64,000 nucleotides of DNA. Source: a virus. The notes below the pieces were generated by a model. The model saw nothing but the letters and a program-made list of their open reading frames with translations, made no database searches and was not told the origin of the DNA. Shown here piece after piece: positions 1 to 64,000 of this stretch (position 1 is its first letter; the number at the start of each line of letters is the position of its first letter). Location of the stretch: positions 98,718 through 162,717 of IMG/VR virus record IMGVR_UViG_3300006329_000001; one strand, written 5' to 3'. The position numbers were made by a program, and so were the translations under genes.

Positions 1-25
1 TATTAACAGAACTTAGAGTTTGCAT
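1..25 (-). CDS. 5' end of a gene following gp6 (cut by window edge)
   Basis: An ATG at 25-23 on the minus strand opens a frame (MQTLSSVN) that runs off the window start, five bases after the gp6 stop. Placement immediately downstream of gp6 suggests a virion gene. Only eight residues are visible, so no product can be assigned. Confidence 0.35.
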
Positions 26-29
26 CTAA

Positions 30-2126
30 TTAGAAACAGGATTCGACTTCTGGATACTCGAAAGCATCGATTGGGTAACTGATGATATTTATTGGGGTTC
101 CACCGTAGTTCCATCCACCAAAGTTATTAGGATCAAATGTTGGAACAGTTGTTGGGTTAGTAATGAAATCAATTGGGTAAACTTCAGGGTTAAAGATTGT
201 AGGATCAACTCCTGGTGGAATTGTAATCGAATCTGAGTCTGGGTATACAACAACAGGAATTCTTGGAGTGCCATCAGATGTATCAGCAACATCTAAAGGT
301 CCTACACAAACTATACCGTTTTGATAATCAACGGTTCCTATGCTGTTATTAAGAATTACTTCTTTTTCGTTACGAGTGGCAACTAATAGAAGATTTCCTT
401 TTCCATCATCACGAATATTAACTGGTACTAACACTTCAGTTGTTCTAGTACCTGAGGCATATACAGCTTCTGATGCATCTGACGAAGCAGTACCACCACC
501 TGCAGTAGATCCGTCCGCTAAGAGGTCTGCAAGGTTCTCTGTGTACCCTGTAGCGTAGAACTTACCAGATTTAACTGCACTATACTTAGGAGGGCATGTG
601 GAGTCTCCTGCATCGTTTCCACCTAAGTCACTTGGGTTCGTAATTGGGTTACCAAAGTCTAAACATTGGGTAAATACGTTTCCAAATGTAAATTGGTCTA
701 AATTTTGACCCATAGTAAGTTGAGTACTGGTTCCAGAAATAGCATCGTCTGAAGCATCAACCATTGAGTTAAATTTAGATTTCTCTAATCTATTGTTAAA
801 CCTATTTTCACGATTCTGACCGTTATACTGGTCAATAGACTTGAGAATTTCAGTACCTAGTTCATTTGACGATCTAGAAGTTTCGTTACCGTTATAGAAA
901 GGATAAACTTTAGGTGTAATATAGAATATTCTTGGGTCAACGATTACTGGTTCGATAGATGCCATCGAATACTTCAGTAATTGGTTCTTAATACGAACCT
1001 TTGTGGTAGTATTAAGGTTAACACCTGATTTTGACCTAACAGCAATATAAACCTTACCGTAAATAGGAGGATTTAACTTCTCACCACCATATGCGGTAAC
1101 TGCTGCTGCTTGAGGATACAGAGTAGAAACGATATAAGCATAATCGTCTTCTGTAACTGCCCTAGACTGCGTTGAGAACTGCCTAGGAGCACGGAATTTG
1201 ACTGCCAACGCTGATTCCCTGTCAGTACCATCTTGACTGCTGTCTATGGTCGCTAGAGACATGCTAGAAGGAGGTATAGCACGACCTTGGGAGTCTACTG
1301 CTTGTCCAATAAAGGAGAACTTAGTACATCCGTTTGCTTCGGTTCCTGCAGTACTTACATACTCTAATATAATGAACTCATTATCAATCAATTTACGTCC
1401 TAGAACCCCATCACCGAAGATTACCTTGTATCTAAGGTCTTCAGTCTCCTCTAGGAAGTAGTTTCTTGATGTAGATGTTAAATCTACCACGTTTGTAGAC
1501 AATGAATACTCATCAAGCTCTACAGACTGTTCTGAAGGTTTAACAGAAACAGTCAAAAGTTCAGTATCGACTGATTCAGCAGGTATTACAAACTCTTGCT
1601 TTTTAGTGTCATCAACTGTGTATGTAAATCTAAGTAAATTACCCTGATGAATAATAACCTTAGTAAAACTTGCTATACCATTGTTTTGGTCAACTGATAC
1701 AGTTACATCATCTAGTAAACAATAAGTGTAGGTGTCATTTGTGTTACTAGAAATGTAGACATCACCCTTTCTGATAGTTACTGTGTCTGGGTATGATTGT
1801 CCACCTGGAATCAGTGCAGTCTGAATTGCCATTCTGACGCACGCTTTTGATGCTTTAATGGAACGAGGGGTATAACCAAGCTGCTTTGCTATTCTTACAA
1901 TATTATCCCTTACCGTTGCTGACTCAAGAAACGCTTCATTCATGCTCATGTTAGCATTAAATGAAGTGTAGTATGTGTTGTAGGCAAGTATGTCTATTAA
2001 GTATGAAGCAGCCGATCCCTCAAAGTCATAATCGGTAAACTCATCACGAGTACGCAAATACGACTTAATGGACTCTTTTATCTCAAAGAAATCCAGAGAG
2101 GTTAATTCTGATGGGGTAGCTGGCAT
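30..2126 (-). CDS. 6: Baseplate wedge subunit gp6
   Basis: 698 aa, close to T4 gp6 (660 aa). In T4, gp6 forms the inner ring of the baseplate and joins neighbouring wedges; it belongs to the baseplate J family. The N-terminal part (opening MPATPSELTSLDFFEIK, then a segment on full-length 2-element alpha-helical pattern around residues 60-90) and the central ALAVKFRAPRQF / TEDDYAYIV segment near residues 305-330 match cyanophage gp6. The last 140 or so residues are Pro/Asn/Gly-rich and look like an extension beyond the T4 core. The gene lies one base after gp25, the conserved T4-like order gp25-gp6. It has an ATG start and is probably expressed late from the promoter before gp25. Confidence 0.9.
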   Translation of the reverse strand: MPATPSELTSLDFFEIKESIKSYLRTRDEFTDYDFEGSAASYLIDILAYNTYYTSFNANMSMNEAFLESATVRDNIVRIAKQLGYTPRSIKASKACVRMAIQTALIPGGQSYPDTVTIRKGDVYISSNTNDTYTYCLLDDVTVSVDQNNGIASFTKVIIHQGNLLRFTYTVDDTKKQEFVIPAESVDTELLTVSVKPSEQSVELDEYSLSTNVVDLTSTSRNYFLEETEDLRYKVIFGDGVLGRKLIDNEFIILEYVSTAGTEANGCTKFSFIGQAVDSQGRAIPPSSMSLATIDSSQDGTDRESALAVKFRAPRQFSTQSRAVTEDDYAYIVSTLYPQAAAVTAYGGEKLNPPIYGKVYIAVRSKSGVNLNTTTKVRIKNQLLKYSMASIEPVIVDPRIFYITPKVYPFYNGNETSRSSNELGTEILKSIDQYNGQNRENRFNNRLEKSKFNSMVDASDDAISGTSTQLTMGQNLDQFTFGNVFTQCLDFGNPITNPSDLGGNDAGDSTCPPKYSAVKSGKFYATGYTENLADLLADGSTAGGGTASSDASEAVYASGTRTTEVLVPVNIRDDGKGNLLLVATRNEKEVILNNSIGTVDYQNGIVCVGPLDVADTSDGTPRIPVVVYPDSDSITIPPGVDPTIFNPEVYPIDFITNPTTVPTFDPNNFGGWNYGGTPINIISYPIDAFEYPEVESCF

Positions 2127-2127
2127 G

Positions 2128-2541
2128 TTAGGTTCTCTCTAGGATGAACTCAACTGTTTGTGTAATATTCTGACCAATTATAGAATATTCGATTCCAACG
2201 TCTAACTCATTATCATCTAATGATTGGTTAACGCTTATTTGCTTAACCGCCACTCTGGGTTCTAATCGTTTAATCGTATTTTCTATTTCATCACGAAGAT
2301 CTTCTGCAAGAAAGACATCAAAGGGTTCGAAGAGTAGTCCTGCTACTCTAGATCCAATGTCATACTGATAAGGTCTTTCACCAAACTGAGTAAGTATTAA
2401 ATTACGAACAGATTGCTTAATTGCATTCTCATTTTTGACAGCACTAAAGTCCCTAGTATTAGGATTTGACTTAAAGGAAATTGCAAAATCCTTAAAACCT
2501 CTACTAAAGAACTTCTCAGACCTAAATCTGTAGCCTGCCAT
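2128..2541 (-). CDS. 25: Baseplate wedge subunit gp25
   Basis: 137 aa, the size of T4 gp25 (132 aa). It belongs to the GPW/gp25 family, which nucleates sheath polymerisation at the baseplate and is shared with type VI secretion TssE. The EPRV family signature is visible near residue 93 (KRLEPRVAV), preceded by the GSRVAGLLFEPFD segment. It is followed one base later by gp6. A T4-type late promoter lies about 30 bases upstream. Confidence 0.93.
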   Translation of the reverse strand: MAGYRFRSEKFFSRGFKDFAISFKSNPNTRDFSAVKNENAIKQSVRNLILTQFGERPYQYDIGSRVAGLLFEPFDVFLAEDLRDEIENTIKRLEPRVAVKQISVNQSLDDNELDVGIEYSIIGQNITQTVEFILERT

Positions 2542-2571
2542 TATTTAATTGTTTATAACAGTTATCTGGAT

Positions 2572-2579
2572 TATTTATA
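2572..2579 (-). promoter_or_regulatory. T4-type late promoter for gp25-gp6
   Basis: The minus strand reads TATAAATA exactly, the T4 late promoter consensus, 31 bases before the gp25 ATG. It overlaps the stop codon of the upstream SET gene. Confidence 0.75.
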
Positions 2580-2862
2580 GCACTTTGTAGAAAGTATACT
2601 TTAAAAACAATTCTTCACCTTTTTTAATGGGTTTAATGGTCTTCATATAGTACTTCGAACCTTCTGACCACTTCCTACAGTTAGGTTTTTCACTGTGATT
2701 TATAAACCCTCCTAGGGGTGTTCTAATTATCTCTTCATCTACAACAATATGGGACATCCCAAGTAACAAATTCTCAGGAATATCCTGTGAGGCAAAAATG
2801 CCCTGTCCTGAGACAGGGCTATCTTTTATATGTAAGTACTTTGGCAATGCCTGATAGCTCAC
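2575..2862 (-). CDS. Small SET-domain protein
   Basis: 95 aa with SET lysine-methyltransferase signatures: GQGIFASQDI near residues 19-28, GGFINHSEKPNC near 51-62 (the NHS..PNC motif that contacts S-adenosylmethionine) and GEELFLKYTFY near the C-terminus (the GEEL..Y motif). It is shorter than typical SET domains, so it may be a minimal enzyme or a binding protein. The start is GTG, overlapping the stop of the upstream 44-aa gene as GTGA. The substrate is unknown; host chromatin-like or ribosomal proteins, or phage virion proteins, are possible. Confidence 0.8.
   Translation of the reverse strand: MSYQALPKYLHIKDSPVSGQGIFASQDIPENLLLGMSHIVVDEEIIRTPLGGFINHSEKPNCRKWSEGSKYYMKTIKPIKKGEELFLKYTFYKVL
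2793..2819 (-). terminator. Terminator-like hairpin inside the SET gene
   Basis: On the minus strand GCCCTGTC pairs perfectly with GACAGGGC around a TCAG loop and is followed by ATTTTTG. The form fits a rho-independent terminator or attenuator, yet it lies within codons about 14-22 of the SET gene. Termination here would separate upstream transcription from the gp25 late promoter. Confidence 0.5.
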
Positions 2863-2993
2863 TTTCCTTGTCCTCTATATTTCTTCTTTGCTCCATTACG
2901 GGAAGTTGCAGAGTACTTTGTATTCATCGATGACCCTTGTCTGGTCTTCTTTGGTTTAGTCTCTTTTAAATTCCCTGCGATGTAAACTGCCAT
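2859..2993 (-). CDS. Small basic protein, 44 aa
   Basis: An ATG-started frame fills the gap between the PAAR-like gene and the SET gene and overlaps the SET GTG start by four bases. The product begins MAVYIAGNLKETKPKK and is very rich in Lys and Arg, ending YRGQGK. Comparable small basic proteins sit near gp25 in T4-like cyanophages, as far as I recall. A nucleic-acid-binding or virion role is possible; none is shown. Confidence 0.65.
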   Translation of the reverse strand: MAVYIAGNLKETKPKKTRQGSSMNTKYSATSRNGAKKKYRGQGK

Positions 2994-3011
2994 AATCTCC
3001 TTTGAGTGTTT

Positions 3012-3542
3012 CTATGATGATAGCACATTAGGACTACCATATGCAACCACTGAAGAACATGGCCAAGAAAAACCAGGAAATCCAATACCCAGAGGATCGA
3101 ATATTCGACCTATAGGGAGTTTGTAGCAAAAGACAGTCTTAGATTGTGCAATGAGGATTCTAGTGTGACCTATACCACCATCTTCTATGGTCAATAGGGA
3201 ACATGGGTACGGAGTTGGTATCGGGCATACCGCTTTACCGCACGGACACATGTGTATTACTATATTAGTACACGGTGAGGGGTGATTAATGAACCTGTCA
3301 CCAAATGTCATAGTTGGTAAGAAGTTCGTTAGTACTGTTGCCTTCAGTGGATGTAGCGGACCAAAGGGTATCAAAGGAAGAGGTGGCCACCAACATGTCC
3401 ACTGTTTAATCTTGATAGGGTACATGGGAGGTGGTCCTGCACATCCCATGACACAATGAACCGTAGACGGAATACAGATTCCGTGCCCAGAGCAAGGCAA
3501 TCCCGTAATGGGTGCTACAGGTAATAGAAATCCGTATGCCAT
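3012..3542 (-). CDS. PAAR-like baseplate spike tip protein
   Basis: 176 aa, rich in Cys, His, Pro and Gly. PAAR proteins form a small metal-bound cone that sharpens the central spike of contractile tails (T4 gp5.4). PAAR-type segments visible are GLPCSGHGI near residue 14, FGDRFINHPSPC near 81-92, and a C-terminal VVAYGSPNVLSS, matching the G(S/T)PNV repeat ending. Several Cys and His residues could ligate metal. The genes around it are baseplate genes. It is somewhat longer than a bare PAAR domain. The assignment rests on motifs, not alignment. Confidence 0.65.
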   Translation of the reverse strand: MAYGFLLPVAPITGLPCSGHGICIPSTVHCVMGCAGPPPMYPIKIKQWTCWWPPLPLIPFGPLHPLKATVLTNFLPTMTFGDRFINHPSPCTNIVIHMCPCGKAVCPIPTPYPCSLLTIEDGGIGHTRILIAQSKTVFCYKLPIGRIFDPLGIGFPGFSWPCSSVVAYGSPNVLSS

Positions 3543-3545
3543 AAT

Positions 3546-6500
3546 CTAGTCTGCAGAATAATGTGTGTCAGGTATTATAAACTCCTTGTCAAATTCATCC
3601 CTATCCTCATCGGAAGGATCGTGTGACGCAGGGTTAATCCGCTTAGTATTATCTATTAGAGTACCAGGATTGGTTAAATTGGTCATGTTTCCGAATACAA
3701 GATCGCATTCACTGAAGTATGGGTTACCAAAGTTCTTAATAGATTCACCATAGGTGATAGTTGACCCAGTATTATAGTTCAGTACCGTCATAGTTCCGTT
3801 AAACGGTCCTAATAGTATCTCAAACTCACTCACGAGTTTCGGATTTATAGCAATTGCACAGTCAGATACGAAGTCAAGTGCTAGAGAACCTCCCGAACAA
3901 GGAGGATTGGCAATATACCCAACTCCCCAATATCCCGTAGATGCAGTTTTATTGGTACCTGGGTTTGCAGGGTTATATCCGCAATACACATCTAAGCATC
4001 CATTAGGGTTACTAGCATGGCGGAGATAGGTATCCCAACACTCATTAGGAGGTACTCCATTTACGGGCATGGCTACACCTATGTTCGTATAGTACCAATA
4101 TCGTACATCAAGTTCCTGCCCAGTCTCAGGATCTTCCTCATGGGCAATCCAACCTACCTGAGTTCCTGGTGCATGAGTAGATAAGTTGTCACCTAACCAA
4201 GTTTTAAACTGTTCATACTCCGAAAATCCTGATCTGTTGTAATCGTAAGTATTTTCATCACTTCCAACAGGCACAAATACAATATCAGACGCATTACTTG
4301 GGTCACGATAGCACCTACCCTCAATATCACCTCGTTTACATGGCCAACACTTGCTATTTCCACCTGGTCCTGAGTCTCTAGTCCAAGTTAAATTGGGTTC
4401 TGGTAAATTCCTTAGGAAGTTCATGAAAGCTTGCCCCTGAGGACCAATTGTATGCCCCTCTAATGCCATCGAAACCCTGAAACTAGCCTTCTCTGCCTTC
4501 GAAGCACAATATTTGTATACCATGTACCCATATGCCCTCTGTTTACCCTCTTCATTTAACTCAATATAGGGGCAAGGTATGTCAAAGAAACGTGTAGCGG
4601 TGTATAACTTAGGTTGAGGTAGTTTAATACAGTTGTCTTTGTTGTTCCAACCCCATAAATCGGAGAATCCGTCACTTCTATCGTCTGTTATCCTCACTCC
4701 CTTTAACATTTCGGGGTATTGGTTATTCATCATCTCATTAAAACGTGGAGATGCCTTAATCGGACCTGATAAATCCTCCGCAGTAAACAATGCGTCCTCA
4801 TATATCCTTGGAAATTCGATGTTTATGCAACTTGCGGGGAAGTTTGAGCACAAATTCGTAGTCTCATCATCATAATCCTTGATTCTGACGTAACCAGTAG
4901 GGTACTTTGTGGTAAATCCGTTCATCATAGTGTTAAAACCGCCTATGATACCGTCATCCATCTGGTCTATCTGATCATCTGAGGCATCTGCACGCCCTTT
5001 GATGCTCTCTTTTAGTCCATTCTCTGCTCTAATGTTATCTTTAAAGGTTTTTGTCGATAAATTTACGTTAGGACCACGCATTTTATACGATTCCTTCTCA
5101 GTATCGACGATATAAACGTTAGGTCTATTGTTTGGGTCTGGATCATAACCTGATCCACGGTCTTTTATGAGCACTTCTATCACAGATCCGTCCTCATTGA
5201 TCTGTGCAATCTCTAAAACTGCCTTTTTGAGTGGAGTTTTACCTTTTCCTTCCCCACTTGCTCTCCGTAATTGCTTTGCTCCTGTGTTTATACTCTCGTT
5301 TGTACCTTTTATCTGCACATCTCCTGGTGCAGCACCCTTACCATAGGGCATTAAGTTCTCTCTTTCCTGATATGACTCACTCATATCCTCTTCTAGCACC
5401 GCAGACTGCTTCTTTTTGATATCTTTCATACCAAAATTGTTCTTACTACCGTCTGGATTGTTAACTGGGTCGTTCGGAGAGTTCACAAATGTCTGATCCC
5501 AACCTCCCATGTTGTGAAATACCTTCCTTGCATTGTCATTAGCGGATCTTTCGGTCAAAACTGCAGGTTGTTCGATCTCAATCTTCGGTGCAGCATACCC
5601 AAATCCACCATTTATGATGTCTATACTCTCAACTTGTCCTTCAGAATTGATATTTGCTCTTATTTCTGCTGTATCTAAGGTACGATTTGCGATTAATTGT
5701 GATGGATCTATCTCAATACGGTAGTAAGTGATCTTTTTAGGGAACTCATACACTCCAAAGAACGCACCTTTGTCCTTAATACCATATCCTGCAAGTACTT
5801 GGATCTCTCCTAAGTCCGTAGAAGTGAATGCTTGCTGATATGTGAACTCATTTCCTTGACCAGATAGCTCCATATACCCAACTTTTAGCTCATCACCGAA
5901 GTATCTGACCTGTGTGATGTCCCATCCGTTGATTTGTTCACCTATAAAGAAGGAACCTGTGGTAGTTGTGTATCGAAATAGTATTCTTGTACTGGTAGTA
6001 TCCGCAACTAAGAACGATTCATTGACATTTTTCGACTTCATGTCGGATAGAGACATCTTAGTTTTGAGTGTTTCCCACGAATCTGACCTTATTTCATAGA
6101 ATCTACTGTATTCTACAGGTACAGGAACGCAGACAGGGCACCCTGAATAGTCAGTATCGTTAGGGCAACACGCTGCATCACTCAAACTGAAGTTAATTCC
6201 GTAGATTGGACCGTTCCATGGGAACGATGTATCATACAGATAGTACATAAACTGCGAATCATACGACTGTTCGTATGAAAGATAGCGGGGAAGTGCTGCT
6301 TTTACTGCACCATTCCTACCATAGAACCACTCAAACAGTGCATCTGTGGTATTAACACCAGCTACATTGTCAGGATTACCCCAACCTTGGATCGAAGGTA
6401 CGCCATTTTGCTCTCGAAGATACTTTAAGAGTGTCCAGTCGTTGTTCCACTGGTACCAATTTGACCTATTTACGTTACATTCTCCCGTTGGACCGATAGA

Positions 6501-7310
6501 TCCGATGTCAGCATACTGGGTAACTGCACTACTTGCCTTGTTTAACTCAAAACAGTAACCAACTATACCTACATATCCCCATAATTGATCTCTAGGATCC
6601 TTACAATCTGGCACTCCACCACCAGGATTCTGCAATCCAACCTCATTTTGAGGAGAAATAGTGTAGAAGTGGTCTCTCTTCATTGTATTTGTATTGTAAT
6701 AATACTCATACAACGGTCTTACCGACTCACCAGGTGCAGCATACGGTGCTGCGTTCGCTGCACTTGTCCAAATATATCCAATTATCTCTCTTAATGCATA
6801 TCCAGAAGGAGGAGATGCAGTCGTAGACAGCATTGTGTCGTTCAGAGTTGCATTGTAATGTGCATACAACGCTGTAGAACCTGCTGCTTGGTCTCTTGCT
6901 ATATGAAATACTGGTCTTCCATCACGAGGTTCCTTGTTATAACCCTCCATGACCTTCTTTGCATTGGGGTCATTGGGGAAATCACTCCTGTGATCTAATA
7001 CTTTGTTCCTTGTATAGGTATGATCTTGATATTTACTACGATACCATCTATAAACTCCTGAACGAAACCCGTCACAAGTTCCCACACAGGTCTCATCATC
7101 ATCTCCCAGATATAAAACTACGTCTTTACCCGCAATCATAGATCCAGGACCGAATCCATTAAACGTTATATTGTAATTAGTTCCTGGTCCGCTATGGTTA
7201 TCGTGAGATTGATACCCACCAAAAGCAGGACGCTGAAACGTCTGTGAAAACGTAGACGATGATACAACGTTAGGATAACTTCTTCCAGTCTCTATTATAT
7301 AAGCTGGCAT
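3546..7310 (-). CDS. Large presumed virion protein with DHFYT-type repeats (1254 aa)
   Basis: The N-terminal 350 residues contain repeated motifs of the kind (L/V)Y.(Y/W)....DH.YT followed by a GY(V/I)W segment: VYRWYRSKYQDHTYT near 86, ALYAHYNAT near 150, PLYEYYYNT with DHFYTIS near 205-225. These resemble the DUF5648 repeat found in secreted and adhesive proteins. Then follow Cys-rich patches (ACCPNDTDYSGCPVC; KCWPCKRGDIEGRC) and a charged central stretch. It begins right after a coiled-coil gene (TAATG junction) and is followed by the PAAR-like gene, so a tail or baseplate appendage is likely. I cannot name the family of the whole protein. Confidence 0.6.
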   Translation of the reverse strand: MPAYIIETGRSYPNVVSSSTFSQTFQRPAFGGYQSHDNHSGPGTNYNITFNGFGPGSMIAGKDVVLYLGDDDETCVGTCDGFRSGVYRWYRSKYQDHTYTRNKVLDHRSDFPNDPNAKKVMEGYNKEPRDGRPVFHIARDQAAGSTALYAHYNATLNDTMLSTTASPPSGYALREIIGYIWTSAANAAPYAAPGESVRPLYEYYYNTNTMKRDHFYTISPQNEVGLQNPGGGVPDCKDPRDQLWGYVGIVGYCFELNKASSAVTQYADIGSIGPTGECNVNRSNWYQWNNDWTLLKYLREQNGVPSIQGWGNPDNVAGVNTTDALFEWFYGRNGAVKAALPRYLSYEQSYDSQFMYYLYDTSFPWNGPIYGINFSLSDAACCPNDTDYSGCPVCVPVPVEYSRFYEIRSDSWETLKTKMSLSDMKSKNVNESFLVADTTSTRILFRYTTTTGSFFIGEQINGWDITQVRYFGDELKVGYMELSGQGNEFTYQQAFTSTDLGEIQVLAGYGIKDKGAFFGVYEFPKKITYYRIEIDPSQLIANRTLDTAEIRANINSEGQVESIDIINGGFGYAAPKIEIEQPAVLTERSANDNARKVFHNMGGWDQTFVNSPNDPVNNPDGSKNNFGMKDIKKKQSAVLEEDMSESYQERENLMPYGKGAAPGDVQIKGTNESINTGAKQLRRASGEGKGKTPLKKAVLEIAQINEDGSVIEVLIKDRGSGYDPDPNNRPNVYIVDTEKESYKMRGPNVNLSTKTFKDNIRAENGLKESIKGRADASDDQIDQMDDGIIGGFNTMMNGFTTKYPTGYVRIKDYDDETTNLCSNFPASCINIEFPRIYEDALFTAEDLSGPIKASPRFNEMMNNQYPEMLKGVRITDDRSDGFSDLWGWNNKDNCIKLPQPKLYTATRFFDIPCPYIELNEEGKQRAYGYMVYKYCASKAEKASFRVSMALEGHTIGPQGQAFMNFLRNLPEPNLTWTRDSGPGGNSKCWPCKRGDIEGRCYRDPSNASDIVFVPVGSDENTYDYNRSGFSEYEQFKTWLGDNLSTHAPGTQVGWIAHEEDPETGQELDVRYWYYTNIGVAMPVNGVPPNECWDTYLRHASNPNGCLDVYCGYNPANPGTNKTASTGYWGVGYIANPPCSGGSLALDFVSDCAIAINPKLVSEFEILLGPFNGTMTVLNYNTGSTITYGESIKNFGNPYFSECDLVFGNMTNLTNPGTLIDNTKRINPASHDPSDEDRDEFDKEFIIPDTHYSAD

Positions 7311-7549
7311 TACTCAAGTTCTTTGATACGACCCTCCAACATATTTAGTCTCGTATACAGATCGTCAAATAATTGACTTAAGTTTAAATACTCTTCATAC
7401 CCCTCAGGTTTGTATTTTACCATATTAGCACCAGGCGGGGGTATCTTACTAAATGCTTCTTCCAATCTCTTGGATCTCTCGGCAAGGTTTTCGAGTGCCT
7501 TACCGATCATCTCCATATGTTCTTTGTACTGATCTAAGAATTCTTCCAT
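7310..7549 (-). CDS. Short coiled-coil protein, 79 aa
   Basis: The product is mostly helical: a heptad-like N-terminal segment (about residues 3-36), a Pro/Gly hinge (KIPPPGANM) and a second Leu-rich helix to the end. Its stop shares a base with the start of the 1254-aa gene (TAATG), suggesting translational coupling and perhaps a chaperone or trimerisation partner for it. No family is recognised. Confidence 0.6.
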   Translation of the reverse strand: MEEFLDQYKEHMEMIGKALENLAERSKRLEEAFSKIPPPGANMVKYKPEGYEEYLNLSQLFDDLYTRLNMLEGRIKELE

Positions 7550-7587
7550 AATGAAACGACGGTATTTTTTTTTACGGTAATTTTTTT

Positions 7588-7752
7588 TTAATCCTTTACC
7601 TTATTAAGTATAACAGACCCGTCAATATCTTCTTCGAAATCTAACAAAGTCCCTTCTATCCATCCCAAGTCCTCAACAAGTGCCTCAGGGAGTCTCATGA
7701 AGAAATCTCCTTCATCGTCCAATTCTACTTTCATAGCATATCTGTGATCCAT
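7588..7752 (-). CDS. AbrB/MazE-like DNA-binding protein
   Basis: The conserved part (MKVELDDEGDFFMRLPEALVEDLGW with LLDFEEDIDGSVILNKV) has the swapped-hairpin SpoVT-AbrB pattern: an initial strand, (R/K)LP..LV..LGW, GT.LDFE, and a final DGSVIL.K strand. This fold is found in transition-state regulators and MazE antitoxins. The ATG at 7752 is chosen; a later ATG at 7734 and a TTG at 7809 overlapping the NlpC gene are alternatives, and none has a clear ribosome site. No toxin gene is adjacent, so it is more likely a regulator or orphan antitoxin. Confidence 0.65.
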   Translation of the reverse strand: MDHRYAMKVELDDEGDFFMRLPEALVEDLGWIEGTLLDFEEDIDGSVILNKVKD

Positions 7753-7777
7753 TAGTATTTTTGTATCTCTAGACACT

Positions 7778-8269
7778 TTATATAGTGTTTTCTTTTTTCC
7801 GAAGTACAAGTTCTGTATAACTTAAATACATCTTCCCATCAGTATCTAAATCCACCAATGTGGAATTGCACTGGTATGGATGATGTAACATATAACCTCC
7901 CTCAAGGTATATTCCGATATGATTCGCTAAACGATGCCCTTCAGCGTTCCTATACCCTCCTTGTAGAGGTTGTATGTACAGTCTCATGATCATGACATCA
8001 CCCTCTTTCATGATATGATGATCAAAAGATTCCATGTTGTTTCCCTGATATATTACAGTACTGCCACCAGGTGCAGCAGCATGTATATAATCTGTTTTAA
8101 AGTAATACTTCTTCTCTGAGGGATAGTCATATAAAGGTATACCGTATTGCTCCTCATAGAACTTAAGGATAACACCATAACATCCTCCGATGTTCTGTTT
8201 TTGTTTCCACCACGGTAAGTCCATATAAGACTTCCACTTCTGCCAAGTGTCTGAGTAGGTAGGTCTCAT
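7778..8269 (-). CDS. NlpC/P60-family cysteine peptidase
   Basis: 163 aa. The NlpC/P60 catalytic Cys motif is seen as GGCYGVILKFYEEQYG near residues 28-43, and the catalytic His region as ANHIGIYLEGGYMLHHP near residues 114-130. These enzymes cleave peptidoglycan stem peptides, and phage tails often carry one to pass the cell wall. The gp5-like hub in this window shows no lysozyme domain, so this may supply the wall-cutting activity. Its ATG overlaps the stop of the NdhS-like gene. Confidence 0.8.
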   Translation of the reverse strand: MRPTYSDTWQKWKSYMDLPWWKQKQNIGGCYGVILKFYEEQYGIPLYDYPSEKKYYFKTDYIHAAAPGGSTVIYQGNNMESFDHHIMKEGDVMIMRLYIQPLQGGYRNAEGHRLANHIGIYLEGGYMLHHPYQCNSTLVDLDTDGKMYLSYTELVLRKKENTI

Positions 8270-8469
8270 TTCTTTTTAGGGTAGTATTGGAAACCTTCTG
8301 TAACTTCCTCAAGTTCAGAAATTCTAAAGGTAATCATCTTATCCCATGGGGTATGTTGATCCATTAGAATTGCTGCTTTCTTTCCTTGTACTCTCTGTAC
8401 ACACCCAACATACCCTCTGTAGATTGAGTTTTCATCAATTACTTTAACTGTAGTACCTGGTAAAATCAT
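8266..8469 (-). CDS. NdhS-like small SH3-fold protein (DUF3252 type)
   Basis: 67 aa beginning MILPGTTVKVIDEN, then GYVGCVQRVQGKKAAILM, WDKMITFRISELEEV. From memory this follows the cyanobacterial DUF3252/NdhS pattern (MILPG..V.V......Y.G..G.VQR...GKAAVLF..GNWDKLVTFRLSELE). NdhS is the ferredoxin-docking subunit of the photosynthetic NDH-1 complex, active in cyclic electron flow at the thylakoid. Its ATG overlaps the stop of the nfu gene (ATGA), so iron-sulfur assembly and this subunit are co-expressed. A plain KOW/SH3 protein is the alternative. Confidence 0.65.
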   Translation of the reverse strand: MILPGTTVKVIDENSIYRGYVGCVQRVQGKKAAILMDQHTPWDKMITFRISELEEVTEGFQYYPKKK

Positions 8470-8705
8470 ACTGATATAACTTGCTGAACTTCTGGAAATC
8501 TTTCCTTAACCAACTTCTCAATACCCATTGCCATTGTCTGAGCACTCATAGCACATCCTGCACAAGCACCCAACATTCTTACCATTACTATAGGACCTTC
8601 CTTAAGATAATCTATAGCAACAAACTCCAAATACCCTCCATCTGCTTCGATGTAAGGACGTATCTCATCGAGTACGTTGTTCACGTTAAGATCAGTTAGT
8701 TCCAT
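8466..8705 (-). CDS. nfu: NifU C-terminal-domain (Nfu) Fe-S scaffold protein
   Basis: 79 aa, the size of a lone Nfu domain. The opening helix (VNNVLDEIRPYIEADGGYLEFV) and the cluster-binding CxxC in LGACAGCAMSAQTM near residues 46-56 are diagnostic. Nfu assembles or carries Fe-S clusters to target proteins such as photosystem I in cyanobacteria. It is in an operon with the NdhS-like gene. It probably supports Fe-S proteins during infection. Confidence 0.88.
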   Translation of the reverse strand: MELTDLNVNNVLDEIRPYIEADGGYLEFVAIDYLKEGPIVMVRMLGACAGCAMSAQTMAMGIEKLVKERFPEVQQVISV

Positions 8706-8857
8706 ACTCTCCTCAACTGCCTTACATCTGTTACACCAAAGAGTGATTTACATTTGTTTTCAGCATCCTCTCGTAGGTTACTCTCACAAAGAAACTCTAC
8801 ACTAACTAAACGGTTGCTAGGGTAGAGTACTTGTGCTGTCCATGTTGTAGGTTTCAT
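8696..8857 (-). CDS. Hypothetical protein, 53 aa
   Basis: The ATG at 8857 forms an ATGA overlap with the stop of the 2OG oxygenase gene, and the 3' end overlaps the nfu start by ten bases. The product begins MKPTTWTAQVLYPSNRLVSV and has a compact alpha/beta look with two Cys. This pattern of a short basic protein with Q(V/L)LYPSN..V is one I associate with cyanophage small genes, but no function is known. Confidence 0.6.
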   Translation of the reverse strand: MKPTTWTAQVLYPSNRLVSVEFLCESNLREDAENKCKSLFGVTDVRQLRRVWN

Positions 8858-9489
8858 GCAGGTGTTACGTTAAATGTCAATGTGATTCTATTATCTGTCT
8901 GGTTACTTTCATATCCATGAGTCAGATTACTAGGATAGATTACCACATCACCTTTCTTAAACGGTACTGTTGCTTCCTGTAGATTAAAAGCAGTCATCTG
9001 TTTAAACGGTAACATCATTACAGGGAACATCTGAGACTGTACCTGACGTTTAAACTTGAGAAAACTATGTGCTTCCTGATCATAGTTAATAAAGAACGTA
9101 CCACTAAACACACAGTTAGCATGTTCATGGGGAGCATAGATAGCACCTTGATGTGCAACCTCTACATATACATCATTAATACGAAACTCAGAAGCATAGT
9201 TTAAACCTTCATTATTATGAAAGTGTACACATTCCATTAACTGCTTCTCTAGATCAGGCATATCCTTAAGGATCTGATTCGTTTTACCTACCTGTTGTAC
9301 GTTATGACATAGAACTGCTCTCTCGTTTATCTCAACGAAATCCTGATTCTTCATCCATTTCAGTACAGGATCTACAAACTCTTCTATATTAAACTTACTC
9401 ACAGGAGTCATAAAAAGACCATACGTCTCTCTATCCAAGCGAGTATGTTCACTAAAGTCCTGCTTGATGTCGTGTATGCTAGTGCTCAT
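8854..9489 (-). CDS. 2OG-Fe(II) oxygenase (2OG-FeII_Oxy_5 type)
   Basis: 211 aa with the double-stranded beta-helix signature of this phage-rich family: APHEHANCVFSGTFFINY near 127-144 (first metal His region), GDVVIYPSNLTHGYES near 182-197 (distal His) and the 2OG-binding Arg in DNRITLTFNV at the end. The family uses iron, oxygen and 2-oxoglutarate to oxidise a substrate; the substrate is unknown. It overlaps its neighbours on both sides and belongs to the nfu/NdhS-like operon. Confidence 0.85.
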   Translation of the reverse strand: MSTSIHDIKQDFSEHTRLDRETYGLFMTPVSKFNIEEFVDPVLKWMKNQDFVEINERAVLCHNVQQVGKTNQILKDMPDLEKQLMECVHFHNNEGLNYASEFRINDVYVEVAHQGAIYAPHEHANCVFSGTFFINYDQEAHSFLKFKRQVQSQMFPVMMLPFKQMTAFNLQEATVPFKKGDVVIYPSNLTHGYESNQTDNRITLTFNVTPA

Positions 9490-9625
9490 TGTGTTTCTTG
9501 GTAGTACGCTTTATTAATTTAGCATACTTAACTTCTTCTTTAGTATACCACCCTTTATGCTCTTTAGCAAGTTTGATGATTTTCTTTGCGGACTTTCTGT
9601 CCGACTTCCTCTGTGTCTCATCCAT
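9479..9625 (-). CDS. Hypothetical basic protein, 48 aa
   Basis: An ATG frame starting MDETQRKSDRKSAKKIIK, very Lys-rich, overlaps the 2OG oxygenase start by eleven bases. It is followed by no recognisable domain. It is probably the first gene of this operon, with an AT-rich region upstream. Confidence 0.6.
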   Translation of the reverse strand: MDETQRKSDRKSAKKIIKLAKEHKGWYTKEEVKYAKLIKRTTKKHNEH

Positions 9626-9787
9626 ATGAGAAATTTTTATATACGAAAAATATTTTTAATATAACATAATATAACGACCCCTCTGGGATACGTTTATAGC
9701 TTAGAAAGACGGTACTTTTTTAATTATAGACAACGAACGGACGAAATTAACTGTCATAAGTGTTAATAACTGTGTGCGTGCTATGTA
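9626..9787 (-). promoter_or_regulatory. AT-rich intergenic region with a possible promoter
   Basis: It holds no gene. On the minus strand a TATAAT lies at 9728-9723, in a TCTATAATTA context like the -10 elements of the early promoters at 11.7-17.0 kb, but without their upstream boxes. A run of A/T palindromic sequence follows at 9645-9680. Confidence 0.3.
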
Positions 9788-9994
9788 TTACATAGTGTCC
9801 TCAATATATCCCACATCATAACATAAACCCTCTGCTATGAAGTAGTCACATAACTGTTGTAATTGTCCATGCAATTCTTCATTTAAACCTGTGTCAATTA
9901 GACCCTGTGCTAACAAGATCTGTTCATCAGGTGGACAACATCCAGACTCATAAAGTTCCAGGAGAAACTGTAAAGAATAGGGAATAGATTTCAT
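9788..9994 (-). CDS. Small phage protein, 68 aa (DUF7417-like)
   Basis: The sequence LLELYESGCCPPDEQILLAQGLIDTG followed by a helical LQQLCDYFIAEG matches a family of small cyanophage proteins with a helix, an acidic turn and the LAQ.LI.TG motif. Function is unknown. It overlaps the upstream gene by four bases. Confidence 0.65.
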   Translation of the reverse strand: MKSIPYSLQFLLELYESGCCPPDEQILLAQGLIDTGLNEELHGQLQQLCDYFIAEGLCYDVGYIEDTM

Positions 9995-10164
9995 GCTAAT
10001 TGTTTACTATAACTCTCAGCATCTTTGAGTGCTAATTGATAAGATTTAAACGCTCCGTTAGGTTTACAATTTGGGTAATCATATGCCCAAAAATGTTTAC
10101 TACCCTTTGTCCACAATTTAATAGTAACTGGGGGGTTAGTTTCCAAAGTAATTGTTTTAGTCAT
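9991..10164 (-). CDS. Hypothetical protein, 57 aa
   Basis: The ATG at 10164 (MTKTITLETNPPVTIKLW) is preferred over an upstream TTG. The product has short beta strands with two Trp and a C-terminal helix. It forms an ATGA junction with the next gene. No family is recognised. Confidence 0.55.
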   Translation of the reverse strand: MTKTITLETNPPVTIKLWTKGSKHFWAYDYPNCKPNGAFKSYQLALKDAESYSKQLA

Positions 10165-10168
10165 TAGA

Positions 10169-10248
10169 GGCAATTAAGGCAAAAAAGTGTTAAGCAATTA
10201 AGGCAATATAGGCATCTAATTCTTGTTACTTAGTGGGCATATTAGGCA
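10169..10248. repeat. Cluster of GGCA-N5-GGCA repeats
   Basis: The plus strand shows GGCAATTAAGGCA at 10169-10181, AGCAATTAAGGCA at 10193-10205, AGGCAATATAGGCA directly after, and GGGCATATTAGGCA at 10235-10248. The same spaced repeat occurs singly at 16232, 23445, 24422, 27444 and 30160. Confidence 0.6.
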
Positions 10249-10393
10249 GGTCATTGTTAATAGTTTTCCACAAGTCTGTGGATAACTTGTTAGAAACTCC
10301 CTTATGATTAGGTCGGGATTGTTTCCTCTTTTCTCTCAAACTTTTCGCCTTATGTGATACATAGAGGTCGTTTCGTTTGTATGTCCTACCCAT
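10226..10393 (-). CDS. Small basic protein, 55 aa
   Basis: An ATG frame beginning MGRTYKRNDLYVSHKAKSLR, rich in Lys and Arg, lies directly under a perfect consensus sigma70 promoter. Its strong promoter implies early high expression. The coding region contains a DnaA-box-like inverted pair. A nucleic-acid-binding role would fit the charge; nothing else is shown. Confidence 0.6.
   Translation of the reverse strand: MGRTYKRNDLYVSHKAKSLREKRKQSRPNHKGVSNKLSTDLWKTINNDLPNMPTK
10264..10285. other. DnaA-box-like inverted pair 1
   Basis: TTTTCCACA at 10264-10272 and TGTGGATAA at 10277-10285. The second is the exact DnaA box TTATCCACA on the minus strand. The pair also forms a TCCACA/TGTGGA hairpin. 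Confidence 0.5.
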
Positions 10394-10401
10394 TGGTAAT
10401 T

Positions 10402-10420
10402 AGTGTTATTAATTAACACT
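10402..10420. promoter_or_regulatory. Palindrome between promoter and gene (possible operator)
   Basis: AGTGTTA and TAACACT flank TTAAT, giving seven-base perfect arms. It lies between the -10 element (10441-10436) and the ATG at 10393, so it could be a repressor site or a leader hairpin. Confidence 0.45.
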
Positions 10421-10435
10421 TAAGTAACTGCTAGT

Positions 10436-10464
10436 ATTATATAGCAAAAATGCCTATGTGTCAA
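10436..10464 (-). promoter_or_regulatory. Perfect consensus sigma70 promoter (early)
   Basis: On the minus strand TTGACA at 10464-10459 is separated by exactly 17 bases from TATAAT at 10441-10436. Both hexamers are exact consensus for the host housekeeping sigma factor, as expected of a strong early phage promoter. Confidence 0.8.
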
Positions 10465-10487
10465 ATTGTGTTGACGTGCTGATAGTG

Positions 10488-10516
10488 TTGACAATTCGGT
10501 GATGATATGAGACAAT
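10488..10516 (+). promoter_or_regulatory. Divergent sigma70-like promoter
   Basis: On the plus strand TTGACA at 10488-10493 is followed after 17 bases by GACAAT. It points away from the consensus minus-strand promoter and would make RNA antisense to the genes at 10.6-11.2 kb. No convincing plus-strand gene follows. Confidence 0.4.
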
Positions 10517-10590
10517 TTGAGACACCAACAACTCCGTACATTCCGAAAGGTATAAAACACTTAACTATGTTTTTTAAAACATTTATAAAG

Positions 10591-10620
10591 TTTTCCACAA
10601 TTTCCCGTAACTGTGGATAA
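10591..10620. other. DnaA-box-like inverted pair 2
   Basis: TTTTCCACA at 10591-10599 and TGTGGATAA at 10612-10620, in an AT-rich stretch. The arrangement matches pair 1, including the flanking AGTTTTCCACAA and TGTGGATAACT. Confidence 0.5.
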
Positions 10621-10633
10621 CTCTATACGCCCA

Positions 10634-10849
10634 CTAGGTTATTTCTACCCAATTCTCTCTGGGGAACTCTGGTAACTCTGGGTCATTTGCTGACTTTAGT
10701 TCAGTTGCTGTGATGCCCTCTAGTGCATCAAAATGGGGATAAAACAGTTCATCTAGAATTTTCTCTGACATGACTTCCTGTTCATCATCCATAAAAACCC
10801 GATAATGCTTAAAGGCATTGTAGATTAGTTCATACTCTTTTCTGTTCAT
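10634..10849 (-). CDS. Hypothetical protein, 71 aa
   Basis: An acidic helical product (MNRKEYELIYNAFKHYRVFM) with a C-terminal ELPEFPRENWVEIT tail. It has a clear ATG and sits in the small early gene block. No family is recognised. Confidence 0.6.
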   Translation of the reverse strand: MNRKEYELIYNAFKHYRVFMDDEQEVMSEKILDELFYPHFDALEGITATELKSANDPELPEFPRENWVEIT

Positions 10850-10883
10850 TGGTTTCTGTCCTATAGTGTGAATAAATGGGGGA

Positions 10884-11222
10884 TTATCTCAAATAGAGAT
10901 AACCACCTGCCCAACTAGCACGATTTAGACATAAATTCCTGGAATTCTCGTCTAGTAGGTTATAGCGTACATGTTTAGCGGGTGCTTTCCATGAAGCAGG
11001 TTTGTAAACGTCACCTGTTTTTTTATCAACAAATGCGTGTACTGATCTACTGGAATACTCGCCATTTCTCTTTTCGCATTGGTTGATTTTAAAATACTTT
11101 CTACCTGATTCGATTCTAAACTGTAAATCTTGCCCCTGTGGGTACTGGTGGTTATAGTCCTCTGTGAGTGCTGTGCATAACTGTTGAGCGTAGTTTAGAA
11201 CTGGGTTTGTTGCTGTTGTCAT
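10884..11222 (-). CDS. Conserved phage protein, 112 aa
   Basis: The segment HAFVDKKTGDVYKPASWKAP followed by a C-terminal WAGGYLYLR is a conserved pattern in small proteins of many marine phages. The rest is a helical N-terminus and a beta-rich middle. No function is known. Confidence 0.7.
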   Translation of the reverse strand: MTTATNPVLNYAQQLCTALTEDYNHQYPQGQDLQFRIESGRKYFKINQCEKRNGEYSSRSVHAFVDKKTGDVYKPASWKAPAKHVRYNLLDENSRNLCLNRASWAGGYLYLR

Positions 11223-11268
11223 GATGTTTAATAAAAAAAAATTTGCGTGCTGTGAGTGATTGTGAGAT

Positions 11269-11502
11269 TTACTGATTGATTGCTCTTGTGTTGATTACGA
11301 GGTCTCTGACTCTTTCCCTGTCTAGTGAGTCTCCGTTGCCCCAAGTGACGTGAGTTCCCTCTTCGCATAAATCCAGATAATTTAGTGTTGCTAGTGCTAA
11401 CTCTTGTCTGGTTAACCCTTGGATAGGGTAGAGGGCATCAGGATGACTAGGTAAATAGAACATTTCGCAATAGTCAAGAAAGTCTTTAAAATTAGTTGGC
11501 AT
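11269..11502 (-). CDS. Hypothetical protein, 77 aa
   Basis: Mostly helical, with LTRQELALATLNYLDLCEEGTH and a final charged helix. It follows the UUG-started 53-aa gene, overlapping it by a few bases. No family is recognised. Confidence 0.6.
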   Translation of the reverse strand: MPTNFKDFLDYCEMFYLPSHPDALYPIQGLTRQELALATLNYLDLCEEGTHVTWGNGDSLDRERVRDLVINTRAINQ

Positions 11503-11653
11503 TGTTCCATCCTCTGTAAATGTTTAAAATTGTCATTAACTCGTTGTATTCTTGAGTTGAGTATGCTCTTTTGTCCTCTGGTATGAAGTCTGACCAATCT
11601 GTGCCATCAAACTTGATTTCGAGGGTGTTTTCTGGTGAGAGTCTTGTTTGCAA
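11492..11653 (-). CDS. Hypothetical protein, 53 aa, UUG start
   Basis: The TTG at 11653 is the best start: it lies nine bases after ACGGAG, the ribosome site carried by the shared promoter leader. The product includes IKFDGTDWSDFIPEDKRAYS and ends in a short helix. Without the UUG start there is no usable ATG near the leader. No function is known. Confidence 0.6.
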   Translation of the reverse strand: MQTRLSPENTLEIKFDGTDWSDFIPEDKRAYSTQEYNELMTILNIYRGWNNAN

Positions 11654-11662
11654 TTTTTGATG

Positions 11663-11744
11663 CTCCGTAGGTGTCTATAATAGTATTATAAAGGATTTTC
11701 TGAATAAAGTATATACAGAATGTGCGGAAATTAATCCGTCACAT
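11663..11744 (-). promoter_or_regulatory. Early promoter of the shared family (copy 1)
   Basis: TATAAT lies at 11690-11685. About 22 bases upstream is CCGCACATTCTGTAT and before it TGTGACGG. Downstream is the shared leader TATTATAGACACC-TACGGAG. The TATAATA-G-TATTATA sequence is a perfect palindrome. It reaches into the 3' end of the 128-aa gene. Confidence 0.65.
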
Positions 11745-12117
11745 TGTAGTGCTTTTTGATGAGATTTCTGTATCTAACTGCATTGCTTCCTAATACTGAT
11801 TCTATCGCTACCTCGTCAAATTCGATTCTGTCGATTTCCCACTTATCATTTTCGATTGCTCTAATAAATGCGTACTCGTCAGAATGTGCATCATGATCGA
11901 AATTGTTATATGTTAATGTGCCACCATATAGATTTCTGGTTAAATCCTCTCTTGAGTGAACATAAAAAACTGTGCATATGTGTGCATCATTTACTCTGAT
12001 CTCTGAAGTGAACTCGTTACCTGTGTGAGTTGAGTTCCATACCATTACGTTATTTCTTAAGGAACAGGTGTTTCTCTTGTCGATTGCTTCGATTACTCTT
12101 GTTTGGTAAGCATCCAT
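11731..12117 (-). CDS. Hypothetical protein, 128 aa
   Basis: The ATG lies eight bases after ACGGAG in the shared leader. The product (MDAYQTRVIEAIDKRNTC...) is a mixed alpha/beta protein with many charged residues and an RYRNLIKKHYNVTD tail. No family is recognised. Confidence 0.65.
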   Translation of the reverse strand: MDAYQTRVIEAIDKRNTCSLRNNVMVWNSTHTGNEFTSEIRVNDAHICTVFYVHSREDLTRNLYGGTLTYNNFDHDAHSDEYAFIRAIENDKWEIDRIEFDEVAIESVLGSNAVRYRNLIKKHYNVTD

Positions 12118-12125
12118 TTTTCGTA

Positions 12126-12206
12126 CTCCGTAGGTGTCTATAATATAATTATAGTCTATTTTGGTGCTTATTCTATACTGAGTGTGTAGATATTATTATT
12201 GGCACA
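12126..12206 (-). promoter_or_regulatory. Early promoter of the shared family (copy 2)
   Basis: In order on the minus strand: TGTGCCAATAATAATA, CTACACACTCAGTAT, 21 bases including AAAATAGAC, TATAAT at 12153-12148, then TATTATAGACACC-TACGGAG. It drives the 128-aa gene. CTATAAT-ATA-ATTATAG is a perfect palindrome. Confidence 0.7.
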
Positions 12207-12214
12207 AGATCGGT

Positions 12215-12385
12215 TTACAAATCTGTGTTTCTCTGCTCTTCTAATAATTGAGTAATACAATTATCAATACATTCGAAAATTGTGGTTTCTGTTCCCTCGT
12301 TATCCTTAGGTAGATTTCCAAAATCTGTGAATTCTGCCATCCTTCGAATATCGTAGAGATCGCATAAAATGTCTTGTATGTTCAT
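12215..12385 (-). CDS. Hypothetical protein, 56 aa
   Basis: The ATG overlaps the stop of the upstream gene (ATGA). The product starts MNIQDILCDLYDIRRMAEF and is acidic and helical. No family is recognised. Confidence 0.6.
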   Translation of the reverse strand: MNIQDILCDLYDIRRMAEFTDFGNLPKDNEGTETTIFECIDNCITQLLEEQRNTDL

Positions 12386-12618
12386 GAAAGTTCCTCCAAA
12401 TTAAATTCCTTTTGTATGTCCTCAAATATAATACTATCCCAAGAATTCATTTCCTCAAATACACTTTGCTGTCCTGTATCTTGTCTTATGTTCTCGAAAT
12501 CAATATGACTTGACTCTGCAATTAATTCTCTCATCTGATCGGGTGTAAGGTTATTTACATAATCGTTAACAAATTTCCTTACTACCTTATCATATTCCTT
12601 AATTGATAATGTCATCAT
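12382..12618 (-). CDS. Hypothetical acidic protein, 78 aa
   Basis: Two adjacent ATGs (12618, 12615) follow GGAGGT; the second has the better spacing, while the first makes an ATGA overlap with the upstream gene. The product contains LTPDQMRELIAESSHIDF, a helical pattern common in small phage proteins. Function unknown. Confidence 0.65.
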   Translation of the reverse strand: MMTLSIKEYDKVVRKFVNDYVNNLTPDQMRELIAESSHIDFENIRQDTGQQSVFEEMNSWDSIIFEDIQKEFNLEELS

Positions 12619-12779
12619 GCCACCTCCAAATCTGATAGATAGCACTCAACTGTCATCATTTCATATTCGATAATGTCTGTCATGATAACTGCATAGTTAT
12701 TAATTGGTTCACATATAACAACGTGACCTGTTAAATCGTCATGTATTTTTGACTTAACATTAGTTCCAATTTTAATCAT
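12615..12779 (-). CDS. Hypothetical protein, 54 aa
   Basis: Starts MIKIGTNVKSKIHDDLTGHV, with an SH3-like beta pattern. Its 3' end carries the GGAGGT ribosome site of the next gene. ATGA overlaps at both ends support a coupled operon. Confidence 0.6.
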   Translation of the reverse strand: MIKIGTNVKSKIHDDLTGHVVICEPINNYAVIMTDIIEYEMMTVECYLSDLEVA

Positions 12780-12904
12780 TGTGCCATGTCCTCAAATAGT
12801 CGGTTAGTTAGTGCAATTTGCTCATCCTCTGTGAGTTCGGGAAAATCTGCTTGCACTTCCTCAAATAGATTTTCCAGGATTTCGGTGTTTACTGAATGTG
12901 ACAT
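12776..12904 (-). CDS. Hypothetical acidic protein, 42 aa
   Basis: Starts MSHSVNTEILENLFEEVQAD and is strongly acidic and helical. It is coupled to the next gene by an ATGA overlap. No function is known. Confidence 0.6.
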   Translation of the reverse strand: MSHSVNTEILENLFEEVQADFPELTEDEQIALTNRLFEDMAQ

Positions 12905-12905
12905 A

Positions 12906-13103
12906 TTAAACTCCAACCATTTTTGCTATATCTGCCATGAACTCTTCATATTTCCATTGTGCTGATTGAGTTAACATTTTTGCTCCGTACATAGGAAAAT
13001 CGCCTGTGTCCTTCGCTTCTGCTACTACCTCGTCATAACATGCTTGGAAAATACCTTCCTGTGTTACTGGGTATGCTGTGATGTCAATGTATAAGAATTG
13101 CAT
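12906..13103 (-). CDS. Hypothetical protein, 65 aa
   Basis: First gene after the promoter at 13.11-13.19 kb. The product starts MQFLYIDITAYPVTQEGIF and is followed by helices with several Met. No family is recognised. Confidence 0.6.
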   Translation of the reverse strand: MQFLYIDITAYPVTQEGIFQACYDEVVAEAKDTGDFPMYGAKMLTQSAQWKYEEFMADIAKMVGV

Positions 13104-13112
13104 TTTTAAAGT

Positions 13113-13193
13113 CTCCGTAGGTGTCTATAATACTATTATAATAAAAAATAGGACTAATTTAATACTGAGTGTGTAGATTTCTTTTCTGTCCAC
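13113..13193 (-). promoter_or_regulatory. Early promoter of the shared family (copy 3)
   Basis: TGGACAGAAAAGAAA, CTACACACTCAGTAT, 21 bases, TATAAT at 13140-13135, then TATTATAGACACC-TACGGAG. It drives the operon 12906-12215. TATAATA-C-TATTATA is a perfect palindrome on the plus strand. Confidence 0.7.
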
Positions 13194-13202
13194 CATTTGC
13201 TT

Positions 13203-13388
13203 TTAATTCTCTGAATCTATGGTAAGTAAACCATCATGTAATATCTGGAATAAATCAGATAACTCATTTACTAATTTTTCATCATCATTACCTTGCATAT
13301 ATCCCTCAATGGTATAAAGTAAGGTTTCGATTTGATAATTAGTGAAATCGTATGATGCTGTTGTTTTAGGTGTGATAGTTACTTTCAT
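13203..13388 (-). CDS. Hypothetical protein, 61 aa
   Basis: Starts MKVTITPKTTASYDFTNYQI, then an acidic helix (LVNELSDLFQILHDG). ATGA overlap with the upstream gene. No function is known. Confidence 0.6.
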   Translation of the reverse strand: MKVTITPKTTASYDFTNYQIETLLYTIEGYMQGNDDEKLVNELSDLFQILHDGLLTIDSEN

Positions 13389-13594
13389 TTTCTTATTTCG
13401 TAGTAAATGTTAGTGATCTCATAACCTGATTTATCAGTAATTAGATCGATTAGGTCATTTTCGTTGTTTGCTTCGTATTGTCCTAAATGCCGATCTCTAA
13501 GTGCAATTTCCTCATCATAAGTAAATTGTAAATCTGGGTCTCCATCCCCTATCTCATCTAAGTAAAACTCAATATCAGTTACTAAGTATTTCAT
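13385..13594 (-). CDS. Hypothetical acidic protein, 69 aa
   Basis: Very acidic (IEFYLDEIGDGDPDLQFTYD near the start), a beta-alpha-beta look. Coupled on both sides by ATGA overlaps. No function is known. Confidence 0.6.
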   Translation of the reverse strand: MKYLVTDIEFYLDEIGDGDPDLQFTYDEEIALRDRHLGQYEANNENDLIDLITDKSGYEITNIYYEIRK

Positions 13595-13806
13595 GACTCA
13601 ATTAACCTCAATTCTTTATAATTATGACACATAATCCTTTGATTATCGTTATTAATTAATACAGTACGATTTGATGCAGGTGTATATCCTTTTGCATCAA
13701 TTTGTCCTTTAATGTAGTTAATTAACACATAATAAACTCTATCATTAAATGATACTAAATCACCTACTCCAATATGGTAAGGTGTATGATATTGATTATT
13801 TGGCAT
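13591..13806 (-). CDS. Hypothetical protein, 71 aa
   Basis: The ATG at 13806 (MPNNQYHTPYHIGVGDLVSF) follows AGGTGAGG at good spacing and is preferred over an upstream start. The GVGDLVSFNDRVYYVL segment suggests a small SH3-like barrel. No function is known. Confidence 0.6.
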   Translation of the reverse strand: MPNNQYHTPYHIGVGDLVSFNDRVYYVLINYIKGQIDAKGYTPASNRTVLINNDNQRIMCHNYKELRLIES

Positions 13807-13942
13807 TGTAAACCTCACCTGATAATACTTTATCAAATACACTTCTCTGGAGATCGGTCAATTCGAAATCCATATCCCTGAGAATGTCATATAATTTGAT
13901 GAGTTCATATTGCTCATCAAATGTTATCGCAAATAGGTTCAC
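13796..13942 (-). CDS. Hypothetical protein, 48 aa, GUG start
   Basis: The GTG at 13942 overlaps the upstream stop (GTGA) and the frame ends eleven bases inside the next gene. The product includes FDEQYELIKLYDILRDM and is helical. No function is known. Confidence 0.55.
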   Translation of the reverse strand: MNLFAITFDEQYELIKLYDILRDMDFELTDLQRSVFDKVLSGEVYNAK

Positions 13943-14079
13943 TTCATCACCTCATCAACTAAGTTATCATATGTTTGGATGTCCCATCCTTTTTGCTCTG
14001 GTACATCCATTTCATAAGCAAACATAACTAAGTCCTGTAAGTACTCAAGTTGTGAATCTGTCAATTTTAAAGTTTTCAT
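13939..14079 (-). CDS. Hypothetical protein, 46 aa
   Basis: Starts MKTLKLTDSQLEYLQDLVMF, a short helical protein related in style to its neighbour. ATG start. No function is known. Confidence 0.6.
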   Translation of the reverse strand: MKTLKLTDSQLEYLQDLVMFAYEMDVPEQKGWDIQTYDNLVDEVMK

Positions 14080-14083
14080 GATC

Positions 14084-14254
14084 TTATACTGTTATAAATG
14101 GTTGATTAAGTTGGATAGGGTCGGTTTCATTCGCTAGAAATATATTACTAGCAACGTGGTAACCCTTATAGGATTTGTTGTAAACTATTACATCCTGTAA
14201 TAGTTGGTCATCAGTTAAATTACTGAGTTCGGTTAATAGGTCGAGATACTTCAT
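14084..14254 (-). CDS. Hypothetical protein, 56 aa
   Basis: Starts MKYLDLLTELSNLTDDQLLQ; the second half (YNKSYKGYHVASNIFLANET) is beta-rich. It lies between coupled small genes. No function is known. Confidence 0.6.
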   Translation of the reverse strand: MKYLDLLTELSNLTDDQLLQDVIVYNKSYKGYHVASNIFLANETDPIQLNQPFITV

Positions 14255-14264
14255 TAATTACTCC

Positions 14265-14582
14265 TTATGAAAATGCTAGTTCGAAACCATTTACAAAATC
14301 CTCGGATAGATTTTTGTAACCTACGAACCACTCCCAGTTCTTCTGAAATACTCTTGCACCATAAGAAAACTCATAGCAAAGTGCATTTAGTCTGGATTTG
14401 GTGGTGTTGCTCTGCCAACCACCATCAAAGAGAATTAAAGAGTTGTTTGTAACAGTTGCAATATGGTTACCATGTAGGTAAACGTTAGCACCTTCTGAAT
14501 CATGAGTAACTTGTGTGTTACTGTTGCTGAAGTTGCTTCCGTTGCGGATTGCTCTGTTCATTGCTCTTTCGATTTGTCTCAT
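14265..14582 (-). CDS. Conserved small cyanophage protein, 105 aa
   Basis: Basic N-terminal helix (MRQIERAMNRAIRNG), then VYLHGNHIATV, SNTTKSRLNALC and a Trp-rich C-terminus. The YLHGN.IA and T.SRLNAL motifs recur in small proteins of T4-like cyanophages. An AAAGGAG ribosome site lies before the ATG, after a long structured leader. Confidence 0.65.
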   Translation of the reverse strand: MRQIERAMNRAIRNGSNFSNSNTQVTHDSEGANVYLHGNHIATVTNNSLILFDGGWQSNTTKSRLNALCYEFSYGARVFQKNWEWFVGYKNLSEDFVNGFELAFS

Positions 14583-14609
14583 GAATTCTCCTTTGAGATT
14601 GATTTGGGT

Positions 14610-14660
14610 TAAGGGTCAGGTGACGTGAGAGGCATAACCCATGACTCCGTTTGACCCTTA
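14610..14660 (-). promoter_or_regulatory. Leader hairpin (9-bp inverted repeat)
   Basis: TAAGGGTCA at 14610-14618 pairs with TGACCCTTA at 14652-14660, enclosing an ACGGAG sequence. It lies in the transcribed leader between the promoter and the 105-aa gene, whose own ribosome site is downstream. Confidence 0.45.
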
Positions 14661-14667
14661 TGAATCT

Positions 14668-14726
14668 ATTATAGTCGATCAGGTCGCTTATTCTATATAA
14701 AATGGACACTCTTTTAACTGTCCACT
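14668..14726 (-). promoter_or_regulatory. Early promoter of the shared family (copy 4)
   Basis: TATAAT at 14673-14668, preceded by AGAATAAGC and GATCGAC in a 21-base block like copy 2 (AGAATAAGC...AATAGAC), and further up by GTGGACAG as in copy 3. The downstream leader differs from copies 1-3 apart from ACGGAG. Confidence 0.6.
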
Positions 14727-14828
14727 CAATATTTACTTCGTTCGCATTGTATGGTAGGTGATATGCTATTGTAGTTTATGGTAAGGTTTATTGTAGATAA
14801 CAATACCAATAGTGTTAAACATATATTT

Positions 14829-15149
14829 CTATACATCTTCTAGAAATATAATGCTATCATTTTGTCTAGACCAATTATCAGGTATTGCATCAGGTGGTGG
14901 GATGAGTGGTTCATATAATCCTCTACCTTTTGGAATAGGTACTAATTTTAATCTATTATTAAGTGAAAATCGATCTATCAAAATATCATTTAATACATTA
15001 ATCGATTCATTCATTTGTTGATAACCTCTACCTACAAATATTTGACCACTAACTACACTTATTGTAGCAATGCCCCAAAATAGATAATAAAATCTGCTTT
15101 TAACTTGTGCTTTAATTTTAGTCTTTTTAGTTGTGTAATCCTTAACCAT
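14829..15149 (-). CDS. Predicted single-pass membrane protein, 106 aa
   Basis: A basic N-terminus (MVKDYTTKKTKIKAQVKSR) precedes one hydrophobic segment (about residues 20-40, FYYLFWGIATISVVSGQIFV), then a soluble Pro-rich tail. The positive-inside rule puts the N-terminus in the cytoplasm. Function unknown. Confidence 0.65.
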   Translation of the reverse strand: MVKDYTTKKTKIKAQVKSRFYYLFWGIATISVVSGQIFVGRGYQQMNESINVLNDILIDRFSLNNRLKLVPIPKGRGLYEPLIPPPDAIPDNWSRQNDSIIFLEDV

Positions 15150-15384
15150 GCTTAACCTCGAAATGCTTTTTAATTGTTAAATGTCTGACTATCTCAAATA
15201 ATTTGTTATAGTCAACTCCTTCCCACTCTGTCCACTCTGAAACATAATCAGATTGAGATTTATCAAATCCTCCTTTTATTAAGGTAGGTGCTGACATTAA
15301 TTCATTATTAGTATCGAACCAAAATGTTCTTCCGAACTCTTCAGATACTATATAATTCTCATCATTATAAAGTTTTCTGTTCAT
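15142..15384 (-). CDS. Hypothetical protein, 80 aa
   Basis: Contains EEFGRTFWFDTNNELMSAP and SEWTEWEGVDYNKLFEIVRH, a pattern of strands then a helix. Overlaps both neighbours. No function is known. Confidence 0.65.
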   Translation of the reverse strand: MNRKLYNDENYIVSEEFGRTFWFDTNNELMSAPTLIKGGFDKSQSDYVSEWTEWEGVDYNKLFEIVRHLTIKKHFEVKHG

Positions 15385-15643
15385 TTAATCTGTCCTCCAT
15401 TGGTTTTTTAAATTTACTGTTTGCATAGTCTTTAACTTCATTAACAACGTCATCAAAATGATCTTCCCAATAGTTAATACAATCATCTATAAATTCTGTT
15501 TCTGATTGAGAATCTACATATCTATTCATGTCATCAATTACATAACTAACTAAATCTTTTACTGACATATTATCAACAATTCTATCAACATAATGATATT
15601 TTAATTCTTGTAATTCTTCAGTTGTTAGTTTTGGATTTGTCAT
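15365..15643 (-). CDS. Hypothetical acidic protein, 92 aa
   Basis: All-helical and acidic, with LTTEELQELKYHYVDRIVDN, VKDLVSYVIDDM and a charged tail. The pattern of helices is frequent in cyanophage small proteins. No function is known. Confidence 0.65.
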   Translation of the reverse strand: MTNPKLTTEELQELKYHYVDRIVDNMSVKDLVSYVIDDMNRYVDSQSETEFIDDCINYWEDHFDDVVNEVKDYANSKFKKPMEDRLNEQKTL

Positions 15644-15850
15644 TTAATTGTCCTCCTCTAGTGATTGATCTAATTTAGTTTCATCAGGTTGTTCAGTAAG
15701 TGATTCATCATAAACTCTGATTGATAATTCACCCATGTGATGATCTGGAAATCCGTTTCTATCAAGTGCTTCGCCCACTATTCCCCAGATTTTATGAACT
15801 TCGGCATCATTTAGATAGAGTGCCATGTTATAATAGAATTCATTTTGCAT
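15644..15850 (-). CDS. Hypothetical protein, 68 aa
   Basis: The ATG at 15850 (MQNEFYYNMALYLNDAEVHK) is preferred because upstream residues overlap the previous gene in another frame. The C-terminus is acidic. No function is known. Confidence 0.6.
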   Translation of the reverse strand: MQNEFYYNMALYLNDAEVHKIWGIVGEALDRNGFPDHHMGELSIRVYDESLTEQPDETKLDQSLEEDN

Positions 15851-16019
15851 TGTCAAGTCTCTCCATAATGTGTGAATCGAAAGGGAAATTTGGATGTGTT
15901 TTTCTAACATCCTCTGCCCATATTTTGAGTTGTTTATCTGACATTAAACTCAATTCTGGTTCATGTCTGTTAAGCACTCTAGGCAATTTAAACCTATGAA
16001 ATTGCGTTGTGTTACACAT
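15840..16019 (-). CDS. Hypothetical protein, 59 aa
   Basis: The ATG at 16019 (MCNTTQFHRFKLPRVLNRHE) lies six bases after GAGG and is preferred over in-frame ATGs at 16025 and 16031. Contains LMSDKQLKIWAEDVRKTHP, a helix. No function is known. Confidence 0.55.
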   Translation of the reverse strand: MCNTTQFHRFKLPRVLNRHEPELSLMSDKQLKIWAEDVRKTHPNFPFDSHIMERLDNAK

Positions 16020-16155
16020 TTTCATCCTCATCTACTGTGAAGCGAACATATGTTAATCCTTCTGTTTGCTGAACAAATGAAGCATCTAGGTCATGCTCTA
16101 AAACAAAATCAGTAATTAAACTTTCTAATTTTGATCTGGTTATGTAAGAAGTCAT
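16012..16155 (-). CDS. Hypothetical protein, 47 aa
   Basis: Starts MTSYITRSKLESLITDFVLE; beta-rich acidic C-terminus (VRFTVDEDENV). Coupled to the upstream gene by an ATGA overlap. No function is known. Confidence 0.6.
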   Translation of the reverse strand: MTSYITRSKLESLITDFVLEHDLDASFVQQTEGLTYVRFTVDEDENV

Positions 16156-16331
16156 GTTACATCCTCTGGGTCAAATTGGTCATAAACTGTTGCTGTTAGT
16201 TGCATATCCCACAATTCTGGATAGACATTTTGGGCATTTAAGGCATCTGAAAAAATCTCTGAGATCAATTCTAGTTTCTCTACTGTGAGTAGAGGATAGA
16301 TGTCAAATTGTATTGGTTCTTTAGTCTGCAT
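16152..16331 (-). CDS. Hypothetical protein, 59 aa
   Basis: Starts MQTKEPIQFDIYPLLTVEKL at 16331, nine bases after GAGG; an in-frame ATG at 16337 is too close to it. The SDALNAQNV segment is encoded by a copy of the dispersed TGCC repeat (16232-16245). No function is known. Confidence 0.6.
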   Translation of the reverse strand: MQTKEPIQFDIYPLLTVEKLELISEIFSDALNAQNVYPELWDMQLTATVYDQFDPEDVT

Positions 16332-16506
16332 CTTCATCTACCTCGATTGATCTCATGAACTGTGATGTAAACTCATCTAGTTTTTCTCTTGTTGTTATTC
16401 TGGAATCTGTTACCTTATCATCAGACTCACCAAAATAATAAAAGTATTTGTTTAGATTATTGATGAGATTTAAGAGTGCTATCTCATTTGTTGTGTAGTC
16501 GCTCAT
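16321..16506 (-). CDS. Hypothetical protein, 61 aa
   Basis: Helical and acidic (MSDYTTNEIALLNLINNLNK). Overlaps the next gene by eleven bases and the upstream gene by one. No function is known. Confidence 0.6.
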   Translation of the reverse strand: MSDYTTNEIALLNLINNLNKYFYYFGESDDKVTDSRITTREKLDEFTSQFMRSIEVDEDAD

Positions 16507-16769
16507 TAGTCTGCTGTTCCTCCATAATACTTGTAGTGGTCATCAATAGTTTCATCATTGTGGATGTAACCCTCGTCATCAACATAACCTGCATCCATGT
16601 AGTAATCAAGTTGTTCTCTGAGAGTTTGTTGCTCTTCATTGGTTAGTTTCTGAATGAAACCACCAACAACATCAGCAAGGAAATCTGAATCTTTATGTGC
16701 TTGTCTTACTGTGTCTCTTGTGAGATCAGATAGATTGATTTCAGATTTGGGTGTTCTAGGTGTAATCAT
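16506..16769 (-). CDS. Hypothetical protein, 87 aa
   Basis: Contains VVGGFIQKLTNEEQQTLREQ and an acidic Tyr-rich tail (HYKYYGG). The QKLTNEEQ..L helix recurs in small cyanophage proteins. Coupled to both neighbours. No function is known. Confidence 0.65.
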   Translation of the reverse strand: MITPRTPKSEINLSDLTRDTVRQAHKDSDFLADVVGGFIQKLTNEEQQTLREQLDYYMDAGYVDDEGYIHNDETIDDHYKYYGGTAD

Positions 16770-16957
16770 AATTCTGATAGATTTTGTAAGAGTAAGAACT
16801 CATACTGGATGTCCTCATCTTCTGGGTCAACACCATCAACTACCCATTCTTGGAATAGAGCATGAGCATTTTCGTATTGCTCATTGGTTATTTGATGTGT
16901 AATAGACTTGAGAAGTGAGTCACCCATGTTGTCGATTAATGGTTGTCTGTCAATCAT
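16766..16957 (-). CDS. Hypothetical acidic protein, 63 aa
   Basis: First gene after promoter copy 5. Starts MIDRQPLIDNMGDSLLKSIT and is acidic in its second half. No function is known. Confidence 0.6.
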   Translation of the reverse strand: MIDRQPLIDNMGDSLLKSITHQITNEQYENAHALFQEWVVDGVDPEDEDIQYEFLLLQNLSEL

Positions 16958-16985
16958 GAGTGGTAGTTCTCTTGTGTATGAACTA

Positions 16986-17044
16986 ATTATAGTCTATTTT
17001 ATGGTAGAATTCATTGTAATATGTGCGGTATTATTATTGGCACA
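16986..17044 (-). promoter_or_regulatory. Early promoter of the shared family (copy 5)
   Basis: TGTGCCAATAATAATA (identical to copy 2), CCGCACATATTACAAT, 21 bases ending AAAATAGAC, then TATAAT at 16991-16986. The distance from the TGTGCC box to TATAAT is 53 bases, exactly as in copy 2. It drives the operon 16957-15142 or part of it. Confidence 0.7.
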
Positions 17045-17614
17045 CTACCGAACATCCAAATTAAATGATAGAGTGGTTCTCTTAGTATCATTCTTTTGTA
17101 GGTGAACTCCATGACGTATGAAACTAGGAAATACTATCATATCACCTTGACGTATGGGTGGGTACATGATAGGGTCTTGTTTCATGATATGAGTATAACC
17201 TGAGATAGTATGATCTAGATTCATATTCTCAAAATAGAATTTAGCATCCTTCTCAGCATCATAGTTAATGAATATCACACCACTAAAATTGATGAACTCT
17301 GGAAATTGTATATGGTGATGTGGTTCTTGCCAATTACCTTGATTATATACATTTACCCAACTGTTAACTATTTTAATATTCACCTCAGGTGGAAAATATT
17401 GATATAGATATGGTGCTAAGAATTGTCCTAACTCATCAGGTGGTATTATGTCATTCTCATCAAAGAATGTTGTAGTTGTATCACAATTCCATTTATCCTT
17501 ACTACTTGATAATAGATGAGAACAAGAATCAGTTAATTGTCCAAAAATATCACCATGATCTCTAATATGAACATGATGATATTTGATAGGGAATAAATCG
17601 TATGTATTCCTCAT
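17045..17614 (-). CDS. 2OG-Fe(II) oxygenase
   Basis: 189 aa. Signatures: WQEPHHHIQFPEFINFSGVI near residues 97-116, then GDMIVFPSFIRHGVHLQ near 156-172 and the 2OG-binding Arg in TKRTTLSFNLDVR at the end. This is the phage-rich 2OG-FeII_Oxy_5 form. It shares a base with the end of the putative nuclease gene. Substrate unknown. Confidence 0.85.
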   Translation of the reverse strand: MRNTYDLFPIKYHHVHIRDHGDIFGQLTDSCSHLLSSSKDKWNCDTTTTFFDENDIIPPDELGQFLAPYLYQYFPPEVNIKIVNSWVNVYNQGNWQEPHHHIQFPEFINFSGVIFINYDAEKDAKFYFENMNLDHTISGYTHIMKQDPIMYPPIRQGDMIVFPSFIRHGVHLQKNDTKRTTLSFNLDVR

Positions 17615-18753
17615 TAAATTGCTTCCCTTAGTCTTAAGTATGTGTTGGTAGAGGTTGCTAACTCTTTTGATTTAGCAGGTCTTCTCTCTCCCCATGCTAA
17701 TAATACTTTCTTACCTTTATCCTTCTTCTCTCTTAATCCTTCGAACCTATCCTCATTTAATGCGTGCCATGCTCCATTTTTCTGAAGTGTGCAGGGTTGA
17801 TTGATAGTTAGGATCACACCTTTTGGATCGCATATTTCATAGAATACTGATTGACCTCTAGCATATGTGTTAACATTAGTAGCATTGCCTAGTCTCTCTT
17901 GTAACTTAGCATAATCCTTATTTGTTATGCTGAATAAGTAGTTTCCTTTACCTATGCACAATAAATGCTCATCAGATACAATACCAGTTGCTTTTAATAG
18001 TCTCTTGAGTACTAACTTATTATCAATCTGGTTAACTGCTTCAGATATAGTTTGAGCAACTTGCTTACCAATAGATTTGCAATCTGACTCCCATTGTGTC
18101 TTTACATCATCCCAGTATCTTGCTTGATCGCTATTGATGTAGAAATTACGAACTGCATCATTAATAGCATCTAATTGATGATAATAACCCAATAATTGTG
18201 GTGCAATCTCTTCTACTAAATTATCTCTTACTTCTCTCTTACTACCTTTAAACTTCTTACCTTGAGCATCCTTATAAATTCCTGGTGAACAATTAGTATT
18301 GTCAAATAAGAAATTATTTAATGTGCTGTTAAATGTACCTGAGCATACTTGTATAGAATCAAATCCATTTTTGTAGTTCTTAACTGATACTGATAACTGT
18401 TCACAATTATCAAATGTGATTAATAGATCACCTTTTAAATTCTTGTTTCTATACTCTGCATCTACACAAGTGAAGTAAAACTTTCTGTTAGGGAACTGAT
18501 TAATAAACTCTGGTAATAGTTGATGTACTGTCTTATCAACATTTGTTTTATACTTAGAGGATAGGAACTTGCTTAATACTCCTCTCTCTGTACAATATGA
18601 AATCCACTCCTCTTCCTGAGTAGCAGAGCAATGTGAAATTGCAACATCATGATTCTCTGCGTGCTTTTGTAGTTCTGAAGCAAGATAGATTTCAGCAGCA
18701 TCTTGGATGTAGTGATCTGTAGATGAACCTGCTCCTCTTTTTGTTTTTGTCAT
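17614..18753 (-). CDS. Putative PD-(D/E)XK-type restriction-like nuclease
   Basis: 379 aa from the ATG at 18753 (MTKTKRGAGSSTDHYIQDAA), which follows AAGGCG; an upstream in-frame start would overlap the previous gene. Residues about 123-143 (KGDLLITFD...LSVSVKNY) resemble the D...(E/S)xK active site of HaeIII-like restriction enzymes, followed by a Gly/Ser/Thr/Asn-rich loop. No methyltransferase is next to it. The neighbours are a helicase and 2OG oxygenases. It might degrade host or rival phage DNA. The assignment is tentative because the catalytic acid before Lys is a Ser. Confidence 0.4.
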   Translation of the reverse strand: MTKTKRGAGSSTDHYIQDAAEIYLASELQKHAENHDVAISHCSATQEEEWISYCTERGVLSKFLSSKYKTNVDKTVHQLLPEFINQFPNRKFYFTCVDAEYRNKNLKGDLLITFDNCEQLSVSVKNYKNGFDSIQVCSGTFNSTLNNFLFDNTNCSPGIYKDAQGKKFKGSKREVRDNLVEEIAPQLLGYYHQLDAINDAVRNFYINSDQARYWDDVKTQWESDCKSIGKQVAQTISEAVNQIDNKLVLKRLLKATGIVSDEHLLCIGKGNYLFSITNKDYAKLQERLGNATNVNTYARGQSVFYEICDPKGVILTINQPCTLQKNGAWHALNEDRFEGLREKKDKGKKVLLAWGERRPAKSKELATSTNTYLRLREAI

Positions 18754-18779
18754 TGATTCGCCTTTGCAAATAGTGTTTA

Positions 18780-18998
18780 TTAATCTAACCAAGAATCGTT
18801 TTCTGTAATCTTGAGTAGGTTGGGATTCTTTCGAACCTCATGTTGATAGTCTAACTCTTTATACAACTTATTGAGCAACTTTGTAACATAAGTTGATCTC
18901 TCTAATTTGTGTGATAATGAGAGTAGTTCCTCAACGTGCTGTTTACATTTTACAAGTGTAAAACATTCTTGGGTTGATACATCTATTTTACTATCCAT
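18780..18998 (-). CDS. Hypothetical helical protein, 72 aa
   Basis: The ATG at 18998 (MDSKIDVSTQECFTLVKCKQ) lies about 12 bases after GGAGG in the end of the 2OG gene. The product is helical and charged. It lies between the oxygenase and the putative nuclease and could be a partner of the latter. Confidence 0.55.
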   Translation of the reverse strand: MDSKIDVSTQECFTLVKCKQHVEELLSLSHKLERSTYVTKLLNKLYKELDYQHEVRKNPNLLKITENDSWLD

Positions 18999-19560
18999 TT
19001 GCAGAATAACCTCCTTGTGTTGTGATACTAGGTGAACTGTCCTTATGGTCAGCGATTGCACCTAAACTGATTCTCATTTTATCATGCACATAAGGTGGAT
19101 TCCCCTTATGTATCATGCTACTATCAAATACTATTATTCTACCTTGTCTAAATCTAACTCTATCCCCAGTTATAAATTCTGTATCACCTGATTCACCAAA
19201 TGCGTGGTATATTATACTTGTTGCAGGTATGTGTCTATCATCATGTAATTGTGATTCCATATCAGGTGATTGAGCATTAACTAATAACCTATGGATATGT
19301 GATATGGGTTTATCCTTACATATATCTTTCTTTATACATTCACAAAAATAACTAAAAAACCAATAGAATGGTGATGTATCACTAAAGTTATCATCCCTGA
19401 TAACAGTATTTCCCCAAAACCTAGTCTCTTTATAATCACCATAAGGTGCATTATTATAGTACATAGGGCAATATTCAGTTATCCATTGTGCCACGTCATC
19501 AACAATCCAATCAGGAAAATATCCATCAATGACCTTGACACCTTTAATATTATATGTCAT
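18991..19560 (-). CDS. 2OG-Fe(II) oxygenase (HxD form)
   Basis: 189 aa with a canonical HxD: MESQLHDDRHIPATSIIYHA near residues 100-119, then RQGRIIVFDSSMIHKGNPP with the distal His near 152, and MRISLGAIAD with the 2OG-binding Arg. Different subtype from its neighbour at 19557-20192. ATGA overlap with that gene. Substrate unknown. Confidence 0.85.
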   Translation of the reverse strand: MTYNIKGVKVIDGYFPDWIVDDVAQWITEYCPMYYNNAPYGDYKETRFWGNTVIRDDNFSDTSPFYWFFSYFCECIKKDICKDKPISHIHRLLVNAQSPDMESQLHDDRHIPATSIIYHAFGESGDTEFITGDRVRFRQGRIIVFDSSMIHKGNPPYVHDKMRISLGAIADHKDSSPSITTQGGYSANG

Positions 19561-20192
19561 GCTATATCTCTCCTTATCTCTTCTTGAGTTGGGATATACT
19601 TATTACCTGTTAACCTAAAGTTAGCAGATATAGTAATACGTTTATGTTCTGATTTTTGCATACTTACTTGATGATGTTGGTAGGCAGGGAATATAATAAT
19701 ATCCCCTTCTTTGACCTCAGGAAACCATGTAGTATGTACTGGGTAGTATTTACTAAAGTTACCTAAATGTACCTTTTGGTCAGGATGATAAAATATAAAA
19801 TTAGCATCCTCCTCAGGTATATAGTCTAAGAAATATGCACAACTAAATGTACAATCATCCCCACCTGCGTGAGTATGTACATCTTGCATATCTCCCTGAT
19901 TATATACATTAATCCATGACTCAAACATACTTATTCTATTGTTGACATCACCACCTAATTTCATGTGCATATCCATGAGACTATCTTGTATTGCCTTCTC
20001 AAAAACATCCCATGAAAAGTCTGTTAGATTTGTATTACTATCAAAACTGGATGATAGGTTACAATTCCACTCACTTGGATTATTTAATTGTGCATCATCT
20101 AATTCTTTAAGAAATAATCTCTTAAGGTATTGATGACTTGGCACTTCTCCATGATAATAAAATCCTGGAAATAGTGCCTTAATGTCTCCCAT
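19557..20192 (-). CDS. 2OG-Fe(II) oxygenase
   Basis: 211 aa: QDVHTHAGGDDCTFSCAYFL near 109-128, GDIIIFPAYQHHQVSMQ near 170-186, and HKRITISANFRL near the end. It belongs to the 2OG-FeII_Oxy_5 form and follows the helicase gene by one base, so it is probably cotranscribed with it. Substrate unknown. Confidence 0.85.
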   Translation of the reverse strand: MGDIKALFPGFYYHGEVPSHQYLKRLFLKELDDAQLNNPSEWNCNLSSSFDSNTNLTDFSWDVFEKAIQDSLMDMHMKLGGDVNNRISMFESWINVYNQGDMQDVHTHAGGDDCTFSCAYFLDYIPEEDANFIFYHPDQKVHLGNFSKYYPVHTTWFPEVKEGDIIIFPAYQHHQVSMQKSEHKRITISANFRLTGNKYIPTQEEIRRDIA

Positions 20193-20193
20193 G

Positions 20194-21429
20194 TTATGTT
20201 ACTAAAGAAACTGGTGGTTGTCCATCAACAAATATAGCATCAACAACTTTCTGTAGTCTCTTGATGATATGTTTAGTCTTAGGATGTACTGGTACTGTTA
20301 CATAACCTGTTGGTTTATTGTATAGTTTCCAGTTCATAGGTGCTAACTCACCTGAGTTGATTCTATTACGATCATCACTATCTAGTCTAATAACCCGACC
20401 TATAGTCTGTGCCATTTCGACAACTGATAAGTAACGTAACATAATAGTATGAGTCAAACCAGATACGTTAATGCCCTCTGAAAGTATGCTGTAATGAAAG
20501 CATATAAAGGATATTGTAGCATCTTTTGACCACTCATGCAATGTTTTAAGGAACTCATGACGTGAGACTTTCTTGTCATTAACGTATGCACCAAATTTAC
20601 TGGTAACGTGTAATACATTGATGTCTCTCTCTTTTAGTTCCTCTAAGAGTGAAGTATGTCCTAACATATGACCTAATACCTTAGAACTAGGAACTGATAC
20701 TAATACCTTAAGAATACCATCATCATAAGCATTATCAATGATGTCTATTATACTATCTTGTGCAGGTTTTTCTGTATTAAATGGAACAATAGTAGGTGGT
20801 AGTATAGTTCCACTCTCTATTAATTCTTGTGCCTTTACATTGCAAATAGTATTACCATAGACATCAACATTATTCATACCTCTTTCATGCTTACGAGATA
20901 TACGAGGTGTTGCTGTAAAGAAATAGTTGCGTGTAGCATATTCTGAGAAGTATTTGGTACTCTCAAAGAATGATCTCGCTACACTATTATGTGATTCATC
21001 ATAATATACTGTATCAACCTCAACATCTAAACACTCTTGTATCTTGTGAAGTGAATGATATGTTGTAAATATCAGTTGATTATTGATGCTATTGTGAAAC
21101 CATTGTGTGATCTCATCATGCTTAGTAGTATTAAGGTATTCACTCTTACCACTATGAACATGTAATACATCAGCATCACAATATTCCATGAAATCTCTGC
21201 ATAGTTGTTGTGCCAATAATATACGAGGGGCGACTACAACTAAAGTCTGTGGGATGCTTTTTGAGAACTGGTTTAGAGCATCCTGTATCATAATATATGT
21301 TTTGCCTCCACCAGTAGGCACTATGATTTGACCTTTATCATCCGATACCATAGAGTCTAATGCCCTCTGTTGATGTGGTCGTAATGAAATAGTCAATGAA
21401 TTAATAATGTAATAATTTAATTGTACCAA
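20194..21429 (-). CDS. SF2 DEAD/DEAH-box helicase, possibly UvsW-related
   Basis: 411 aa with the main SF2 motifs: LRPHQ (Q-motif-like) near residue 16, Walker A VPTGGGKT near 37-44, DESH near 145, TATPR near 172, and QTIGRVIR (motif VI) near 345. T4 UvsW, a branch-migrating helicase, is larger (587 aa); type I/III restriction helicases also share this form. The start is uncertain: TTG at 21429 sits directly after the terminator hairpin and no ATG precedes the helicase core. It is followed by three 2OG genes and a putative nuclease. Confidence 0.8.
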   Translation of the reverse strand: MVQLNYYIINSLTISLRPHQQRALDSMVSDDKGQIIVPTGGGKTYIMIQDALNQFSKSIPQTLVVVAPRILLAQQLCRDFMEYCDADVLHVHSGKSEYLNTTKHDEITQWFHNSINNQLIFTTYHSLHKIQECLDVEVDTVYYDESHNSVARSFFESTKYFSEYATRNYFFTATPRISRKHERGMNNVDVYGNTICNVKAQELIESGTILPPTIVPFNTEKPAQDSIIDIIDNAYDDGILKVLVSVPSSKVLGHMLGHTSLLEELKERDINVLHVTSKFGAYVNDKKVSRHEFLKTLHEWSKDATISFICFHYSILSEGINVSGLTHTIMLRYLSVVEMAQTIGRVIRLDSDDRNRINSGELAPMNWKLYNKPTGYVTVPVHPKTKHIIKRLQKVVDAIFVDGQPPVSLVT

Positions 21430-21430
21430 T

Positions 21431-21456
21431 AAAAAAGCACCTGTGTAAAGGTGCTT
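21431..21456 (-). terminator. Rho-independent terminator
   Basis: On the minus strand AAGCACCT pairs with AGGTGCTT around a six-base loop and runs into TTTTTT. It follows the 98-aa gene (stop at 21464) and ends one base before the likely helicase start. Confidence 0.8.
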
Positions 21457-21463
21457 GTGACAG

Positions 21464-21760
21464 TTACTTAATTGCTACTCTGTCAGGAACTTTGATGCCT
21501 GTATTCATAACAAAGTTAACTACAAATGCTTCTAGGTATATTAGAGGTAGTATAACAAAATCAATACCTGATAGTTTGGATAGATCAGGGGATGTTGTCT
21601 TGGGTTCTACCTTAATAACCTCAACTTTAGGTTTCGCAGGTGTTGTCTTGCGTGTCCTTCTTTTGCGAGGTGTTGTAGGTGTTGTCAATGTAGATAATAA
21701 TAAATGACGAGAGAAAACAAAACGATTAACTGAGAGGTTCGACTTAAAGACCTGTTCCAC
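21464..21760 (-). CDS. Predicted membrane-anchored protein, up to 98 aa
   Basis: A basic Thr/Pro/Lys-rich stretch (TTPTTPRKRRTRKTTPAKP) precedes a hydrophobic segment (IDFVILPLIYLEAFVVNFVM) near residues 66-85. The start is unclear: GTG at 21760 gives the longest form, and a TTG before TTPTTP a shorter one. Terminated by the hairpin downstream. Function unknown. Confidence 0.5.
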   Translation of the reverse strand: MEQVFKSNLSVNRFVFSRHLLLSTLTTPTTPRKRRTRKTTPAKPKVEVIKVEPKTTSPDLSKLSGIDFVILPLIYLEAFVVNFVMNTGIKVPDRVAIK

Positions 21761-21787
21761 CTCGTTTTAACTATGCTAGTTAAATCT

Positions 21788-21883
21788 TTAGTCATCTAAT
21801 GACTTAAGGGATGAGATCACCCATGCCTCAGTAGGTGGTTTGTTTTCCCATTTATATATTACCACAAGGTCAACCCATTGCAA
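21788..21883 (-). CDS. Possible 31-aa protein
   Basis: A TTG directly after the stop of the upstream gene opens QWVDLVVIYKWENKPPTEAW and ends at 21788. It has no clear ribosome site. The Trp/Pro content is coding-like, but it may not be translated. Confidence 0.3.
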   Translation of the reverse strand: MQWVDLVVIYKWENKPPTEAWVISSLKSLDD

Positions 21884-22069
21884 TCATGCTTGTGCCAGTT
21901 TGTTGACCTGTCCACACTTACAATCGGGGCAATCGATCTCTGATCGGTAACCTTCCAGTTTATTCAGTAGGTTTCCCAGTTCTAAACCATTTTGACAATA
22001 GTTCCCCATTGTCTTGCGAACTGTATCAATCATAAGATCAGTTTCTTGCTGACTAAAAACATATCTCAT
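21884..22069 (-). CDS. Hypothetical protein with CxxCxC motif, 61 aa
   Basis: The ATG at 22069 (MRYVFSQQETDLMIDTVRKT) makes an ATGA overlap with the upstream 51-aa gene. The C-terminus has CPDCKCGQV, a possible metal-binding knuckle. Function unknown. Confidence 0.6.
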   Translation of the reverse strand: MRYVFSQQETDLMIDTVRKTMGNYCQNGLELGNLLNKLEGYRSEIDCPDCKCGQVNKLAQA

Positions 22070-22221
22070 AGTAGTATTGCTCCAATAATAAATCCTTTGC
22101 CAAATGCTAGGCATAACATTTGATAGTCTGTTAGATTCCACTTAACTTGTATCTTCTTAGCAAGTGCTTTATCCCAATCTTTAATTTTAGTCAGGGCATT
22201 ACCCAAGTTAAAATTATACAT
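22066..22221 (-). CDS. Hypothetical protein, 51 aa, hydrophobic C-terminus
   Basis: Starts MYNFNLGNALTKIKDWDKAL and ends in a short hydrophobic segment (LAFGKGFIIGAILL), possibly membrane-inserted. ATG start; ATGA overlap downstream. Function unknown. Confidence 0.6.
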   Translation of the reverse strand: MYNFNLGNALTKIKDWDKALAKKIQVKWNLTDYQMLCLAFGKGFIIGAILL

Positions 22222-22239
22222 AAGTGTCCTCCTAAAATA

Positions 22240-22587
22240 CTATTTATTCTCAGGTTCTTTACCAGTTATTTCTTTTGGCAAATCCTCATTTCCAGGATGT
22301 TCTCTTATATAACCAGTATAATTTTTCTTGTTGTGGAAATGGGTGTCCTCCATCCATAAATCATCCCATTGATGTGCATAAACTAATACTTTTACCTGTC
22401 TCTTGCCGTTCATAGTCTCTGGGTCATCCCACTCATGTGTAACGACAGTAATATATTGATCTGATATGAAATCAATATAACCTTCCTCTCCGTCAGGTGT
22501 CTTGACTCTCATACCCTTCTCAAGTGACTTGAGTATGTTTCTTAATTCCAATCTTACAGACTCCGATAGAAAAATAGGTGTACTCAT
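22240..22587 (-). CDS. Hypothetical protein with KOW/SH3-like N-terminus, 115 aa
   Basis: GMRVKTPDGEEGYIDFISDQ near residues 25-44 followed by ITVVTHEW has the look of a small SH3-like barrel. The rest is Trp/His-rich with a charged tail. It overlaps the 2OG gene start by four bases. Function unknown. Confidence 0.6.
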   Translation of the reverse strand: MSTPIFLSESVRLELRNILKSLEKGMRVKTPDGEEGYIDFISDQYITVVTHEWDDPETMNGKRQVKVLVYAHQWDDLWMEDTHFHNKKNYTGYIREHPGNEDLPKEITGKEPENK

Positions 22588-23189
22588 AATTTTAGTAGTG
22601 AAGTTGGATTACCAAAATCACCCTTAAGAAATATATTAAATGCTAGTGAGTATCTCTCTCGCATTATTTGATTAGGTGTAACTAGATGCACTAAAGAACT
22701 GGGGAACATTACCACCATGCCATCCTTAGGTTGTATTGTCCATTGCTTACTATTATATAGATTACCTGTTTTGATACGAGGTGCAACCATACAATAAGAT
22801 TGATCTCTGAATACTAAATCACCACATCTTTCATGTGTTTGTAGATAACAAATACCACTAAACATGCTGTTGCGGTGGGAATGGTCATGTGTTTTCTCTT
22901 GGAATTTATGTCTATTAATCCATGAGCAAGTATATGTTATTTCATGACATCTTTCATCAATTCCTAATACTTTCCATACATATTCTTCCACATGATATTG
23001 TAACCAATCTCTAAATTTAGGTAGTTTATTCAGAACATTCATTTCGAATGTCTGACTACCTTCTCTTGGTGCTTTGTGATACTCCCATCCCTCAATGTCT
23101 CTAATAATATTAGGCATTGATGGGTCTTCTGCAACATATACAGGGGATGAGAACAGAGGTAGTATATCAGTTCTTACTGAAGTTCGCAT
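22584..23189 (-). CDS. 2OG-Fe(II) oxygenase
   Basis: 201 aa. EKTHDHSHRNSMFSGICYLQ near 98-117 carries the first metal-ligand region, MVVMFPSSLVHLVTPNQ near 157-173 the distal His, and RERYSLAFNIF the 2OG-binding Arg. 2OG-FeII_Oxy_5 form. ATG start; overlaps the next oxygenase gene by 23 bases. Confidence 0.85.
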   Translation of the reverse strand: MRTSVRTDILPLFSSPVYVAEDPSMPNIIRDIEGWEYHKAPREGSQTFEMNVLNKLPKFRDWLQYHVEEYVWKVLGIDERCHEITYTCSWINRHKFQEKTHDHSHRNSMFSGICYLQTHERCGDLVFRDQSYCMVAPRIKTGNLYNSKQWTIQPKDGMVVMFPSSLVHLVTPNQIMRERYSLAFNIFLKGDFGNPTSLLKL

Positions 23190-23655
23190 TGATTAGAATC
23201 CTATTCTTGTGTTCACTTGGAGAATGACCAGTATGTTCTATCTTGCCATCAAATAATAATAGTCTGTTCGCTTTCGGTTCTACTTGCCATGTAATTCCTT
23301 CTTCTTTTAGTAGGGTGTTGCCATCACTATCATTAACATAGTATATACACACCCAATGTGGTTCTTTCTCATCAACGTGCCACCCATGTCTATACCCATT
23401 TGGATTAAGTATTGTCATGTCTGCTCTAACCCTCAAGACATTTCGGGCATTTAGGGCAGATTCCATCATTTCTACGAGGTGTGCAAATATGGGGTGTTCC
23501 TCAGCAGTTAACCAATGATTAAAACCAAATGCTTGTAGGTCATCATTACCATAGGTTAAAGTTTGTTGCATAAACCAAGGGAACTCCCATGATGTCATGT
23601 AATCATGTAGTTCTTTCCATTTGTCATGATCGAGGAAGTTATCCTCAATCTTCAT
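23167..23655 (-). CDS. 2OG-Fe(II) oxygenase (HxD form)
   Basis: 162 aa from the ATG at 23655 (MKIEDNFLDHDKWKELHDYM), the usual start of this family; an in-frame ATG ten codons earlier is possible. HGWHVDEKEPHWVCIYYVN has the HxD pair, RLLLFDGKIEHTGHS the distal His, KNRILINANF the Arg. This compact form resembles phage hydroxylases in the same family as 24520-25050. Substrate unknown. Confidence 0.85.
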   Translation of the reverse strand: MKIEDNFLDHDKWKELHDYMTSWEFPWFMQQTLTYGNDDLQAFGFNHWLTAEEHPIFAHLVEMMESALNARNVLRVRADMTILNPNGYRHGWHVDEKEPHWVCIYYVNDSDGNTLLKEEGITWQVEPKANRLLLFDGKIEHTGHSPSEHKNRILINANFSKN

Positions 23656-23821
23656 GCTTGAGATGTAAGGCGGACGCAATTTCATCTATCAGTTCACGTT
23701 GTTCTTCTGGAAGTTTTCCCAACTTATTATACCATTCTTTTTGTAATAAGAAAAGTGCCTTAGTTAATGTTTGTTTATGCTTCTGCTGTAGAGTCAAACA
23801 CTCTACTGCTATTGATGTCAT
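23645..23821 (-). CDS. Hypothetical helical protein, 58 aa
   Basis: Starts MTSIAVECLTLQQKHKQTLT and continues as one long helix (KLPEEQRELIDEIASALHL). Overlaps the oxygenase start by eleven bases. A late-type promoter lies about 26 bases upstream. Function unknown. Confidence 0.6.
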   Translation of the reverse strand: MTSIAVECLTLQQKHKQTLTKALFLLQKEWYNKLGKLPEEQRELIDEIASALHLKHED

Positions 23822-23846
23822 GATGCCCCCACATGCGGATTAATAC

Positions 23847-23854
23847 TATTTAGA
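23847..23854 (-). promoter_or_regulatory. Late-promoter-like site before the 58-aa gene
   Basis: Minus strand TCTAAATA, one base off the T4 late consensus at the second position, 26 bases before the ATG at 23821 and overlapping the end of the JmjC-like gene. Confidence 0.45.
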
Positions 23855-24548
23855 ATAGTTGATACGATTCCCGATCACTACACTCACACCTCTTAGGACA
23901 CCAGATAGGTACTGATATTGAGAGTCTCTTCTTAGAGGGATATGCTTTGTGTAGTTTCCTTTGTGGCAAGTATAGCACATCTCCCGCTTTAAGCACAGTA
24001 TCCAACTGAATTGTTAGTTCATCCTGACTTGGTACATGTGGGTACTCTTCTGTGCTTGGTATCAATGCACTTGCTCTGTTCTCATACACTACCCATCTAG
24101 TCTCACCATCCATCTGCATAATATAAGTTGGACCTTGATCCCAATGTGGATGAAATGATTTTGCTTGTGGTCTTGTACCTAAGTTCATAAAGATATGACA
24201 GTCAGCACACCCATCAAATCTAGTCTCGAACTCAGTTAATAGTTCTTCTACCTTACTATTACCATGACCATACTGTGATATATTTACTGTCCATCCATCC
24301 TTTGCATACGCAAATAGATCAGTCTTCTTATATACTCCCTTATAAAACCATGGTTCTTCTACTGTCTCTAAATCTATTCTCTTACCATCATCACCTAATA
24401 CTGTAGTGATGTAATTCCATGGGGCATTTAGGGCATTTTCTGCATCCTCCCATGTGACTATCTGACCTACAGCATTATGCCATACTCTAGGTTCATCATT
24501 ATATTTGTAGACCTCAGGGTCAAGAAATTCGTAGTTTAAAATTGACAT
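23850..24548 (-). CDS. JmjC/cupin-type oxygenase, ribosomal-oxygenase-like (copy 1)
   Basis: 232 aa. Residues 133-137 (HPHWD) give the HxD metal pair, followed by QMDGETRWVVYE, then GDVLYLPQRKLHKAYPS with the third metal His near 200. H.D...QL.GE..W...........GD.LY.P....H is the pattern of bacterial YcfD/RoxA and human MINA53/NO66, which hydroxylate ribosomal proteins. It is paralogous to 25034-25738. Substrate inferred only. Confidence 0.78.
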   Translation of the reverse strand: MSILNYEFLDPEVYKYNDEPRVWHNAVGQIVTWEDAENALNAPWNYITTVLGDDGKRIDLETVEEPWFYKGVYKKTDLFAYAKDGWTVNISQYGHGNSKVEELLTEFETRFDGCADCHIFMNLGTRPQAKSFHPHWDQGPTYIMQMDGETRWVVYENRASALIPSTEEYPHVPSQDELTIQLDTVLKAGDVLYLPQRKLHKAYPSKKRLSISVPIWCPKRCECSDRESYQLF

Positions 24549-25050
24549 TCATTGCAATCCTAATACCCTGTGTAGGTGATGATGAAGCATGGATCTCTGA
24601 TCCACCGAATACTATCATCTTACCTTTAAGTGGTGACTCTCTGTGAATAATTTTATGATCCTTATCAAAGAAAAATGTATCACCCTCTGCTTCATTGACA
24701 TAATATAATGCAGTAGTGTGATCGAAATCATAATCTGTATGTGGTGCATGATGTAGCATACCATCAGGATAACATAGTCCTAATCGTACACGATATATGT
24801 CCTCCACTCTTGCATCACATTTCTCTGCAATGCAATATAATGCACTCTCAAATAATCCTGTCTGTTCACTAACAGGTTGATACTCATCTATTAATTGATG
24901 AGAGAATGACTGTGCCTTGATACCATCATGACTGTCTGCAACTTGATATGTAGTATCATCTAACCAATACCATGGAAATGTAGGGTTACGACAAATACTG
25001 TCCAGTTGATTAACTATAGGTTCTGGTAACGTATTAAAAACGGATTTCAT
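24520..25050 (-). CDS. 2OG-Fe(II) oxygenase (HxD form)
   Basis: 176 aa from the ATG at 25050 (MKSVFNTLPEPIVNQLDSIC), preceded by AGGAG at good spacing. LHHAPHTDYDFDHTTALYYVN shows the HxD pair, IVFGGSEIHASSSP the distal His, IRIAMNVNFKL the Arg. Lies between two JmjC-like paralogues and overlaps both. Substrate unknown. Confidence 0.85.
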   Translation of the reverse strand: MKSVFNTLPEPIVNQLDSICRNPTFPWYWLDDTTYQVADSHDGIKAQSFSHQLIDEYQPVSEQTGLFESALYCIAEKCDARVEDIYRVRLGLCYPDGMLHHAPHTDYDFDHTTALYYVNEAEGDTFFFDKDHKIIHRESPLKGKMIVFGGSEIHASSSPTQGIRIAMNVNFKLRIS

Positions 25051-25738
25051 ACTGTCTCCTATCACTTGGTACATCACGAGGATATGCACATGGTATGCTC
25101 ATACTTAATCTCTTACCACCTGGAAATGGTTTATGGTATGTCCTCGCAGGGAAATACATTACATCACCTGCTTCTAGTGTAACGTCAAGATCAACTGTTA
25201 GGTTATGTCCTTCATTATCAGGACTATATGGGTTGTCATCCATCTTAATTAATGCACTACACCTCTCTTTATATACTTGCCAGTGTGTTTCTCCTTCTAA
25301 CTGACATATAAAATTGGGTGGTAAATCCCAGTGTGCACCAAAGGATACACCATTTGGTTTAGCATTACCAAATATATGTGCATCACAATTACAATCATAT
25401 CTGTCCTCTATATTTTCTAATAGATTATCTACTGCTGCATTAAAATGTCCATACTGTTCTATAGTAAATGTTAACCCCTCCTCAATACCTTGGAACAGTT
25501 CTTCCTTAATAGGAAACTTATCTTCATACCATACCTCAAACTTCTCAGTAAGGTCTAGTCTCCTACCATCAGTATTGAGCAAGCAACATCTATAATGCCA
25601 TGGGTTATTCATGCACTTGGTTACATCATCCCATGTACAATACTGTTCGGGATTCTTTAATGCACCTTTCCAGACTCTTGGTCTATCATCTGTCTGGAAT
25701 ATATTTGGATTTAGAAATGGTAAATTAAGAACTTCCAT
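25034..25738 (-). CDS. JmjC/cupin-type oxygenase, ribosomal-oxygenase-like (copy 2)
   Basis: 234 aa from the ATG at 25738 (MEVLNLPFLNPNIFQTDDRP), preceded by AAGGAG. FGAHWDLPPNFICQLEGETH carries HxD and the GE.(R/H)W motif, and GDVMYFPARTYHKPFPGGKR the third metal His. N-terminal FLNPNIFQTDDRPRVWKGAL aligns with FLDPEVYKYNDEPRVWHNAV of copy 1, so the two are paralogues with the single oxygenase between them. Role as for copy 1, unproven. Confidence 0.78.
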   Translation of the reverse strand: MEVLNLPFLNPNIFQTDDRPRVWKGALKNPEQYCTWDDVTKCMNNPWHYRCCLLNTDGRRLDLTEKFEVWYEDKFPIKEELFQGIEEGLTFTIEQYGHFNAAVDNLLENIEDRYDCNCDAHIFGNAKPNGVSFGAHWDLPPNFICQLEGETHWQVYKERCSALIKMDDNPYSPDNEGHNLTVDLDVTLEAGDVMYFPARTYHKPFPGGKRLSMSIPCAYPRDVPSDRRQYEIRF

Positions 25739-26363
25739 AGTCTCCTTCACTTGGGTCTAGTGGGAACCCACTAAAATTTATACTAATAGCAATGCGTTCA
25801 TCTTTGCCATTTGGTTGTGTCTCATGATATAACCATGATGGGAATATAACATAATCATATGATTTTGCTTTATATGTATAATGTTTCTTATCGTTAATAA
25901 AACTAGATTCTAGAGGTGACATACCCCAAATAGTTTCTAGTGGATCACGAAATAATAAATGACCATAGTCAGGGTTCTTCTTAAGATAATATACACATGA
26001 TACATGTGACTTACCTCTACCTGCTGAGTGATTATGCTCTGATGTAGTATCTCCTTCGAAATGCTGATTCGACCACATACTGTCAATATACATGTGGAAG
26101 TCTCTGCGATAATCAAGAGTATTATCCCAGTAATCATGTACTTCATCTAACATAGGCATGGTTAACCAATCAAATGTAGGTGATTGATACAATTCCATTC
26201 CTTGTTTTAGTTCACCAGTTGATTTACCTGATTCACCTGCCCATACACCACGATTAGCAACTGACCATGCTTCATCTAAGAATGATAGTGATGCTGTCAG
26301 TTGTTCATCAGTTGGTACTATCGTTCCCGTCACTACGGGTACCGAGAATAGTTGTTCTATCAT
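25725..26363 (-). CDS. 2OG-Fe(II) oxygenase
   Basis: 212 aa. TSEHNHSAGRGKSHVSCVYYL near 117-137, YDYVIFPSWLYHETQPN near 174-190 and ERIAISINFSGFP near the end: the 2OG-FeII_Oxy_5 signatures with distal His and Arg. Overlaps the next gene upstream by 56 bases. Substrate unknown. Confidence 0.83.
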   Translation of the reverse strand: MIEQLFSVPVVTGTIVPTDEQLTASLSFLDEAWSVANRGVWAGESGKSTGELKQGMELYQSPTFDWLTMPMLDEVHDYWDNTLDYRRDFHMYIDSMWSNQHFEGDTTSEHNHSAGRGKSHVSCVYYLKKNPDYGHLLFRDPLETIWGMSPLESSFINDKKHYTYKAKSYDYVIFPSWLYHETQPNGKDERIAISINFSGFPLDPSEGDYGSS

Positions 26364-27024
26364 GACTTTTAATAATATCAGACATATCTCTTTTGTTCCT
26401 GTTCGGAATCAAATTAAATGAGATACTAATACGATCTTCATCAGTATGGTTCTCTCTCACACCATGAGATACCCATGATGGAAATAGAACTAATCGACCT
26501 TCTTTTGGTGGATAAGACATAGTTGCATGAGTATGTGGTGCTTCTGCCTTACTCAAATCCTCTGCTAATCCGAGAGAATGAACTACATATCCCTCCATAG
26601 GATTCTTATGGAATGTGATACTACCACAATCCCCTTCCTTAGGAGTCTTGACATAAAATGCACCAGACATTATAGAACCTGGATGCACATGTACCTCATT
26701 GTATCCTCCCTTATTATTAATATTAATCCATACGTTAGCAAATTCCAACGTAGTAGCACATGACTCAAATGAATCAAATGCTTTATTACCCCAGTGTTTA
26801 ATTTGTCTGCATAAATTAGCAAACTCATCATCCTCTGGTTCTTGCACTAATTCCTCACCAAAAAAGTCAGGGGACTGATAATTCAGTATTCCCCTGTTAC
26901 TTCTTTCTTTTGTAGGCATACCCTCAGCAATACCATAACATATTTCTTGCATTGCTGCTACATCAATATCTAAATCCAACCACCAAATAGGAGTGGGGAA
27001 AATATAATCAAGATTGAGATCCAT
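26308..27024 (-). CDS. 2OG-Fe(II) oxygenase
   Basis: 238 aa. NEVHVHPGSIMSGAFYVKTP near 119-138, GRLVLFPSWVSHGVREN near 183-199 and DRISISFNLIPN: a clean example of the 2OG-FeII_Oxy_5 form. Its start overlaps the stop of the 185-aa gene by one base. Substrate unknown. Confidence 0.86.
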   Translation of the reverse strand: MDLNLDYIFPTPIWWLDLDIDVAAMQEICYGIAEGMPTKERSNRGILNYQSPDFFGEELVQEPEDDEFANLCRQIKHWGNKAFDSFESCATTLEFANVWININNKGGYNEVHVHPGSIMSGAFYVKTPKEGDCGSITFHKNPMEGYVVHSLGLAEDLSKAEAPHTHATMSYPPKEGRLVLFPSWVSHGVRENHTDEDRISISFNLIPNRNKRDMSDIIKSHDRTTILGTRSDGNDSTN

Positions 27025-27581
27025 TAGGTCAACTTGTTAAGATCGTCTCTTACTTCTCCTTGCCAATCTGATAATTTACTATAGTCTTTCTTCTTAGTTG
27101 CACTATCTGAGTACTTAGAGGAAGTTGCTACCTTGATATTACTTCTCTCCTTCGCCATTTCAGATTCTAACCATGGTTGCTCAGGTTCTTTAAGTACAAA
27201 CTTACGATACATGTTGATAGTCTCAAGACCACCTTCGATCTTAACCAAATCATCCCTCATTTCATTGAGTTCAGTGAAATTGATTCTAGTCTCAGGTCTA
27301 TCGAATGACATGGATGTCATACCTTCTTGCATCTCTTGATACTTAAGGAACATTTCTCTATGCTGATAGATAAGATTCTTCCATAAGTCATCAAGTGTTT
27401 GCACTGCTTCATATGCAGTTTTTACTTCTTCTATTACCTCAGGGGGCAATTCGGGCAATCCTAGGTCTTCTAAATCCTGATTTATATTTTCTGGATCGAG
27501 ATTAGTTGGTGCACCACTGGGGTTAATACCATCTACCTCAGCATCCTCAAGGTTAGTTACCTTTTTTACATCTTCTGACAT
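27024..27581 (-). CDS. Unknown acidic coiled-coil protein, 185 aa
   Basis: An acidic, disordered N-terminus (about 1-60) is followed by helices (KTAYEAVQTLDDLWKNLIYQ near 69-88; LNEMRDDLVKIEGGLETINM near 122) and a Lys/Ser-rich tail. It separates the oxygenase run from the halogenases and overlaps an oxygenase start by one base. The helical form could suit a scaffold or adaptor. No family is recognised. A KLPELPPE segment is encoded by a dispersed GGGCA repeat at 27444. Confidence 0.55.
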   Translation of the reverse strand: MSEDVKKVTNLEDAEVDGINPSGAPTNLDPENINQDLEDLGLPELPPEVIEEVKTAYEAVQTLDDLWKNLIYQHREMFLKYQEMQEGMTSMSFDRPETRINFTELNEMRDDLVKIEGGLETINMYRKFVLKEPEQPWLESEMAKERSNIKVATSSKYSDSATKKKDYSKLSDWQGEVRDDLNKLT

Positions 27582-27582
27582 T

Positions 27583-29163
27583 TTACTCCTTATAAATGGT
27601 CTGGTTTAAAAACTCGTAAGACGAGGGTAAAGTCTCACAATATTCTAGCATGTGTTGGTGCCACTCGTCAATGATCTTCTCTGCGTTGGTGAGTGCTTGC
27701 TCATCCTCCTCAGGAATTATCTCATTGCACATCCTTGATAAAGGTAGTGTCACTTTATTTATAGGATTAAATCCCATACCTGCTGCACAATATCTGGGTC
27801 CATCATTATACTCTATGCTACCAAGATTTGTTAAGAAATCAAAGTTTATGTACTTATGTGACCCATAACGCATGAATAGGTTGTCAGTACCACAGAAATC
27901 ATAGTCCACCACCTCTGATGCTGTCCTCCAGAAATCTGTCTTACGTTCAGAGAAAGCATAGTGAGCAGCAACGAAGTTCTTATGTCCTTCTATCTCATGG
28001 TCTGCTATCTGATTAATCATTTCCTTTTCTACCTTAGGAATGAACCCCCTACGTCCTGATAGTGCATTACATAATCTAATCACTTGTTCATGTGTAACCA
28101 ACAGACCAGTGGACTCTAATGGTTCTACAAAACAATTAGATAAACCAACAGCAATAACATTACCAACAAATGATTTCTTATGCTTACCCATCTTAAATGG
28201 GATAGTTCTATATGATACCTGATCTGCTCTATACTTTCCTCTTGTCTTTACCAAATAATTATGCAACTCTACTTGTGCTTCATCTTCTGATATAAAATTA
28301 CTAGAGTAAACATATCCTAGTCCACCACGTTCCCACAATGGTACATCCCACACCCATCCATTATCTAATGCTGTACAGTTGGTTGTATTAGTAACTTCTT
28401 TCTCAGGATTTTCATGTGGTACTGATATTGATATTGCTTTATCATTTAATAGGCAACCTCCATCATTATAATGGAATGACTCAAAGGGTACATCCATTGC
28501 TTCTCCTAATAGCAATGACTTAAACCCACTGCAATCTACAAATAGATCAGCACTTAATGTCTTACCATTATATACTACACAATCAATATCACCATTCTCT
28601 TTTTTAATTACTCCCGTTACTGTACCCGTAATATGTTTTACTCTCTTACATACATTATTCTTTAACCACTGTCCAAACTTAATAGCATCTATATGATATG
28701 CAGTATCAACCCATGGTTTCCAATAGGTAGTATCATATGTGAGTTTATTATATTTGGTGAAGTGTGCTACTGGATTAAATGTAGTAGCAAATGTATCGTT
28801 AGTATATTTTCCTGGTTTAGTTGCATTAAGTACGAACCATGCCATCCATGGAACTTTACTTTCCATCTCATCTGGTGATCCAAAGGGATATAACCAACTC
28901 TCTCCTTTCTTCCAAAAGTCATTAAAACTAATAGCAGTTTTATAGGTTGCACCTATATCTTTCATCCAATCAGAATCTTTGAGTCCTAATAATGATATAA
29001 ATCTACGAATCTGTTGTAGTGATGACTCACCCACACCTATAACACCCTGATTTGGATCCTCAATTAATGTGACGTTAACATGAGGGCATAGCACATCCAA
29101 TGCTGCAGCAGTCATCCAACCACTACTACCACCACCAACAATAACTATGTCCTTAACTTGCAT
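27583..29163 (-). CDS. Flavin-dependent tryptophan-halogenase-like protein (copy 1)
   Basis: 526 aa, the usual family length. FAD-binding GGGSSGWMTA near residues 10-19, VGESS near 44, the Lys of GATYK at 75 (equivalent to the catalytic Lys of PrnA/RebH), WVWDVP at 270-275 (the WxWxIP family motif) and FVEPLESTG at 345-353. These enzymes use FADH2, O2 and chloride or bromide to halogenate indole-type substrates; the phage substrate is unknown. It needs a flavin reductase, presumably host-encoded. Overlapped by its paralogue by eleven bases. Other members of the family act on pyrrole, phenol or peptide-bound Trp. Confidence 0.85.
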   Translation of the reverse strand: MQVKDIVIVGGGSSGWMTAAALDVLCPHVNVTLIEDPNQGVIGVGESSLQQIRRFISLLGLKDSDWMKDIGATYKTAISFNDFWKKGESWLYPFGSPDEMESKVPWMAWFVLNATKPGKYTNDTFATTFNPVAHFTKYNKLTYDTTYWKPWVDTAYHIDAIKFGQWLKNNVCKRVKHITGTVTGVIKKENGDIDCVVYNGKTLSADLFVDCSGFKSLLLGEAMDVPFESFHYNDGGCLLNDKAISISVPHENPEKEVTNTTNCTALDNGWVWDVPLWERGGLGYVYSSNFISEDEAQVELHNYLVKTRGKYRADQVSYRTIPFKMGKHKKSFVGNVIAVGLSNCFVEPLESTGLLVTHEQVIRLCNALSGRRGFIPKVEKEMINQIADHEIEGHKNFVAAHYAFSERKTDFWRTASEVVDYDFCGTDNLFMRYGSHKYINFDFLTNLGSIEYNDGPRYCAAGMGFNPINKVTLPLSRMCNEIIPEEDEQALTNAEKIIDEWHQHMLEYCETLPSSYEFLNQTIYKE

Positions 29164-30739
29164 AAATCTTTCTTAACGTATAATCGTATGACGATTCCAT
29201 ATCCTTTGTCCAATCATACATGGTCTTCCTCCATTCGTCAAATGTCCTATCTGCTTCATTTAGATAGAACTCATCATAATCCTCAGACAGATTATTCATC
29301 AGACGCTTGAGGTATAGAGTATGGTCACAAATAGGATTAAATCCCATACCTGCTGCTATATATCTGACACCATCATTATGTGCAGGATCACCGATCCACT
29401 CATATGATACATGCTTCTCTGCTGAGTATTTGACAAATAGATTATCTAATCCACCCTCTGTGAAATTATATGATATATCATCTGTTACTGTCTGCCAATA
29501 TTTACCTTCTCTTCTACTGAAAGCATAGTGAGCAGAAATAAATGTCATGAAACCATCTATCTCTAGGTCTGCTACTAGATTCATCATATCTATTTCTGCT
29601 CTATTAGTATATCCTTCTCTACCTGCTAGAGTTGTACATAGTCTAGTGATCTGTTCATGTGTAGTTACTAAACCAGTTGCTTCTAATGGTTCTACAAAAC
29701 AATTAGAGAGACCAATAGCACATACATTCTTTACCCATGACTTCTCATGCTTTCCATTCTTAAATGGAATAGTTCTCATGGATGCTTTGTCTGCTCTCTC
29801 CTTTCCTCTTGTCCTAACCAAATAATCATATAGCTCTTGCTCTGGATTCTCTGCGAAATCCTTTGAGTACACATATCCTACACCAGATCTCTCCCATAAT
29901 GGTACATCCCAGACCCAACCATTATCTATAGCAGTACAGTTAGTGCTATTGGTTATCTCTGTAGATGGGTCTACATGGGGCATGTGACACGCTACAGCAG
30001 TGTCATTTAGCAATGAACCCCCATCATTATGGTGATAACTAATAAATTTAGATCCACATGTCTGTTCTAATAGTAGAGACTTAAATCCTGTACAATCAAT
30101 ATATAAATCTGCTTCGAACTCTCTACCATCATCCGTGTATAATTTCTCAATATAACCACGGGCATCTTGGGCAAATTTAGCAACATTACCCGTATGATAT
30201 TCCAATCCTCTTGGCAAACAATAGTTATCCTTTAACCACTGTCCAAACTTAAGTGCATCAAAATGATATGCACTGTCCACCCATGGGTTCCAATGGGTTT
30301 CATCATCACTTAATTTATTATACTTAGCTAATGCACCTACACTATTAAAACACTCAGCAAATGTACCCCTGTGATATTTCTCAGGTCTAGTTAAATTTAA
30401 TGAGAACCATGACATCCACCCATGTGGTACTTCCTTCAGTACTTTCTCAGCACTACCGAATGGATAATCCCATGTCTCACCTTTCTGATAGAAATCATTA
30501 AATCTTATATTTACCTTATAAGTTGCACCAGTCGCTGCCATCCACTGTTCATCTTTTAAGTCCAATAACTTAAAAAACTCGTTGATCTGTCCGAGAGTAG
30601 ATTCCCCGACACCACTAACAGGGTAGTCGGGACTCTCGATCAACGAGGTTTTAATGTGTGGGCATAATTTTAGGAGTGCTGCAGCAGTCATCCAACCTGC
30701 AGTTCCACCCCCAACAATGAGGACATTACGAATTTTCAT
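29153..30739 (-). CDS. Flavin-dependent tryptophan-halogenase-like protein (copy 2)
   Basis: 528 aa and clearly paralogous to 27583-29163: GGGTAGWMTA near 10-19, GESTL near 46, Lys75 in GATYK, WVWDVP near 270 and FVEPLEATG near 345. All family catalytic residues seem intact, so neither copy is a pseudogene. The pair may act on different substrates or form a heterodimer. Overlaps copy 1 by eleven bases; the upstream gene ends 15 bases away. Confidence 0.85.
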   Translation of the reverse strand: MKIRNVLIVGGGTAGWMTAAALLKLCPHIKTSLIESPDYPVSGVGESTLGQINEFFKLLDLKDEQWMAATGATYKVNIRFNDFYQKGETWDYPFGSAEKVLKEVPHGWMSWFSLNLTRPEKYHRGTFAECFNSVGALAKYNKLSDDETHWNPWVDSAYHFDALKFGQWLKDNYCLPRGLEYHTGNVAKFAQDARGYIEKLYTDDGREFEADLYIDCTGFKSLLLEQTCGSKFISYHHNDGGSLLNDTAVACHMPHVDPSTEITNSTNCTAIDNGWVWDVPLWERSGVGYVYSKDFAENPEQELYDYLVRTRGKERADKASMRTIPFKNGKHEKSWVKNVCAIGLSNCFVEPLEATGLVTTHEQITRLCTTLAGREGYTNRAEIDMMNLVADLEIDGFMTFISAHYAFSRREGKYWQTVTDDISYNFTEGGLDNLFVKYSAEKHVSYEWIGDPAHNDGVRYIAAGMGFNPICDHTLYLKRLMNNLSEDYDEFYLNEADRTFDEWRKTMYDWTKDMESSYDYTLRKIYAS

Positions 30740-30754
30740 AATAAAGGATTAAAT

Positions 30755-31429
30755 TTATCCTACATCAGTAGTTATACGATCATCAGAGTCAGGTGCATGT
30801 GATGTTGGCACATCAGATCCACTTACAACATCTGGATTAGTATCCACTGCTTCTGTGACAGGTGCTTGAGTTACAGGTTGTGCATCAACATGATCTGAAC
30901 CTGTTGCTACATCACCACGATCAGCAAATTCACAAAGTTTAAACTCTCTGCGAACACCAATTTCCATTTCCTCTGGAGTATTCCAAGCGGGCATGTTGTC
31001 ATCATGTGGGAATGGTTGATCTGGTTCTTCTGCTACTCTTTCAGTAACAGTTGCAGCAGGGTCTGCAGGGTCAACTACTTCTATCTCTTTCCATGTGATA
31101 GGACGTGCTTCTGATTTAACTTTCTTAATGTGCTGATAGAACTTACCTTCTTTAGCTTTCTCACCAAAGAGACCTGCATCTATATCTTTCCAGAGCATTC
31201 CTAATTGAGTACCTGGTTCACCATAGGCAATAAGTTTCTCTTGCAATGGATCTGTGTATAAGAAGTCAGGGATCCACTCTCCTAACATCATTCTCCATTC
31301 GATATCTACCTCGTCAGGTGCATCAACCCATTTAAGTGAAGATCCTGGACCTGTGTAGACTTCGAACTCTTCGCCTTTCTCGACGATATCGGTAATGAAA
31401 CCGTCTGATCTAATTAAACAACTTTTCAT
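30755..31429 (-). CDS. Unknown acidic protein near the adhesins, 224 aa
   Basis: Trp-containing N-terminal domain (SDGFITDIVEKGEEFEVYTG; LKWVDAPDEVDIEWRMMLGE; PITWKEIEVV), then a low-complexity Asp/Val/Thr-rich tail from about residue 170. It follows the glycine-rich adhesin gene with one base between them and precedes the halogenases, so it may be a fibre-assembly or adaptor protein. No family is recognised. Confidence 0.55.
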   Translation of the reverse strand: MKSCLIRSDGFITDIVEKGEEFEVYTGPGSSLKWVDAPDEVDIEWRMMLGEWIPDFLYTDPLQEKLIAYGEPGTQLGMLWKDIDAGLFGEKAKEGKFYQHIKKVKSEARPITWKEIEVVDPADPAATVTERVAEEPDQPFPHDDNMPAWNTPEEMEIGVRREFKLCEFADRGDVATGSDHVDAQPVTQAPVTEAVDTNPDVVSGSDVPTSHAPDSDDRITTDVG

Positions 31430-31430
31430 T

Positions 31431-32231
31431 TTAATCGAATTCGTAAACTACTACAATACCCTGACGACCATCGCCACCTCTCTCACCGTTTCTTCCAGAT
31501 GAACCACCTGCACCGTATGCAGCATGTGATCTGTAACGCTGAGCCCATTGCTGTCTCCTGTGGGTAGTAGGAGACGAACCGCCCCAGAAACTTGTACCAC
31601 CATGTCCTAAACCTGGTGGGTTTCTGTGTGCCTGACCTGAACCACCATAGATTCTAACAGAACCTTGATTAGGGTTACCACCCAGTGATCCTTCATGTTG
31701 TTGGTTCCTGTTAGCACCTTGTCCACCACCTGATGAACAATAGTTACCAAAGGATGAAGTACCTCCATTACCACCACGAGACTGGTAATTAGTACCACCA
31801 CCACCGCCACCAACAGAGACGGAAATGGAGTTAATGTTTTCTACATTAACAATACTTTCGGTGTGTGCACCTGCGGATCCAGATTCACCATAACCTGATC
31901 CACCGCCACCACCTGCAGTGCATTTCACCCATATACGCTTAATTCCACTGGGTTTGTTCCATGTGGAATTAGAGTTATATACACTGATTGATTTTGGTCC
32001 ACCACCTGCTTCGATCTGACCCCATGACATTGATGATCCGTTAGTAGTAAGAAACTTACCTGACTGACCCGATACTGATGGGATAACCTGTGATGAAGAA
32101 CCTGATATGGTTCCGTTGATGTTGATGTTGGATACGGTTAGAGTACCATTCACTGTAATAGAACCAGAACTGAGGTCTAAACCACCAGAACCAGAAAGGT
32201 CTCTAATTGCCGATACTTTGAGGGTACTCAT
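31431..32231 (-). CDS. Glycine-rich adhesin-like tail fibre protein (copy 1)
   Basis: 266 aa. The first third has the fibre motif GKFLTTNGSSMSWG; from residue 95 on the protein is Gly-rich (GGGGSGYGESGSAG; VGGGGGGTNYQSRGGNGG), ending GRQGIVVVYEF. This is like the polyglycine-helix adhesins (T4-type gp38 of T2 and S16) that recognise host receptors. It is paralogous to 32264-33067. It has its own late promoter 25 bases upstream. Confidence 0.72.
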   Translation of the reverse strand: MSTLKVSAIRDLSGSGGLDLSSGSITVNGTLTVSNININGTISGSSSQVIPSVSGQSGKFLTTNGSSMSWGQIEAGGGPKSISVYNSNSTWNKPSGIKRIWVKCTAGGGGGSGYGESGSAGAHTESIVNVENINSISVSVGGGGGGTNYQSRGGNGGTSSFGNYCSSGGGQGANRNQQHEGSLGGNPNQGSVRIYGGSGQAHRNPPGLGHGGTSFWGGSSPTTHRRQQWAQRYRSHAAYGAGGSSGRNGERGGDGRQGIVVVYEFD

Positions 32232-32255
32232 TGATTACTCTGTCTCCTTCCTTGT

Positions 32256-32263
32256 TATTTATA
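32256..32263 (-). promoter_or_regulatory. T4-type late promoter
   Basis: Exact TATAAATA on the minus strand, 25 bases before the ATG of the first glycine-rich adhesin gene, in the 32-base gap between the two paralogues. Confidence 0.75.
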
Positions 32264-33067
32264 CTATAAAAATTCATAGACAACTATGATACCTTGGCGA
32301 CCATCGCCACCTCTTTCAGGGTTCTTACCTGATGAACCACCTGCACCGTATGCAGCATGACCCCGATATCTTTGTGCCCACTGTTGTCTTCTATGGGTTG
32401 TTGGTGAAGCACCACCCCAAAAACTACAACCACCATGTCCTAAACCTGGTGGGTTTCTATGTGCTTGAGAAGAACCACCATAGATTCTAACTGAACCTTG
32501 GTTGGGATTACCACCTAATGCACCTTCATGTTGTTGGTTACGGTTTGCACCTTGACCACCACCTGATGAGCAGTAATTACCAAAGGATGAAGTTCCTCCG
32601 TTACCACCACGAGATTGATAATTGGTACCACCACCTCCACCTCCAACTGATACTGAGATAGAGTTAATGTTGGTTACATCAACGAATGATTCGGTGTGTG
32701 CACCTGCTGCACCTGACTCTCCATATCCTGAACCACCTCCTCCACCTGCAGTACACTTAACCCAAATACGTCTGATGCCACTTGGTTTATTCCAAGTAGA
32801 ACTTGAGTTATATACTGATATAGAGTTTGGTGCTCCTCCACCACCTGATACAGCAGACCATGATATGCTTGATCCGTTAGTGTAGAGAAAACTACCTGCT
32901 TGACCACTTTGTGAGGGAATTATATACCCTGAGGATCCACTTATAGTTCCGTTGATAACCAATTTATTGACTGTTAACGAGCCATTAGCAGTGATCGCTC
33001 CACCAGAGAACGACATACCGCCTTGGTTAGATAAATCCTTTACTTGTGCGACATTTAAACGAGTCAT
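32264..33067 (-). CDS. Glycine-rich adhesin-like tail fibre protein (copy 2)
   Basis: 267 aa with the same plan as copy 1 (GSFLYTNGSSISWSA, then the Gly-rich lattice and GRQGIIVVYEF end). Protein identity is very high in the C-terminal two-thirds while the DNA has many synonymous differences, so the duplication is not recent and the sequence is under selection. Differences cluster in the loops. Overlaps the 2OG gene start by four bases. Confidence 0.72.
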   Translation of the reverse strand: MTRLNVAQVKDLSNQGGMSFSGGAITANGSLTVNKLVINGTISGSSGYIIPSQSGQAGSFLYTNGSSISWSAVSGGGGAPNSISVYNSSSTWNKPSGIRRIWVKCTAGGGGGSGYGESGAAGAHTESFVDVTNINSISVSVGGGGGGTNYQSRGGNGGTSSFGNYCSSGGGQGANRNQQHEGALGGNPNQGSVRIYGGSSQAHRNPPGLGHGGCSFWGGASPTTHRRQQWAQRYRGHAAYGAGGSSGKNPERGGDGRQGIIVVYEFL

Positions 33068-33807
33068 TGGTTATGATTTAGCTCCTTCCTTCTATTTAGC
33101 TGAGTAGGACTTATATGTTGTAACGGTTGTACCTTAAAAGCATATTTACCGTTATCTATAATTTCTGGTAAGAAATTCATACTGATAGTTCTTCTACCCT
33201 TCCAAAGATTATATATTGCTTCATATCCATGGAGCATCTCAGCGTTCCAGATGAATAACATACCCTCTTCGGGTGAGGATTGGTGAACTTCCTTTGTATA
33301 TTTATTACCTTGATTTGCTATGCGTGGTTGACGCATCTGTGACAGACTGGGTACACTGTCCTTATATGTACTTCTGTAGAAATCTAATGGTGCATGTAAT
33401 TTTGGATCGAAATCCACAAAGTATGTACCAACTATCATACAGTTATTATGATTATGCTTGATCTGCCAAGTGTGCTCTGTCTGGCACATGTTCATCCAAC
33501 AGTCTGTGATCAGCATATTAGATTCATTTAGATCATACTCTAATAATTCAGTAAAGAAATGAGTAGATGATTCTAAAAGAAAATTCTCAAAATCATTTAA
33601 CCTATCATCAAACCTTAATAAACTACTATTAGAAATATTAAAGTAATGATGTAGATTCTCTTCGGCAACGTTGTCGTTCCACTCATCATGTCCTTTAGGT
33701 ATTTCCTCAAGAACACGATCACATACATCTTTTACGACCTGTTGGTCACCACCATACCTATATTTCCCAATAAACTTGGGAAAAAATTCCTCAATCTCAA
33801 AATCCAT
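33064..33807 (-). CDS. 2OG-Fe(II) oxygenase beside the adhesins
   Basis: 247 aa. QIKHNHNNCMIVGTYFVDFD near 134-153, EGMLFIWNAEMLHGYEAIYN near 196-215 and GRRTISMNFLPEI. The core metal and Arg motifs are recognisable but the HxH is embedded in IKHNHNN, so this is a divergent member. It lies in the fibre operon, directly upstream of the glycine-rich adhesins, which makes a fibre protein a possible substrate. Confidence 0.75.
   Translation of the reverse strand: MDFEIEEFFPKFIGKYRYGGDQQVVKDVCDRVLEEIPKGHDEWNDNVAEENLHHYFNISNSSLLRFDDRLNDFENFLLESSTHFFTELLEYDLNESNMLITDCWMNMCQTEHTWQIKHNHNNCMIVGTYFVDFDPKLHAPLDFYRSTYKDSVPSLSQMRQPRIANQGNKYTKEVHQSSPEEGMLFIWNAEMLHGYEAIYNLWKGRRTISMNFLPEIIDNGKYAFKVQPLQHISPTQLNRRKELNHNQ
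33093..33100 (-). promoter_or_regulatory. Late-promoter-like site
   Basis: Minus strand GCTAAATA, 26 bases before the ATG of adhesin copy 2 and inside the end of the oxygenase gene. CTAAATA variants recur before structural genes here. Confidence 0.55.
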
Positions 33808-33810
33808 AGT

Positions 33811-35070
33811 TTAGAAATTATGTTGATTAGTCGATAAGAGATAATAGTTACCTATCGAATACGCTCCACCATCATTAAATCCGATGTTAGAGAGGTTTTT
33901 AAGGTTATTACGAGAACCTCCGTACATATTTAGATACCCGTCAGCAGAGTAATCCCCGTTGGGTTCTGAATGTGTATTGTCTCTTAACCACCATCTACCA
34001 CCATCTGTAACTCTCCAGTCATGAGTATTGTTACCACCATAATCAGCAGATCTCATGATCCTTCCAGTATAGTTGCCCCCGCCACCAGTCTTGTAGACAT
34101 CACCACAACCGACAAAGAAGTTTGGCCAGTTGCCACCATTAACTATTGTAGCATAGTTTGCTGCTGCTCTCCATGCATACTTTGATCTGCCATAGAACAT
34201 ATCAAGTCCTAAGTCAGCACCAGTATGGTATTGTCCATGATAATTAATGTTTCTACCACTACCATTAACAGGATAGAAATCATATCCACCACCATCTTCA
34301 GTAGCATCAACATACATCTGAAGTGGATTAGGCATGGAATGTGACTGAACCCAATATTGTCCACTGGTCTGTACAGCACCATATGCCACACCAAACTTCC
34401 CAGATTCCATAGCGGACTCTGGACTGGATCCATTTCCGAAATTTAATTCTGAGGCATTAACAACTCTAATACGAGAATGGGAAATATAATATGCTTCGTC
34501 TCCTCTACTCTGGTTAAGATCCGTTCTATGATCCACCTGCACACTTGCAGATGTATGAGGAATCCATCCAGATGAAAATCTTAGATAACACATAGTGCCA
34601 TCATTAGAACCGTTCCATGGTTCATAACTATAGTCATTATCACATCTACACAATAGGGTTGCACCACCTGTTACTGATCTATCATGGTTCCCTACTAATT
34701 CTCTAAATCTATTCTCATTCCACTGCTTTCGCCAGTTAGCAAATCTATTACCATCAATATTAATATGCTGATACTCATTATCCCATGAGTCTACATGGTG
34801 GATAAGACAATCATAAGATAGGTATTGATGTGCAGGGAGTCCACCTACATTAAGTTGATATGTACGTCCTGAACCACCCCAACCATGCCAGTATCCACCA
34901 CCACCACTATATCCTGGCGGTGTAGGACTAACTGACATCGAGGAAGTTTCAGAATAATTCCAGTTACTTATATAATTTCTTACATCATTTCCTTCATCAT
35001 ATACTGTCTCTCTTCGGACTGATCCTCCACCAGCTCCACCAGTTACAATTTTCGCAATTCCAATAGGCAT
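33811..35070 (-). CDS. Fibre protein with fibrinogen-like (FReD) features, 419 aa
   Basis: The segment NPLQMYVDATEDGGGYDFYP near residues 245-264 resembles the YCDM.TDGGGWT signature of fibrinogen-like carbohydrate-binding domains. Later RWWLRDNTHSEPNGDYSADG near 365 resembles the WWY..C....LNG.Y ending. Trp/Gly/Asn-rich throughout. Such domains bind sugars or acetylated groups, so a receptor-binding fibre is likely. It lies between oxygenase and fibre genes. Confidence 0.6.
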   Translation of the reverse strand: MPIGIAKIVTGGAGGGSVRRETVYDEGNDVRNYISNWNYSETSSMSVSPTPPGYSGGGGYWHGWGGSGRTYQLNVGGLPAHQYLSYDCLIHHVDSWDNEYQHINIDGNRFANWRKQWNENRFRELVGNHDRSVTGGATLLCRCDNDYSYEPWNGSNDGTMCYLRFSSGWIPHTSASVQVDHRTDLNQSRGDEAYYISHSRIRVVNASELNFGNGSSPESAMESGKFGVAYGAVQTSGQYWVQSHSMPNPLQMYVDATEDGGGYDFYPVNGSGRNINYHGQYHTGADLGLDMFYGRSKYAWRAAANYATIVNGGNWPNFFVGCGDVYKTGGGGNYTGRIMRSADYGGNNTHDWRVTDGGRWWLRDNTHSEPNGDYSADGYLNMYGGSRNNLKNLSNIGFNDGGAYSIGNYYLLSTNQHNF

Positions 35071-35072
35071 GA

Positions 35073-35930
35073 TTATTCAGTATATTGTACTTGGTTTCCA
35101 AATACGTTCCAACTTTCGCCATCAACGTAGAAGAAGTAGTTTATAACATCCCATCCACTTCCAGAACTAGGTGGTGATGCATACATTGTAGTAGTATTCT
35201 GTCCATTTATATTTACATCATTTACAGTACCAGTACCATTTACCTGTTTTATAATTATCTGTGCAGTATATACGAAACCACCGACATTAGGAACATTGTT
35301 AAAGTTAACTGAGAAGTTACCATTATAACCTGAGGGGTTAGTAGTAATAAAAATTGTTCCTTGACTATGATCTAGAGTAACACTACCACCCTTACCAAAT
35401 CCTATGAAATTTTCTTTTGTTTGTCCAAACTCAAGTGTAGAACCTGGAATTAACCTTAAGTGTTCATTGACACCAATGTTGTTAAAATATCTGTATGCAG
35501 TTAGATCTTCGTCAGGACCAATAATTGTCCATGTTGCACCATTCTCAATAGTAACAGTGTAACCGTTTGCAATAGTAATAGGAGCAGCAGTGAAACCGTT
35601 TGTAAATTCTACACCACCGTTAGCTGTTGGACCAACTGTAAGATTCTCTGATATTGTAGTTCCGTTGGTTCTAATAATAGAATTCTCACCAACTGAGGGA
35701 CCACCACCACCTACGCTATCCCAACCAGGTGAACCAGATACATCTTGTTTCCATATCTGTGCTTCATCTTCTGTAGAGTTATATACTAACGTTCCATAAG
35801 CAGGAGTACCAAGTGCATTAACTGCTGCTTGGTTAAGTTCTGGCAGATTAAGTTGCTCTGTAACTGTTAGAGCAGTAACAATCGCTCTAGTTGCAGCATC
35901 AATCTGGTTTCCAATAATCTTTGTTGACAT
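35073..35930 (-). CDS. Tail fibre-like virion protein, 285 aa
   Basis: Contains phage-fibre style segments (YGTLVYNSTEDEAQIWK near 45-61; NSIIRTNGTTISENLTVG near 83) and beta-rich repeats, with little charge. Placed in the fibre operon. Precise role unknown. Confidence 0.6.
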   Translation of the reverse strand: MSTKIIGNQIDAATRAIVTALTVTEQLNLPELNQAAVNALGTPAYGTLVYNSTEDEAQIWKQDVSGSPGWDSVGGGGPSVGENSIIRTNGTTISENLTVGPTANGGVEFTNGFTAAPITIANGYTVTIENGATWTIIGPDEDLTAYRYFNNIGVNEHLRLIPGSTLEFGQTKENFIGFGKGGSVTLDHSQGTIFITTNPSGYNGNFSVNFNNVPNVGGFVYTAQIIIKQVNGTGTVNDVNINGQNTTTMYASPPSSGSGWDVINYFFYVDGESWNVFGNQVQYTE

Positions 35931-35945
35931 AATCCCCTCGTGATG

Positions 35946-38900
35946 TTATATAACCAGTTCACGAATCTGAATAACGTCACCAGTTGCAGGTGGAGCAGAT
36001 ATACTAAAGTCAACAGCATTACCTGTTACTGTATAGTCCACACCAGGAACTTGAGCGACACCATTTAGAAATACTAAAAGTGAGAAAGCAGTGTGTCCAG
36101 GCGAAATGTTAAACGTCTGTGTTGCACCATTTCCATTATATGTAACACCGTTATTGCTATTTGCAATACCAGTTGCTAAAGAGTATTTATCTGCACAACC
36201 GTATTTACCAGTAACATCTAAGTCACCAGAAATATAAGTGTTACCACCAATCTTCATCCTGTTGGATGCGTCAGGTGACATACCAATACCATAATGAGTT
36301 ACACCACTGTATCTGTTAGATGTAATAGGTGTAGTATCACTCAATCCAATCTTGTACCATACACCAGTATCATACACCCATCCGAGTGATTGACCAGGTG
36401 CCCAGTCAATGTTATAACAAATGTCACCATTGTTAAAAGCTAACCCTGACTGTAGGTCTGGTAGTCCATTAAGTTCTTCTGCTAGGAATGTCTGCTTCAG
36501 AACTGTACCATCAGTGTTAGAGTAAGTGTACTTAAGTGACTGTATCTCATCTGATGATGTGACTTTCTTCTGGAAAGTAACAGGACCAGAGAATACTGAT
36601 TCTAACTGGTTAGACGCACCACCGATTACGGTTAGTTTGTCAGTTAAAACCAATTCAGAGAACGTTTCGATAGTTGTGTCCTCTTCACCCAACACGTTAA
36701 GTTGAGCAATATCTTCGTTAGTGATCTGACCTGTAACTGGGTTAATAACCTGGTTACCAACGAACAGTTCACCATCACTGTTAACACCAGAGTAGTATGC
36801 CACACCTGCTGCTTCCTTAAGTGACTGTGATAGTCTGACCTGTTGTGGTGATAGAACCTCAACCTGTGTAGATGGGAATGCAGTAGAGTAGTTACCTGGA
36901 CCAAATCCAAGATACTCAAACGTGTGACCTGATGCTCTCAGAATTGAGTACCTTCGTAACTCAACCTGTAGCGGAGCAACAGACTGGTCTGGATTTAATT
37001 TCAGTGCTATCTTTCTTTCTTCCTCATCACCTAAACGTGCAGTAACAACTATACTATTCAGTACGTTAGATGTAGTGTTATATCCTAAGTTATTTTCAGT
37101 CTCTAACAGTATAAACTGTGTAGTTTCCTTCGTAATAGATAACTGTTTGTTCTCATTAGGTGTTGGAGTAGCACCATCAGTGGTCTTAACTACACCCAAT
37201 ACTTCATTATCAGCAATAGAAACAGCAGGTGCAGGGTCAGCAACTGGGTTGTCTCTGTCAAATGCAGGGTAGATATCTACAGTCTGTTGTGAGAATGCGA
37301 AGTCATCAAAGTTAGATGTTGCAGGTGATACTGACGCTGATAGTAGAGTCAAATAATATATACCATCCTGTACACCTCGAATAAACTCTTGGAATGTTTC
37401 TACGTCGTAGATGTAGTAAGTTTTGCTATACGAAGGAGAGTTAGTTTCACTAGAGCGAGGCTGAAGTACGAAACCAGTAATGGGCGGTCTAGGGATTGGG
37501 AAAGCGTCCTTATCAAGGATGTATCTAAATCTGTATGTTCTGTCATTTAAGTCACGAGCGTCGGGTACACGACGGATAAAGGTAGTAGGAGTAAATCCTA
37601 GGTTTTGATACAAGTTATTAGCTTGTAGTGTGGTGTAAATGGTATTAGCGGAACTATCTACCTGAATATACCACTGTCCCCTATTAGTATCATACTTAAT
37701 AGGTGATTCATCATCACCTGCTCTAGTACCTGTAACTTCAGGACCAGCAGGGTTGATGTCTGCATAGTGTGTAGTAGGTTCACTAGCACCTGATGCAATC
37801 AATGCAACATATAATCTGTCGGGAGTATTAACGTCATCTCTTCTTGCACCAATAGTATAACCCTGAATCTTAGAGGGTGGTCTTCCTAACTGACTGGTAT
37901 ATCCATAAAGATACAGTCTAGTGGAGTCTGCCTGTGATCTTGTTGATGCAATATCAATAGTAACCCAGTTAATTGAGATCTCATCTACATCACTAAGTGA
38001 TTTAGGTGGTATAACATGAGTTAATTGACCTGCTTTATCTTTTGTAAAAGCAGTTGCTTTAAATCCTTTACTTCTGAGAGAAGTGTTACCAAAGTTTGAG
38101 TTTGAGTTGGTGATAGAGAGGTCACCGCCTGAGTCGGAGAAGAAATGATCACCGAAACCAACAGCGAACACCGAGACGACTTGGATAAACGCATCATTTG
38201 ATGCTTTAATGTGACGATGCCTCCAACTCTTTCTGTATTCGGCAAGTCCATTAATATGAGCACCAGATCCCGCAGCTTGGGGTTCATATGCTCCAGTACT
38301 TTGGTTGTATAGTACGAATGCTCTGTCATCTTTCTGCAGAGAGATACCAGTGAACTGAGCAACAACCATGGACTTAAATCCAGTTGCTTCAGCACCATCT
38401 GCGTGCATACCATTGATACCCCAAACTGATCTTAGAGAACAGTTAAAGACATATGGTGATGCTGAGTCAACTGTGTCAATTTCGACCTTAACCAGAATAT
38501 TGGAACCGATAGCATTACCTGACGGTTCAGTTGACATTTGATAAGTGAATTGGTTACCCTGAGCAGACGTTACCAAGAACGAACCATTATAGAGGAGCTG
38601 ATCCTGCTCAGTAGGACCAGTAACCCCAGATATATTAACAGCGACACCCACGGAGAATCCATGATTCTTCGGATTACCGAGTGCGTCAACTGTGAATGCT
38701 GTGGCGGTTTGTCCATTTCTTATGATTTGTGAGATAGCAAATTCGTCAGATATAGGACCAACAATTCTGTTTTCCTCAACCCTTACCTGTAACTGGTCTT
38801 GTGCGACAACACCTGATGAGTCAGGTATAGTAGCGTATGCTTTAGATATCTTCTGATAGTATAGTTCTAGGTCAGTAATATTAGCAAACTCAAAACACGT

Positions 38901-39518
38901 TAGCTTATGGTGTGAGAAGTTTGGTGCAATAGTACTTATATCGTCGCCTCTGTAATAGACTCCGTTAGTGTCTCCATCAAAAAAGGATTGCTGCCAGAAA
39001 TAGCATCCACCTGTGAGTTTAAAAATCGCAGCAGTAAGAGGCTCGTTAGTAGCAGTAATACCGAGACTACCCTGAACTGTGGGATAAGGGACGTATTTCG
39101 GAATGATTTTGGTTCGACGTAAGTCCGAACCAACAACAGAGACACCACGAGGAGCAATGATGCCACCAGCAGCTGCATTAAATTTATAAAGAACATTGCT
39201 AGAAGAAGTTAAGTCAAAGTTTGAGTTAGCATCAAAAGGTTGTATTTCATTATAATCTGCTACACCAGGTCTATTGTCAATAACATAATCTGACGGATAC
39301 AAGTATATACTGAATGCGTCGAATTCGTCATTACTTAGACCAACTCTGTATGAAAATCTTGCTACTTCTAGGAATGCACGCTGTAACGTCTTAAATGGAC
39401 GTAACGCTGAGTTACCTCTGTTATCGTAAGCATCCGAAGCATCAAAGTCGTCGGGGTTGACGTATATAATACGACCAGTCCTCGACGTGATGATATTTTT
39501 AAGACGGGTTAGTGCCAT
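35946..39518 (-). CDS. Large virion structural protein (fibre-like), 1190 aa
   Basis: The N-terminus (MALTRLKNIITSRTGRIIYV; DNRGNSALRPFKTLQRAFLE) is one I know from large structural proteins of T4-like cyanophages. The body is Gly/Ser/Thr/Asn-rich and beta-rich, consistent with a right-handed beta-helix or fibre. The C-terminal VFLNGVAQVPGVDYTV.. segment is a fibre-type beta domain. A late promoter lies 23 bases upstream. The exact position in the virion is unknown. Confidence 0.7.
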   Translation of the reverse strand: MALTRLKNIITSRTGRIIYVNPDDFDASDAYDNRGNSALRPFKTLQRAFLEVARFSYRVGLSNDEFDAFSIYLYPSDYVIDNRPGVADYNEIQPFDANSNFDLTSSSNVLYKFNAAAGGIIAPRGVSVVGSDLRRTKIIPKYVPYPTVQGSLGITATNEPLTAAIFKLTGGCYFWQQSFFDGDTNGVYYRGDDISTIAPNFSHHKLTCFEFANITDLELYYQKISKAYATIPDSSGVVAQDQLQVRVEENRIVGPISDEFAISQIIRNGQTATAFTVDALGNPKNHGFSVGVAVNISGVTGPTEQDQLLYNGSFLVTSAQGNQFTYQMSTEPSGNAIGSNILVKVEIDTVDSASPYVFNCSLRSVWGINGMHADGAEATGFKSMVVAQFTGISLQKDDRAFVLYNQSTGAYEPQAAGSGAHINGLAEYRKSWRHRHIKASNDAFIQVVSVFAVGFGDHFFSDSGGDLSITNSNSNFGNTSLRSKGFKATAFTKDKAGQLTHVIPPKSLSDVDEISINWVTIDIASTRSQADSTRLYLYGYTSQLGRPPSKIQGYTIGARRDDVNTPDRLYVALIASGASEPTTHYADINPAGPEVTGTRAGDDESPIKYDTNRGQWYIQVDSSANTIYTTLQANNLYQNLGFTPTTFIRRVPDARDLNDRTYRFRYILDKDAFPIPRPPITGFVLQPRSSETNSPSYSKTYYIYDVETFQEFIRGVQDGIYYLTLLSASVSPATSNFDDFAFSQQTVDIYPAFDRDNPVADPAPAVSIADNEVLGVVKTTDGATPTPNENKQLSITKETTQFILLETENNLGYNTTSNVLNSIVVTARLGDEEERKIALKLNPDQSVAPLQVELRRYSILRASGHTFEYLGFGPGNYSTAFPSTQVEVLSPQQVRLSQSLKEAAGVAYYSGVNSDGELFVGNQVINPVTGQITNEDIAQLNVLGEEDTTIETFSELVLTDKLTVIGGASNQLESVFSGPVTFQKKVTSSDEIQSLKYTYSNTDGTVLKQTFLAEELNGLPDLQSGLAFNNGDICYNIDWAPGQSLGWVYDTGVWYKIGLSDTTPITSNRYSGVTHYGIGMSPDASNRMKIGGNTYISGDLDVTGKYGCADKYSLATGIANSNNGVTYNGNGATQTFNISPGHTAFSLLVFLNGVAQVPGVDYTVTGNAVDFSISAPPATGDVIQIRELVI

Positions 39519-39540
39519 TGGGATCTGCTACCTATTTTAT

Positions 39541-39548
39541 TATTTATC
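39541..39548 (-). promoter_or_regulatory. T4-type late promoter
   Basis: Minus strand GATAAATA, one base off TATAAATA, 23 bases before the 1190-aa gene and overlapping the stop of the upstream gene. Confidence 0.65.
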
Positions 39549-41730
39549 CAGTGGTCTTACTGTTCAGTATTTGTGTGTAATCATCTGACTGAGACTCAAA
39601 ACCAGTTACATTATATGAGATATCAGCAGCAGAACTATAAACTAGAACGTTTTGTCCTGGACCGACTACGATACCAGTTGTGCGATCAACAGCATTTGCT
39701 GCAATCGCTTTACCATAAGCGAAATAATCTTCATCATTAACATAAGTTGTTGCAGTTGCACCTATAGACTGTCCTGTACCTATAGTTGCCACATCAAATG
39801 TCAATGATGCTCCACCTCCACCACCAAGAACGGAGTCTGTAAGAGTTACAGTATCATTTGCTTGATAGTTCTTACCACCATTGATAAGAGTTACAGTAGC
39901 AGCACCTGATCCATCGACTGTTACATCAACTTTCAGAAGTGTTCCATTACCACCTGTAGGTGTCAATCCAGTGTATGTACCTGCAGCACGAGAACCGTCA
40001 GCACCACTTACACTGTCCAGAGTTCTTCCTTTACCTGCAACAATAGTTGCCATAACTCTATTTTCATTAGCAATAGTTGGTGTATCATATATTGCATCAC
40101 CTGCTACAAATGCTGCAGAAGCACCATCAAGTGAAACTTTCAGTAAGTTAAGTGCCTTATCAAATTCATGAACATAACCCCATGGACCTGCAGTTACACC
40201 AGCTGGTTCGATAGTGTAAGTTGTCTCACCTAAAGTAAACTGATCAGCAGCAGCGAAAGGTGCACCTCTTAGTTTATAGATAAAAATCTCTTCATAAGCA
40301 GGAGCAGATACAACGTTTAGTGACCAACCAAATCCTGCGTTACTGTCAGCAGTGTTTGCTACTGCAGGTTCTGCGTATGAAGATAACGATAGTGGTGAGG
40401 TAGCAGTGATCTCAATCTCCAAATAACATCCTGCTTGTCCTGCGGTTCCTACCTTAGTTACATTAGTGGTATACTCTGTACCACTTAATGACTGAGTACC
40501 ATCAGTCTCTTCAGATAATCTGAAAGGATGTCCTGTGTTAGAAGCATCTGTCTGCCAGAATCTATATGTTCTTTCATTATTAAGGTTCTTATTCAGATAT
40601 AGTTCGTATGTATTACCACTAGCACCCTCTGCAACAATAAATCTATCTTGGTTAGTGATAGGGTTAGAAAGTTGAGAGAAGTTTAATGGTAAAGTAGCAT
40701 TAGATGTACCACCAGTAATAGTCTCACCTTCAGTAAAGAAGTTAAGATGATAATCACCTGCATCAGTTAACTGTGTAACTGTAGTACCATCATTATGGTT
40801 AACAGCAGAAGTACCGTACATACCACGAACAACAGTCAAGTCGTTACCTGCAACAGCAGAAACCTGAATTGTCTCGTTACCAATCTGTATGAAACCACCT
40901 TCTAAGAATCCAGTTGCATCTGCAAGTGTAAGAGTTGTATCACCTGCAGCGAAAGTAGCACCTTCGTTGATAGTAGATGTAGTAGCAGAGTCGATAAAGC
41001 ACTTAGCAAATGCTCCTGCAGGGATTGCACTTGCGGTTGTACCATATACTCCTCTTGTTACTGTCAATACATTGGTAGTAGTGTTAATACCAGAAGCATT
41101 AATAGATATAATTTCTGTACCAGTATTACCTGCAGTATCAGAGATCATTAACCTTGCAGCATCTGCAAGACCTGTGTTTCTTGATACGTTAACTGCTGTG
41201 GCCCCCGAAGCTACATCTGCTATAGCGACGTGAAAAGTTCCAGACTCAGTGTCTAGACTTCTCAATGTACCTGCAACACCTGATGTACCACCAGTAACTG
41301 TGTCAACACCTACTTGGAATATACCCGTTAAACTTGCGTTATCACCCGTTGTCTCAAGTAATTTCTCTACCTTAACCCATCTCTCTAAAAGAGAAGTGTC
41401 CTTAAACACATCAAGGAGTTTTGCTGTAGCTCCATTCTGGGTCGTAATATCTGCACCAGGTGTAGCATCAGTGAAACTGATACCTGGACTAATTTTTAAT
41501 TTATATTCTGATACTGGGTTCCCTTTCTGAAACTCTAATGCAGTCGTTTCATCACCATCAAGTGTTAAAATCTGATCATAGTCACGCAATGCTGCACGAT
41601 ATGTCACACCTGATCCTGAATGATTTGCTGCTGTCAATACTACAGATGCACTATTGTCTATATCAGGACTGTATAGTATTGTTGATGTCGTTGCCCCTGG
41701 TTTTGAGGCGGCTAACCTTCCTGCTGTCAT
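39544..41730 (-). CDS. Virion structural protein, 728 aa
   Basis: Low-charge, Thr/Ala/Gly-rich and beta-rich, with repeated DTAG / TVTRG(V/M)YGT segments (VLTVTRGVYGTTASAIPAG near 221 and DLTVVRGMYGTSAVNHNDG near 296), showing an internal duplication. Ends in a KTTG tail. Flanked by fibre and structural genes. Role unknown. Confidence 0.65.
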   Translation of the reverse strand: MTAGRLAASKPGATTSTILYSPDIDNSASVVLTAANHSGSGVTYRAALRDYDQILTLDGDETTALEFQKGNPVSEYKLKISPGISFTDATPGADITTQNGATAKLLDVFKDTSLLERWVKVEKLLETTGDNASLTGIFQVGVDTVTGGTSGVAGTLRSLDTESGTFHVAIADVASGATAVNVSRNTGLADAARLMISDTAGNTGTEIISINASGINTTTNVLTVTRGVYGTTASAIPAGAFAKCFIDSATTSTINEGATFAAGDTTLTLADATGFLEGGFIQIGNETIQVSAVAGNDLTVVRGMYGTSAVNHNDGTTVTQLTDAGDYHLNFFTEGETITGGTSNATLPLNFSQLSNPITNQDRFIVAEGASGNTYELYLNKNLNNERTYRFWQTDASNTGHPFRLSEETDGTQSLSGTEYTTNVTKVGTAGQAGCYLEIEITATSPLSLSSYAEPAVANTADSNAGFGWSLNVVSAPAYEEIFIYKLRGAPFAAADQFTLGETTYTIEPAGVTAGPWGYVHEFDKALNLLKVSLDGASAAFVAGDAIYDTPTIANENRVMATIVAGKGRTLDSVSGADGSRAAGTYTGLTPTGGNGTLLKVDVTVDGSGAATVTLINGGKNYQANDTVTLTDSVLGGGGGASLTFDVATIGTGQSIGATATTYVNDEDYFAYGKAIAANAVDRTTGIVVGPGQNVLVYSSAADISYNVTGFESQSDDYTQILNSKTTG

Positions 41731-41736
41731 TTTAAT

Positions 41737-43071
41737 TTACCACCCTGCTTGGAAAAAAGATTGGAGTCGGAGTCTACCACCGAATGTAGGTGCTGATAAA
41801 GGACCACCAAAGCTAACACCAACCGCCTCGATGTTGTTAGTAGATAGTAATGTAGCATCCGCACCTGGAAACTGAATATTAACTCCTTCAGTAATGTTAG
41901 TCGCATCAATAGTAATTAATCCGTTAACATTCTCTGGGTTGTTAATCTTCATAAATTCCATAGTCTTGTTAGCAAGAGTCTGCGTTGCTTTCTCTGCTAC
42001 AATAACGTTGGAATCAGTACCATTATTTAGAGGTTCTGAAAGAGAACCTTCTGGGAAAGTGAACTGTAAATTGCTGTTAGCATTGAGGTTAGTTAAGTTA
42101 AAACTAATCTTCTTGGTAACATCAGCACTGTCCTCAAAAATGGCACCCTTATAAACTTTGTTTGTTAATGTCTGAGTTGATGCTTCACCAACTACCTTAA
42201 CGTTAAGATCTGGCCAAGTAACTGTACGGTCTGAAGTTAATCCAGATTGATCGAAGATAATATACTTGGTTGGATCATTCTCATCTGTAGACGGTGTAGT
42301 AGAGAACGTGGGGTTAACCATGTTCTTGTTCTTAACGTCTTGCTGAGTTATATCATCAAGTAATGTTGATTGCGTAATGGTAGTACCATAGTCAGGAAGA
42401 CGATAGATATGCTGACCAGGAGCATCCCATGCGTCTGTCTCGAACTTTGCAATCTTAGCAACATTTGTAGAACCAGTAATACTAAGGTCAGCATCTTTGA
42501 TGATAACTACCTTATTAGTTAACGTCTGGAAAGTATCTGCTGCAACAATAGTTGCTGAAGTATTTGCTCCTACATTTGGAAAGTCGAAACGACGTACACC
42601 ACCTGCAGTAGAAACTGTATCTACGTTAAAGACTACCTTCTTACCTGGGTTTTGATCACCCTCAAAGAATACGTTAGAGTCTGTAAATGTAGCAGATCCA
42701 TTAACAGTGAAATATCCACTACCTTGAGGAACTATCTCTACATTAGAGTTTGCTGACGCTGTATCAACCGCACGAATCTGCAATGTTGATGAACCGTCTT
42801 GGTTCGAGTTACGTTGATTATATAATGATGCACTACCGAACGTGAGTCCAATTTCATTAACTGCACTCTGGTATATTCCTGTATCCCTATCCAAATCGAA
42901 AGCCAGTCCTGGAGCGGCTTGGGAGCCTGCAGAAACTGACCTAAAAAGTTGATTAACCTTTGATTTTCTATTCGGAATAAGTGGATCAGAAATAACAATA
43001 GGAAGCACTGCTTCCCCTGTCACCAACGCATCAGCTATAGTATCAAGTTGTGATATTCTTTTAGTTGCCAC
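41737..43071 (-). CDS. Virion structural protein, 444 aa
   Basis: Starts MATKRISQLDTIADALVTGE, then a fibre-like core with alternating short strands (TQTLTNKVYKGAIFEDSADV; ATQTLANKTMEFMKINNPEN). The repeated (Q/A)TLTNK motif recurs at about residues 185, 310 and 366, suggesting a repeated shaft unit. A TATAAATA promoter lies 28 bases upstream. Confidence 0.65.
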   Translation of the reverse strand: MATKRISQLDTIADALVTGEAVLPIVISDPLIPNRKSKVNQLFRSVSAGSQAAPGLAFDLDRDTGIYQSAVNEIGLTFGSASLYNQRNSNQDGSSTLQIRAVDTASANSNVEIVPQGSGYFTVNGSATFTDSNVFFEGDQNPGKKVVFNVDTVSTAGGVRRFDFPNVGANTSATIVAADTFQTLTNKVVIIKDADLSITGSTNVAKIAKFETDAWDAPGQHIYRLPDYGTTITQSTLLDDITQQDVKNKNMVNPTFSTTPSTDENDPTKYIIFDQSGLTSDRTVTWPDLNVKVVGEASTQTLTNKVYKGAIFEDSADVTKKISFNLTNLNANSNLQFTFPEGSLSEPLNNGTDSNVIVAEKATQTLANKTMEFMKINNPENVNGLITIDATNITEGVNIQFPGADATLLSTNNIEAVGVSFGGPLSAPTFGGRLRLQSFFQAGW

Positions 43072-43098
43072 TATTCATCTATATGGGTTCTTCCGAGT

Positions 43099-43106
43099 TA
43101 TTTATA
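43099..43106 (-). promoter_or_regulatory. T4-type late promoter
   Basis: Exact TATAAATA on the minus strand, 28 bases before the 444-aa gene and overlapping the stop of the upstream gene. Confidence 0.75.
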
Positions 43107-43338
43107 CGTCCAAATTACTGTCTCCCTGTAATAGTACTTTTAGTTTCTTTGCTTTCTCTAATTGTTCTTTATGATAGTCTATCCATGACTGCACTTCAGT
43201 CAATATATCCTCATAGGTTTCGTCTGAAGAGGTTTCGCTAGTAAGATAATCCCCTATAACATCGTTAAGTGTATTAAGACGATGTTGTGACTCTGGGGGT
43301 GGACTACTATTGTAGTTTTCTACATGTGGACCGCTCAT
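43102..43338 (-). CDS. Hypothetical protein, 78 aa
   Basis: The ATG at 43338 (MSGPHVENYNSSPPPESQHR) makes an ATGA overlap with the upstream stop. The second half is a charged helix with Leu heptads (EQLEKAKKLKVLL). Function unknown. Confidence 0.6.
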   Translation of the reverse strand: MSGPHVENYNSSPPPESQHRLNTLNDVIGDYLTSETSSDETYEDILTEVQSWIDYHKEQLEKAKKLKVLLQGDSNLDV

Positions 43339-43568
43339 TTTTGGTATTTCTTGATAGATTCTTCCCACTCACTCATTGATGAACTACAATCAGGTGGTTC
43401 TGGATATTTATATCCCTTTACTTTCATCCATTTCTGGTGTAATGCTTGTAATATCCATGATTGCGATAAACTTTTAGGACCATTTTCCAATAGTTCCAAC
43501 TGTTTCTTGTTAGAAGTGTACGCTTTGTACTCTTCCCTCCAATTACTATCGTCCCAATCTGTTGTCAT
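43335..43568 (-). CDS. Hypothetical Trp-rich protein, 77 aa
   Basis: The ATG at 43568 (MTTDWDDSNWREEYKAYTSN) is preferred over an upstream in-frame start. Contains SQSWILQALHQKWMKVKGYK and ends SEWEESIKKYQK. Similar small proteins occur in cyanophages. Function unknown. Confidence 0.6.
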   Translation of the reverse strand: MTTDWDDSNWREEYKAYTSNKKQLELLENGPKSLSQSWILQALHQKWMKVKGYKYPEPPDCSSSMSEWEESIKKYQK

Positions 43569-43570
43569 AG

Positions 43571-43744
43571 TTACTCCTCTATGTCGAATGACCACTTAAT
43601 GTGTTTAATGTAGTCGAATGTACATGATATATCTGCATCACAACTTATATCATACTTACGATCACACAAGAATCGTCTCAGTTCCTCTACTGATGCAAAG
43701 CAACCTTGATGTCTTTCTTTGTCGTCGTAAAGATGATACTTCAT
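43571..43744 (-). CDS. Hypothetical protein, 57 aa
   Basis: Starts MKYHLYDDKERHQGCFASVE and ends IKHIKWSFDIEE, with four Cys. The ATG overlaps the stop of the antitoxin-like gene (ATGA). No family is recognised. Confidence 0.6.
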   Translation of the reverse strand: MKYHLYDDKERHQGCFASVEELRRFLCDRKYDISCDADISCTFDYIKHIKWSFDIEE

Positions 43745-44013
43745 GCTTCCATTTCTTTCTGCATTTCGTTTAGGGTTTCTGACACATAAGTCTGTACACC
43801 AAGTGGATCAGGTTTCCAATCCTGTGGCATAGGAATATCTGGCAGTTGATCTTGCTCGTAAGTTTTTACGAACTCAGGAACTGGTGTCATTATGATAGAT
43901 GGTTTCCCATCTTGCACAATCTTTATTGTATTACCTCTTTCACATAATGTCAAGAGGAAATCAAGGTTGCTTTTGATCTCATCAGTAGAGACCTCTAGGA
44001 TTTGAGATTTCAT
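43741..44013 (-). CDS. Phd/YefM-like antitoxin-type protein, orphan
   Basis: 90 aa. The first 50 residues (MKSQILEVSTDEIKSNLDFL; LCERGNTIKIVQDGKPSIIM) follow the Phd/YefM pattern: strand, helix (S..E.K..L..LL..ERG), then (I/V).I...GKP...(I/M).P. The C-terminal tail, which in Phd binds the toxin, is different and acidic. No toxin gene is adjacent, so it could neutralise a host toxin or act as a repressor. It lies at an odd place between the fibre and hub genes. Confidence 0.62.
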   Translation of the reverse strand: MKSQILEVSTDEIKSNLDFLLTLCERGNTIKIVQDGKPSIIMTPVPEFVKTYEQDQLPDIPMPQDWKPDPLGVQTYVSETLNEMQKEMEA

Positions 44014-44207
44014 TAGAATACAAATGTAAGGTCGTCTGGGTCTAGGAAGTCTTGTAATAAGGATATAGTATCCTCAAAACTACCCATACCCTCTTCATCA
44101 AAGTTAAACCGAACTTCTTCGGTATAACCTTCTTCATCCCTAAGAATAACTTTTCTAGTAGACATGTGTATAAACGCATGTTCTACATAATCGATTAATT
44201 CATCCAT
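44013..44207 (-). CDS. Hypothetical acidic protein, 64 aa
   Basis: The ATG at 44207 shares a base with the stop of the gp5-like gene (TAATG), preferred over a longer form that overlaps it. Product is acidic (MDELIDYVEHAFIHMSTRKV; FEDTISLLQDFLDPDDLTFV). Function unknown. Confidence 0.55.
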   Translation of the reverse strand: MDELIDYVEHAFIHMSTRKVILRDEEGYTEEVRFNFDEEGMGSFEDTISLLQDFLDPDDLTFVF

Positions 44208-46939
44208 TAATTCAGCATAACAGGCAGTCCGTAAATCTGGGTTGCTCCCAAAGCAGTACCAAAGGCAGAAAAACCTACCCCGACACCGTATGAAATTATA
44301 CCAGAAGTACACTGGTTTATTATAGCACCTTTTCCTGCAGTTACAACCTCCCCTATGCCACCAGTCGGACTGGCTACTAGAGTCATGTGACCACCTGCAC
44401 TAGCTCCTGTTACTATGTCTGCCATCGCTGTGGGCATTGACTGCCCAAGAGAAAGACGAACCTGAGCTGGTGGTGATGCACCTGGGAAAGGTAGATCCAT
44501 TGTAACATCAACAATAGATCCTTTTACTATACTATACTGTCCTGTTATAACTGGCATGAACTGGAATATGCCGATAATATCGAAACGTCCGCAGTTAAGG
44601 AATGAAGTAATCCAGTTAGCTTCGTTTATGATCTCACCATGTGCAGTATTGTTAATTGCACCTGCCTCAACGTTATAATTCTGACCCTTCATGTTGATTG
44701 CAGATATGGCAGTGAAGTTAAACTTGTTAGCTTGTACTGTCCAGTCACCTTGATAGTTACAATCGTGGTCACCTGCTACCGTATGTACTGACTTGGATTC
44801 TCTTTCTCCTACCTCCACATCAAACTGTGGTTTAGCACGTTTTGCTATCTTATCTTGTAGAACTGCTTGCATTTGCTGCACTCCAGTTGCTGCACTACCT
44901 CCAGCCGCTTCGAGAGCCTCAAATCCATCTTCAGGATCTAGTTCTTTATAATCTGCTGCTGTAAATTTAGCACTTTCACCTGCATTTTGTAATGGTTTTT
45001 GATCACCCCATGTACTACCTGAGGAGAAACCACCGTTAGCATCAGATGCTTGAGCACCAGGACCATTTGATACATGAGTATTCATGGATCCTGAGACCTC
45101 AATATGGAAGTCACCCATAACTTTTAGGTGATAATCACCTTCCACAGTATGAACATGATTACCTTTAGTATCATGTACCAAGTCACCACCATAGATAGCA
45201 GTCCAGTTTCCAGGTGTATTTAAGTGCTCATTACCTCTCTTATCTTGGAAGTAAGTAACACCACCTGGACCTGAAACTACAAATTTCTCCTTACCTGGCG
45301 TTGCATCATTAAGTATTCTAGTACCATTGAGTGATGTCTGAGTCTCCATCAAGAATGGGTTAATATTCTTATAGAAGTCATCAAAGAATGAACCAGTTTC
45401 TGCAGTACCACCAGAGTTTTGAGTAAGACCTGGTGCATTAGAACCTGACGGTGGTGGGCAATTACTATAGTCTCCTCCACCTGGACCTGAAATTCCTGGT
45501 GTATCCTCAGGGTCGCACTGTGTAGTACCTAACAATGGAACCCATGCTTGGGATCGGGGTTTTCGACTTGTCCTATCACATCCTTTATTACCAAGGATCA
45601 TAGCAAGGATTGCCTTAAGGATGCTAAGAAGTGAGTTAAAGTCTAACTTAGTAAAATCAATAGAGAATATACTTTGGATTCCACTTGCCAGATCTGCTAT
45701 ACCCTTAGCCATGGATATTGCTGACAGTATTTTATCCGCAGCCTTATTAATACTATTGAGTGCCTTACATATCTGATTCTGAATACCAGACATTGCGTTC
45801 TCAACCCAATTAAGGATTTTGGATTCCATCTCACCAATGAAATCCATTATATTATCGAAGACTTTATTCAGATAACTCGTTATGAATCCCATTATGTTCT
45901 TCATAACACTGACCCACTGTGGGGTAGGTTTACAGAACATAGCGAATATAATTTCTAGGATAGCACCGATTGCTGTCACTACGACAACAGGAACCATATT
46001 AGAAATTAGCTTTAATATAGTATCAATCGCTTGCTGAATCAGTCTCGCTGCCAACTCCTTCAGGGGAGCAAGCATACCTGAAACTGCATTAGTTACATAG
46101 TTGGTTACATTAGATAATTGATTAAGTATTGCTTTACCTTCTACCACTCTGCCTGAAATAGCAGACATGAAATTACCTGTATCACTATCCTTTGCTAGAC
46201 CACCTACCTGTACACCAATATCAGATAGCATCCTCTTCATGTCCAGTTGGAAACCTTTGTTTGCTGGACCTGTAGTACCATCAGCAATACCACCTGGCAT
46301 TCCTGACAACTTGATAGGGTTAGTATATACGTTAGCAGGTGTATCTACTTCACCTTTAGAAACTGCACCTCTTGCTACTTCTTCACCACCTTCTGCAGAT
46401 CCAGGTGTCTGACCCTGAACCTTAGCAAATGGGTGACCACCAAGTGCAAATTGATTATTGACTGCTTTCTGCTGAGGAGTATTAGTTGCTAATTGATTAC
46501 CAATTTCAGGATCAGCAATAGTTGTACGTCCTAGCTGGTTAGGTGTATCACGTTCACTACCACTTGGATCATCACTATTCCTTCTTTCAGCATGTTTAAA
46601 ACTACGGAAAGCACCCATAACACAAGGTAACTGACCTTCTTCTCCATCCAAAAAGAAACCAAGAACATTAGAACCTACCTGCAATTCAGTAGTTGTACCT
46701 GCGTTCTTAGTCTGTGGTTTATCTGTGGGTAATAAGACAGTTGCCCAAGGTAATAGTTCCCTAGGTAGTTCTTGGGTGTGAGCTGAGTTACCATCCTTAT
46801 CGGTTTTATTACTCGTATACCATCCAAGCACACGAACTTTAACCCTTCCTAACTGAGAAGGATCCAGTATATCTTCTACTTCACCGACCCACCAATTAAA
46901 TCCATCACGACCTGTAAAGTCAGTCTTAACTGCTACCAT
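44207..46939 (-). CDS. 5: Baseplate hub protein gp5-like, no lysozyme domain (910 aa)
   Basis: The N-terminal OB-fold region is like gp5/VgrG (WWVGEVEDILDPSQLGRVKV, residues 16-35; LPWATVLLPTD; VGSNVLGFFLDGEEGQLPCV). A hydrophobic helical region (about 275-460) and a beta-rich C-terminus with repeated G.(Y/W)....(F/V) segments (GDYHLKVMGDFHIEVSGSMN) follow. T4 gp5 carries a lysozyme domain between these parts; I see none here. Next to it are cpeT-like and antitoxin-like genes. It is the likely spike protein carrying the PAAR tip. Confidence 0.75.
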   Translation of the reverse strand: MVAVKTDFTGRDGFNWWVGEVEDILDPSQLGRVKVRVLGWYTSNKTDKDGNSAHTQELPRELLPWATVLLPTDKPQTKNAGTTTELQVGSNVLGFFLDGEEGQLPCVMGAFRSFKHAERRNSDDPSGSERDTPNQLGRTTIADPEIGNQLATNTPQQKAVNNQFALGGHPFAKVQGQTPGSAEGGEEVARGAVSKGEVDTPANVYTNPIKLSGMPGGIADGTTGPANKGFQLDMKRMLSDIGVQVGGLAKDSDTGNFMSAISGRVVEGKAILNQLSNVTNYVTNAVSGMLAPLKELAARLIQQAIDTILKLISNMVPVVVVTAIGAILEIIFAMFCKPTPQWVSVMKNIMGFITSYLNKVFDNIMDFIGEMESKILNWVENAMSGIQNQICKALNSINKAADKILSAISMAKGIADLASGIQSIFSIDFTKLDFNSLLSILKAILAMILGNKGCDRTSRKPRSQAWVPLLGTTQCDPEDTPGISGPGGGDYSNCPPPSGSNAPGLTQNSGGTAETGSFFDDFYKNINPFLMETQTSLNGTRILNDATPGKEKFVVSGPGGVTYFQDKRGNEHLNTPGNWTAIYGGDLVHDTKGNHVHTVEGDYHLKVMGDFHIEVSGSMNTHVSNGPGAQASDANGGFSSGSTWGDQKPLQNAGESAKFTAADYKELDPEDGFEALEAAGGSAATGVQQMQAVLQDKIAKRAKPQFDVEVGERESKSVHTVAGDHDCNYQGDWTVQANKFNFTAISAINMKGQNYNVEAGAINNTAHGEIINEANWITSFLNCGRFDIIGIFQFMPVITGQYSIVKGSIVDVTMDLPFPGASPPAQVRLSLGQSMPTAMADIVTGASAGGHMTLVASPTGGIGEVVTAGKGAIINQCTSGIISYGVGVGFSAFGTALGATQIYGLPVMLN

Positions 46940-47415
46940 TATGTTAAATTTAGTTTCCTGCTGTTATTTAGCTTAGTAAAAGTAAAGAAACCTTCATGCT
47001 TTTCTTTACCCCAAGAAAATTTTCCTGTCTCTATATTATATCCAGTGTCCAATGACCTGTAGTCTGTGCCATTAAATTCTACATGACTTTCGACTCTTGT
47101 ATCCCTGACTATACATTCACCTTTTACTTCACCATACCATGTACCTTGGAAGAATCCCCACTGCATTTCACATCCCTTTTTATCAATCAAAAGGTTATGT
47201 GCTTTAGTGAAAACCGTATCAGGTGCATCATATGAGAAAGTTATATGGTAGTGTCTGTACGGGTCATCCTCCCCTGCATAGTTATACCACTGCTTGAGTT
47301 CTAATACGTTAGGTTTTATTTTGGTATAGAGAATGTTTACCCATGGCCACTTAGTAGGATTTGAGTATGCTTGTTTCTTATTCTCATAATGACCAATAAT
47401 CAATTCATCGAACAA
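46939..47415 (-). CDS. cpeT: CpeT-like phycobiliprotein lyase
   Basis: 158 aa, the family size. Motifs: GHYENKKQAYSNPTKWPWVN near 8-27, PYRHYHITFSY near 51, then CIVRDTRVESHVEFNGT and YRSLDTGYNIETGKFSWG, which match the (C/S).V......(Y/H)(L/V)(D/E)..(F/L)..............SLD.GYD..T...(V/F)WG pattern of CpcT/CpeT lyases. Known members attach or handle bilins on phycobiliproteins; cyanophage copies are common auxiliary genes. Its stop shares a base with the gp5-like start, so it is tied to late genes. Confidence 0.88.
   Translation of the reverse strand: MFDELIIGHYENKKQAYSNPTKWPWVNILYTKIKPNVLELKQWYNYAGEDDPYRHYHITFSYDAPDTVFTKAHNLLIDKKGCEMQWGFFQGTWYGEVKGECIVRDTRVESHVEFNGTDYRSLDTGYNIETGKFSWGKEKHEGFFTFTKLNNSRKLNLT
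46965..46972 (-). promoter_or_regulatory. Late-promoter-like site before the gp5-like gene
   Basis: Minus strand GCTAAATA, 26 bases before the hub gene and inside the end of the cpeT-like gene. Confidence 0.55.
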
Positions 47416-48010
47416 GGTTATACCATCCTGTAATAATCATCTTCTCTTCATTGGGTGCAGGGCATCCCTTATGAAAATGTGTCCAGTCACTTGGCCAGAT
47501 CAATGTCAACCCCTTCTTGGGTTTTACCTTTGCTTGTTGTACATCAAATAATGTTTCTCCACCTTCTTCTACATCATTACAGTATGTCATCCATGCCATA
47601 ACACGAGTGACCGCTTCTATATCTGCATTGTTTCTCTCACAATGCATCTGTTTAAATCCTCCACCTTTGGGATACCACTGCAAGTTAAAATCACTCTGCA
47701 GATCCCAATGGATAGTCCTAAGCATTGGCCAGTAGTTTACATATTCTCTCGTAATCTCTGCTAGACCATCTATGTAATCACAAATTCTTTTATCTTTAAT
47801 ATACCGAGGAATGGTCATGTCAATGGAGTCTTTGACCTCCTTATTGACCTTCTCTCCCATACCACCACAATGACCTTCTGTTTTCTCAAACAACTTTTCC
47901 ATCGCAGGATCATTCCAAAAGTCCCACAATCCATCAATAATTTCAGGTTCCATCACCCCACCCCCTATGAAAGAGTAGGGTGCATCTATATCAATATAGT
48001 CACCAATCAT
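47405..48010 (-). CDS. Prolyl-4-hydroxylase-like 2OG-Fe(II) oxygenase
   Basis: 201 aa. FKQMHCERNNADIEAVTRVM near 117-136 gives an HxE in place of HxD, GGETLFDVQQAKVKPKKGLT a typical strand after the metal site, and LIWPSDWTHFHKGCPAPNEE the distal His. The Lys/Arg-type 2OG contact is KMIITGWY. This family (P4Hc) hydroxylates Pro in proteins, and cyanophages carry it. Overlaps the cpeT-like gene by eleven bases. Substrate unknown. Confidence 0.8.
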   Translation of the reverse strand: MIGDYIDIDAPYSFIGGGVMEPEIIDGLWDFWNDPAMEKLFEKTEGHCGGMGEKVNKEVKDSIDMTIPRYIKDKRICDYIDGLAEITREYVNYWPMLRTIHWDLQSDFNLQWYPKGGGFKQMHCERNNADIEAVTRVMAWMTYCNDVEEGGETLFDVQQAKVKPKKGLTLIWPSDWTHFHKGCPAPNEEKMIITGWYNLVR

Positions 48011-48026
48011 AATATGGTTTTAATTG

Positions 48027-48254
48027 TTAGTCGTCGTAAACCAAGCACTCAGGCTCGTCGGGATGCATTTCGCAAAATAGTTCTAATGCATTAGGATCAT
48101 GATGATCTCCTGCATCTATTTCTGATTTATGATGCTGCATGTACTCTTCGAGTTCATGTAGTTCCTCTTTATAATGTCTGCGTGCTGCAGGATTAGTTTG
48201 AGGATCATCAACTATCTGCTTATCTTTTTCGATGTGTTCTTCTATTGTATGCAT
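48027..48254 (-). CDS. cp12: CP12 Calvin-cycle inhibitor
   Basis: 75 aa with the CP12 C-terminal signature: DPNALELFCEMHPDEPECLV ending YDD, with the Cys pair at about 60 and 69. The N-terminal half (MHTIEEHIEKDKQIVDDPQT; ELHELEEYMQHH) is helical and lacks the first Cys pair of many plant forms. CP12 binds glyceraldehyde-3-phosphate dehydrogenase and phosphoribulokinase under oxidising conditions and blocks carbon fixation; cyanophages carry it to shift carbon to the pentose phosphate pathway. It has a late-type promoter 27 bases upstream. Confidence 0.92.
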   Translation of the reverse strand: MHTIEEHIEKDKQIVDDPQTNPAARRHYKEELHELEEYMQHHKSEIDAGDHHDPNALELFCEMHPDEPECLVYDD

Positions 48255-48280
48255 AATCCGTACCTTATATAGTACACTAC

Positions 48281-48288
48281 TATTTAGG
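48281..48288 (-). promoter_or_regulatory. Late-promoter-like site before cp12
   Basis: Minus strand CCTAAATA, 27 bases before the cp12 ATG, in the gap after the hub gene. Confidence 0.55.
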
Positions 48289-48306
48289 TAAATTATAGCA
48301 CAAAAC

Positions 48307-49923
48307 CTAAGTATTGGGTACTGAATCCCGACATAACACCAGTTGTGTCTGCATTCCCTCTTTATTGTAACTGTGTTTTAGTCCTTTTATTAGGTACTTA
48401 CCACTATATTTCTCATCTCCTTCGACTGTATTAGTACCCTCAGTCTGTTTAGATGAAGGTATAACACATGTGATAACTCCTCCTGCGTACAATGCAGTAT
48501 TACCTGGCACGGTAATAGTTAATGATAATGTATTCAGTAATGCCACTCTAGCAGATGCATAATTCATAACTGCGAGTATGTCTTCTGGTGCATTGTCAGC
48601 ACCATTATTAGTTTGATTATTCGTCTGTTGTGTATATTTTGGAAGAACTTTAACCTTTATCCTAGTGGGATGATCTTCTTCATATAAAGCAATCTTTTTC
48701 TTATCATATGGAAATCCCTCCTCTAAGGTAGATGCTATCTGAAAAACTTTACCAAAGAAAGTAATAGCTGGTGGTAACTTAGTTCCTCCTGGTTTTGTCT
48801 GATTCTCTGCAGTATTGATTTGAGTTTGAGTATTCTTCCAGTTTAGGAGATTGGCATTAATATCCATACTGAATGAACGATTTGCTTCTCCACCTGAGTT
48901 AAAGAAATTAATCTGTGTTCGTGCATCTGCTAGGTAATCTGAGAACTCTCCTTCATTAACTGCAGTAATAGCATCCCCAACAATCTCTGTAGTATTATTG
49001 TATATCTCACCTAATCTATCAAATAGACCACTGCTAGTAGCAGATGTATTAGGTACAGCACTCTCAGAAAGAGCAGGAACGACAAGACCATAACTAATAC
49101 TCTTATATAATCCTGATCTCATTTTATCCAAATGATTCATTCTTTCTGGATACACAATACTCTCAATACGATAAGCACTATCACCTGTAGTTTTACCTTC
49201 TACGTTAGCCTGCATATAAGTATAGGTCTCTATGCTGTCCTGTTCACAGAGTTTATCGATACTATGGAAATTAAATCCAAATCTATTTTCATAGAAGAAA
49301 AACCCTGACTGAGATATCTTCTTACCACCTGTTCCACCTTTAGGTTCCTTTCTAACTACCTTATCAGTCAAATAACTGATGCAGTCAACAGGTCTCCAAT
49401 TAGGTGATACAAAATTAATATTACTATGTGCTTCTATTGCTTCATCGTGCTTTATCTTTTGAGGTGCTTTAAGTTTATTAACTATGACATCCTTTACTAC
49501 CTCTGCTTTCTGAGCATAAGGACCATACCCACCGAATGTTCTGTTTGCTTCGTTTAGATATACTTCTGGTGATGCACAATGGAGTATATACGCTTTCTTC
49601 CTTTCCATCTTAGATACTGATCCAATCTTATAGATCTGTAGATCATGATCTATAATTTCTCTTTCTGGATCTCTTGTTCCCCTGTTCTCAGGTTTAACAG
49701 CTGCATAGGTCTCAAAGCATAACTTTAACATTTCATCGCCAAATAGATTATCACCAAACTGGATAGTATCTAACATAGTAATATCACAACGGATGAATGG
49801 TGAATCTATAGTTTCATACCACTGGAATTCAGCAATCATACCTGTAATGTCGTACTTATCATCATTCATAAGAATGTACGCATCATGTAATCTATATTCT
49901 TTAGCGGATTGTGTAGTTGACAT
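48307..49923 (-). CDS. Baseplate hub protein, gp27-like by position
   Basis: 538 aa, larger than T4 gp27 (391 aa). Features: AEFQWYETIDSPFIRCDITM near residues 30-49, LFGDEMLKLCFE near 60-71, WRPVDCISYLTDKVVRKEPK near 185-204 with FYENRFGFNFHSID near 219. These short sandwich-like strands and the placement next to the gp5-like hub fit a gp27-type trimer hub. It could also be another virion hub subunit. Followed by the tape-measure-like genes. Confidence 0.6.
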   Translation of the reverse strand: MSTTQSAKEYRLHDAYILMNDDKYDITGMIAEFQWYETIDSPFIRCDITMLDTIQFGDNLFGDEMLKLCFETYAAVKPENRGTRDPEREIIDHDLQIYKIGSVSKMERKKAYILHCASPEVYLNEANRTFGGYGPYAQKAEVVKDVIVNKLKAPQKIKHDEAIEAHSNINFVSPNWRPVDCISYLTDKVVRKEPKGGTGGKKISQSGFFFYENRFGFNFHSIDKLCEQDSIETYTYMQANVEGKTTGDSAYRIESIVYPERMNHLDKMRSGLYKSISYGLVVPALSESAVPNTSATSSGLFDRLGEIYNNTTEIVGDAITAVNEGEFSDYLADARTQINFFNSGGEANRSFSMDINANLLNWKNTQTQINTAENQTKPGGTKLPPAITFFGKVFQIASTLEEGFPYDKKKIALYEEDHPTRIKVKVLPKYTQQTNNQTNNGADNAPEDILAVMNYASARVALLNTLSLTITVPGNTALYAGGVITCVIPSSKQTEGTNTVEGDEKYSGKYLIKGLKHSYNKEGMQTQLVLCRDSVPNT

Positions 49924-52161
49924 TTAGAACATCTCAACGGGAGGAGTATTTGATTCTGCCATCATTCCATATCTAGTACGGAAATAATCATTAGCTGGTG
50001 GTTCATATTTATTGTCAATGAATATAGGTTTAGCAGGTTTCATGTCAGTTTTATTTTGACCACTACCTAGATTTATGGGTGCAAGATCACCGTTAGTTAC
50101 ATTTACTTCATTTCCTGCTTCTTCTTCCTCTTCCACCATACTATCAACATCTATATAATCACCTGTACTCATTCCACCTGTATCCTGATGTGGAGTTGGT
50201 ACTACACCACCCATATCTAAATGAACAGGTTGTACTTCACCACCCTGAGATTTTCCTCTTCTATTCCATAGTCTTGCCACCTCTTCTGGAGGAATTCCTG
50301 CTTTGATCGCAATATTCTTAGGTGAATTTTTAGCTTTCTCGTATAATCTATATGCTGCTGTACCAGGTATCTCTCTATTAAGATTAAATGCTAAGTCTGA
50401 CTTAAAGTGAGGATTATCTAGAGTCTGGCTCCTAATCCATGCCATTTTCTTAAGTAATGCTTCTTTAACTTCTGCCTCTATTGCTTCATTAGCCTCTATC
50501 ATACTCACACCTTCATTAAATGCCCATTCACTCATATTAGCAACAGTCTTACCAAAGTTAGGCATCTTACCGTCTCTATCCATCTCAATTCTCATATGAG
50601 TTCCAAAGAACTCAGGATCACTATCAATCAATTCATTATGCTGTTTCATAAACGCTATCAATGAAGGAGCAGCAGCTTCTACTAATTCTTTGGTGCTCAT
50701 GTTACCTAGTTCAGGTGTAGGACCACCTGCTGCCATACCTTTAATCAGTCCACCACTACTAAAACTTGGTAAAGCATACCCTTTATCTGCTGCTTCTTTC
50801 TGTCTTCTACCTGTCAGAGCTGAATTTCCTCTTGTTGCAGGGGTGTCATATGGTACTACAAATGCACCACCACTCTTCTTTCTTGCAACATATTCTGTAC
50901 CATGACCTATAAATGAGGTACTCCTTCCACCATCTAATGATACAGGATATCCTGTTTGTGGTCCTTGTATCCATCCACCTGCTGCCATCTGGGGTAAAGC
51001 AACTTCACCACCAATCGCTTTCTGATTGTTTTTATTCATCATTTCGATGAAGCTTTCTCTACTCTCTTTTAGTGCTTCCTCAAAACCATCATCACCTTCC
51101 CCTAATTCTACACCCTCTTTTGTTTGTATCCTTGTATTCGAAGCATCATAATTTGCTCTCCATTCATCATAACTTTGTGGTTCAGTTTTTTGTTCATTGT
51201 TTTTATTATCTTTCTCTTCTTTCTGCTCTTCTTCTTGCTCCTCTTCTTCATCCTTCGTCATTACCTTCTTTAATCCCCATGCTGCAAGCAATGCACCACC
51301 AATCATCAAAGCAGCTCTGGGTCTCATCATAATGAATCCCAATATACCCCTAAAGACACCCATCAGTCCTTTAAGCATTCCTTTTATTAATTTAAAGAGT
51401 TTACCCCCTTTAAACAATGACATCACTGCTTTTAGACCAAACTTAGCCATCTTAGCAGGTGCAAAAAAGATTGCTGCTGCAGTGAGGAACTTAATAATTC
51501 CAAATATACCCTTAAAACTTACGGGATTTGATATAAAATCTACAAGACCACCAAGTCCGAAATCAATTAACCATCCACCCAACGTGAACAGCCATTTTCC
51601 TATTCTAGCTATACCTGATATCAGTTTCTTTAGTTTCTTCTGGTTTTCAGGATTACCCATCCATTTGAGTAATGTGAAGGTAATTAACGTCTTAAAGGCA
51701 TTACCTATGAATTTTGCTATACCTGAAAAGAATCCAAATGCATTAGAAACAGCAGTACCAACTACCTCTCCTGCAGTATAAGCGAGTCCTCCTCCCTTTT
51801 TCTTCCCTTTTCCTTCCTGCAGATTTTCTGCAGCTAAATCATCTTCTAGATCTTTTTGCCTTTCTAAATCCTCTGCTTCTTCTTTTCTCTGTGTAACTAA
51901 CTTCTCTACTCCTGCTTCTCTTTGATCTGCTAAATCCTGTTGCTGTTGTATCTGCATTTGCATACTGTCAGCAAATGTCTTGTTCATCTTCTCCACAATA
52001 ATAGCAATACTATTAGTAGTCGCACCTATACTATTGGTTGCTTTTATCAATGAGGTCATACCCTCACTAGCACCAGTAACTGTCTTACCACCAACTTGTA
52101 TAGTAAGTCCACCCTTTATCTTGGGTGGTGTAACCATTTTGTATAGTCTTGCTTTTGCCAT
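49924..52161 (-). CDS. Tape-measure-like virion protein (copy A), 745 aa
   Basis: Coiled N-terminus rich in Gln, Glu, Lys (about 40-110), then hydrophobic segments around 130-300 (GIAKFIGNAFKTLITFTLLK; ILGFIMMRPRAALMIGGALL), a charged region near 305-330, and a Gly/Met/Pro-rich C-terminus. This is the layout of tail tape-measure/gp29-type proteins. It is followed with one base between by copy B, which has the same layout. Membrane-active helices could help DNA entry. Confidence 0.55.
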   Translation of the reverse strand: MAKARLYKMVTPPKIKGGLTIQVGGKTVTGASEGMTSLIKATNSIGATTNSIAIIVEKMNKTFADSMQMQIQQQQDLADQREAGVEKLVTQRKEEAEDLERQKDLEDDLAAENLQEGKGKKKGGGLAYTAGEVVGTAVSNAFGFFSGIAKFIGNAFKTLITFTLLKWMGNPENQKKLKKLISGIARIGKWLFTLGGWLIDFGLGGLVDFISNPVSFKGIFGIIKFLTAAAIFFAPAKMAKFGLKAVMSLFKGGKLFKLIKGMLKGLMGVFRGILGFIMMRPRAALMIGGALLAAWGLKKVMTKDEEEEQEEEQKEEKDNKNNEQKTEPQSYDEWRANYDASNTRIQTKEGVELGEGDDGFEEALKESRESFIEMMNKNNQKAIGGEVALPQMAAGGWIQGPQTGYPVSLDGGRSTSFIGHGTEYVARKKSGGAFVVPYDTPATRGNSALTGRRQKEAADKGYALPSFSSGGLIKGMAAGGPTPELGNMSTKELVEAAAPSLIAFMKQHNELIDSDPEFFGTHMRIEMDRDGKMPNFGKTVANMSEWAFNEGVSMIEANEAIEAEVKEALLKKMAWIRSQTLDNPHFKSDLAFNLNREIPGTAAYRLYEKAKNSPKNIAIKAGIPPEEVARLWNRRGKSQGGEVQPVHLDMGGVVPTPHQDTGGMSTGDYIDVDSMVEEEEEAGNEVNVTNGDLAPINLGSGQNKTDMKPAKPIFIDNKYEPPANDYFRTRYGMMAESNTPPVEMF

Positions 52162-52162
52162 A

Positions 52163-54589
52163 CTACTTCATCTTATCGGATAACATCATTGGAGACTGAC
52201 CATACACAACCGTTGGAGCAGGTGCAGATACTGACTGACCAGGAGTGAATATTTGTTGCCTTGCAACAATTATATTGGTTATAGTCTTTTTCTTAGGCTT
52301 TCTCCTAAAAGGTTTACCTATTTTACTAAGTATTCCACCAAGTTTATCTTTAGTATTTATGGCAAAATCTTCTATTTTCTCACCCATAGGTGAATCTAAT
52401 AACGCTTGTATCCTTTTATTCTGTTCTATCCATGGAACTACTCCTCCCCTAGAGAAATCATAAGGATTATCTTCATTATTCATGGATAAATCTTCACCAG
52501 TTGTTACCTCATTTTCTGATAGTGCATCGTCTACTTCTGAGTCACGAGCAGGTGCTTTAACACGACCACTCTCAAGAATATAGTTATTAGGATTTTCTAA
52601 AATTAAATCTATATCACCCTCATATGCAGGGTTACCATCCCAATCATTATTTGATAAACCTGCACCAATACGAGCTCTATAAAGAGCATTAGATATACGA
52701 TGACGTTCTCCAGACTGGAGTTCTGTCATTATTGCAGGTTCATTTCTTTGGATTACTGTTGTCTGATTATTTGTTGTAGGAGTCTCGTCCTTTACCTCTT
52801 CTTTCTCTTCTTCTTCACCACCACCGAAAGGATCTCTTACAAGCATCCTACCATCATTCATTATAGGATCTGGTATCTTTGATAATCCAGTCTTAGCTAA
52901 CCCTTGTAGTAATTTACTTGCTATAAAATCTCCAACCATTGCACCTGCCATACCAGTGATGAAACCAGGTGCACCACCGAACGGAGCACCAATCGCAAAA
53001 CCTGCAGTATATCCTACAAGTCCACCTATTGCATTTACAATAGCGTTGATAGGAGATTCCTGAAATACAGTATAGTCAAGAAGACCCATAACAGCAGCAA
53101 TAACTGCATCAACACCACCAATCTTTGCTGCTTTAGCTGCTTTAAGTCCTTCTCTTAGTTTTAAAATGTTTTTATTATTCTTCGCACCCTTTAATAATCC
53201 TTTTATTGCTTTTCCTGCTTTCTTGGGATCTTTAACCATCCCCATAATCTTTGCTACTGTCTTATTCTTCTTAACGAGATCATCCATTGATCCCTTAAGC
53301 ATATTCTTAACTTTTTCTCCTAATAATTTAGGATTCTTAGCAAGTTCTACAATATCACCAATCTTCTTAGCCCAAGTAGCAGCTTTCTCTTTTATACCAG
53401 CTACTATGCCATTTATTCTCTTACTAAATGATTTACCAAAGTCATCTGCCCATTGACCAAATTTTTGACCTTGTTTTCCAGCCCACTCTACACCCTCCGA
53501 TACCAAGTTTTTAGTTTGATTAATCTTCTTACCCGTAAAGTCTTTTAGTCTACCCCACAATCCCTTACCAGTTTGTCCTGCTTGTCCCAGACGATTTTTG
53601 ATACCTTTCCAAAGACCTTTACCCTTTTTCCAAAGATCTTTACCAGTTTTTAGTGCATTCTTTCCAAAATTTTTGACATTCTGTATCGTTCTACCTGCCT
53701 TTACCTGTAGTTTCCTACGCATGGTACGAACACGGTCACCAATATTCTTAAACCTTCTTGTCTTAGGTTTAGGTGGTTTTGGTGGTTTATCTGGCATCTC
53801 CCCTTTAGTTAATGCCTTACCGATGTTTTTCATCGCTTTGACATCACTTAAAAGTTTCCATGGCATCATCATCCTAGATGCTAACCAGAAACTTGCCATT
53901 CCACCTATGATCTTAAAGACCCCAAACATTGCTTCGAATGCTTTCTCAAAGTTAGTTTGACCTGGATCTTTATCTCCGAATATATTACCAACACCCGTCA
54001 GAACATTATCCATGCCCCAACTGACTAACTTAAAGACCATCTTACCCATTGCTCCAAAGAATTTGAGCAATGTTTTTATAGTTTCATTTTGTTTTTTATC
54101 TCCCAGAAACTTAAAGAACTTATATGCAACAAATCCCTGTAATAGACTTCCTAAGAAACCTGCTATTGGTGCAAATGGTTTTAGAAACTCCTCCATCCAA
54201 GATAATTCCTTCTTAGGAGTCTGTTTCGCTTTGTTTACACCTTCTTCATTTGCTTCATCCTCATCTAGACCCTCTTGTGCTTCTTCTGCTTCTAAATCTT
54301 CTTCTAGATTTGCTTCTTTCTTCTTTTTCTTTGCAGTAGCAGTCCTCATGTCGAGTTTCTTATCGACCTCTTCATCCTGCTCTTTCTTTCTGTCTAAGAA
54401 ATTATCAGAGAGAAACTCTTTCTGAAACTCCATCATATTGACGATATTTGCCAAGTTCTGACCAATACCAGTTAATGTACCACCAAGTCTATTATAAGCA
54501 ATAGTCTGAGCTTTAATCTGCGTCCCAAAAGGAGTACTTCCTCTTTTGGGATTAATTGAGATAAACTTTCTTACTGCTGCAGTTGCCAT
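52163..54589 (-). CDS. Tape-measure-like virion protein (copy B), 808 aa
   Basis: Layout as in copy A: acidic/lysine-rich coil (about 45-150), hydrophobic segments (PIAGFLGSLLQGFVAYKFFK; VFKIIGGMASFWLASRMMMP), a long very basic region (260-470, many Lys, Arg, Gly), more hydrophobic helices (LVGYTAGFAIGAPFGGAPGF; PGFITGMAGAMVGDFIASKL) and a low-complexity tail. Similar position-matched segments (GKWLF..GGWLIDFGLGGLV and GKMVFKLVSWGMDNVLTG) suggest ancient paralogy to copy A. It starts at the stop of the small downstream frame of gp26. Confidence 0.55.
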   Translation of the reverse strand: MATAAVRKFISINPKRGSTPFGTQIKAQTIAYNRLGGTLTGIGQNLANIVNMMEFQKEFLSDNFLDRKKEQDEEVDKKLDMRTATAKKKKKEANLEEDLEAEEAQEGLDEDEANEEGVNKAKQTPKKELSWMEEFLKPFAPIAGFLGSLLQGFVAYKFFKFLGDKKQNETIKTLLKFFGAMGKMVFKLVSWGMDNVLTGVGNIFGDKDPGQTNFEKAFEAMFGVFKIIGGMASFWLASRMMMPWKLLSDVKAMKNIGKALTKGEMPDKPPKPPKPKTRRFKNIGDRVRTMRRKLQVKAGRTIQNVKNFGKNALKTGKDLWKKGKGLWKGIKNRLGQAGQTGKGLWGRLKDFTGKKINQTKNLVSEGVEWAGKQGQKFGQWADDFGKSFSKRINGIVAGIKEKAATWAKKIGDIVELAKNPKLLGEKVKNMLKGSMDDLVKKNKTVAKIMGMVKDPKKAGKAIKGLLKGAKNNKNILKLREGLKAAKAAKIGGVDAVIAAVMGLLDYTVFQESPINAIVNAIGGLVGYTAGFAIGAPFGGAPGFITGMAGAMVGDFIASKLLQGLAKTGLSKIPDPIMNDGRMLVRDPFGGGEEEEKEEVKDETPTTNNQTTVIQRNEPAIMTELQSGERHRISNALYRARIGAGLSNNDWDGNPAYEGDIDLILENPNNYILESGRVKAPARDSEVDDALSENEVTTGEDLSMNNEDNPYDFSRGGVVPWIEQNKRIQALLDSPMGEKIEDFAINTKDKLGGILSKIGKPFRRKPKKKTITNIIVARQQIFTPGQSVSAPAPTVVYGQSPMMLSDKMK

Positions 54590-54780
54590 TAGAGACTTAC
54601 TCTGTTCTTATTCTGTGCTTGTTTTCTTTGCTGCTCAACCTCATTAATATGTGCAATTAGAAGGTTGACATAAATGTCTCTCTCCCAAGGCATCATATTT
54701 TCCAATTCAGTAAGACTATATTTGTGATGTTGCATCAATGCGAAATTAGTCTTGTACATGTTCTCAAGACTATCGTGCAT
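54589..54780 (-). CDS. Small tail-assembly chaperone frame after gp26, 63 aa
   Basis: From the ATG at 54780 (MHDSLENMYKTNFALMQHHK; YSLTELENMMPWERDIYVNL), helical, Gln/Asn-rich at the end. It starts six bases after the gp26 stop with no near ribosome site (GGAGGG is 27 bases away). It is reached in frame from gp26 by a -1 shift, so it may be made mainly as the C-terminal part of a gp26 fusion. Immediately followed by the tape-measure-like genes, as with lambda G/GT. Confidence 0.6.
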   Translation of the reverse strand: MHDSLENMYKTNFALMQHHKYSLTELENMMPWERDIYVNLLIAHINEVEQQRKQAQNKNRVSL

Positions 54781-54785
54781 CAATG

Positions 54786-55487
54786 CTACCCGAAAAAACT
54801 TGCAAGTCCCTCCAGTTTTAGCTCACTCTTTTTCTTAGTCTTAGGATTAAATACGGTAATCGTATGCTCAAGTTTAGGCATAGTCTCAAAGAAATCTTGG
54901 ATCTTAGCAAATTGATCCTGATTCATATCACCAATGAAATCATGTGCTTCTTTCGCTGTGAAAGAGTCATAGATCTCTTCTCCCTGATATACTTTGTCAA
55001 TACATGATGCAGATAAGTCAAAAACGTCTTCCATAGTAGGGTCGTTCTTCATATTACGATCAATAAACGCATTTAGAGACGGATATTTCATCTCAATCTT
55101 AATATCATCATCTATAGTAAGGATTCTTTTATGTTCCTTCGGTACTTGTACCTCAATTTCTTCCAAGTCGAGTTTGACATCGATCTTTGTCTTTTTATCA
55201 TCAGGGCATGTTACTTTAAATTCACTTGATTCACCGACTGCTTTAGCACGGATTCTCAAAAACAAATACTCAATCTCAAAGGTAGGCAGTTTATTGATAT
55301 CTTTCACATTGGTACATGCTTTAAGGATAGTCTTAACTGCTTTTGCCATTTCTTTCTCATCTTGAGTTTCCATTGCTATGTAAAGCAATTTCTCCTCTTT
55401 CACAAGAAATGGTCTATAACTGACTTTTGTACCAGTAACAGGTAGTACGCAGTCATAGTCAGGCACTGCAAGTTTTGGTAAAGGCAT
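54786..55487 (-). CDS. 26: Baseplate hub gp26 (T4_baseplate family)
   Basis: 233 aa, close to T4 gp26 (208 aa). MPLPKLAVPDYDCVLPVTGT at the start, YRPFLVKEEKLLYIAMETQD near 24-43 and FEIEYLFLRIRAKAVGE near 75-91 match the family. T4 gp26 belongs to the baseplate hub assembly set. A CTAAATA-type promoter lies 24 bases upstream. The last codons (SFFG and stop) contain a slippery heptamer leading into the next frame. Confidence 0.85.
   Translation of the reverse strand: MPLPKLAVPDYDCVLPVTGTKVSYRPFLVKEEKLLYIAMETQDEKEMAKAVKTILKACTNVKDINKLPTFEIEYLFLRIRAKAVGESSEFKVTCPDDKKTKIDVKLDLEEIEVQVPKEHKRILTIDDDIKIEMKYPSLNAFIDRNMKNDPTMEDVFDLSASCIDKVYQGEEIYDSFTAKEAHDFIGDMNQDQFAKIQDFFETMPKLEHTITVFNPKTKKKSELKLEGLASFFG
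54792..54813 (-). promoter_or_regulatory. Predicted -1 frameshift signal at the end of gp26
   Basis: Minus strand: GGAGGG (54813-54808), nine bases, then T_TTT_TTC (54798-54792) in the gp26 frame, GGG, stop TAG (54788-54786). Slipping back one base gives CGG GTA GCA TTG ATG, in frame with the 63-aa gene. A Shine-Dalgarno-like sequence at this distance stimulates -1 slippage in dnaX. Confidence 0.7.
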
Positions 55488-55510
55488 AATTTAATATATT
55501 ACGATATTTT

Positions 55511-55518
55511 TATTTAGA
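55511..55518 (-). promoter_or_regulatory. Late-promoter-like site before gp26
   Basis: Minus strand TCTAAATA, 24 bases before the gp26 ATG and overlapping the end of the upstream gene. Confidence 0.55.
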
Positions 55519-56299
55519 CACCATATTTGGAGAACTCTCCACCAGAAGGGATGGTGCTCGCAGTTACATGCTTAGCTTGTGCTGTAGTCTTGAGTCCATC
55601 AATATTAACTGTGTCAAATCTATATCTTTCCATCTGAAACTGAATATTCAGTTCTAGGAGAGACCTAGCGTCATTATTTAGGGTGATTGTGCCTATGTTC
55701 TTTGGGAATACCCCAAAGCACTTATAGACAGCAGTCGCTTGATTCATTCTAAACTTGTAATCTACTCTATCGCTTCCTTCACCTATTTGTTTGTTTAACC
55801 ATGTATTAGATCCACTCTCCCACTTAACTATTTGCAACTGTGTTGTATATTGATCGTAAAATCCTACTGTATTATCTGCATCAGAAGCACAGTTATGCAT
55901 CCATTGCTCAAAAAATGCTCTATGTTGGTTATCTTTAGTTACCAAAAAAGTAATATCCAAATCAGTTGGTGACTGCCCACTAGCATAACTACGGTTCATT
56001 CCACCCACATGAACTTCTGTAGTTGCTACATTTCTCGATGGAACAGTAACACTGGTTGCAAATAAACTAATATTCTTTCTTATATTTCTACCATTAGCAT
56101 CCGAAGACAACCATCCTGTAGATGCCTGACTAAGCTGATTAACAGGTCCCATAACTACTGGTATACTCATGACAATCTCAAATAAGTTATTGCGTGCGGG
56201 TTCCAAATGACCCATTGCAACAGCTTCCTGGAATGTCTGAAAATAATTCGGACTATAATTAAGTTCATCAACTACAGTCGGTGTCTCTTCGAATGCCAT
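55514..56299 (-). CDS. 54: Tail tube-fold protein, gp54-like tube initiator
   Basis: 261 aa with a tube-family look: VPSRNVATTEVHVGGMNRSY near 90-109, PTDLDITFLVTKDNQHRAFF near 114-133, GFYDQYTTQLQIVKW near 145-159 and a final TLNNDARSLLELNIQFQMER. In T4 gp54 shares the gp19 tube fold and starts the tube on gp48. It lies close to gp48. Size is between gp19 (163) and gp54 (320), so a tube protein remains possible. Confidence 0.65.
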   Translation of the reverse strand: MAFEETPTVVDELNYSPNYFQTFQEAVAMGHLEPARNNLFEIVMSIPVVMGPVNQLSQASTGWLSSDANGRNIRKNISLFATSVTVPSRNVATTEVHVGGMNRSYASGQSPTDLDITFLVTKDNQHRAFFEQWMHNCASDADNTVGFYDQYTTQLQIVKWESGSNTWLNKQIGEGSDRVDYKFRMNQATAVYKCFGVFPKNIGTITLNNDARSLLELNIQFQMERYRFDTVNIDGLKTTAQAKHVTASTIPSGGEFSKYGV

Positions 56300-56775
56300 T
56301 AAACTCTACTCCATATATGGCTGCTAGGAATATCCATCCACATTCCCCCTCGCTTAATCCAGAATTTTTCTAGTGGCAAGGGGTTCCAATTAACAAATTC
56401 TTCCCTAGGTACTATTTTAGGGTTAGATACACTTGACATAAAGTATTTATGATAGCACTGCATAGGATATTGATATGCACCAGTTGCCCACATTTTACCT
56501 ACTGACCTTCGGAAGTTTGGTCGTAGATAATGTAGATTACCACCTGTAAATTGTCCTTTATTGGTATCTCTCTCCGTTACCTGTACCATAGGATATTGGT
56601 CATACCATGGTAATGGTGGTGATGGAGTTTGTGGACTGTATGAGAAAAATATGATGTCACCAGTCTTAAAACCACCATCATAGTCCTGTAACCCATAAAG
56701 TAGCTGTGAACGGTACCAATCTCTGCTCTTTGGTTGACCGCCCGCTAAATCCTTTACGTCGTTAAAAATGCTCAT
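56299..56775 (-). CDS. Conserved tail/baseplate-region protein, 158 aa
   Basis: DIIFFSYSPQTPSPPLPWYD near residues 41-60 followed by LHYLRPNFRRSVGKMWATGA near 82-101; Trp-, Pro- and Tyr-rich. It lies between gp54-like and gp4 and overlaps the start of gp4 (ATGA) at one end. I recognise the type from cyanophage genomes but cannot tie it to a T4 gene. Confidence 0.55.
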   Translation of the reverse strand: MSIFNDVKDLAGGQPKSRDWYRSQLLYGLQDYDGGFKTGDIIFFSYSPQTPSPPLPWYDQYPMVQVTERDTNKGQFTGGNLHYLRPNFRRSVGKMWATGAYQYPMQCYHKYFMSSVSNPKIVPREEFVNWNPLPLEKFWIKRGGMWMDIPSSHIWSRV

Positions 56776-57209
56776 ACCCTGAGTTCGTTTTCTGTTAATA
56801 TCAAGAAAGTCATTCTACGATCCTTACAATATTCACCTGCAGCCTTCCATTTAGCGTTATTTACTGCAAAAGTCTTTACTTCTGATAAATAGGATCTAGT
56901 TACCTTAATCTTCTTACGTTTCGGTTGCTGAGTCTGTGCATAAGGTTTAATTTCGATAATGCTCTTTGCGAGCTTTCCTGTCTTGGTTCTTGCCTTAACG
57001 TAAAAATCGGGAAAATAACGGTGAATACGATTATCCACGGGACTACGATAAGGAATAATAATTTCTTCACTTCCCCACTCCAAAATGTTTTCATTCTTGT
57101 CACAGTATAGCATAAACTTTTTTTCCCACAAAGACCTATAAATAATGTTAGTAGGATCCCCTTTATACTTTTTGTAATTAATTGGTTTAAATTTTCCAGA
57201 ATAAGACAT
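56772..57209 (-). CDS. 4: Head completion protein gp4
   Basis: 145 aa from the ATG at 57209 (MSYSGKFKPINYKKYKGDPT), similar in size to T4 gp4 (150 aa). IIYRSLWEKKFMLYCDKNEN and PYRSPVDNRIHRYFPDFYVK are typical of this family, which resembles small nucleases (RYFPDF.V with a later IEIKP, an E.K motif of the PD-(D/E)XK type) and is needed for head filling and tail joining. An upstream in-frame extension overlaps gp48. Its ATG overlaps the gp48 ATG on the other strand. Confidence 0.87.
   Translation of the reverse strand: MSYSGKFKPINYKKYKGDPTNIIYRSLWEKKFMLYCDKNENILEWGSEEIIIPYRSPVDNRIHRYFPDFYVKARTKTGKLAKSIIEIKPYAQTQQPKRKKIKVTRSYLSEVKTFAVNNAKWKAAGEYCKDRRMTFLILTENELRV
57137..57144 (+). promoter_or_regulatory. 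T4-type late promoter for gp48-gp53
   Basis: Exact TATAAATA on the plus strand, 63 bases before the gp48 ATG, inside the gp4 coding region. It is the only plus-strand late promoter seen and serves the only plus-strand operon. Confidence 0.72.
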
Positions 57210-58347
57210 GGCTACAGCTCGATATATGTACCCAATGGTTCCACCCAAAGGACCTCTGAACAATGATGAAGACATCACTGCAGGGAGACAGTGGCCAGCT
57301 AAAAATATAGATTATTTAAAATTAACTATATACGACCCTGAGAAAGGTGGTAACCCATACACATACATTGGTAATAGTTCGGGTTCTATAGTAGAAGGGA
57401 ATAGTACCTTTGGTCAGTTTGGTGGTGGATCAGCAAACGAAGATGCTATTCATGGAAGTATTTATCTCCATATGCCCCATCAATTAAATGAGAACTATCA
57501 GGTAAGATATAATAAAGCAACTTTAGGACCATTCGGTGATGCTCTAACTCAAACTATTGATAAAGTATCAGGTGGTGGTAGCACTTTAGATTCTATTACA
57601 ACTGCGTTACAAGGTGGTGCTAACACTGCTGCACCTCAAGCAGTATTTAATGCTATCGGTGGTTCATTTAGTAATTTAAACCAAGCACTTGGTACAGACG
57701 GAAATGTCAGTAGAGACCAATTAACAGGGTTAACTAAACAAAGAGTTTTTAACCCATACGAAGAAACAGTATTTGAGGGAACTAACTACCGTAGTCATAG
57801 TTTTGAGTTTGACATGGTACCTAGAAACCCACAAGAAGTTGCACAAATAAGAAATATCATATCAATGTTGAGAGATTCCATGCTACCTGGTATGGACGGT
57901 ACTACTAACTCATGGTTAACTATTCCTAGATTCTTTAAAGCATCTATGGTGAGATATAGTCCACCTGTAGCAGGAGGTAATATTATTGATGGTGAAGAAA
58001 CTCTTAAAGAACCTGCAATGTTATCATATATTATGCAATTCCCTGTAAAAATGGTTCTTACAGGAATGGAAGTAAATCTAACTCCTATGGGTTCACATAC
58101 GAGTTTAAGGGATATGACCAAAGGTGGTGACGCAAATTCAGATCAAGGTCCTGCTGCATATAAGATGAGTCTAAACTTTGATGAAACTGCATTCATCACA
58201 AGAAATCTACTTGCAGGTGGTACTGGTTACAAATCAGATTGGGATGGAGTTGGTGAAGAATACAAAGATCTAGATCTACTGTATAGTACCTACAATACAG
58301 ACAACCCTCAACCAACTGATGACGCTAATTCGGATGGTAACAAATAA
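57208..58347 (+). CDS. 48: Baseplate tail tube cap gp48
   Basis: 379 aa (T4 gp48: 364). MATARYMYPMVPPKGPLNND at the start, IYLHMPHQLNENYQVRYNKA near 86-105 and a C-terminal half with SHSFEFDMVPRNPQEVAQIR near 195-214 and the PAMLSYIMQFPVKMVLTGME segment match cyanophage gp48. It caps the baseplate so the tube (gp54/gp19) can grow. The stop overlaps the gp53 start. One of two plus-strand genes. Confidence 0.85.
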   Translation: MATARYMYPMVPPKGPLNNDEDITAGRQWPAKNIDYLKLTIYDPEKGGNPYTYIGNSSGSIVEGNSTFGQFGGGSANEDAIHGSIYLHMPHQLNENYQVRYNKATLGPFGDALTQTIDKVSGGGSTLDSITTALQGGANTAAPQAVFNAIGGSFSNLNQALGTDGNVSRDQLTGLTKQRVFNPYEETVFEGTNYRSHSFEFDMVPRNPQEVAQIRNIISMLRDSMLPGMDGTTNSWLTIPRFFKASMVRYSPPVAGGNIIDGEETLKEPAMLSYIMQFPVKMVLTGMEVNLTPMGSHTSLRDMTKGGDANSDQGPAAYKMSLNFDETAFITRNLLAGGTGYKSDWDGVGEEYKDLDLLYSTYNTDNPQPTDDANSDGNK

Positions 58348-59207
58348 TGGCATATTTTAGATCCCTACCTAACGTAAAAGTTAGAATAAAAAGCACTAGG
58401 AACAATAACGTAGAACCATACGTTGTTGCTAAGAATATCTTTAGAAGAATTAAACTTGTAGATAGTATACAAGGTAATGTATTAGGATTTGAGCAATATA
58501 CCATTGGTAATGACGTAAAACCCTACCAAGTTGCTCAAAGTGTATATGGTAATTCCCAATATGACTGGATTATCATGTTATGCAATAATATAACAAATTG
58601 CTATAAAGAGTGGCCAATGTCAGAACATGAGTTATACACATATGTCGAAAAGAAGTATAATGGTGCTGTAACCATGGTTCACCATTATGAGACAAATGAG
58701 GTAAAATCCGATAAAGGTGAAACTATCCTCCAAAAGGGACTACAGGTAAATGGCGAATTTCGCTATTATAACTCAGATGGCACTATAGTCCCAAATGTCA
58801 CATATCCTGTTTCTAACTTCGAATACGAAAGAGACCAAAATGAGAGAAAAGCGAATATTTGGTTATTACGCAAAGGATACGTTGCTGACTTTATTACAGA
58901 ATATCGCAATTTAGTCAAATATGCTCCAAATGACGAAGTTGGCGATGATGATATTAAGATGACATGGAAAGCAGTGGAAGAAGTCTTTAATACTAGAAAA
59001 GACACATATACTACTCGTTACGGTGCAATACCATCTATCGAGTTTGCTTCTTCACAAGAATTGGTCAATAGAACCGTTACTATCGAAACTACAGAATCTG
59101 GTGCACAGGTCAGAACAGTAGATACTGCAAATACTGGTCAGAACAGTAGTGGAGTTACAGCAGGTACTACTGATTCATCATCAACTCAATCAGGTAGTTC
59201 GTACTAG
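58347..59207 (+). CDS. 53: Baseplate wedge subunit gp53
   Basis: 286 aa, longer than T4 gp53 (196 aa). The gp53 region is clear at the start: ARSLPN-type opening, FRRIKLVDSIQGNVLGFEQY near 29-48, then YQVAQSVYGNSQYDWIIMLC near 60-79 and EWPMSEHELYTYVEKKY near 87-103 (the LysM-like core). The C-terminal 60 residues are Thr/Ser/Gln/Gly-rich and extend beyond the T4 form. Ends before a bidirectional terminator. Confidence 0.88.
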   Translation: MAYFRSLPNVKVRIKSTRNNNVEPYVVAKNIFRRIKLVDSIQGNVLGFEQYTIGNDVKPYQVAQSVYGNSQYDWIIMLCNNITNCYKEWPMSEHELYTYVEKKYNGAVTMVHHYETNEVKSDKGETILQKGLQVNGEFRYYNSDGTIVPNVTYPVSNFEYERDQNERKANIWLLRKGYVADFITEYRNLVKYAPNDEVGDDDIKMTWKAVEEVFNTRKDTYTTRYGAIPSIEFASSQELVNRTVTIETTESGAQVRTVDTANTGQNSSGVTAGTTDSSSTQSGSSY

Positions 59208-59244
59208 GTATTAATACTTAAGCGACCCTACAGACAAAAAAATA

Positions 59245-59270
59245 CCCCGAATTTTTTATCGGGGTTTTTT
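59245..59270. terminator. Bidirectional rho-independent terminator
   Basis: CCCCGA pairs with TCGGGG around ATTTTTTA, followed by TTTTTT on the plus strand; on the minus strand the hairpin is followed by TATTTTTTT. It sits between the convergent gp53 and the glycine-zipper gene. Confidence 0.85.
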
Positions 59271-59293
59271 AGTTTCTAAAGGCGAATTATATA

Positions 59294-59779
59294 TCACCCT
59301 CCGTCTATATCACATCCAATGGTAGCACCAGTCACCACACCGAGTGGTATTGCCCACCATCTTCCGTCTCCTCTTGATAATGCTGCACCTGCTGCACCAC
59401 CTAAGATACCACCTGCAATCTTACCATCAGAACAATCGTTAGTATCATACTCTATGGTTGTCCGTCTTCTGAATACTTTATCCTCAGAACATGGTACTTC
59501 TATGTTCTCTCGCCATGATCTAATATGTCCTGGTCTTTTTGCTGTGCCAGGAGTATACTCTTCTCGGTATTCCTGACGATAACATTTCCTGTCTAAACTA
59601 TGTCCAGTACTTGATGATTGAGGTGCTTGACTTGTATGTCTTCTGTTCCACAATCTATAACCATTATTATAGTCGTGATGTTGATATGTTGGTCTATTTG
59701 TATCCCAATGTCTAGGTTCCATATAGGAACCTGCTGACACTGGACTAGCAAATAATAAACCTGCTAGTAGTAGTTTCAT
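59294..59779 (-). CDS. Secreted glycine-zipper protein, 161 aa
   Basis: N-terminal signal peptide (MKLLLAGLLFASPVSA|GS), a Tyr/Arg/His-rich central region, and a glycine-zipper near the C-terminus (GGILGGAAGAALSRGDGRWW, then VVTGATIGCD). The end matches the 17-kDa surface-antigen type. Likely periplasmic or envelope-located and perhaps related to superinfection or lysis. Its ATG shares a base with the gp32 stop. Confidence 0.75.
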   Translation of the reverse strand: MKLLLAGLLFASPVSAGSYMEPRHWDTNRPTYQHHDYNNGYRLWNRRHTSQAPQSSSTGHSLDRKCYRQEYREEYTPGTAKRPGHIRSWRENIEVPCSEDKVFRRRTTIEYDTNDCSDGKIAGGILGGAAGAALSRGDGRWWAIPLGVVTGATIGCDIDGG

Positions 59780-60684
59780 TAGTCCTCCTCTGCTAATCGA
59801 GAGAAATATGCGAGGTCTGGATCCTCGTCTGTCTTTAATGATTCTACCGCACTTCCGAACCCTCTGCTAGGGGTAGGGGTCTCTTCTTTAACTGTCACAG
59901 GAAGTTCTAATTCTTCCTCTTCCTCACGAGATACTACTCTCGCTTTTCCTTTACCAAGAACAAGGTTGAGACGCTTCTCAAGATCCTCGTAAGACTTAAA
60001 GTTCTTAGGACTTGTGAATTCTACCAAAGAATATTCTTGGTTGTAAATCTCTTCCAGTTTAGCATCATCATAATCACCTAGTGTTGATGAGGAAGCGAAC
60101 TCAGAACGATCATAGTTCCAGTATCCATCTTGCTTAACTATCTTTAATTTAAAGTCAGCACCCTTCCAGAAATCGAATGGGTTGATGGGTTCTTCATCCT
60201 CAAACTGAGGTTTCATTGCTTCTACCAACTTGTCATGGATCTTCTTACCATACTTGTATAAAAAGACACGACCTTCATTCTCTGGGTGTAGTGGGTCTTT
60301 GACTACTAAGATGTTACTGAAGTAAGAGAGTTTTCTCTTCTGCTTTCTTGCTACATCTTTATCAGAATCAATACCACTGTTCCATAGTACACGGTTTAGT
60401 TCACCGACAGGATCATTTTGACCTAGTGTAGTCAAACTGTTCTCGATGTACCAACCACCAGTTCCTTGGAATGCATGACTCCAGACCTGTGCCCATGGTA
60501 ACTCCTCTCCTGTAGGTGCAGGAAGGAATCTTATTACAGCGTAACCGTTACCTGCTTTATCGACTTCTGGTTTCCAGAGTCTATCATCAGGACCGTTACC
60601 GCCTCCTTTGCTGCTAAGTTTTTCTAGCTCCTTAGTTAGTTTTGCAACTGAACCTGAGGATTTCTTAAGCGATGCAAATGACAT
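59779..60684 (-). CDS. 32: Single-stranded DNA-binding protein gp32
   Basis: 301 aa, as in T4 (301). The LAST-type basic start (MSFASLKKSSGSVAKLTKEL), the core (VIRFLPAP; HAFQGTGGWYIENSLTTLGQ; SYFSNILVVKDPLHPENEGR; FLYKYGKKIHDKLVEAM) and an acidic C-terminal tail (EDPDLAYFSRLAEED) are all present. The T4 zinc ligands (one His and three Cys) are absent, as I recall is usual in cyanophage gp32. gp32 covers ssDNA in replication, recombination and repair, and works with UvsY encoded upstream. Confidence 0.95.
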   Translation of the reverse strand: MSFASLKKSSGSVAKLTKELEKLSSKGGGNGPDDRLWKPEVDKAGNGYAVIRFLPAPTGEELPWAQVWSHAFQGTGGWYIENSLTTLGQNDPVGELNRVLWNSGIDSDKDVARKQKRKLSYFSNILVVKDPLHPENEGRVFLYKYGKKIHDKLVEAMKPQFEDEEPINPFDFWKGADFKLKIVKQDGYWNYDRSEFASSSTLGDYDDAKLEEIYNQEYSLVEFTSPKNFKSYEDLEKRLNLVLGKGKARVVSREEEEELELPVTVKEETPTPSRGFGSAVESLKTDEDPDLAYFSRLAEED

Positions 60685-60740
60685 TTGTATTCTCCGTATG
60701 TTTGTATTTGGCTTGTTTGTACTTTGTTATCGTACCTTAT

Positions 60741-60748
60741 TATTTAGG
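60741..60748 (-). promoter_or_regulatory. Late-promoter-like site between uvsY and gp32
   Basis: Minus strand CCTAAATA, 57 bases before the gp32 ATG and overlapping the end of uvsY. The spacing is longer than at other sites, so the assignment is less sure. Confidence 0.35.
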
Positions 60749-61118
60749 CTTTGTCAAGTAGTCCCTGTCTCCATGTCAGCAGTTTCTGTTCCATGGCATC
60801 CAAGACTGCCATTAGGTTTTGACCACCTGAGTACACGCTACTACAGGCATCGATCTTGTCCTTGATTGCTTTGATATCATTGTCTTCTCCCTCTGCTTCC
60901 AACTCAACGTGCTGCTGCATTAGATTGAGTCTAGCATAAAATACTTTCTGTTTAGCTATGAGTTCTAGTGTCTTCTCAATGTGTTCTAACTGTCCGTTCT
61001 CATCTAGTGTCTGAAAGTTCTGTGACATTCTTAACAGATCAGTATAAGTCTGCTGAAGATCATCTAACTCCTCTGCTATAACTTCTGACTTAAAAAAATC
61101 TTCTGCTGAATTTGTCAT
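60744..61118 (-). CDS. uvsY: Recombination mediator UvsY-like
   Basis: 124 aa from the ATG at 61118 (MTNSAEDFFKSEVIAEELDD), which makes an ATGA overlap with the upstream gp33-like gene. The helical middle (EKTLELIAKQKVFYARLNLM near 51-70) and length fit cyanophage UvsY. UvsY loads the UvsX recombinase on gp32-coated DNA. The gp32 gene follows. Confidence 0.82.
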   Translation of the reverse strand: MTNSAEDFFKSEVIAEELDDLQQTYTDLLRMSQNFQTLDENGQLEHIEKTLELIAKQKVFYARLNLMQQHVELEAEGEDNDIKAIKDKIDACSSVYSGGQNLMAVLDAMEQKLLTWRQGLLDKA

Positions 61119-61360
61119 AGTGGTAACACTCCTCTCGTAGTTCTCTTTATACAATTAAGTAGTTGTGCGTTTGCTTTAATCTTATCCTTCAGTGGTTTAG
61201 AAATGAGTTTGTTTACTACCTCAACCTCAATATCATAGTCATCACATACAGTTGCTACTGCTTCTATGTAGTTTATCAATCCATTTGATTCTGCTACACA
61301 GGTCTCAACTAAACCACTAAACTTTGCTTGTGTCATAAAGTTTTCTTCTAGTTCTTTCAC
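61115..61360 (-). CDS. 33: Late transcription coactivator gp33-like
   Basis: 81 aa with GTG start at 61360, supported by GAGGAGG seven bases upstream and a GTGA overlap with the exonuclease. The product (FMTQAKFSGLVETCVAESNG; EAVATVCDDYDIEVEVVNKL; ISKPLKDKIKANAQLL) follows the pattern of gp33 in cyanophages. T4 gp33 links the sliding clamp to RNA polymerase at late promoters, in line with the TATAAATA sites here. An internal ATG at 61336 is an alternative start. Confidence 0.72.
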   Translation of the reverse strand: MKELEENFMTQAKFSGLVETCVAESNGLINYIEAVATVCDDYDIEVEVVNKLISKPLKDKIKANAQLLNCIKRTTRGVLPL

Positions 61361-62058
61361 GCACCGACCTCCTCTTTCACCCAGTCAGTTAACATACTCA
61401 TCTTAAACTCTGTGATCCATTCACATAGTGTATCAATGTAAGGTGCCTTGTCGTAACGTTGTTCTACCTGTGTCTGTCCATCTTCTGCTACAGATAAAGT
61501 GACAAGTTTATCAACCTCAACACCAGTTCTTTCCCAATACATGTAAGCATATGCTGCTTCCTGTACGAAATACTTTTCCAACCACTCTACTTTCTTAATA
61601 GCATTGGTTGTTTTAAAATCTATTATAGCAAGTTCGTTATCAAATTCAGCGATGCAATCAACACGACCAGCCACACCAAGGTCATCGGAATAAAGAGGAG
61701 CTTCCAAGAGATGAATATTATCGATCCGATCAAGCACCTCACGAGAAGACCCGAAAAGGAACTGGGGAAGACCTTCGCTTTCTTTAATTTTTTCAGCTTC
61801 ATTGTTTAAATAATACTCCACTATACTATGGTACTGTGTACCTCGCCATGCAGATTGTCTTCTGATCTTCTCTGCCTTCATGTATCCAATCCTTTGTTCC
61901 CACTTCTTGATACCATCTATAGATTGTTTACCAACCACAGTAGTAACAGAAGGATACCACTTACCTGATGGTGACTTATAGAACCTTTGACCCTCAACGT
62001 TTTGGGTTTTTAATTCTGCTAGATCACTAGCAGCACCCACATGATTAAATGTTTTCAT
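61357..62058 (-). CDS. PD-(D/E)XK exonuclease (RecB/MGME1-like)
   Basis: 233 aa. QYHSIVEYYLN near residue 97 carries the His of the family, GVAGRVDCIAEFDNELAIID near 148-167 contains the active-site Asp and D, followed by FKTTNAIKKV (the K of DFK). A QEAAYAYMY segment near 185 is the QxxxY motif. This is the RecB/Cas4/MGME1 group of nucleases; the phage form is thought to work in replication or recombination. The ATG overlaps the phoH stop. Confidence 0.82.
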   Translation of the reverse strand: MKTFNHVGAASDLAELKTQNVEGQRFYKSPSGKWYPSVTTVVGKQSIDGIKKWEQRIGYMKAEKIRRQSAWRGTQYHSIVEYYLNNEAEKIKESEGLPQFLFGSSREVLDRIDNIHLLEAPLYSDDLGVAGRVDCIAEFDNELAIIDFKTTNAIKKVEWLEKYFVQEAAYAYMYWERTGVEVDKLVTLSVAEDGQTQVEQRYDKAPYIDTLCEWITEFKMSMLTDWVKEEVGA

Positions 62059-62813
62059 TAAACAAGTCCTGATTGGATTTTACTGACGAGATATTCTCTG
62101 ACTAAACCGCTTCTAACGATGTCTTCTATACCAAACTCTATTATATCAAATGATGGCATAGTTTGCAAGATCTTCATGAAATCTAGCACACCAGTCTTCT
62201 CATGAGTTTTAATTAAGTCAGACTGGGAGTAGTCTCCAGAGAATATGATCTTACAATCCTGACCTACACGAGTGACAATAGAATCTAATTCATGGAAGTT
62301 TAAATTAGAAAACTCATCCACTATTATAATACACCTGTCAAATGTAGTACCTCTAATGAATGATGTAGACCAGAAAGAAATAGTTGCTTGAGTCCTTAGG
62401 TTATCATAAAGCATCTCGAAAGATGATTCATCAGGCATCTCAAACATGTACTTCACCATGTTCTTGTATGGTATCTGATACAGGTTACTCTTATCCTCAT
62501 GGTCACCTGGTAAGAAACCAATCTCTCTAGTAGGTACGAGTGATCGAACCATGTAGATCTTCTCGTAAGGAGAATTTAGATCTAGTATTTGTTCGAGTGC
62601 AAGGTATAAACTAATGAATGTCTTACCTGTACCTGCAGCACCATGTAGTACAAGGTTTTTACCTGCCTTGTAAGACTCAAAGACCTTCTTCTGATTGTCC
62701 GTTAAAGGCTCAATCGTCTTGAGGTGGTCAATGTTAATAGGTTTTGCTCTTCGGATTTGTTTCGATGACATGGCCGCTATCGGAGTACCACCGTTCTTTC
62801 TTTTCCTTGGCAT
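62058..62813 (-). CDS. phoH: PhoH-like ATPase
   Basis: 251 aa. LVLHGAAGTGKTFISLYLAL near residues 54-73 is the P-loop, CIIIVDEFSNL near 160-170 the Walker B region, followed by KIIFSGDYSQSDLI. PhoH is widespread in marine phages; the family is linked to phosphate stress in bacteria and often fused with nuclease modules. It lies in the DNA-metabolism operon with thyX and the exonuclease. Confidence 0.93.
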   Translation of the reverse strand: MPRKRKNGGTPIAAMSSKQIRRAKPINIDHLKTIEPLTDNQKKVFESYKAGKNLVLHGAAGTGKTFISLYLALEQILDLNSPYEKIYMVRSLVPTREIGFLPGDHEDKSNLYQIPYKNMVKYMFEMPDESSFEMLYDNLRTQATISFWSTSFIRGTTFDRCIIIVDEFSNLNFHELDSIVTRVGQDCKIIFSGDYSQSDLIKTHEKTGVLDFMKILQTMPSFDIIEFGIEDIVRSGLVREYLVSKIQSGLV

Positions 62814-63043
62814 TAAGTATACTGGGATAGGTTTGCTTTAGGGTGTGCGTTCTGTATTTTAGACATCACATCCTTAAATCCATCGGATTGTTTTGGTTTG
62901 CCATAGATGGCAGACGTTCCTTGATTGCCAAAGTATCTTTCTAATTCTGGGTGATCCTCTTTATATTTATCTAGAGCAGTCATAGACATGGATACTTCTA
63001 TGATCTCACCAGTTTCTTTGTTTCTAAAATCGTAGTTGGGCAT
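62813..63043 (-). CDS. FmdB-like small protein, without zinc cysteines
   Basis: 76 aa from the ATG at 63043 (MPNYDFRNKETGEIIEVSMS), which shares a base with the ThyX stop. The start (MP.YDFR....G) resembles the FmdB zinc-ribbon family, where Cys pairs follow; here these positions are not Cys, so the metal site is lost. The C-terminal half is helical. Conserved in cyanophages next to thyX and phoH, as I recall. Function unknown. Confidence 0.6.
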   Translation of the reverse strand: MPNYDFRNKETGEIIEVSMSMTALDKYKEDHPELERYFGNQGTSAIYGKPKQSDGFKDVMSKIQNAHPKANLSQYT

Positions 63044-63747
63044 TAGTCTATCCTCAGACATGGTTGTAGGTCATTCCAATAGTCATCACAATCGCAATCT
63101 TCTACAGTAGGACACCACCCCATTGCTTTAGATACTGTGGGGAAGTTACAGATGAAGTGGTCACGACATAGGTTTGCTATGTCCATGTGCTCCTTCTGTG
63201 TACCGTTGGCAGTTCTTAATGTTATGTAGTGCATCCAAGAACGTGCACTTCCTGTCATGTATATTCTAGTAGGTGTTGCTAGTGGGAGAACCATTCTCGC
63301 ACATTCCTTCGCAATCCCCTCACGAATAAGTTCGCTGTATAAATCAATTCCTTCAGCGAAGTACTGCGAGATCCTCCCCTGTAAGAACGCAACTTGTTTT
63401 TCATCTAGGTCATCAATAGAGTTTTGTCTGTTCTTTTCATCCTGTCTCCTTAAGTCTGGAACTTCTATGTTACTACCAAGTAGTTCGGTATTAGCATAGC
63501 GTTGTGAGAACTCTTGGAAAGTAAATGATCTATGTCTGAGAATTTGTGCACCAATAGCACGAGAAGTATTAATCTCTAGTGTCATGTGTGCTTGCTCAAA
63601 GATAGACCAATGTCCATGCTCAATACAATACTCCAACAACTTCTCAACCTTAGGGTTGTCTTGGTTGTTGGGGTTAGATACTCTTGCGATGTATCCTATA
63701 GTTTTTTCAGCGTCAGGAGTGACGGAAACGAAACAGACTTTACTCAT
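63043..63747 (-). CDS. thyX: Flavin-dependent thymidylate synthase ThyX
   Basis: 234 aa with the ThyX motif RHRSFTFQEFSQRY near residues 72-85. Two Ser-rich and Arg-rich regions follow (IAKECARMVLPLATPTRIYM; GSARSWMHYITLRTANGTQK) that bind FAD and dUMP. It makes dTMP from dUMP with FADH2, NADPH and methylene-tetrahydrofolate, supplying phage DNA synthesis. ATGA overlap with the upstream membrane protein. Confidence 0.95.
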   Translation of the reverse strand: MSKVCFVSVTPDAEKTIGYIARVSNPNNQDNPKVEKLLEYCIEHGHWSIFEQAHMTLEINTSRAIGAQILRHRSFTFQEFSQRYANTELLGSNIEVPDLRRQDEKNRQNSIDDLDEKQVAFLQGRISQYFAEGIDLYSELIREGIAKECARMVLPLATPTRIYMTGSARSWMHYITLRTANGTQKEHMDIANLCRDHFICNFPTVSKAMGWCPTVEDCDCDDYWNDLQPCLRID

Positions 63748-64000
63748 CTAAGAATTTTAAATAAACAATACAGTGCTAAAGAATAAACATATCCTATAGG
63801 TGGTAGTCCAAACAATGCAGGAATACATATGTTCCATGCTCCCCATACTATAAAGGGTGCGAATATTAAACCGAGAGTATTATCAACAAACTTGGAACCT
63901 AGTTCCTGATATACTTTGTCATCCTCTGTACCATCTTTAAATCCCTGTTTAAATTGATAGAAAGGACTCTTCACTTCTTCTTCCTTACTTTCTTCTTGCT
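63744..64000 (-). CDS. Small membrane protein upstream of thyX (5' end beyond the window)
   Basis: The visible 85 residues include an open acidic stretch (EEKSEEE) that continues beyond the window, then KSPFYQFKQGFKDGTEDDKV and two hydrophobic segments (GLIFAPFIVWGAWNICIPAL; IGYVYSLALYCLFKI). An internal GTG at 63974 is a possible start but the open frame suggests the gene continues. Its stop overlaps the thyX start. Function unknown. Confidence 0.55.
   Translation of the reverse strand, partial: QEESKEEEVKSPFYQFKQGFKDGTEDDKVYQELGSKFVDNTLGLIFAPFIVWGAWNICIPALFGLPPIGYVYSLALYCLFKILR

Follow-up and report, generated by a model that had tools for sequence, protein, structure and literature searches.

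A cyanophage cassette of VirX1-type halogenases and iron-dependent oxygenases linked to a glycine-rich fibre tip, its putative substrate

Introduction

In mycobacteriophages, virion glycosylation is phage encoded. The cyanophage cassette described here would resemble that system in that phage enzymes act on the phage's own virion proteins, but the chemistry would be different, namely, halogenation and hydroxylation. The crystal structure of VirX1, the flavin-dependent halogenase of cyanophage Syn10, is known, and in vitro the enzyme has a broad substrate range; it takes many small aromatics, and its native pathway is not listed (PMC8407142). No native substrate was found in the literature that we surveyed (the Nature Chemistry paper on VirX1 lay outside the survey). 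Ribosomal peptides and proteins are among the known substrates of related flavin halogenases (PMC10858898, PMC10286304, PMC12518702), and in RiPP clusters such as those of the proteusin brominase and ChlH, a gene-encoded peptide or protein lies beside the flavin halogenase that modifies its residues (PMC10858898, PMC12518702). A halogenase is also grouped with cupin and 2OG enzymes in a cluster of cyanophages S-SSM6a and S-SSM7 (Iyer et al. 2021, PMC7824862). In phage Pam3, the receptor-binding fibre gp24 is followed by its chaperone gp25 (PDB 7YPX, PMC9608196).

We analysed a window of 64,000 nucleotides from a near relative of cyanophage P-RSM6, a marine cyanobacterial virus. Between 17 and 31 kb, its minus strand carries eight 2OG oxygenases, two JmjC enzymes, and two flavin halogenases in mostly overlapping frames, and directly upstream of the halogenases are a gene termed c3 (30755) and then two glycine-rich fibre tips (31431 and 32264). 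The predicted tip fold and, with c3 as the chaperone candidate, the fibre-then-chaperone order are shared with Pam3, but 50 of the 54.5 kb of that phage hold no such halogenase or oxygenase families. What sets this locus apart from RiPP clusters is that its presumed substrate, a virion adhesin, is folded and has a chaperone candidate, where those clusters have a leader-core precursor, and that many oxygenases accompany it; among the listed open reading frames there was no obvious RiPP precursor, and the tightly linked protein was the 266-amino-acid fibre tip. The S-SSM6a/S-SSM7 cluster differs in its distant halogenase (28.6% identity), its carbamoyltransferases, and its sugar genes, and no tip was seen in it. 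In Syn10, the halogenase lies with the tip, c3, and JmjC genes inside about 10 kb, as it does here. For VirX1, an orphan viral halogenase, the context of the cassette suggests a substrate that can be tested.

Oxygenases of the cassette

The 2OG-Fe(II) oxygenase array predicted between 17045 and 30739 is present, but it comprises eight genes and not the nine of the original prediction; a ninth 2OG gene was looked for in that interval, and none was found. The two JmjC_2 proteins and the two tryptophan-halogenase-family proteins lie where they had been reported, on the minus strand in mostly overlapping frames, and the extra 2OG genes called at 8854, 33064, and 47405 are all real. The oxygenases and the helicase among them are as follows.

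17045..17614, minus strand: 2OG oxygenase, second group (PF13759, E 8.8e-13)
18991..19560, minus strand: 2OG oxygenase-like protein, second group (phrog_274, E 7.6e-27; phrog_81, E 0.0015; no Pfam match)
19557..20192, minus strand: 2OG oxygenase, looser second group (PF13759, E 4.7e-14; orthologues in the P-RSM6 clade)
20194..21429, minus strand: DEAD/ResIII helicase between the two oxygenase groups (PF04851, E 8e-21), probably unrelated to the cassette
22584..23189, minus strand: 2OG oxygenase (PF13759, E 1.4e-21)
23167..23685, minus strand: 2OG oxygenase, HxD type (PF13640, E 8.5e-6; phrog_274)
23850..24548, minus strand: JmjC_2 oxygenase, phrog_8014 (PF08007, E 1.3e-18; HxD...H intact)
24520..25089, minus strand: 2OG oxygenase, HxD type (PF13640, E 1.9e-5; phrog_274)
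25034..25750, minus strand: JmjC_2 oxygenase, phrog_8014 (PF08007, E 6e-16; HxD...H intact)
25725..26363, minus strand: 2OG oxygenase (PF13759, E 2.1e-14; positional orthologue at +3 in the P-RSM6 clade)
26308..27024, minus strand: 2OG oxygenase (PF13759, E 1.9e-27; positional orthologue at +2 in the P-RSM6 clade)
33064..33807, minus strand: 2OG oxygenase in the fibre operon, directly upstream of tip 2 (PF13759, E 1.2e-9)

Seven of the eight 2OG proteins of the array match PF13759 or PF13640, with 24520 just below threshold (PF13640 score of 25.9 against a cut-off of 27 bits); the eighth, 18991, was assigned through PHROGs only (phrog_274, with phrog_81 weak). Along with these matches, the 2OG proteins carry an H-x-H/D ... 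H ... R motif. As predicted, the metal motifs differ by type: HxH...H...R in the PF13759 type, HxD or HxE in the others, and HxD...H, an iron triad that accompanies the PF08007 match, in the JmjC pair. The HxH form is not unusual, being also present in the solved PF13759 relatives 2rg4 and 3bvc. The phrog_274 label of 18991, 23167, and 24520, DNA endonuclease V, was rejected as a function because 23167 and 24520 match PF13640 and all three have the iron motif.

DNA modification is known from phages, and bases are among the possible substrates of 2OG enzymes. Modification of phage DNA bases by the oxygenases, one of the four substrates originally put forward, nevertheless has next to no probability in our estimate: a Pfam scan of ten oxygenases gave no TET/JBP-type match, the cassette is without base-modification partner genes, and neither the late promoters nor the linkage described below would have a logic under it.

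The best PDB matches of the JmjC protein at 25034 are the histidyl hydroxylases NO66 and MINA53, and by analogy the pair may act on His or Arg of a protein. In sequence, the pair resembles ribosomal oxygenases (ROX), and this match is the one basis for the proposal that ribosomal proteins are the substrate, which is less supported than the fibre. More broadly, the array might alter host surface or ribosomal proteins late in infection. We judge this very unlikely: resemblance to a family does not reveal what an enzyme acts on, the array showed no linkage to genes for host proteins, and at 47 of the 74 tip loci the JmjC genes are part of the tip cassette.

For cyanophage 2OG oxygenases generally, it has been proposed that their consumption of 2-oxoglutarate reshapes host nitrogen signalling through NtcA (PMC3037559). 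For this array, the proposal appears highly improbable. Diverged orthologues are kept at fixed positions in place of a single enzyme (the gene at 33064, for example, has same-place orthologues in contigs L021, L022, and L025), and the halogenases, the JmjC pair, and the linkage to the tip would be left unexplained.

Halogenases related to VirX1

Downstream of c3 are the two halogenase genes and a small accessory gene.

29153..30739, minus strand: flavin-dependent halogenase 1, 528 amino acids, VirX1 family (PF04820, E 1e-96)
27583..29163, minus strand: flavin-dependent halogenase 2, 526 amino acids, VirX1 family (PF04820, E 7e-95)
27024..27581, minus strand: c5, small accessory protein (homologues in 42 of 87 halogenase loci)

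Halogenase 2 is 53% identical to halogenase 1, whose best PDB match is VirX1 (6qgm, E 8e-105 over 527 residues). The GGG..GWM flavin motif, K75, and E350 are invariant across 11 halogenase sequences, and from knowledge of PrnA we take K75 and E350 to be the catalytic Lys and Glu. Given the full-length family match and the closest relation to VirX1, both proteins are predicted VirX1-type halogenases. VirX1 itself (PDB 6QGM) is of the same PF04820 family, matches Syn9 gp42 over the portions shown for both, and belongs to this cassette. The c5 homologues lie mostly right after the halogenase or after halogenase-c4.

VirX1 has been studied on small aromatics, whereas the context of the cassette suggests a protein substrate. 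Halogenation of a host or secondary metabolite, by which a small molecule would be made or altered for antibiotic protection or to stabilise host metabolites, has been proposed before (PMC2984593, PMC10452541; for S-SSM6a-type clusters, PMC7824862), and the breadth of aromatics accepted in vitro agrees with it (PMC8407142). However, the cassette showed no gene for building a scaffold, such as a carbamoyltransferase or an NRPS, and the halogenases are tied to the tip and the chaperone candidate, behind late promoters. We therefore regard a metabolite as quite an unlikely target.

Linkage of the enzymes to the fibre tip

The oxygenases cluster with the halogenases far above chance. Across 26 whole phage records, 95 of 130 PF13759 genes had a halogenase within 12 kb; circular shifting gave an expectation of 38.3 and, in 5000 shifts, a maximum of 72. 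Oxygenases scattered singly with no halogenase co-occurring were looked for as the opposite pattern, which did not occur. The genes of the predicted island are thus real, but its borders at 17045 and 30739 are not natural: the syntenic cassette spans about 22240 to 33807 and includes the tips and the chaperone candidate, so that the likely substrate lies one gene past 30739, and 17045 to 20192 is a looser second oxygenase group beside the helicase gene. Purifying selection acts on those cassette genes that were tested (dN/dS 0.08 to 0.31, reference contig L022).

The association of the tip and chaperone candidate with the halogenase is near one-to-one in both directions. The tip was found in 19 of 50,697 phage records, all 19 of which also had a halogenase and JmjC, and c3 was present in exactly the 20 best halogenase records of that collection; JmjC occurred in 8 records without a tip as well. 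When the tip alone was the query, the 74 viral loci with enough flank contained a halogenase in 73, c3 in 73, and a 2OG gene in 65; the cellular genome collection gave two tip loci, each with a halogenase and c3. Unbiased clustering around the halogenase at 87 loci recovered 2OG genes at 69, the tip at 61, c3 at 61, and JmjC at 38, with about 30% of the loci lacking a tip cluster. In whole records, 44 of 46 Gly_rich_2 matches were within 6 kb of a halogenase (8.2 expected). The order tip, c3, halogenase, (c4), (c5), 2OG/JmjC was seen in annotated phages of several genera and in most of the 87 loci.

Genomic linkage alone is no proof of an enzyme-substrate pairing. The enzymes could sit beside the tip because a hypervariable host-recognition region has kept its gene order by common descent, and their targets could be elsewhere in the cell. 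Gene order is kept in T4-like phages, many of our loci are from related cyanophages, and unrelated genes do accumulate in the host-recognition regions of pelagiphages and cyanophages (PMC7029224). Even so, we consider such hitchhiking unlikely. Relatives of the fibre shaft were found in 460 phage records, few of which can have the tip, since the tip is in 19 (shaft-bearing phages without a halogenase were counted and not itemised singly); therefore, it is the tip, not the shaft, to which the enzymes are linked. The module also varies in position, adjoining gp13 in S-RIM44 and Sf-FR1, and its upstream fibres differ among loci and are unrelated. On large contigs with other neighbours (L030 to L039), tip-c3-halogenase is retained.

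Fibre tips, chaperone candidate, and late promoters

Upstream of the halogenases, the cassette and its fibre operon contain the following.

30755..31429, minus strand: c3, Tfa-like fibre-tip chaperone candidate, beta-sandwich then helices
31431..32231, minus strand: glycine-rich fibre tip 1, 266 amino acids, candidate substrate (PF21722, E 1.9e-8; phrog_863)
32256..32263, minus strand: TATAAATA, T4-type late promoter element, 25 bases before the start of tip 1
32264..33067, minus strand: glycine-rich fibre tip 2, 267 amino acids, candidate substrate (PF21722, E 4.4e-9)
35946..39518, minus strand: tail fibre shaft protein, 1190 amino acids, upstream of the tips (phrog_529)

The tips are 82% identical to each other, and their PF21722 matches are above the cut-off. 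A sequence search of the PDB with the tip profile gave no match; therefore, a fold search was needed. The AlphaFold model of tip 1 resembles the Pam3 fibre gp24 (7ypx_A; Z of 20.4 over 183 residues at 2.7 Å), and the tip as modelled has the glycine-rich fold of that receptor-binding fibre. Pam3, Bxb1, and the ALK/LTK glycine-rich domains were all present in the tip fold lists, from which the expected S16 gp38 adhesin (6F45) was absent. Other PF21722 domains within the same phage records, considered as an internal control (S-CREM1 at 15.7 kb, G007 at 54 kb, and G013 at 68 kb), were set aside as lying outside the tip family.

In 209 distinct tips, E116, Y149, F161, and H179 are 100% conserved, H202 is 99% conserved, and H224 is 95% conserved. 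Pam3 gp24 and Bxb1 gp33, the two sequences that served as a control, have most of the tip glycines but lack E116 and the three histidines. Tryptophan is the usual substrate of the flavin halogenase family. It is scarce in the tips, at 0.7% of the C-terminal part.

Neither c3 nor c4 has a Pfam family. The top Foldseek match of c3 among 350,542 chains was the Pam3 fibre chaperone (7ypx_a), a weak match at E 0.2, and a VIA comparison with the same chain was likewise weak (Z of 4.0 over 49 residues); profile comparison with Pam3 gp25 gave no significant similarity. Pam3 gp25 shares the layout of a beta-sandwich plus helices, and the tip-c3 gene order is that of gp24-gp25. From these models and this order, c3 is a probable fibre-tip chaperone.

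Near position -32, the late promoter element is enriched before tip genes (21 of 155, 1.3 expected) and before c3 (14, 0.6 expected), and it is scarce before the oxygenases with overlapping frames (2OG, 2 of 276; JmjC, 0 of 42). Over the whole window, TATAAATA occurs 6 times against 7.6 expected, which is no enrichment, and only its placement before tip and c3 genes is informative.

Proposed tailoring of the fibre tip

The proposal that these genes form a dedicated tailoring system and are not unrelated auxiliary genes is well supported by the linkage. Among the substrates suggested for it, the phage fibre is strongly favoured by the link of tip and c3 to the halogenase and by the late promoters. 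The locus would be a late-expressed fibre-tip tailoring cassette comprising two tip copies, c3 as their probable chaperone, and a set of tip-modifying enzymes. The nascent tip would be held by c3 while the halogenases attach a halide (bromide, chloride, or iodide) to the side chains of histidines or aromatic residues in its distal loops and the 2OG and JmjC oxygenases hydroxylate other side chains; the modified trimer would then be mounted on the fibre and take part in adsorption. On balance, we think it somewhat probable that the enzymes halogenate and hydroxylate the tip before assembly. The candidate sites are H179, H202, H224, and Y149, and their modification may influence how the virion binds its host or how stable it is. 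Alternatively, the conserved His and Glu residues could form a metal or chaperone site. Counting against tip tailoring are the scarcity of tryptophan in the tips, the control of two sequences, the weakness of the c3 match, the JmjC genes in records without a tip, the halogenase loci that lack a tip cluster, and other halogenase clades with a different location, next to sbcC in S-B64, psbA in S-MbCM6, and carbamoyltransferases in S-SSM7.

From the gene neighbourhood of VirX1, the fibre tip is singled out as the candidate protein substrate, with about four of its residues as candidate sites. If fibre-tip tailoring takes place, these phages chemically modify the part that contacts the host and have a layer of host recognition that is invisible to sequence comparison alone. 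Several cyanophage "auxiliary metabolic genes" would then need to be reinterpreted as virion-maturation genes, and the cassettes would be a source of protein-acting halogenases and hydroxylases.

A further, tentative idea is that the phages vary the chemistry of the adhesin and not its sequence, with His, Tyr, or Trp of a strongly conserved tip halogenated and hydroxylated by a variable array of enzymes; to our knowledge, such a tip would be the first halogenated virus adhesin. We consider this possible but rather doubtful; in line with it, the conservation of the tips (85 to 94%) exceeds that of most of the enzymes (45 to 91%) in two pairwise comparisons.

Gene content of the island and its flank

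The window, positions 98718 to 162717 of a virus record totaling 162,717 bases, is closely related to cyanophage P-RSM6 (identities: halogenase, 99.2%; JmjC, 97.9%; fibre, 98.6%). Positions 17045-30739 encode, all on the minus strand, eight 2OG-Fe(II) oxygenases (2OG), two JmjC_2 proteins (JmjC), and two flavin-dependent halogenases. This confirms the oxygenase and halogenase island of the original prediction with small corrections: both JmjC and both halogenase genes are present, eight 2OG genes were found there instead of nine, and the extra 2OG genes at 8854, 33064, and 47405, outside the island, are real. The island oxygenases have intact iron motifs, the catalytic residues of the halogenases are invariant, and purifying selection acts on all 14 of the cassette genes tested. 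The predicted border ends one gene too early: the halogenases are preceded upstream, on their own strand, by fibre shaft genes and the following features.

30755, halogenase strand: c3, a likely tip chaperone
31431 and 32264, halogenase strand: two glycine-rich fibre tips (PF21722)
33064, halogenase strand: further 2OG gene

The order tip, c3, halogenase, accessory genes, oxygenase array is common to P-RSM6, S-SZBM1, S-WAM1, Syn9, S-CREM1, P-TIM40, and S-RIM44. In S-RIM44 and Sf-FR1, the module adjoins gp13, with another fibre upstream.

Linkage of the halogenase to the fibre tip

In 26 whole phage records, which were picked for holding a halogenase and are in part mutually related, 95 of 130 PF13759 genes have a halogenase no more than 12 kb away; 5,000 circular shifts gave an expectation of 38.3 and at most 72. 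Of 46 Gly_rich_2 (PF21722) matches, 44 have one no more than 6 kb away (8.2 expected; maximum, 22). We then clustered by BLAST, without prior names, the neighbourhoods of 87 halogenase loci (80 from IMG/VR, six annotated phages, and the window). The 2OG cluster occurred in 69 loci (281 genes), the tip cluster in 61 (160 genes), and c3 in 61, once per locus; the accessory genes c4 and c5 occurred in 50 and 42 loci, respectively, and JmjC in 38. In the reverse test, the tip was the sole query, independent of the halogenase set although some contigs are common to both; 80 viral loci were fetched, and the 74 with enough flank contained a halogenase in 73, c3 in 73, a 2OG-type gene in 65, and JmjC in 47. 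Among 84,980 bacterial and archaeal species, there were only two tip loci, both with c3 and a halogenase. Of 50,697 phage records, 19 contain the tip, and every one of these also has a halogenase and JmjC. The 20 records with c3 are the very 20 that match the halogenase best, whereas the fibre shaft occurred in 460. It is the tip, and not the shaft, with which the halogenase is linked.

The main rival explanation of this linkage is simple hitchhiking of enzyme genes beside the tip. Two published alternatives, halogenation of host metabolites or antibiotics and nitrogen signalling via 2OG, do not predict it. Other halogenase clades have other neighbours (sbcC in S-B64, psbA in S-MbCM6, carbamoyltransferases in S-SSM7), eight records have JmjC without a tip, and the tip cluster is missing from about 30% of the 87 loci; therefore, we limit the claim to the clade of VirX1. 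The gene for VirX1, the crystallised Syn10 halogenase, for which no native pathway is listed (PMC8407142), belongs to the same cassette. Our search of the open-access literature found no paper that connects halogenases with phage fibres.

The tip and its candidate modification sites

The AlphaFold model of the tip (pLDDT 78; >90 across much of the tip domain) best matched the cyanophage Pam3 fibre gp24 (Z 20.4; 183 residues at 2.7 Å), followed by the Bxb1 tail tip (Z 14.8) and ALK/LTK glycine-rich domains (Z 8 to 10). In Pam3, the gp24 fibre binds the receptor, and the gene that follows encodes its chaperone, gp25 (PMC9608196). The best match of the c3 model among 350,542 chains was gp25, albeit weakly (E 0.2; Z 4.0 over 49 residues); their layouts are alike, with strands in residues 1 to 55 and then helices, and a profile comparison was not significant. 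Given these results, c3 is likely, but not proven, to be the tip chaperone.

Receptor-binding tips are usually the most variable; those examined here are among the best conserved cassette genes. Across 209 distinct tips, E116, Y149, F161, and H179 are conserved in 100%, H202 in 99%, and H224 in 95%. Of 30 conserved tip glycines, Pam3 gp24 shares 21 and Bxb1 gp33 shares 24, but E116 and the three histidines are missing from both. A profile scan of 50 of the 54.5 kb of Pam3 detected no halogenase or oxygenase of the cassette families; for Bxb1, the comparison is by annotation, and the part of its record covered names no such gene. His is frequent in the C-terminal part of the tip (6.0% versus 2.5% over all neighbouring proteins), and Lys is scarce (0.4%). 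The conserved residues are candidate modification sites, or they may instead form a metal site.

Probable late expression and proposed mechanism

The T4-type late promoter TATAAATA shortly precedes 21 of 155 tip genes (1.3 expected), most commonly at about -32, and 14 of 60 c3 genes (0.6 expected) but only 2 of 276 2OG genes and 0 of 42 JmjC genes. Reading frames of the oxygenases overlap one another (median gap, -4). The pattern suggests that the oxygenases are co-expressed late with the tip. Ribosomal peptides can be substrates of flavin halogenases in the same superfamily (PMC10858898, PMC12518702), and the nearest relatives of the JmjC pair are histidyl hydroxylases. Taken together, the best-supported reading, which we favor with some reserve as to both function and substrate, is that the cassette enzymes act on the fibre tip. 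The predicted tailoring system, for which fibres, host surface proteins, ribosomal proteins, or DNA bases had been suggested as targets, is thereby partly supported and narrowed to the tip. The tip and chaperone would be made late in infection, the halogenases and oxygenases would then act on the tip, and the trimer, once modified, would be mounted on the fibre.

Annotation and variant cassettes

Judged by their iron motif, and for the latter two also by Pfam (PF13640), the phrog_274 members at 18991-19560, 23167-23685, and 24520-25089 are 2OG oxygenases. They carry the PHROG name "DNA endonuclease V," which has passed into RefSeq phage records, apparently a systematic misannotation. Three genes of the L017 cassette (24936-25547, 21204-21995, and 26125-26667) are annotated "minor coat protein" or "ferrochelatase"; one product matches DUF6445 and, weakly, PF13640, two are without a Pfam match, and their S-CREM1 counterparts are annotated 2OG oxygenases. 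They may be further iron oxygenases.

A large-phage variant (L030-L036, L039) has tips, c3, halogenase, at most one 2OG gene, and two proteins without a Pfam family, f21 (409 aa, with a C-terminal Cys cluster) and f22 (243 aa). Tip-less halogenase loci (L026, L027, L077, L082, L089) carry three tandem copies of a small protein, f43, without a Pfam match, possibly an independent fibre-tip type. The two contigs of the cellular collection with the phage cassette, L186 (Nonlabens xiamenensis) and L187 (Prochlorococcus AG-418-C09), are probably phage DNA within cellular assemblies. In S-CREM1 (OP535465), a second tip copy at 54758-55282 looks like a decayed tip, since it has five in-frame TAA stops and the annotation covers only a truncated frame. 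Finally, the Sf-CH11 gene at L104 6773-7831, annotated as type II secretion GspG-like, encodes a Gly_rich_2 protein (E 1.2e-7) and adjoins two 2OG genes and a halogenase.

Follow-up and report, generated by a model that had tools for sequence, protein, structure and literature searches.

The tail-fibre-linked gene block

The window, that is, the whole 64,000-nucleotide stretch of DNA that was analyzed, belongs to a T4-like marine cyanophage (an IMG/VR record of 162,717 bp) and is 94% identical to Cyanophage P-RSM6 over 20–44 kb. The genes between 41.7 and 22.6 kb are encoded by one strand (minus), with gaps of ≤32 bp except for one of 164 bp; J1 (23850..24548) and J2 (25034..25738), the genes considered here, belong to this ~20 kb same-strand unit, in which the tail fibres come first and two genes of the tryptophan-halogenase family are included. 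The unit starts with two tail fibre proteins (39544..41730, phrog_693; 35946..39518, phrog_529), a protein (35073..35930) with an S-SZBM1 orthologue (S-SZBM1_51) that is detected in virions, and a Trp/Tyr/Gly-rich virion structural protein (33811..35070, phrog_15727). These are followed by a 2OG-Fe(II) oxygenase (33064..33807, PF13759) upstream of two paralogous glycine-rich tail-fibre tip proteins (tip 2, 32264..33067; tip 1, 31431..32231), by the conserved protein g30755 between fibre tip and halogenase (30755..31429, phrog_1787), and by two flavin-dependent tryptophan-halogenase family proteins (A, 29153..30739, PF04820 E 1e-96; B, 27583..29163, PF04820 E 7e-95). Beyond a small protein with no assigned function that is conserved across the cassette (27024..27581), the unit encodes two 2OG-Fe(II) oxygenases (26308..27024 and 25725..26363; both PF13759, phrog_81), J2, a third oxygenase that is located between J1 and J2 and overlaps both (24520..25089, phrog_274), J1, and two further 2OG-Fe(II) oxygenases (23167..23685, PF13640, phrog_274; 22584..23189, PF13759, phrog_81).

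The third oxygenase matches the Pfam 2OG-FeII_Oxy_3-like profile (E 1.9e-5) slightly below the Pfam cut-off. PHROGs names its family, phrog_274, 'DNA endonuclease V', yet both members in the window (24520–25089 and 23167–23685) are 2OG-Fe(II) oxygenases; the misnaming has propagated to the RefSeq annotation of cyanophages (the P-RSM6, S-WAM1, and syn9 records), and the 'ferrochelatase' label of small cassette genes may be a comparable misannotation. PHROGs also places the 33811–35070 protein in head and packaging, although it is located among fibre genes. A search by sequence found no PDB relative for g30755, so a role as a fibre chaperone stays a guess. Enrichment of the late-promoter motif CTAAATA was considered and rejected (10 sites compared with 16.4 expected); all ten sites are on the coding strand.

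Family, fold, and active site of J1 and J2

J1 (232 aa) and J2 (234 aa from its ATG) share 43% identity. The J2 open reading frame with a GTG start runs to 25750 (25034–25750, minus); its Met5 is the ATG at 25738, exactly the end coordinate given by a first-pass annotation of this DNA. That annotation described a paralogous JmjC pair flanking a third oxygenase, a description that we confirm: all of the motifs that it listed are located, that is, HWD at residue 135 of J1 and 140 of J2, GETRW at 148 of J1 (GETHW at 153 of J2), and GDVLYLPQRKLH at 189 of J1 (GDVMYFPARTYH at 195 of J2), and both proteins match the Pfam profile JmjC_2 (PF08007; E 1.3e-18 and 6.3e-16; 67.2 and 58.5 bits, passing the gathering cut-off of 22 bits) as well as phrog_8014 (E 1.9e-87 and 5.5e-98). 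As judged by sequence, the family assignment is secure, with motif and profile matches far above chance. In a tree of 101 sequences the J1-type and J2-type proteins form two sister clades (support 100/99 and 100/98), and J1 and J2 are, on this phylogenetic evidence, the products of a single old duplication within the P-RSM6-like lineage, several members of which (e.g., S-SZBM1 and S-WAM1) are without J1.

A search of 84,980 genomes of bacteria and archaea yielded only three relatives: two came from metagenome bins and the third from a contig assigned to Nonlabens, so bacterial homologues were sampled with the Pfam profile. The Nonlabens contig (NZ_RMVE01000006.1, 188 kb, Nonlabens xiamenensis assembly) is probably a P-TIM40-like cyanophage contaminant; its JmjC gene matches P-TIM40 over the aligned active-site stretch.

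The AlphaFold2 (AF2) model of J2, built from 41 phage sequences (mean pLDDT 90.7), has its best PDB matches with the ribosomal oxygenases (ROX): NO66 (Z 19.7), R. marinus YcfD (18.8), E. coli YcfD (18.6), and MINA53 (17–19), followed by B. subtilis YxbC (16), JMJD5 (13), and SnoK/GriE (~12). The earlier assignment to the YcfD group, for which a structural comparison had been proposed, therefore holds for the predicted fold, with NO66 and YcfD as the top matches. The model and the alignment together display the double-stranded β-helix and HxD...H iron triad of the Fe(II)/2OG oxygenase superfamily; the triad (H135, D137, and H200 in J1; H140, D142, and H206 in J2) is invariant in 107 of 107 distinct phage sequences. 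J1 and J2 are very probably 2OG-type oxygenases.

The residues expected to hold 2OG are different from those of the cellular enzymes. The C5 carboxylate of 2OG is held by a basic residue located 15 residues after the iron His, that is, R148 in YcfD-RM (PMC5862935), and the same role is filled by K336 in JMJD5 and K214 in FIH (PMC9712658); this strand-IV position is occupied by K or R in E. coli YcfD and in all of the cellular ROX-like proteins sampled (12 of 12). The phage proteins (107/107) have Thr (T150 in J1, T155 in J2); because the motif used in the later sequence scan fixes Thr155, we also counted Thr in the 58 phage sequences collected earlier without selection for Thr, where it occurs in all 58. 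At the start of the last strand (VIII) the motif R-x-S-x-S (R-L-S-I-S in J1; R214-L-S216-M-S218 in J2) is invariant in the same 107 sequences and was not found in the 12 cellular ROX-like proteins sampled; in the J2 model R214 opens this strand. The HIF prolyl hydroxylases bind 2OG with an Arg that replaces the JmjC Lys (PMC9712658), and all 107 phage sequences have the corresponding arrangement, a strand-VIII Arg with R-x-S in place of the strand-IV Lys. The simplest reading of the alignment is that the 2OG anchor has relocated from strand IV to strand VIII, with 2OG probably held by Arg214 and Ser216; for enzymology, this would be a JmjC lineage in which the 2OG-binding basic residue has seemingly shifted between strands. 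In a third, shorter JmjC_2-like protein (152 aa), encoded by the same phage genome outside the window (G000:C1:21272-21370; locus L080:1498-1956), the strand-IV residue is apparently Met, and the last strand apparently contains an Arg.

S218, present in 107/107, corresponds in the alignment to the Ser by which NO66 (S421) and MINA53 (S257) (PMC9994133) and YcfD-RM (S208) (PMC5862942) hold the side chain of the substrate; because of this match, a His, Arg, or Asn side chain is still a plausible site of hydroxylation. The barrel is not followed by further domains: the last strand of the J2 model ends at residue 222 of 238 with no helix beyond, which leaves no room for a helical dimerization domain or a winged-helix domain, and both are absent. 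The phage JmjC proteins are correspondingly short, 238 aa compared with 361–459 aa in the ROX PDB chains, and a phage median of 239 aa compared with 371–471 aa in cellular homologues. MINA, NO66, and YcfD all have dimerization and winged-helix domains, and dimerization is required for their activity (PMC6182338).

These features bear on the target proposed in the first-pass annotation, host ribosomal proteins: J1 and J2 would hydroxylate uL16 or another ribosomal protein of the host and so tune translation during infection. NO66, YcfD, and MINA53 are the nearest relatives by both fold and sequence, and the substrate-side Ser is kept; however, the two domains common to ROX are missing, including the one needed for activity, the 2OG-binding Lys/Arg is substituted, and the genes move with tail fibres and not with translation genes, none of which was found in the neighborhood of J1 and J2. 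We consider a ribosomal target very improbable. The annotation thus stands for the ROX-like fold, to which the invariant triad and the substrate-side Ser lend support, and is not supported for the target.

Conservation and exchange of the cassette

In isolates and IMG/VR contigs the cassette has the order fibre, tips (one to three), g30755, halogenases (one to three), oxygenases, and JmjC, and this order persists down to ~30–36% identity of the JmjC protein. Where the upstream DNA extends for at least 9 kb, a tip gene and a halogenase are both upstream of JmjC in 70 of 74 distinct sequences; as the phages are related to each other, these are not independent observations. Of the four that depart from the pattern, one carries its halogenase downstream instead, and three, from the isolates Sf-CH1b, Syn30, and S-H38, are only distantly related. 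The distant JmjC relatives of Sf-CH1b and Syn30 are flanked by a 'porphyrin biosynthesis' gene on one side and the sliding-clamp region on the other, and that in S-H38 is close to tRNA genes and psbA. As for the isolates, BLAST matches the fibre tip of the window in 19 records, and exactly the same 19 have a cassette-type JmjC. Sf-FR1 has a cassette with more diverged tips, halogenase, and oxygenases and without JmjC; because its tips are similar, JmjC is dispensable for such tips.

The proposal that the halogenases always adjoin tail genes was rejected, since they are located away from tail genes in S-H35, S-MbCM6, and Syn1. The occurrence of halogenases of the same family away from tail genes and of distant JmjC relatives in other settings counts against a tail-linked function, and the conserved gene order could stem from a single late operon that houses all of the genes.

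The strongest evidence for a tail-linked cassette is a natural swap between two S-RIM44 isolates. The genomes NC_047734 and KX349295 are 96–98% identical up to ~87.1 kb (in NC_047734) and 95–98% identical from 112.6 kb. The intervening block of ~25 kb in NC_047734 contains fibre genes, three glycine-rich tips, two halogenases, oxygenases, and JmjC; at this site the fibre genes of KX349295 are different ones (65–70% identical over parts of their length), accompanied by two small genes and by a further gene, the Syn1 equivalent of which is annotated as a 2OG oxygenase; tips, halogenase, and JmjC are all missing from this replacement module. On the right, the breakpoint is directly past the end of the cassette. 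Replacement between near-identical flanks implies that the fibre genes and the enzymes were exchanged as one block. At the same site Sf-CH11 combines a halogenase and oxygenases with a different set of structural genes, and Sf-CH1b has a PE-PGRS-type gene without the cassette. Two distinct tail-fibre modules thus occur among S-RIM44 isolates assigned to a single phage species, which may accordingly vary in host range.

The swap also bears on whether the halogenases and oxygenases, JmjC included, could instead make a halogenated and hydroxylated metabolite, with the linkage to tail genes accidental. A marine viral halogenase of similar kind is described as iodinating diverse substrates in vitro (reference 114 in PMC10452541), the usual annotation of PrnA is pyrrolnitrin-like (PMC2984593, PMC9964418), and SnoK, SnoN, and GriE, JmjC-fold relatives that act on small molecules, match J2 at Z ~12. 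However, J2 is closer to the protein hydroxylases (Z 17–20) than to those enzymes, the block is replaced along with fibre genes, and the genes examined at 22.6–41.7 kb include none that was recognized as a carrier, synthetase, scaffold-forming, or export gene; a small-molecule pathway is therefore unlikely.

Earlier authors proposed DNA repair or 2OG drawdown for cyanophage 2OG oxygenases, and the enzymes of the cassette might likewise target some other host protein or a nucleic acid. Some cyanophage 2OG oxygenases are indeed located between uvsY and uvsW (PMC9146016, PMC3037559; also seen here), but those are different genes, the cassette has fibre genes as its neighbors, and JmjC has a protein-hydroxylase fold; we regard such targets as highly unlikely.

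Fibre tips as the presumed substrate

The tip proteins (31431–33067) match the profiles of PF21722 and the tail family phrog_863. The AF2 model, in which the mean pLDDT is 80.5 and the C-terminal domain scores higher, has its best PDB match with the receptor-binding fibre of cyanophage Pam3 (E 3e-9), followed by the Bxb1 tail tip, and the tips thus have the glycine-rich tip fold. The glycine-rich domain of Pam3 is proposed to recognize the host receptor via residues at the ends of loops (PMC9608196), comparably to gp38 of T2-type phages (PMC12892980). In the tips, His179, His202, His224, and His236 are retained in 89–93% of 45 sequences, with most other polar loop residues variable, and these four His residues are, from their conservation, candidate targets. 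The two tip paralogues have nearly identical C-terminal domains and more divergent N-termini. Orthologous tips are ~81–89% identical where the halogenase and JmjC are only 60–73% identical, which is unusual for a receptor-binding tip.

All four of the genes directly upstream (S-SZBM1_51 to _54) are represented in the virion proteome of S-SZBM1, whereas neither the two tips nor the cassette enzymes were detected (PMC9146016, Table 1), so the location of the tips in the particle is unconfirmed for this group. Each S-SZBM1 tip has 8–9 suitable tryptic peptides, and the published search considered Met oxidation, deamidation, pyro-Glu, and N-terminal acetylation as its only modifications (PMC9146016), that is, it excluded halogenation and, apart from Met oxidation, hydroxylation. 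The missing tips fit with hidden modification, and equally with low copy number or loss in purification.

The cassette might act on a virion protein other than the glycine-rich tips, e.g., the long fibre or the 33811–35070 protein. The latter is encoded within the same unit and is a possible further substrate by composition (Trp 3.3%, Tyr 7.9%, Asn 9.8%, Gly 14.8%), but only some of the cassette loci gave a match to it, in contrast to the near-universal tips; we judge such a target to be quite unlikely.

Because J1 and J2 are encoded amid fibre tips, halogenases, and hydroxylases, the phage is more likely to decorate its own host-binding fibres than the ribosome. The fold, the conserved residues, the gene order, the co-replacement with the tail module, and the fibre-tip nature of the upstream proteins are shown by the analysis, and our preferred explanation starts from them: J1 and J2 would be single-domain JmjC-fold Fe(II)/2-oxoglutarate protein hydroxylases, akin to the ribosomal oxygenases, in a tail-fibre-linked cassette of one to three flavin halogenases and several 2OG oxygenases behind the fibre and tip genes; they would hydroxylate His, Asn, or Arg side chains, probably at C-3, of the glycine-rich tips encoded upstream, the halogenases would modify aromatic residues in the same proteins, and the two modifications together would alter the folding of the tips or their binding to the host. 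The activity, the mode of 2OG binding, the substrate, the residue, and the effect are what we infer, and we give hydroxylation of the virion tips within the cassette an even chance. This explanation is closest to a second suggestion of the first-pass annotation, that the substrates are phage proteins with a loop similar to that of the ribosomal proteins; it is favored by genes that co-locate and recombine with those for the fibre tips. The broader picture, in which a cyanophage workshop hydroxylates and halogenates its own receptor-binding tips post-translationally and is inherited and exchanged with the tip as one host-recognition module, we advance tentatively, at slightly below even confidence.

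Cyanophages are rich in 2OG oxygenases and 'tryptophan halogenases' for which roles in DNA repair, 2OG signaling, and antibiotic protection have been guessed; we found no link of these enzymes to fibre modification in the open-access literature. If they are tied to the tail-fibre tip, many unexplained viral genes would acquire a testable purpose, and, if true, some phages take the chemistry of receptor binding past the 20 amino acids.

Several known systems can be compared with the cassette. The tips of T2-type phages (gp38) and cyanophage Pam3 (gp24) are glycine-rich and receptor-binding, like those of the window, and the available text of the same two papers (PMC9608196, PMC12892980) describes no modification enzymes for them. 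NO66 (RIOX1), MINA53 (RIOX2), and YcfD/RoxA have the JmjC barrel, the HxD...H triad, and the substrate-side Ser on strand VIII in common with the phage proteins; in contrast, the phage proteins (~238 aa) are without dimerization helices and winged helix, have Thr for the strand-IV K/R, have gained the strand-VIII Arg, and are encoded without ribosomal context. The 2OG oxygenases of the HIF prolyl-hydroxylase type resemble J1 and J2 in their Arg for the C5 carboxylate of 2OG and, by alignment, in the R-x-S motif, but the overall fold and sequence of J1 and J2 are closer to ROX. The nearest counterparts are phrog_8014, syn9 gp49, and the 'JmjC' of S-CREM1, which are of the same family and have the same position in the cassette; the window has two JmjC paralogues, whereas the other isolates compared have one in the cassette. 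PHROGs already lists the enzyme family, with no function assigned; the new elements are the altered 2OG site, the near-universal order of the cassette, and its en-bloc exchange with the tail module.

Follow-up and report, generated by a model that had tools for sequence, protein, structure and literature searches.

The slippery site of phage lambda is G_GGA_AAG. Lambda gpG and gpGT serve as the model for tail assembly chaperones (TACs) produced by −1 frameshifting (PMC5009743). For T4-like phages, the study that identified the TAC genes is that of Vladimirov, Gautam & Davidson (2022, Virology 566:9-15), as judged from its title and from papers citing it. One such paper attributes to them poly-T −1 signals in the TAC-N genes of T4-like phages (PMC12846349), and according to another, a frameshift is replaced in some T4-like phages by a pair of genes, one short and the other long and fused (PMC10885494). 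A first-pass annotation of the DNA analyzed here had called such a signal unfamiliar in the gp26 gene of a T4-like cyanophage. The kind of signal is therefore known (PMC12846349), and the group is probably known too; for cyanophages, our literature search found no paper describing a gp26 frameshift.

The stretch of DNA analyzed (the window; 64,000 nucleotides, positions 98,718 to 162,717 of IMG/VR record IMGVR_UViG_3300006329_000001) derives from an uncultured ocean phage of the T4 kind, whose nearest named relative is cyanophage P-RSM6 (87% at the amino acid level). Comparison with related phages leads us to propose, with a probability of about 92%, that its gp26 gene yields both a short and a long tail assembly chaperone through programmed −1 ribosomal frameshifting.

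Results

The gp26 gene is preceded directly by a tail-tube-type gene and followed by two long genes (Table 1), in a locus that is syntenic with tail-tube and gp2/gp4-type genes. Its product matched the Pfam family T4_baseplate (PF12322; E = 2.4e-68) and covered positions 5 to 232 of 282 in the PHROG profile phrog_150. It is the single PF12322 copy in the whole 162,717-base viral record. For an AF2 model of gp26 (pLDDT 86), the HK97 tail assembly chaperone 2OB9 provided the first and second PDB matches, with a probability of 0.75 (chain B) and a nonsignificant E value of 0.62; this resemblance hints at a chaperone fold and is suggestive, not proof. Matches in a viral structure library were gp26-type proteins, and a search of the gp26 profile against PDB sequences found nothing relevant.

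The two downstream proteins (808 and 745 aa) are related to each other, with phrog_790, phrog_1200, phrog_17500, and phrog_2588 common to both. The first-pass annotation had described them as tape-measure-like. Their position and size agree with this description, as do the annotations of two relatives, Cr30 and S-SCSM1, which place a named tape measure nearby. Their families do not: the matches included no named tape-measure family, the labels being "endolysin" or unknown, and searches of both proteins against PDB sequences found nothing relevant.

Table 1. Features of the gp26 locus (positions in the window)
Feature	Coordinates	Strand	Basis
Tail-tube-type protein, directly upstream of gp26	55514..56299	minus	phrog_45 tail tube, E 8.9e-39
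gp26, TAC-N (short form), 233 aa	54786..55487	minus	PF12322 and phrog_150 matches
GGAGGG, SD-like upstream stimulator (predicted), 9 nt before heptamer	54808..54813	minus	sequence; GAG codon bias
Slippery heptamer T_TTT_TTC	54792..54798	minus	sequence; T_TTT_TTN kept in homologues
Zero-frame stop TAG, one codon past heptamer	54786..54788	minus	sequence
Predicted 3' stimulatory RNA structure	54732..54786	minus	RNAfold, ∼−21 kcal/mol; group z −2.41
−1 frame extension (TAC-C, gp51-type domain), 67 aa after FF	54589..54792	minus	phrog_634 and phrog_150
808-aa protein, candidate tape measure	52163..54589	minus	phrog_17778; ATG overlaps −1 frame stop
745-aa second downstream protein, candidate tape measure or hub protein	49924..52161	minus	phrog_1200/5867, labelled endolysin

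The 3' end of gp26 reads GGAGGG ACTTGCAAG T TTT TTC GGG TAG (spaces in the heptamer mark gp26 codons), and the protein ends in LEGLASFFG. Both the heptamer before GGG-TAG and the GGAGGG nine bases ahead of it had been pointed out in the first-pass annotation, and their coordinates, phase, and spacing proved right. On a −1 slip, the C at 54792 would be read twice and translation would proceed through CGG GTA GCA TTG ATG, in a frame that is open as far as a TAA (54591-54589) sharing bases with the ATG that starts the next gene (TAATG). The predicted gp26::gp51C fusion comprises 232 + 3 + 64 = 299 aa, exactly as had been counted before. Its −1 peptide matched phrog_634 ("baseplate hub assembly catalyst"; E = 1.1e-29) and also positions 237 to 276 of phrog_150, i.e., the stretch right after gp26 in that profile.

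Homologous gp26 stop regions were collected from IMG/VR loci, using six gp26 queries, and from 25 annotated phage regions. This yielded 293 distinct complete gp26 3' ends, including 157 representatives with <80% amino acid identity to each other. KVP40 and Cr30 gp26 as IMG/VR queries retrieved two loci each only. An in-frame T_TTT_TTN was located 0 to 6 nt before the gp26 stop in 288 of the 293 3' ends (TTTTTTC in 223, TTTTTTA in 40, TTTTTTT in 22, and TTTTTTG in 3) and was present in 155 of the 157 representatives, at distances of 0, 3, and 6 nt from the stop in 12, 142, and 1 of them, respectively. Elsewhere in gp26, the in-frame motif occurred at 54 of 35,568 codon positions. As is required of a frameshift site, an X_XXY_YYZ heptamer lies in the zero frame at a frame overlap, and the signal is shared by several hundred related phages.

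The peptide LEGLxSFF is conserved in many relatives, as it would be if the motif reflected a constraint on the protein (Ser-Phe-Phe) only; nucleotide-level patterns argue against this explanation, and against chance. The last base of the heptamer (Z) can be C, A, T, or G, and in 43 loci TTA or TTG converts Phe-Phe into Phe-Leu with all six T retained; Phe-to-Leu changes at the heptamer arise only from this third base. Moreover, the codon preceding the heptamer ends in T in 155/155 representatives (AGT, TCT, GAT, AAT, GCT), whether it encodes Ser, Asp, Asn, or Ala, whereas T-ending codons elsewhere in gp26 account for ∼59% of Ser, ∼80% of Asp, ∼75% of Asn, and ∼34% of Ala. Under gp26 codon usage, and with relatedness ignored, the chance of such uniformity is ∼1e-60. 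Phe is likewise all TTT at the heptamer, compared with 68% TTT elsewhere in gp26. Given also a 3' structure that stands out against a protein-preserving null (see below), we assign protein constraint or chance a practically negligible probability.

The two codons nine bases ahead of the heptamer encode Glu-Gly. This Glu was specified by GAG in 97 of 137 representatives (71%), compared with 1068 of 3464 (31%) elsewhere in gp26 (odds ratio, ∼5). The bias implies that complementarity to the anti-Shine-Dalgarno (anti-SD) sequence has been raised beyond what the protein needs, and the GAG-GG element is thus under selection beyond that on the protein. At the level of sequence, the junction provides the kind of stimulator sought at frameshift sites, namely, an SD-like element ∼9 to 14 nt upstream and/or a stem-loop 5 to 9 nt downstream.

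The downstream stem-loop had not been part of the first-pass annotation. In the window, RNAfold predicted an outer stem of 10 bp (54786-54777 with 54741-54732) and an inner stem of 8 bp (54772-54765 with 54754-54747), a fold common to P-RSM6 and loci L002, L003, and L006-L008. A global RNAalifold analysis of 141 codon-registered sequences did not find a single consensus structure, which we attribute to stems lying in different registers by lineage (i+j sums of 42, 65, 29, and 31). Instead of a global consensus, we therefore used a per-sequence null, in which the −1 protein was kept and synonymous codons were drawn over the 51 nt after the heptamer, and examined one register in sequences chosen by their peptide. 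The mean z score of the folding energy was −2.41 (n = 154); control values were −0.29 and −0.28 in the two stretches that follow and −0.40 within gp26. A dinucleotide null was concordant (−2.10 versus −0.08 and −0.51). In the register pairing positions 6 to 16 after the heptamer with positions 26 to 36, at least 8 bp formed in 28 sequences, with 3.1 expected; the window and its close relatives use another stem register. When sequences were selected on their peptide and without regard to structure, 76.4% of cells were paired, compared with 24.7 to 47.2% when the register was slid. Pair 14-28 was U-A in 18 sequences, G-C in 5, and A-U in 2, with Glu, Ala, and Val changing accordingly in the protein. 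Double changes affected only 3 pairs, a number reached by 124 of 500 shuffles; the 10 double-change cells and the covariation score were reached by none of 500. The pair-level covariation signal at this stem is thus modest.

These stimulators also bear on the possibility that RNA polymerase slips on the T run and joins the two frames in the mRNA. Conservation of the run, which extends to eight T in 19 of 288 loci, is what transcriptional slippage would predict. However, 266 of the 288 loci have exactly six T, and transcriptional slippage in bacteria has been described for runs of nine A or T (PMC5009743), so it was rejected on run length. It would moreover assign no role to the SD-like element or the 3' stem-loop, and the codon phase of the run is fixed. 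We regard slippage by the polymerase as very improbable.

Downstream of the heptamer, virtually all loci have a −1 frame that stays open for ∼55 to 65 aa beyond the end of gp26 (in a few, the contig ends first), whereas in most the +1 frame meets a stop within 10 codons. An open −1 frame under protein-level selection, as expected at a frameshift site, is found here. Public annotations treat the small open reading frame differently. Every annotated record that lists it does so as a separate gene (gp51), starting from the nearest start codon; several lack it although the domain is present, and none of the 28 annotated records inspected contains a joined coding sequence marking a frameshift. For example, gp51 of P-HM2 is annotated with 30 aa, and S-CAM1 and ACG-2014d have none.

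A separate gp51 would be translated by termination-reinitiation, in the window at TTG/ATG 54783-54778, and no fusion would be made. Suitable start codons are indeed common: 87 of the 155 representatives possess an ATG near the beginning of the −1 frame, and 8 of the 155, e.g., KVP40, have one that overlaps the gp26 stop, so reinitiation may add expression in a few lineages of this kind. In contrast, 50 of the 155 lack any −1-frame ATG, GTG, or TTG within the stretch that ends 30 nt after the stop; in a further 18, GTG or TTG is the only choice. The peptide between the heptamer and any start codon is conserved (FFR[VIL]xLxH), and the heptamer itself is retained at the nucleotide level, neither of which fits an independent gene. 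In agreement with the first-pass annotation, the ATG of the window (54780) lacks a Shine-Dalgarno sequence at normal spacing, with GGAGGG 27 nt away, and it is buried inside the predicted stem. In T4, finally, both parts are fused (see below). A separate gene thus appears improbable. The comparison instead upholds the programmed −1 frameshift that had been predicted: the heptamer is kept, GAG-GG is favored, and the −1 frame is preserved, and for the small gene the homologues have neither a ribosome site nor a start codon in common.

The five 3' ends without the heptamer comprised three T4-type records, K362 (Vibrio), and Kuja. A −1 extension, 53 to 63 aa long and with an xPW motif, is retained in the two distant relatives K362 and Kuja as well as in four Ackermannviridae records. 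SH-Ab has T_TTT_TTT, and the other three of the four sampled Ackermannviridae lack six T; these three, K362, and Kuja have shorter T runs at the junction (CTTTTC, CTTTTTC, GTTTTTC, ATTTTC) and may use other shift sites. Melnitz-type loci show TTTTTTT directly followed by the stop, with eight T in all. In S-SCSM1 (L104), the heptamer is kept, followed by 11 extra nt, and the −1 frame stops at once; the insertion could reflect an error in the sequence or a genuine loss.

In T4-type phages, the gp26 and gp51 genes are on opposite strands, and gp26 ends in GAA TTC TTT GAG or GAA TTC TTC AGG. Straboviridae outside the T4-type group (KVP40, Aeromonas 65.2, and LPCS28) retain the frameshift signal. 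The 249-aa gp51 of the T4-type phage Kha5h matched PF12322 over residues 1 to 201, phrog_150 over 3 to 248 (profile positions 13 to 280 of 282), and phrog_634 over 147 to 246, whereas Kha5h gp26 matched only the first part of phrog_150. These matches indicate that gp51 joins a gp26-type domain to the −1 domain within a single reading frame. Short and long forms sharing an N-terminal domain, as predicted from the frames of the window, are therefore encoded separately by gp26 and gp51 of T4-type phages. With T4 gp51 fused in frame and T4-type gp26 devoid of the heptamer, the two predicted products of the window look like a TAC-N/TAC-NC pair resembling lambda gpG/gpGT. T4 gp51 is needed for assembly yet absent from the particle (PMC3004832), as would be expected of a chaperone. 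Comparison of the related loci shows a three-part signal, conservation of the −1 frame, and, in T4 gp51, a counterpart fused in frame.

Discussion

That the −1 frameshift site is real, ancient, and very widespread is well supported by its conservation, and it most likely serves a tail assembly chaperone. We infer the occurrence of the slip, its efficiency, and the chaperone role as follows. Most ribosomes would stop at the TAG and release the 233-aa short chaperone (TAC-N). Shortly before reaching it, a minority would shift back from T TTT TTC to TTT TTT, aided by anti-SD pairing with the GGAGGG nine bases upstream and by the stem-loop just downstream, and would continue in the −1 frame to produce the 299-aa long chaperone (TAC-NC). 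If lambda gpG/gpGT is a guide, the role of TAC-N would be to coat the tape-measure protein, and that of the extra 67 aa to recruit the tail-tube subunit.

With regard to evolution, we infer that the frameshift came first and the duplication later. At slightly better than even odds, a dnaX-like three-part cassette (SD-like element, T_TTT_TTN, and 3' stem-loop) was the ancestral setter of the tail-chaperone ratio in the T4 superfamily, with the stem-loop rebuilt in different registers by lineage. The T4 lineage would then have swapped this cassette for a gp26 duplicate fused in frame to the −1 domain, and gp51, the enigmatic "hub assembly catalyst," would represent a frozen frameshift product.

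Cyanomyoviruses belong to the commonest viruses in the ocean, and in public records their −1 domain protein appears split up, truncated, or not at all. The correct reading would give a tail chaperone pair and account for what T4 gp26 and gp51 share. In addition, the loci offer several hundred natural variants of one frameshift signal, with four Z bases and several stem-loop registers, which could be used for testing how stimulators set efficiency.

As in lambda gpG/gpGT, the predicted −1 frameshift is located at the 3' end of the short chaperone gene within a tail cluster, and the long form equals the short form plus a C-terminal domain (PMC5009743). The gp26 system differs from lambda, and from the group of Xu, Hendrix & Duda (2004), in its T_TTT_TTN heptamer and its clear (predicted) SD-like and stem-loop stimulators, and its resemblance to lambda is one of gene arrangement rather than of shown sequence similarity. 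T4 gp26 and gp51, known as hub assembly chaperone and catalyst, possess homologous domains, gp26 corresponding to the short form and gp51 to a gp26-type plus −1 domain, but in T4-type phages the two forms come from two opposite-strand genes, and the heptamer is absent. The title of the study by Vladimirov et al. (2022) emphasizes a mechanism other than frameshifting. In the TAC loci of Vandenendeviridae and Andersonviridae, too, a T-rich stretch that closes TAC-N is the site of a −1 shift, and the C-terminal part is routinely misannotated as a separate hypothetical gene; these loci belong to other phage families and use the motif GTTTTT (PMC12846349). To these systems, the present analysis adds the 3' stem-loop and the start-codon argument. 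In its overall architecture, the predicted signal resembles the Escherichia coli dnaX cassette, which combines an SD-like element upstream, a slippery heptamer, and a stem-loop downstream (PMC3711429), but dnaX uses A_AAA_AAG, and there the shift product is the shorter one (PMC5009743).

Coordinates of the features discussed
Feature	Record	Position	Size or annotation
11-nt insertion at the gp26 stop	S-SCSM1 (L104)	~2985-3016	11 nt
Small ORF as annotated, P-HM2	L105	3789-3881	30 aa
Small ORF as annotated, S-CAM1 and ACG-2014d	L083; L082	-	none
First long downstream protein	window	52163-54589 (-)	808 aa
Second long downstream protein	window	49924-52161 (-)	745 aa

The gp51-type domain, the extension predicted to be reached by -1 frameshifting past the gp26 stop, was inconsistently annotated as a small ORF across public records. 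In S-SCSM1, the slippery heptamer was retained and the domain lay outside the -1 frame because of an insertion at the gp26 stop, possibly reflecting a sequencing error or loss of frameshifting. Melnitz-type loci (L266-L282) carried TTTTTTT as the heptamer, with the stop immediately 3', producing eight consecutive T.

The two long proteins encoded downstream of gp26 shared PHROG families 790, 1200, 2588, and 17500 and, judged from these matches, therefore appear paralogous across their N-terminal regions. Several of the families carry the label "endolysin," perhaps wrongly.

In six Ackermannviridae-type and Vibrio phage loci (L093, L096, and L348-L351), the gp26 end was followed by a 53-63 aa -1 extension with an xPW motif, lacking annotation in several of the records. 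T runs at the gp26 end were shorter in five of the six (CTTTTC, CTTTTTC, GTTTTTC, and ATTTTC), reminiscent of T7 gene 10-like sites.
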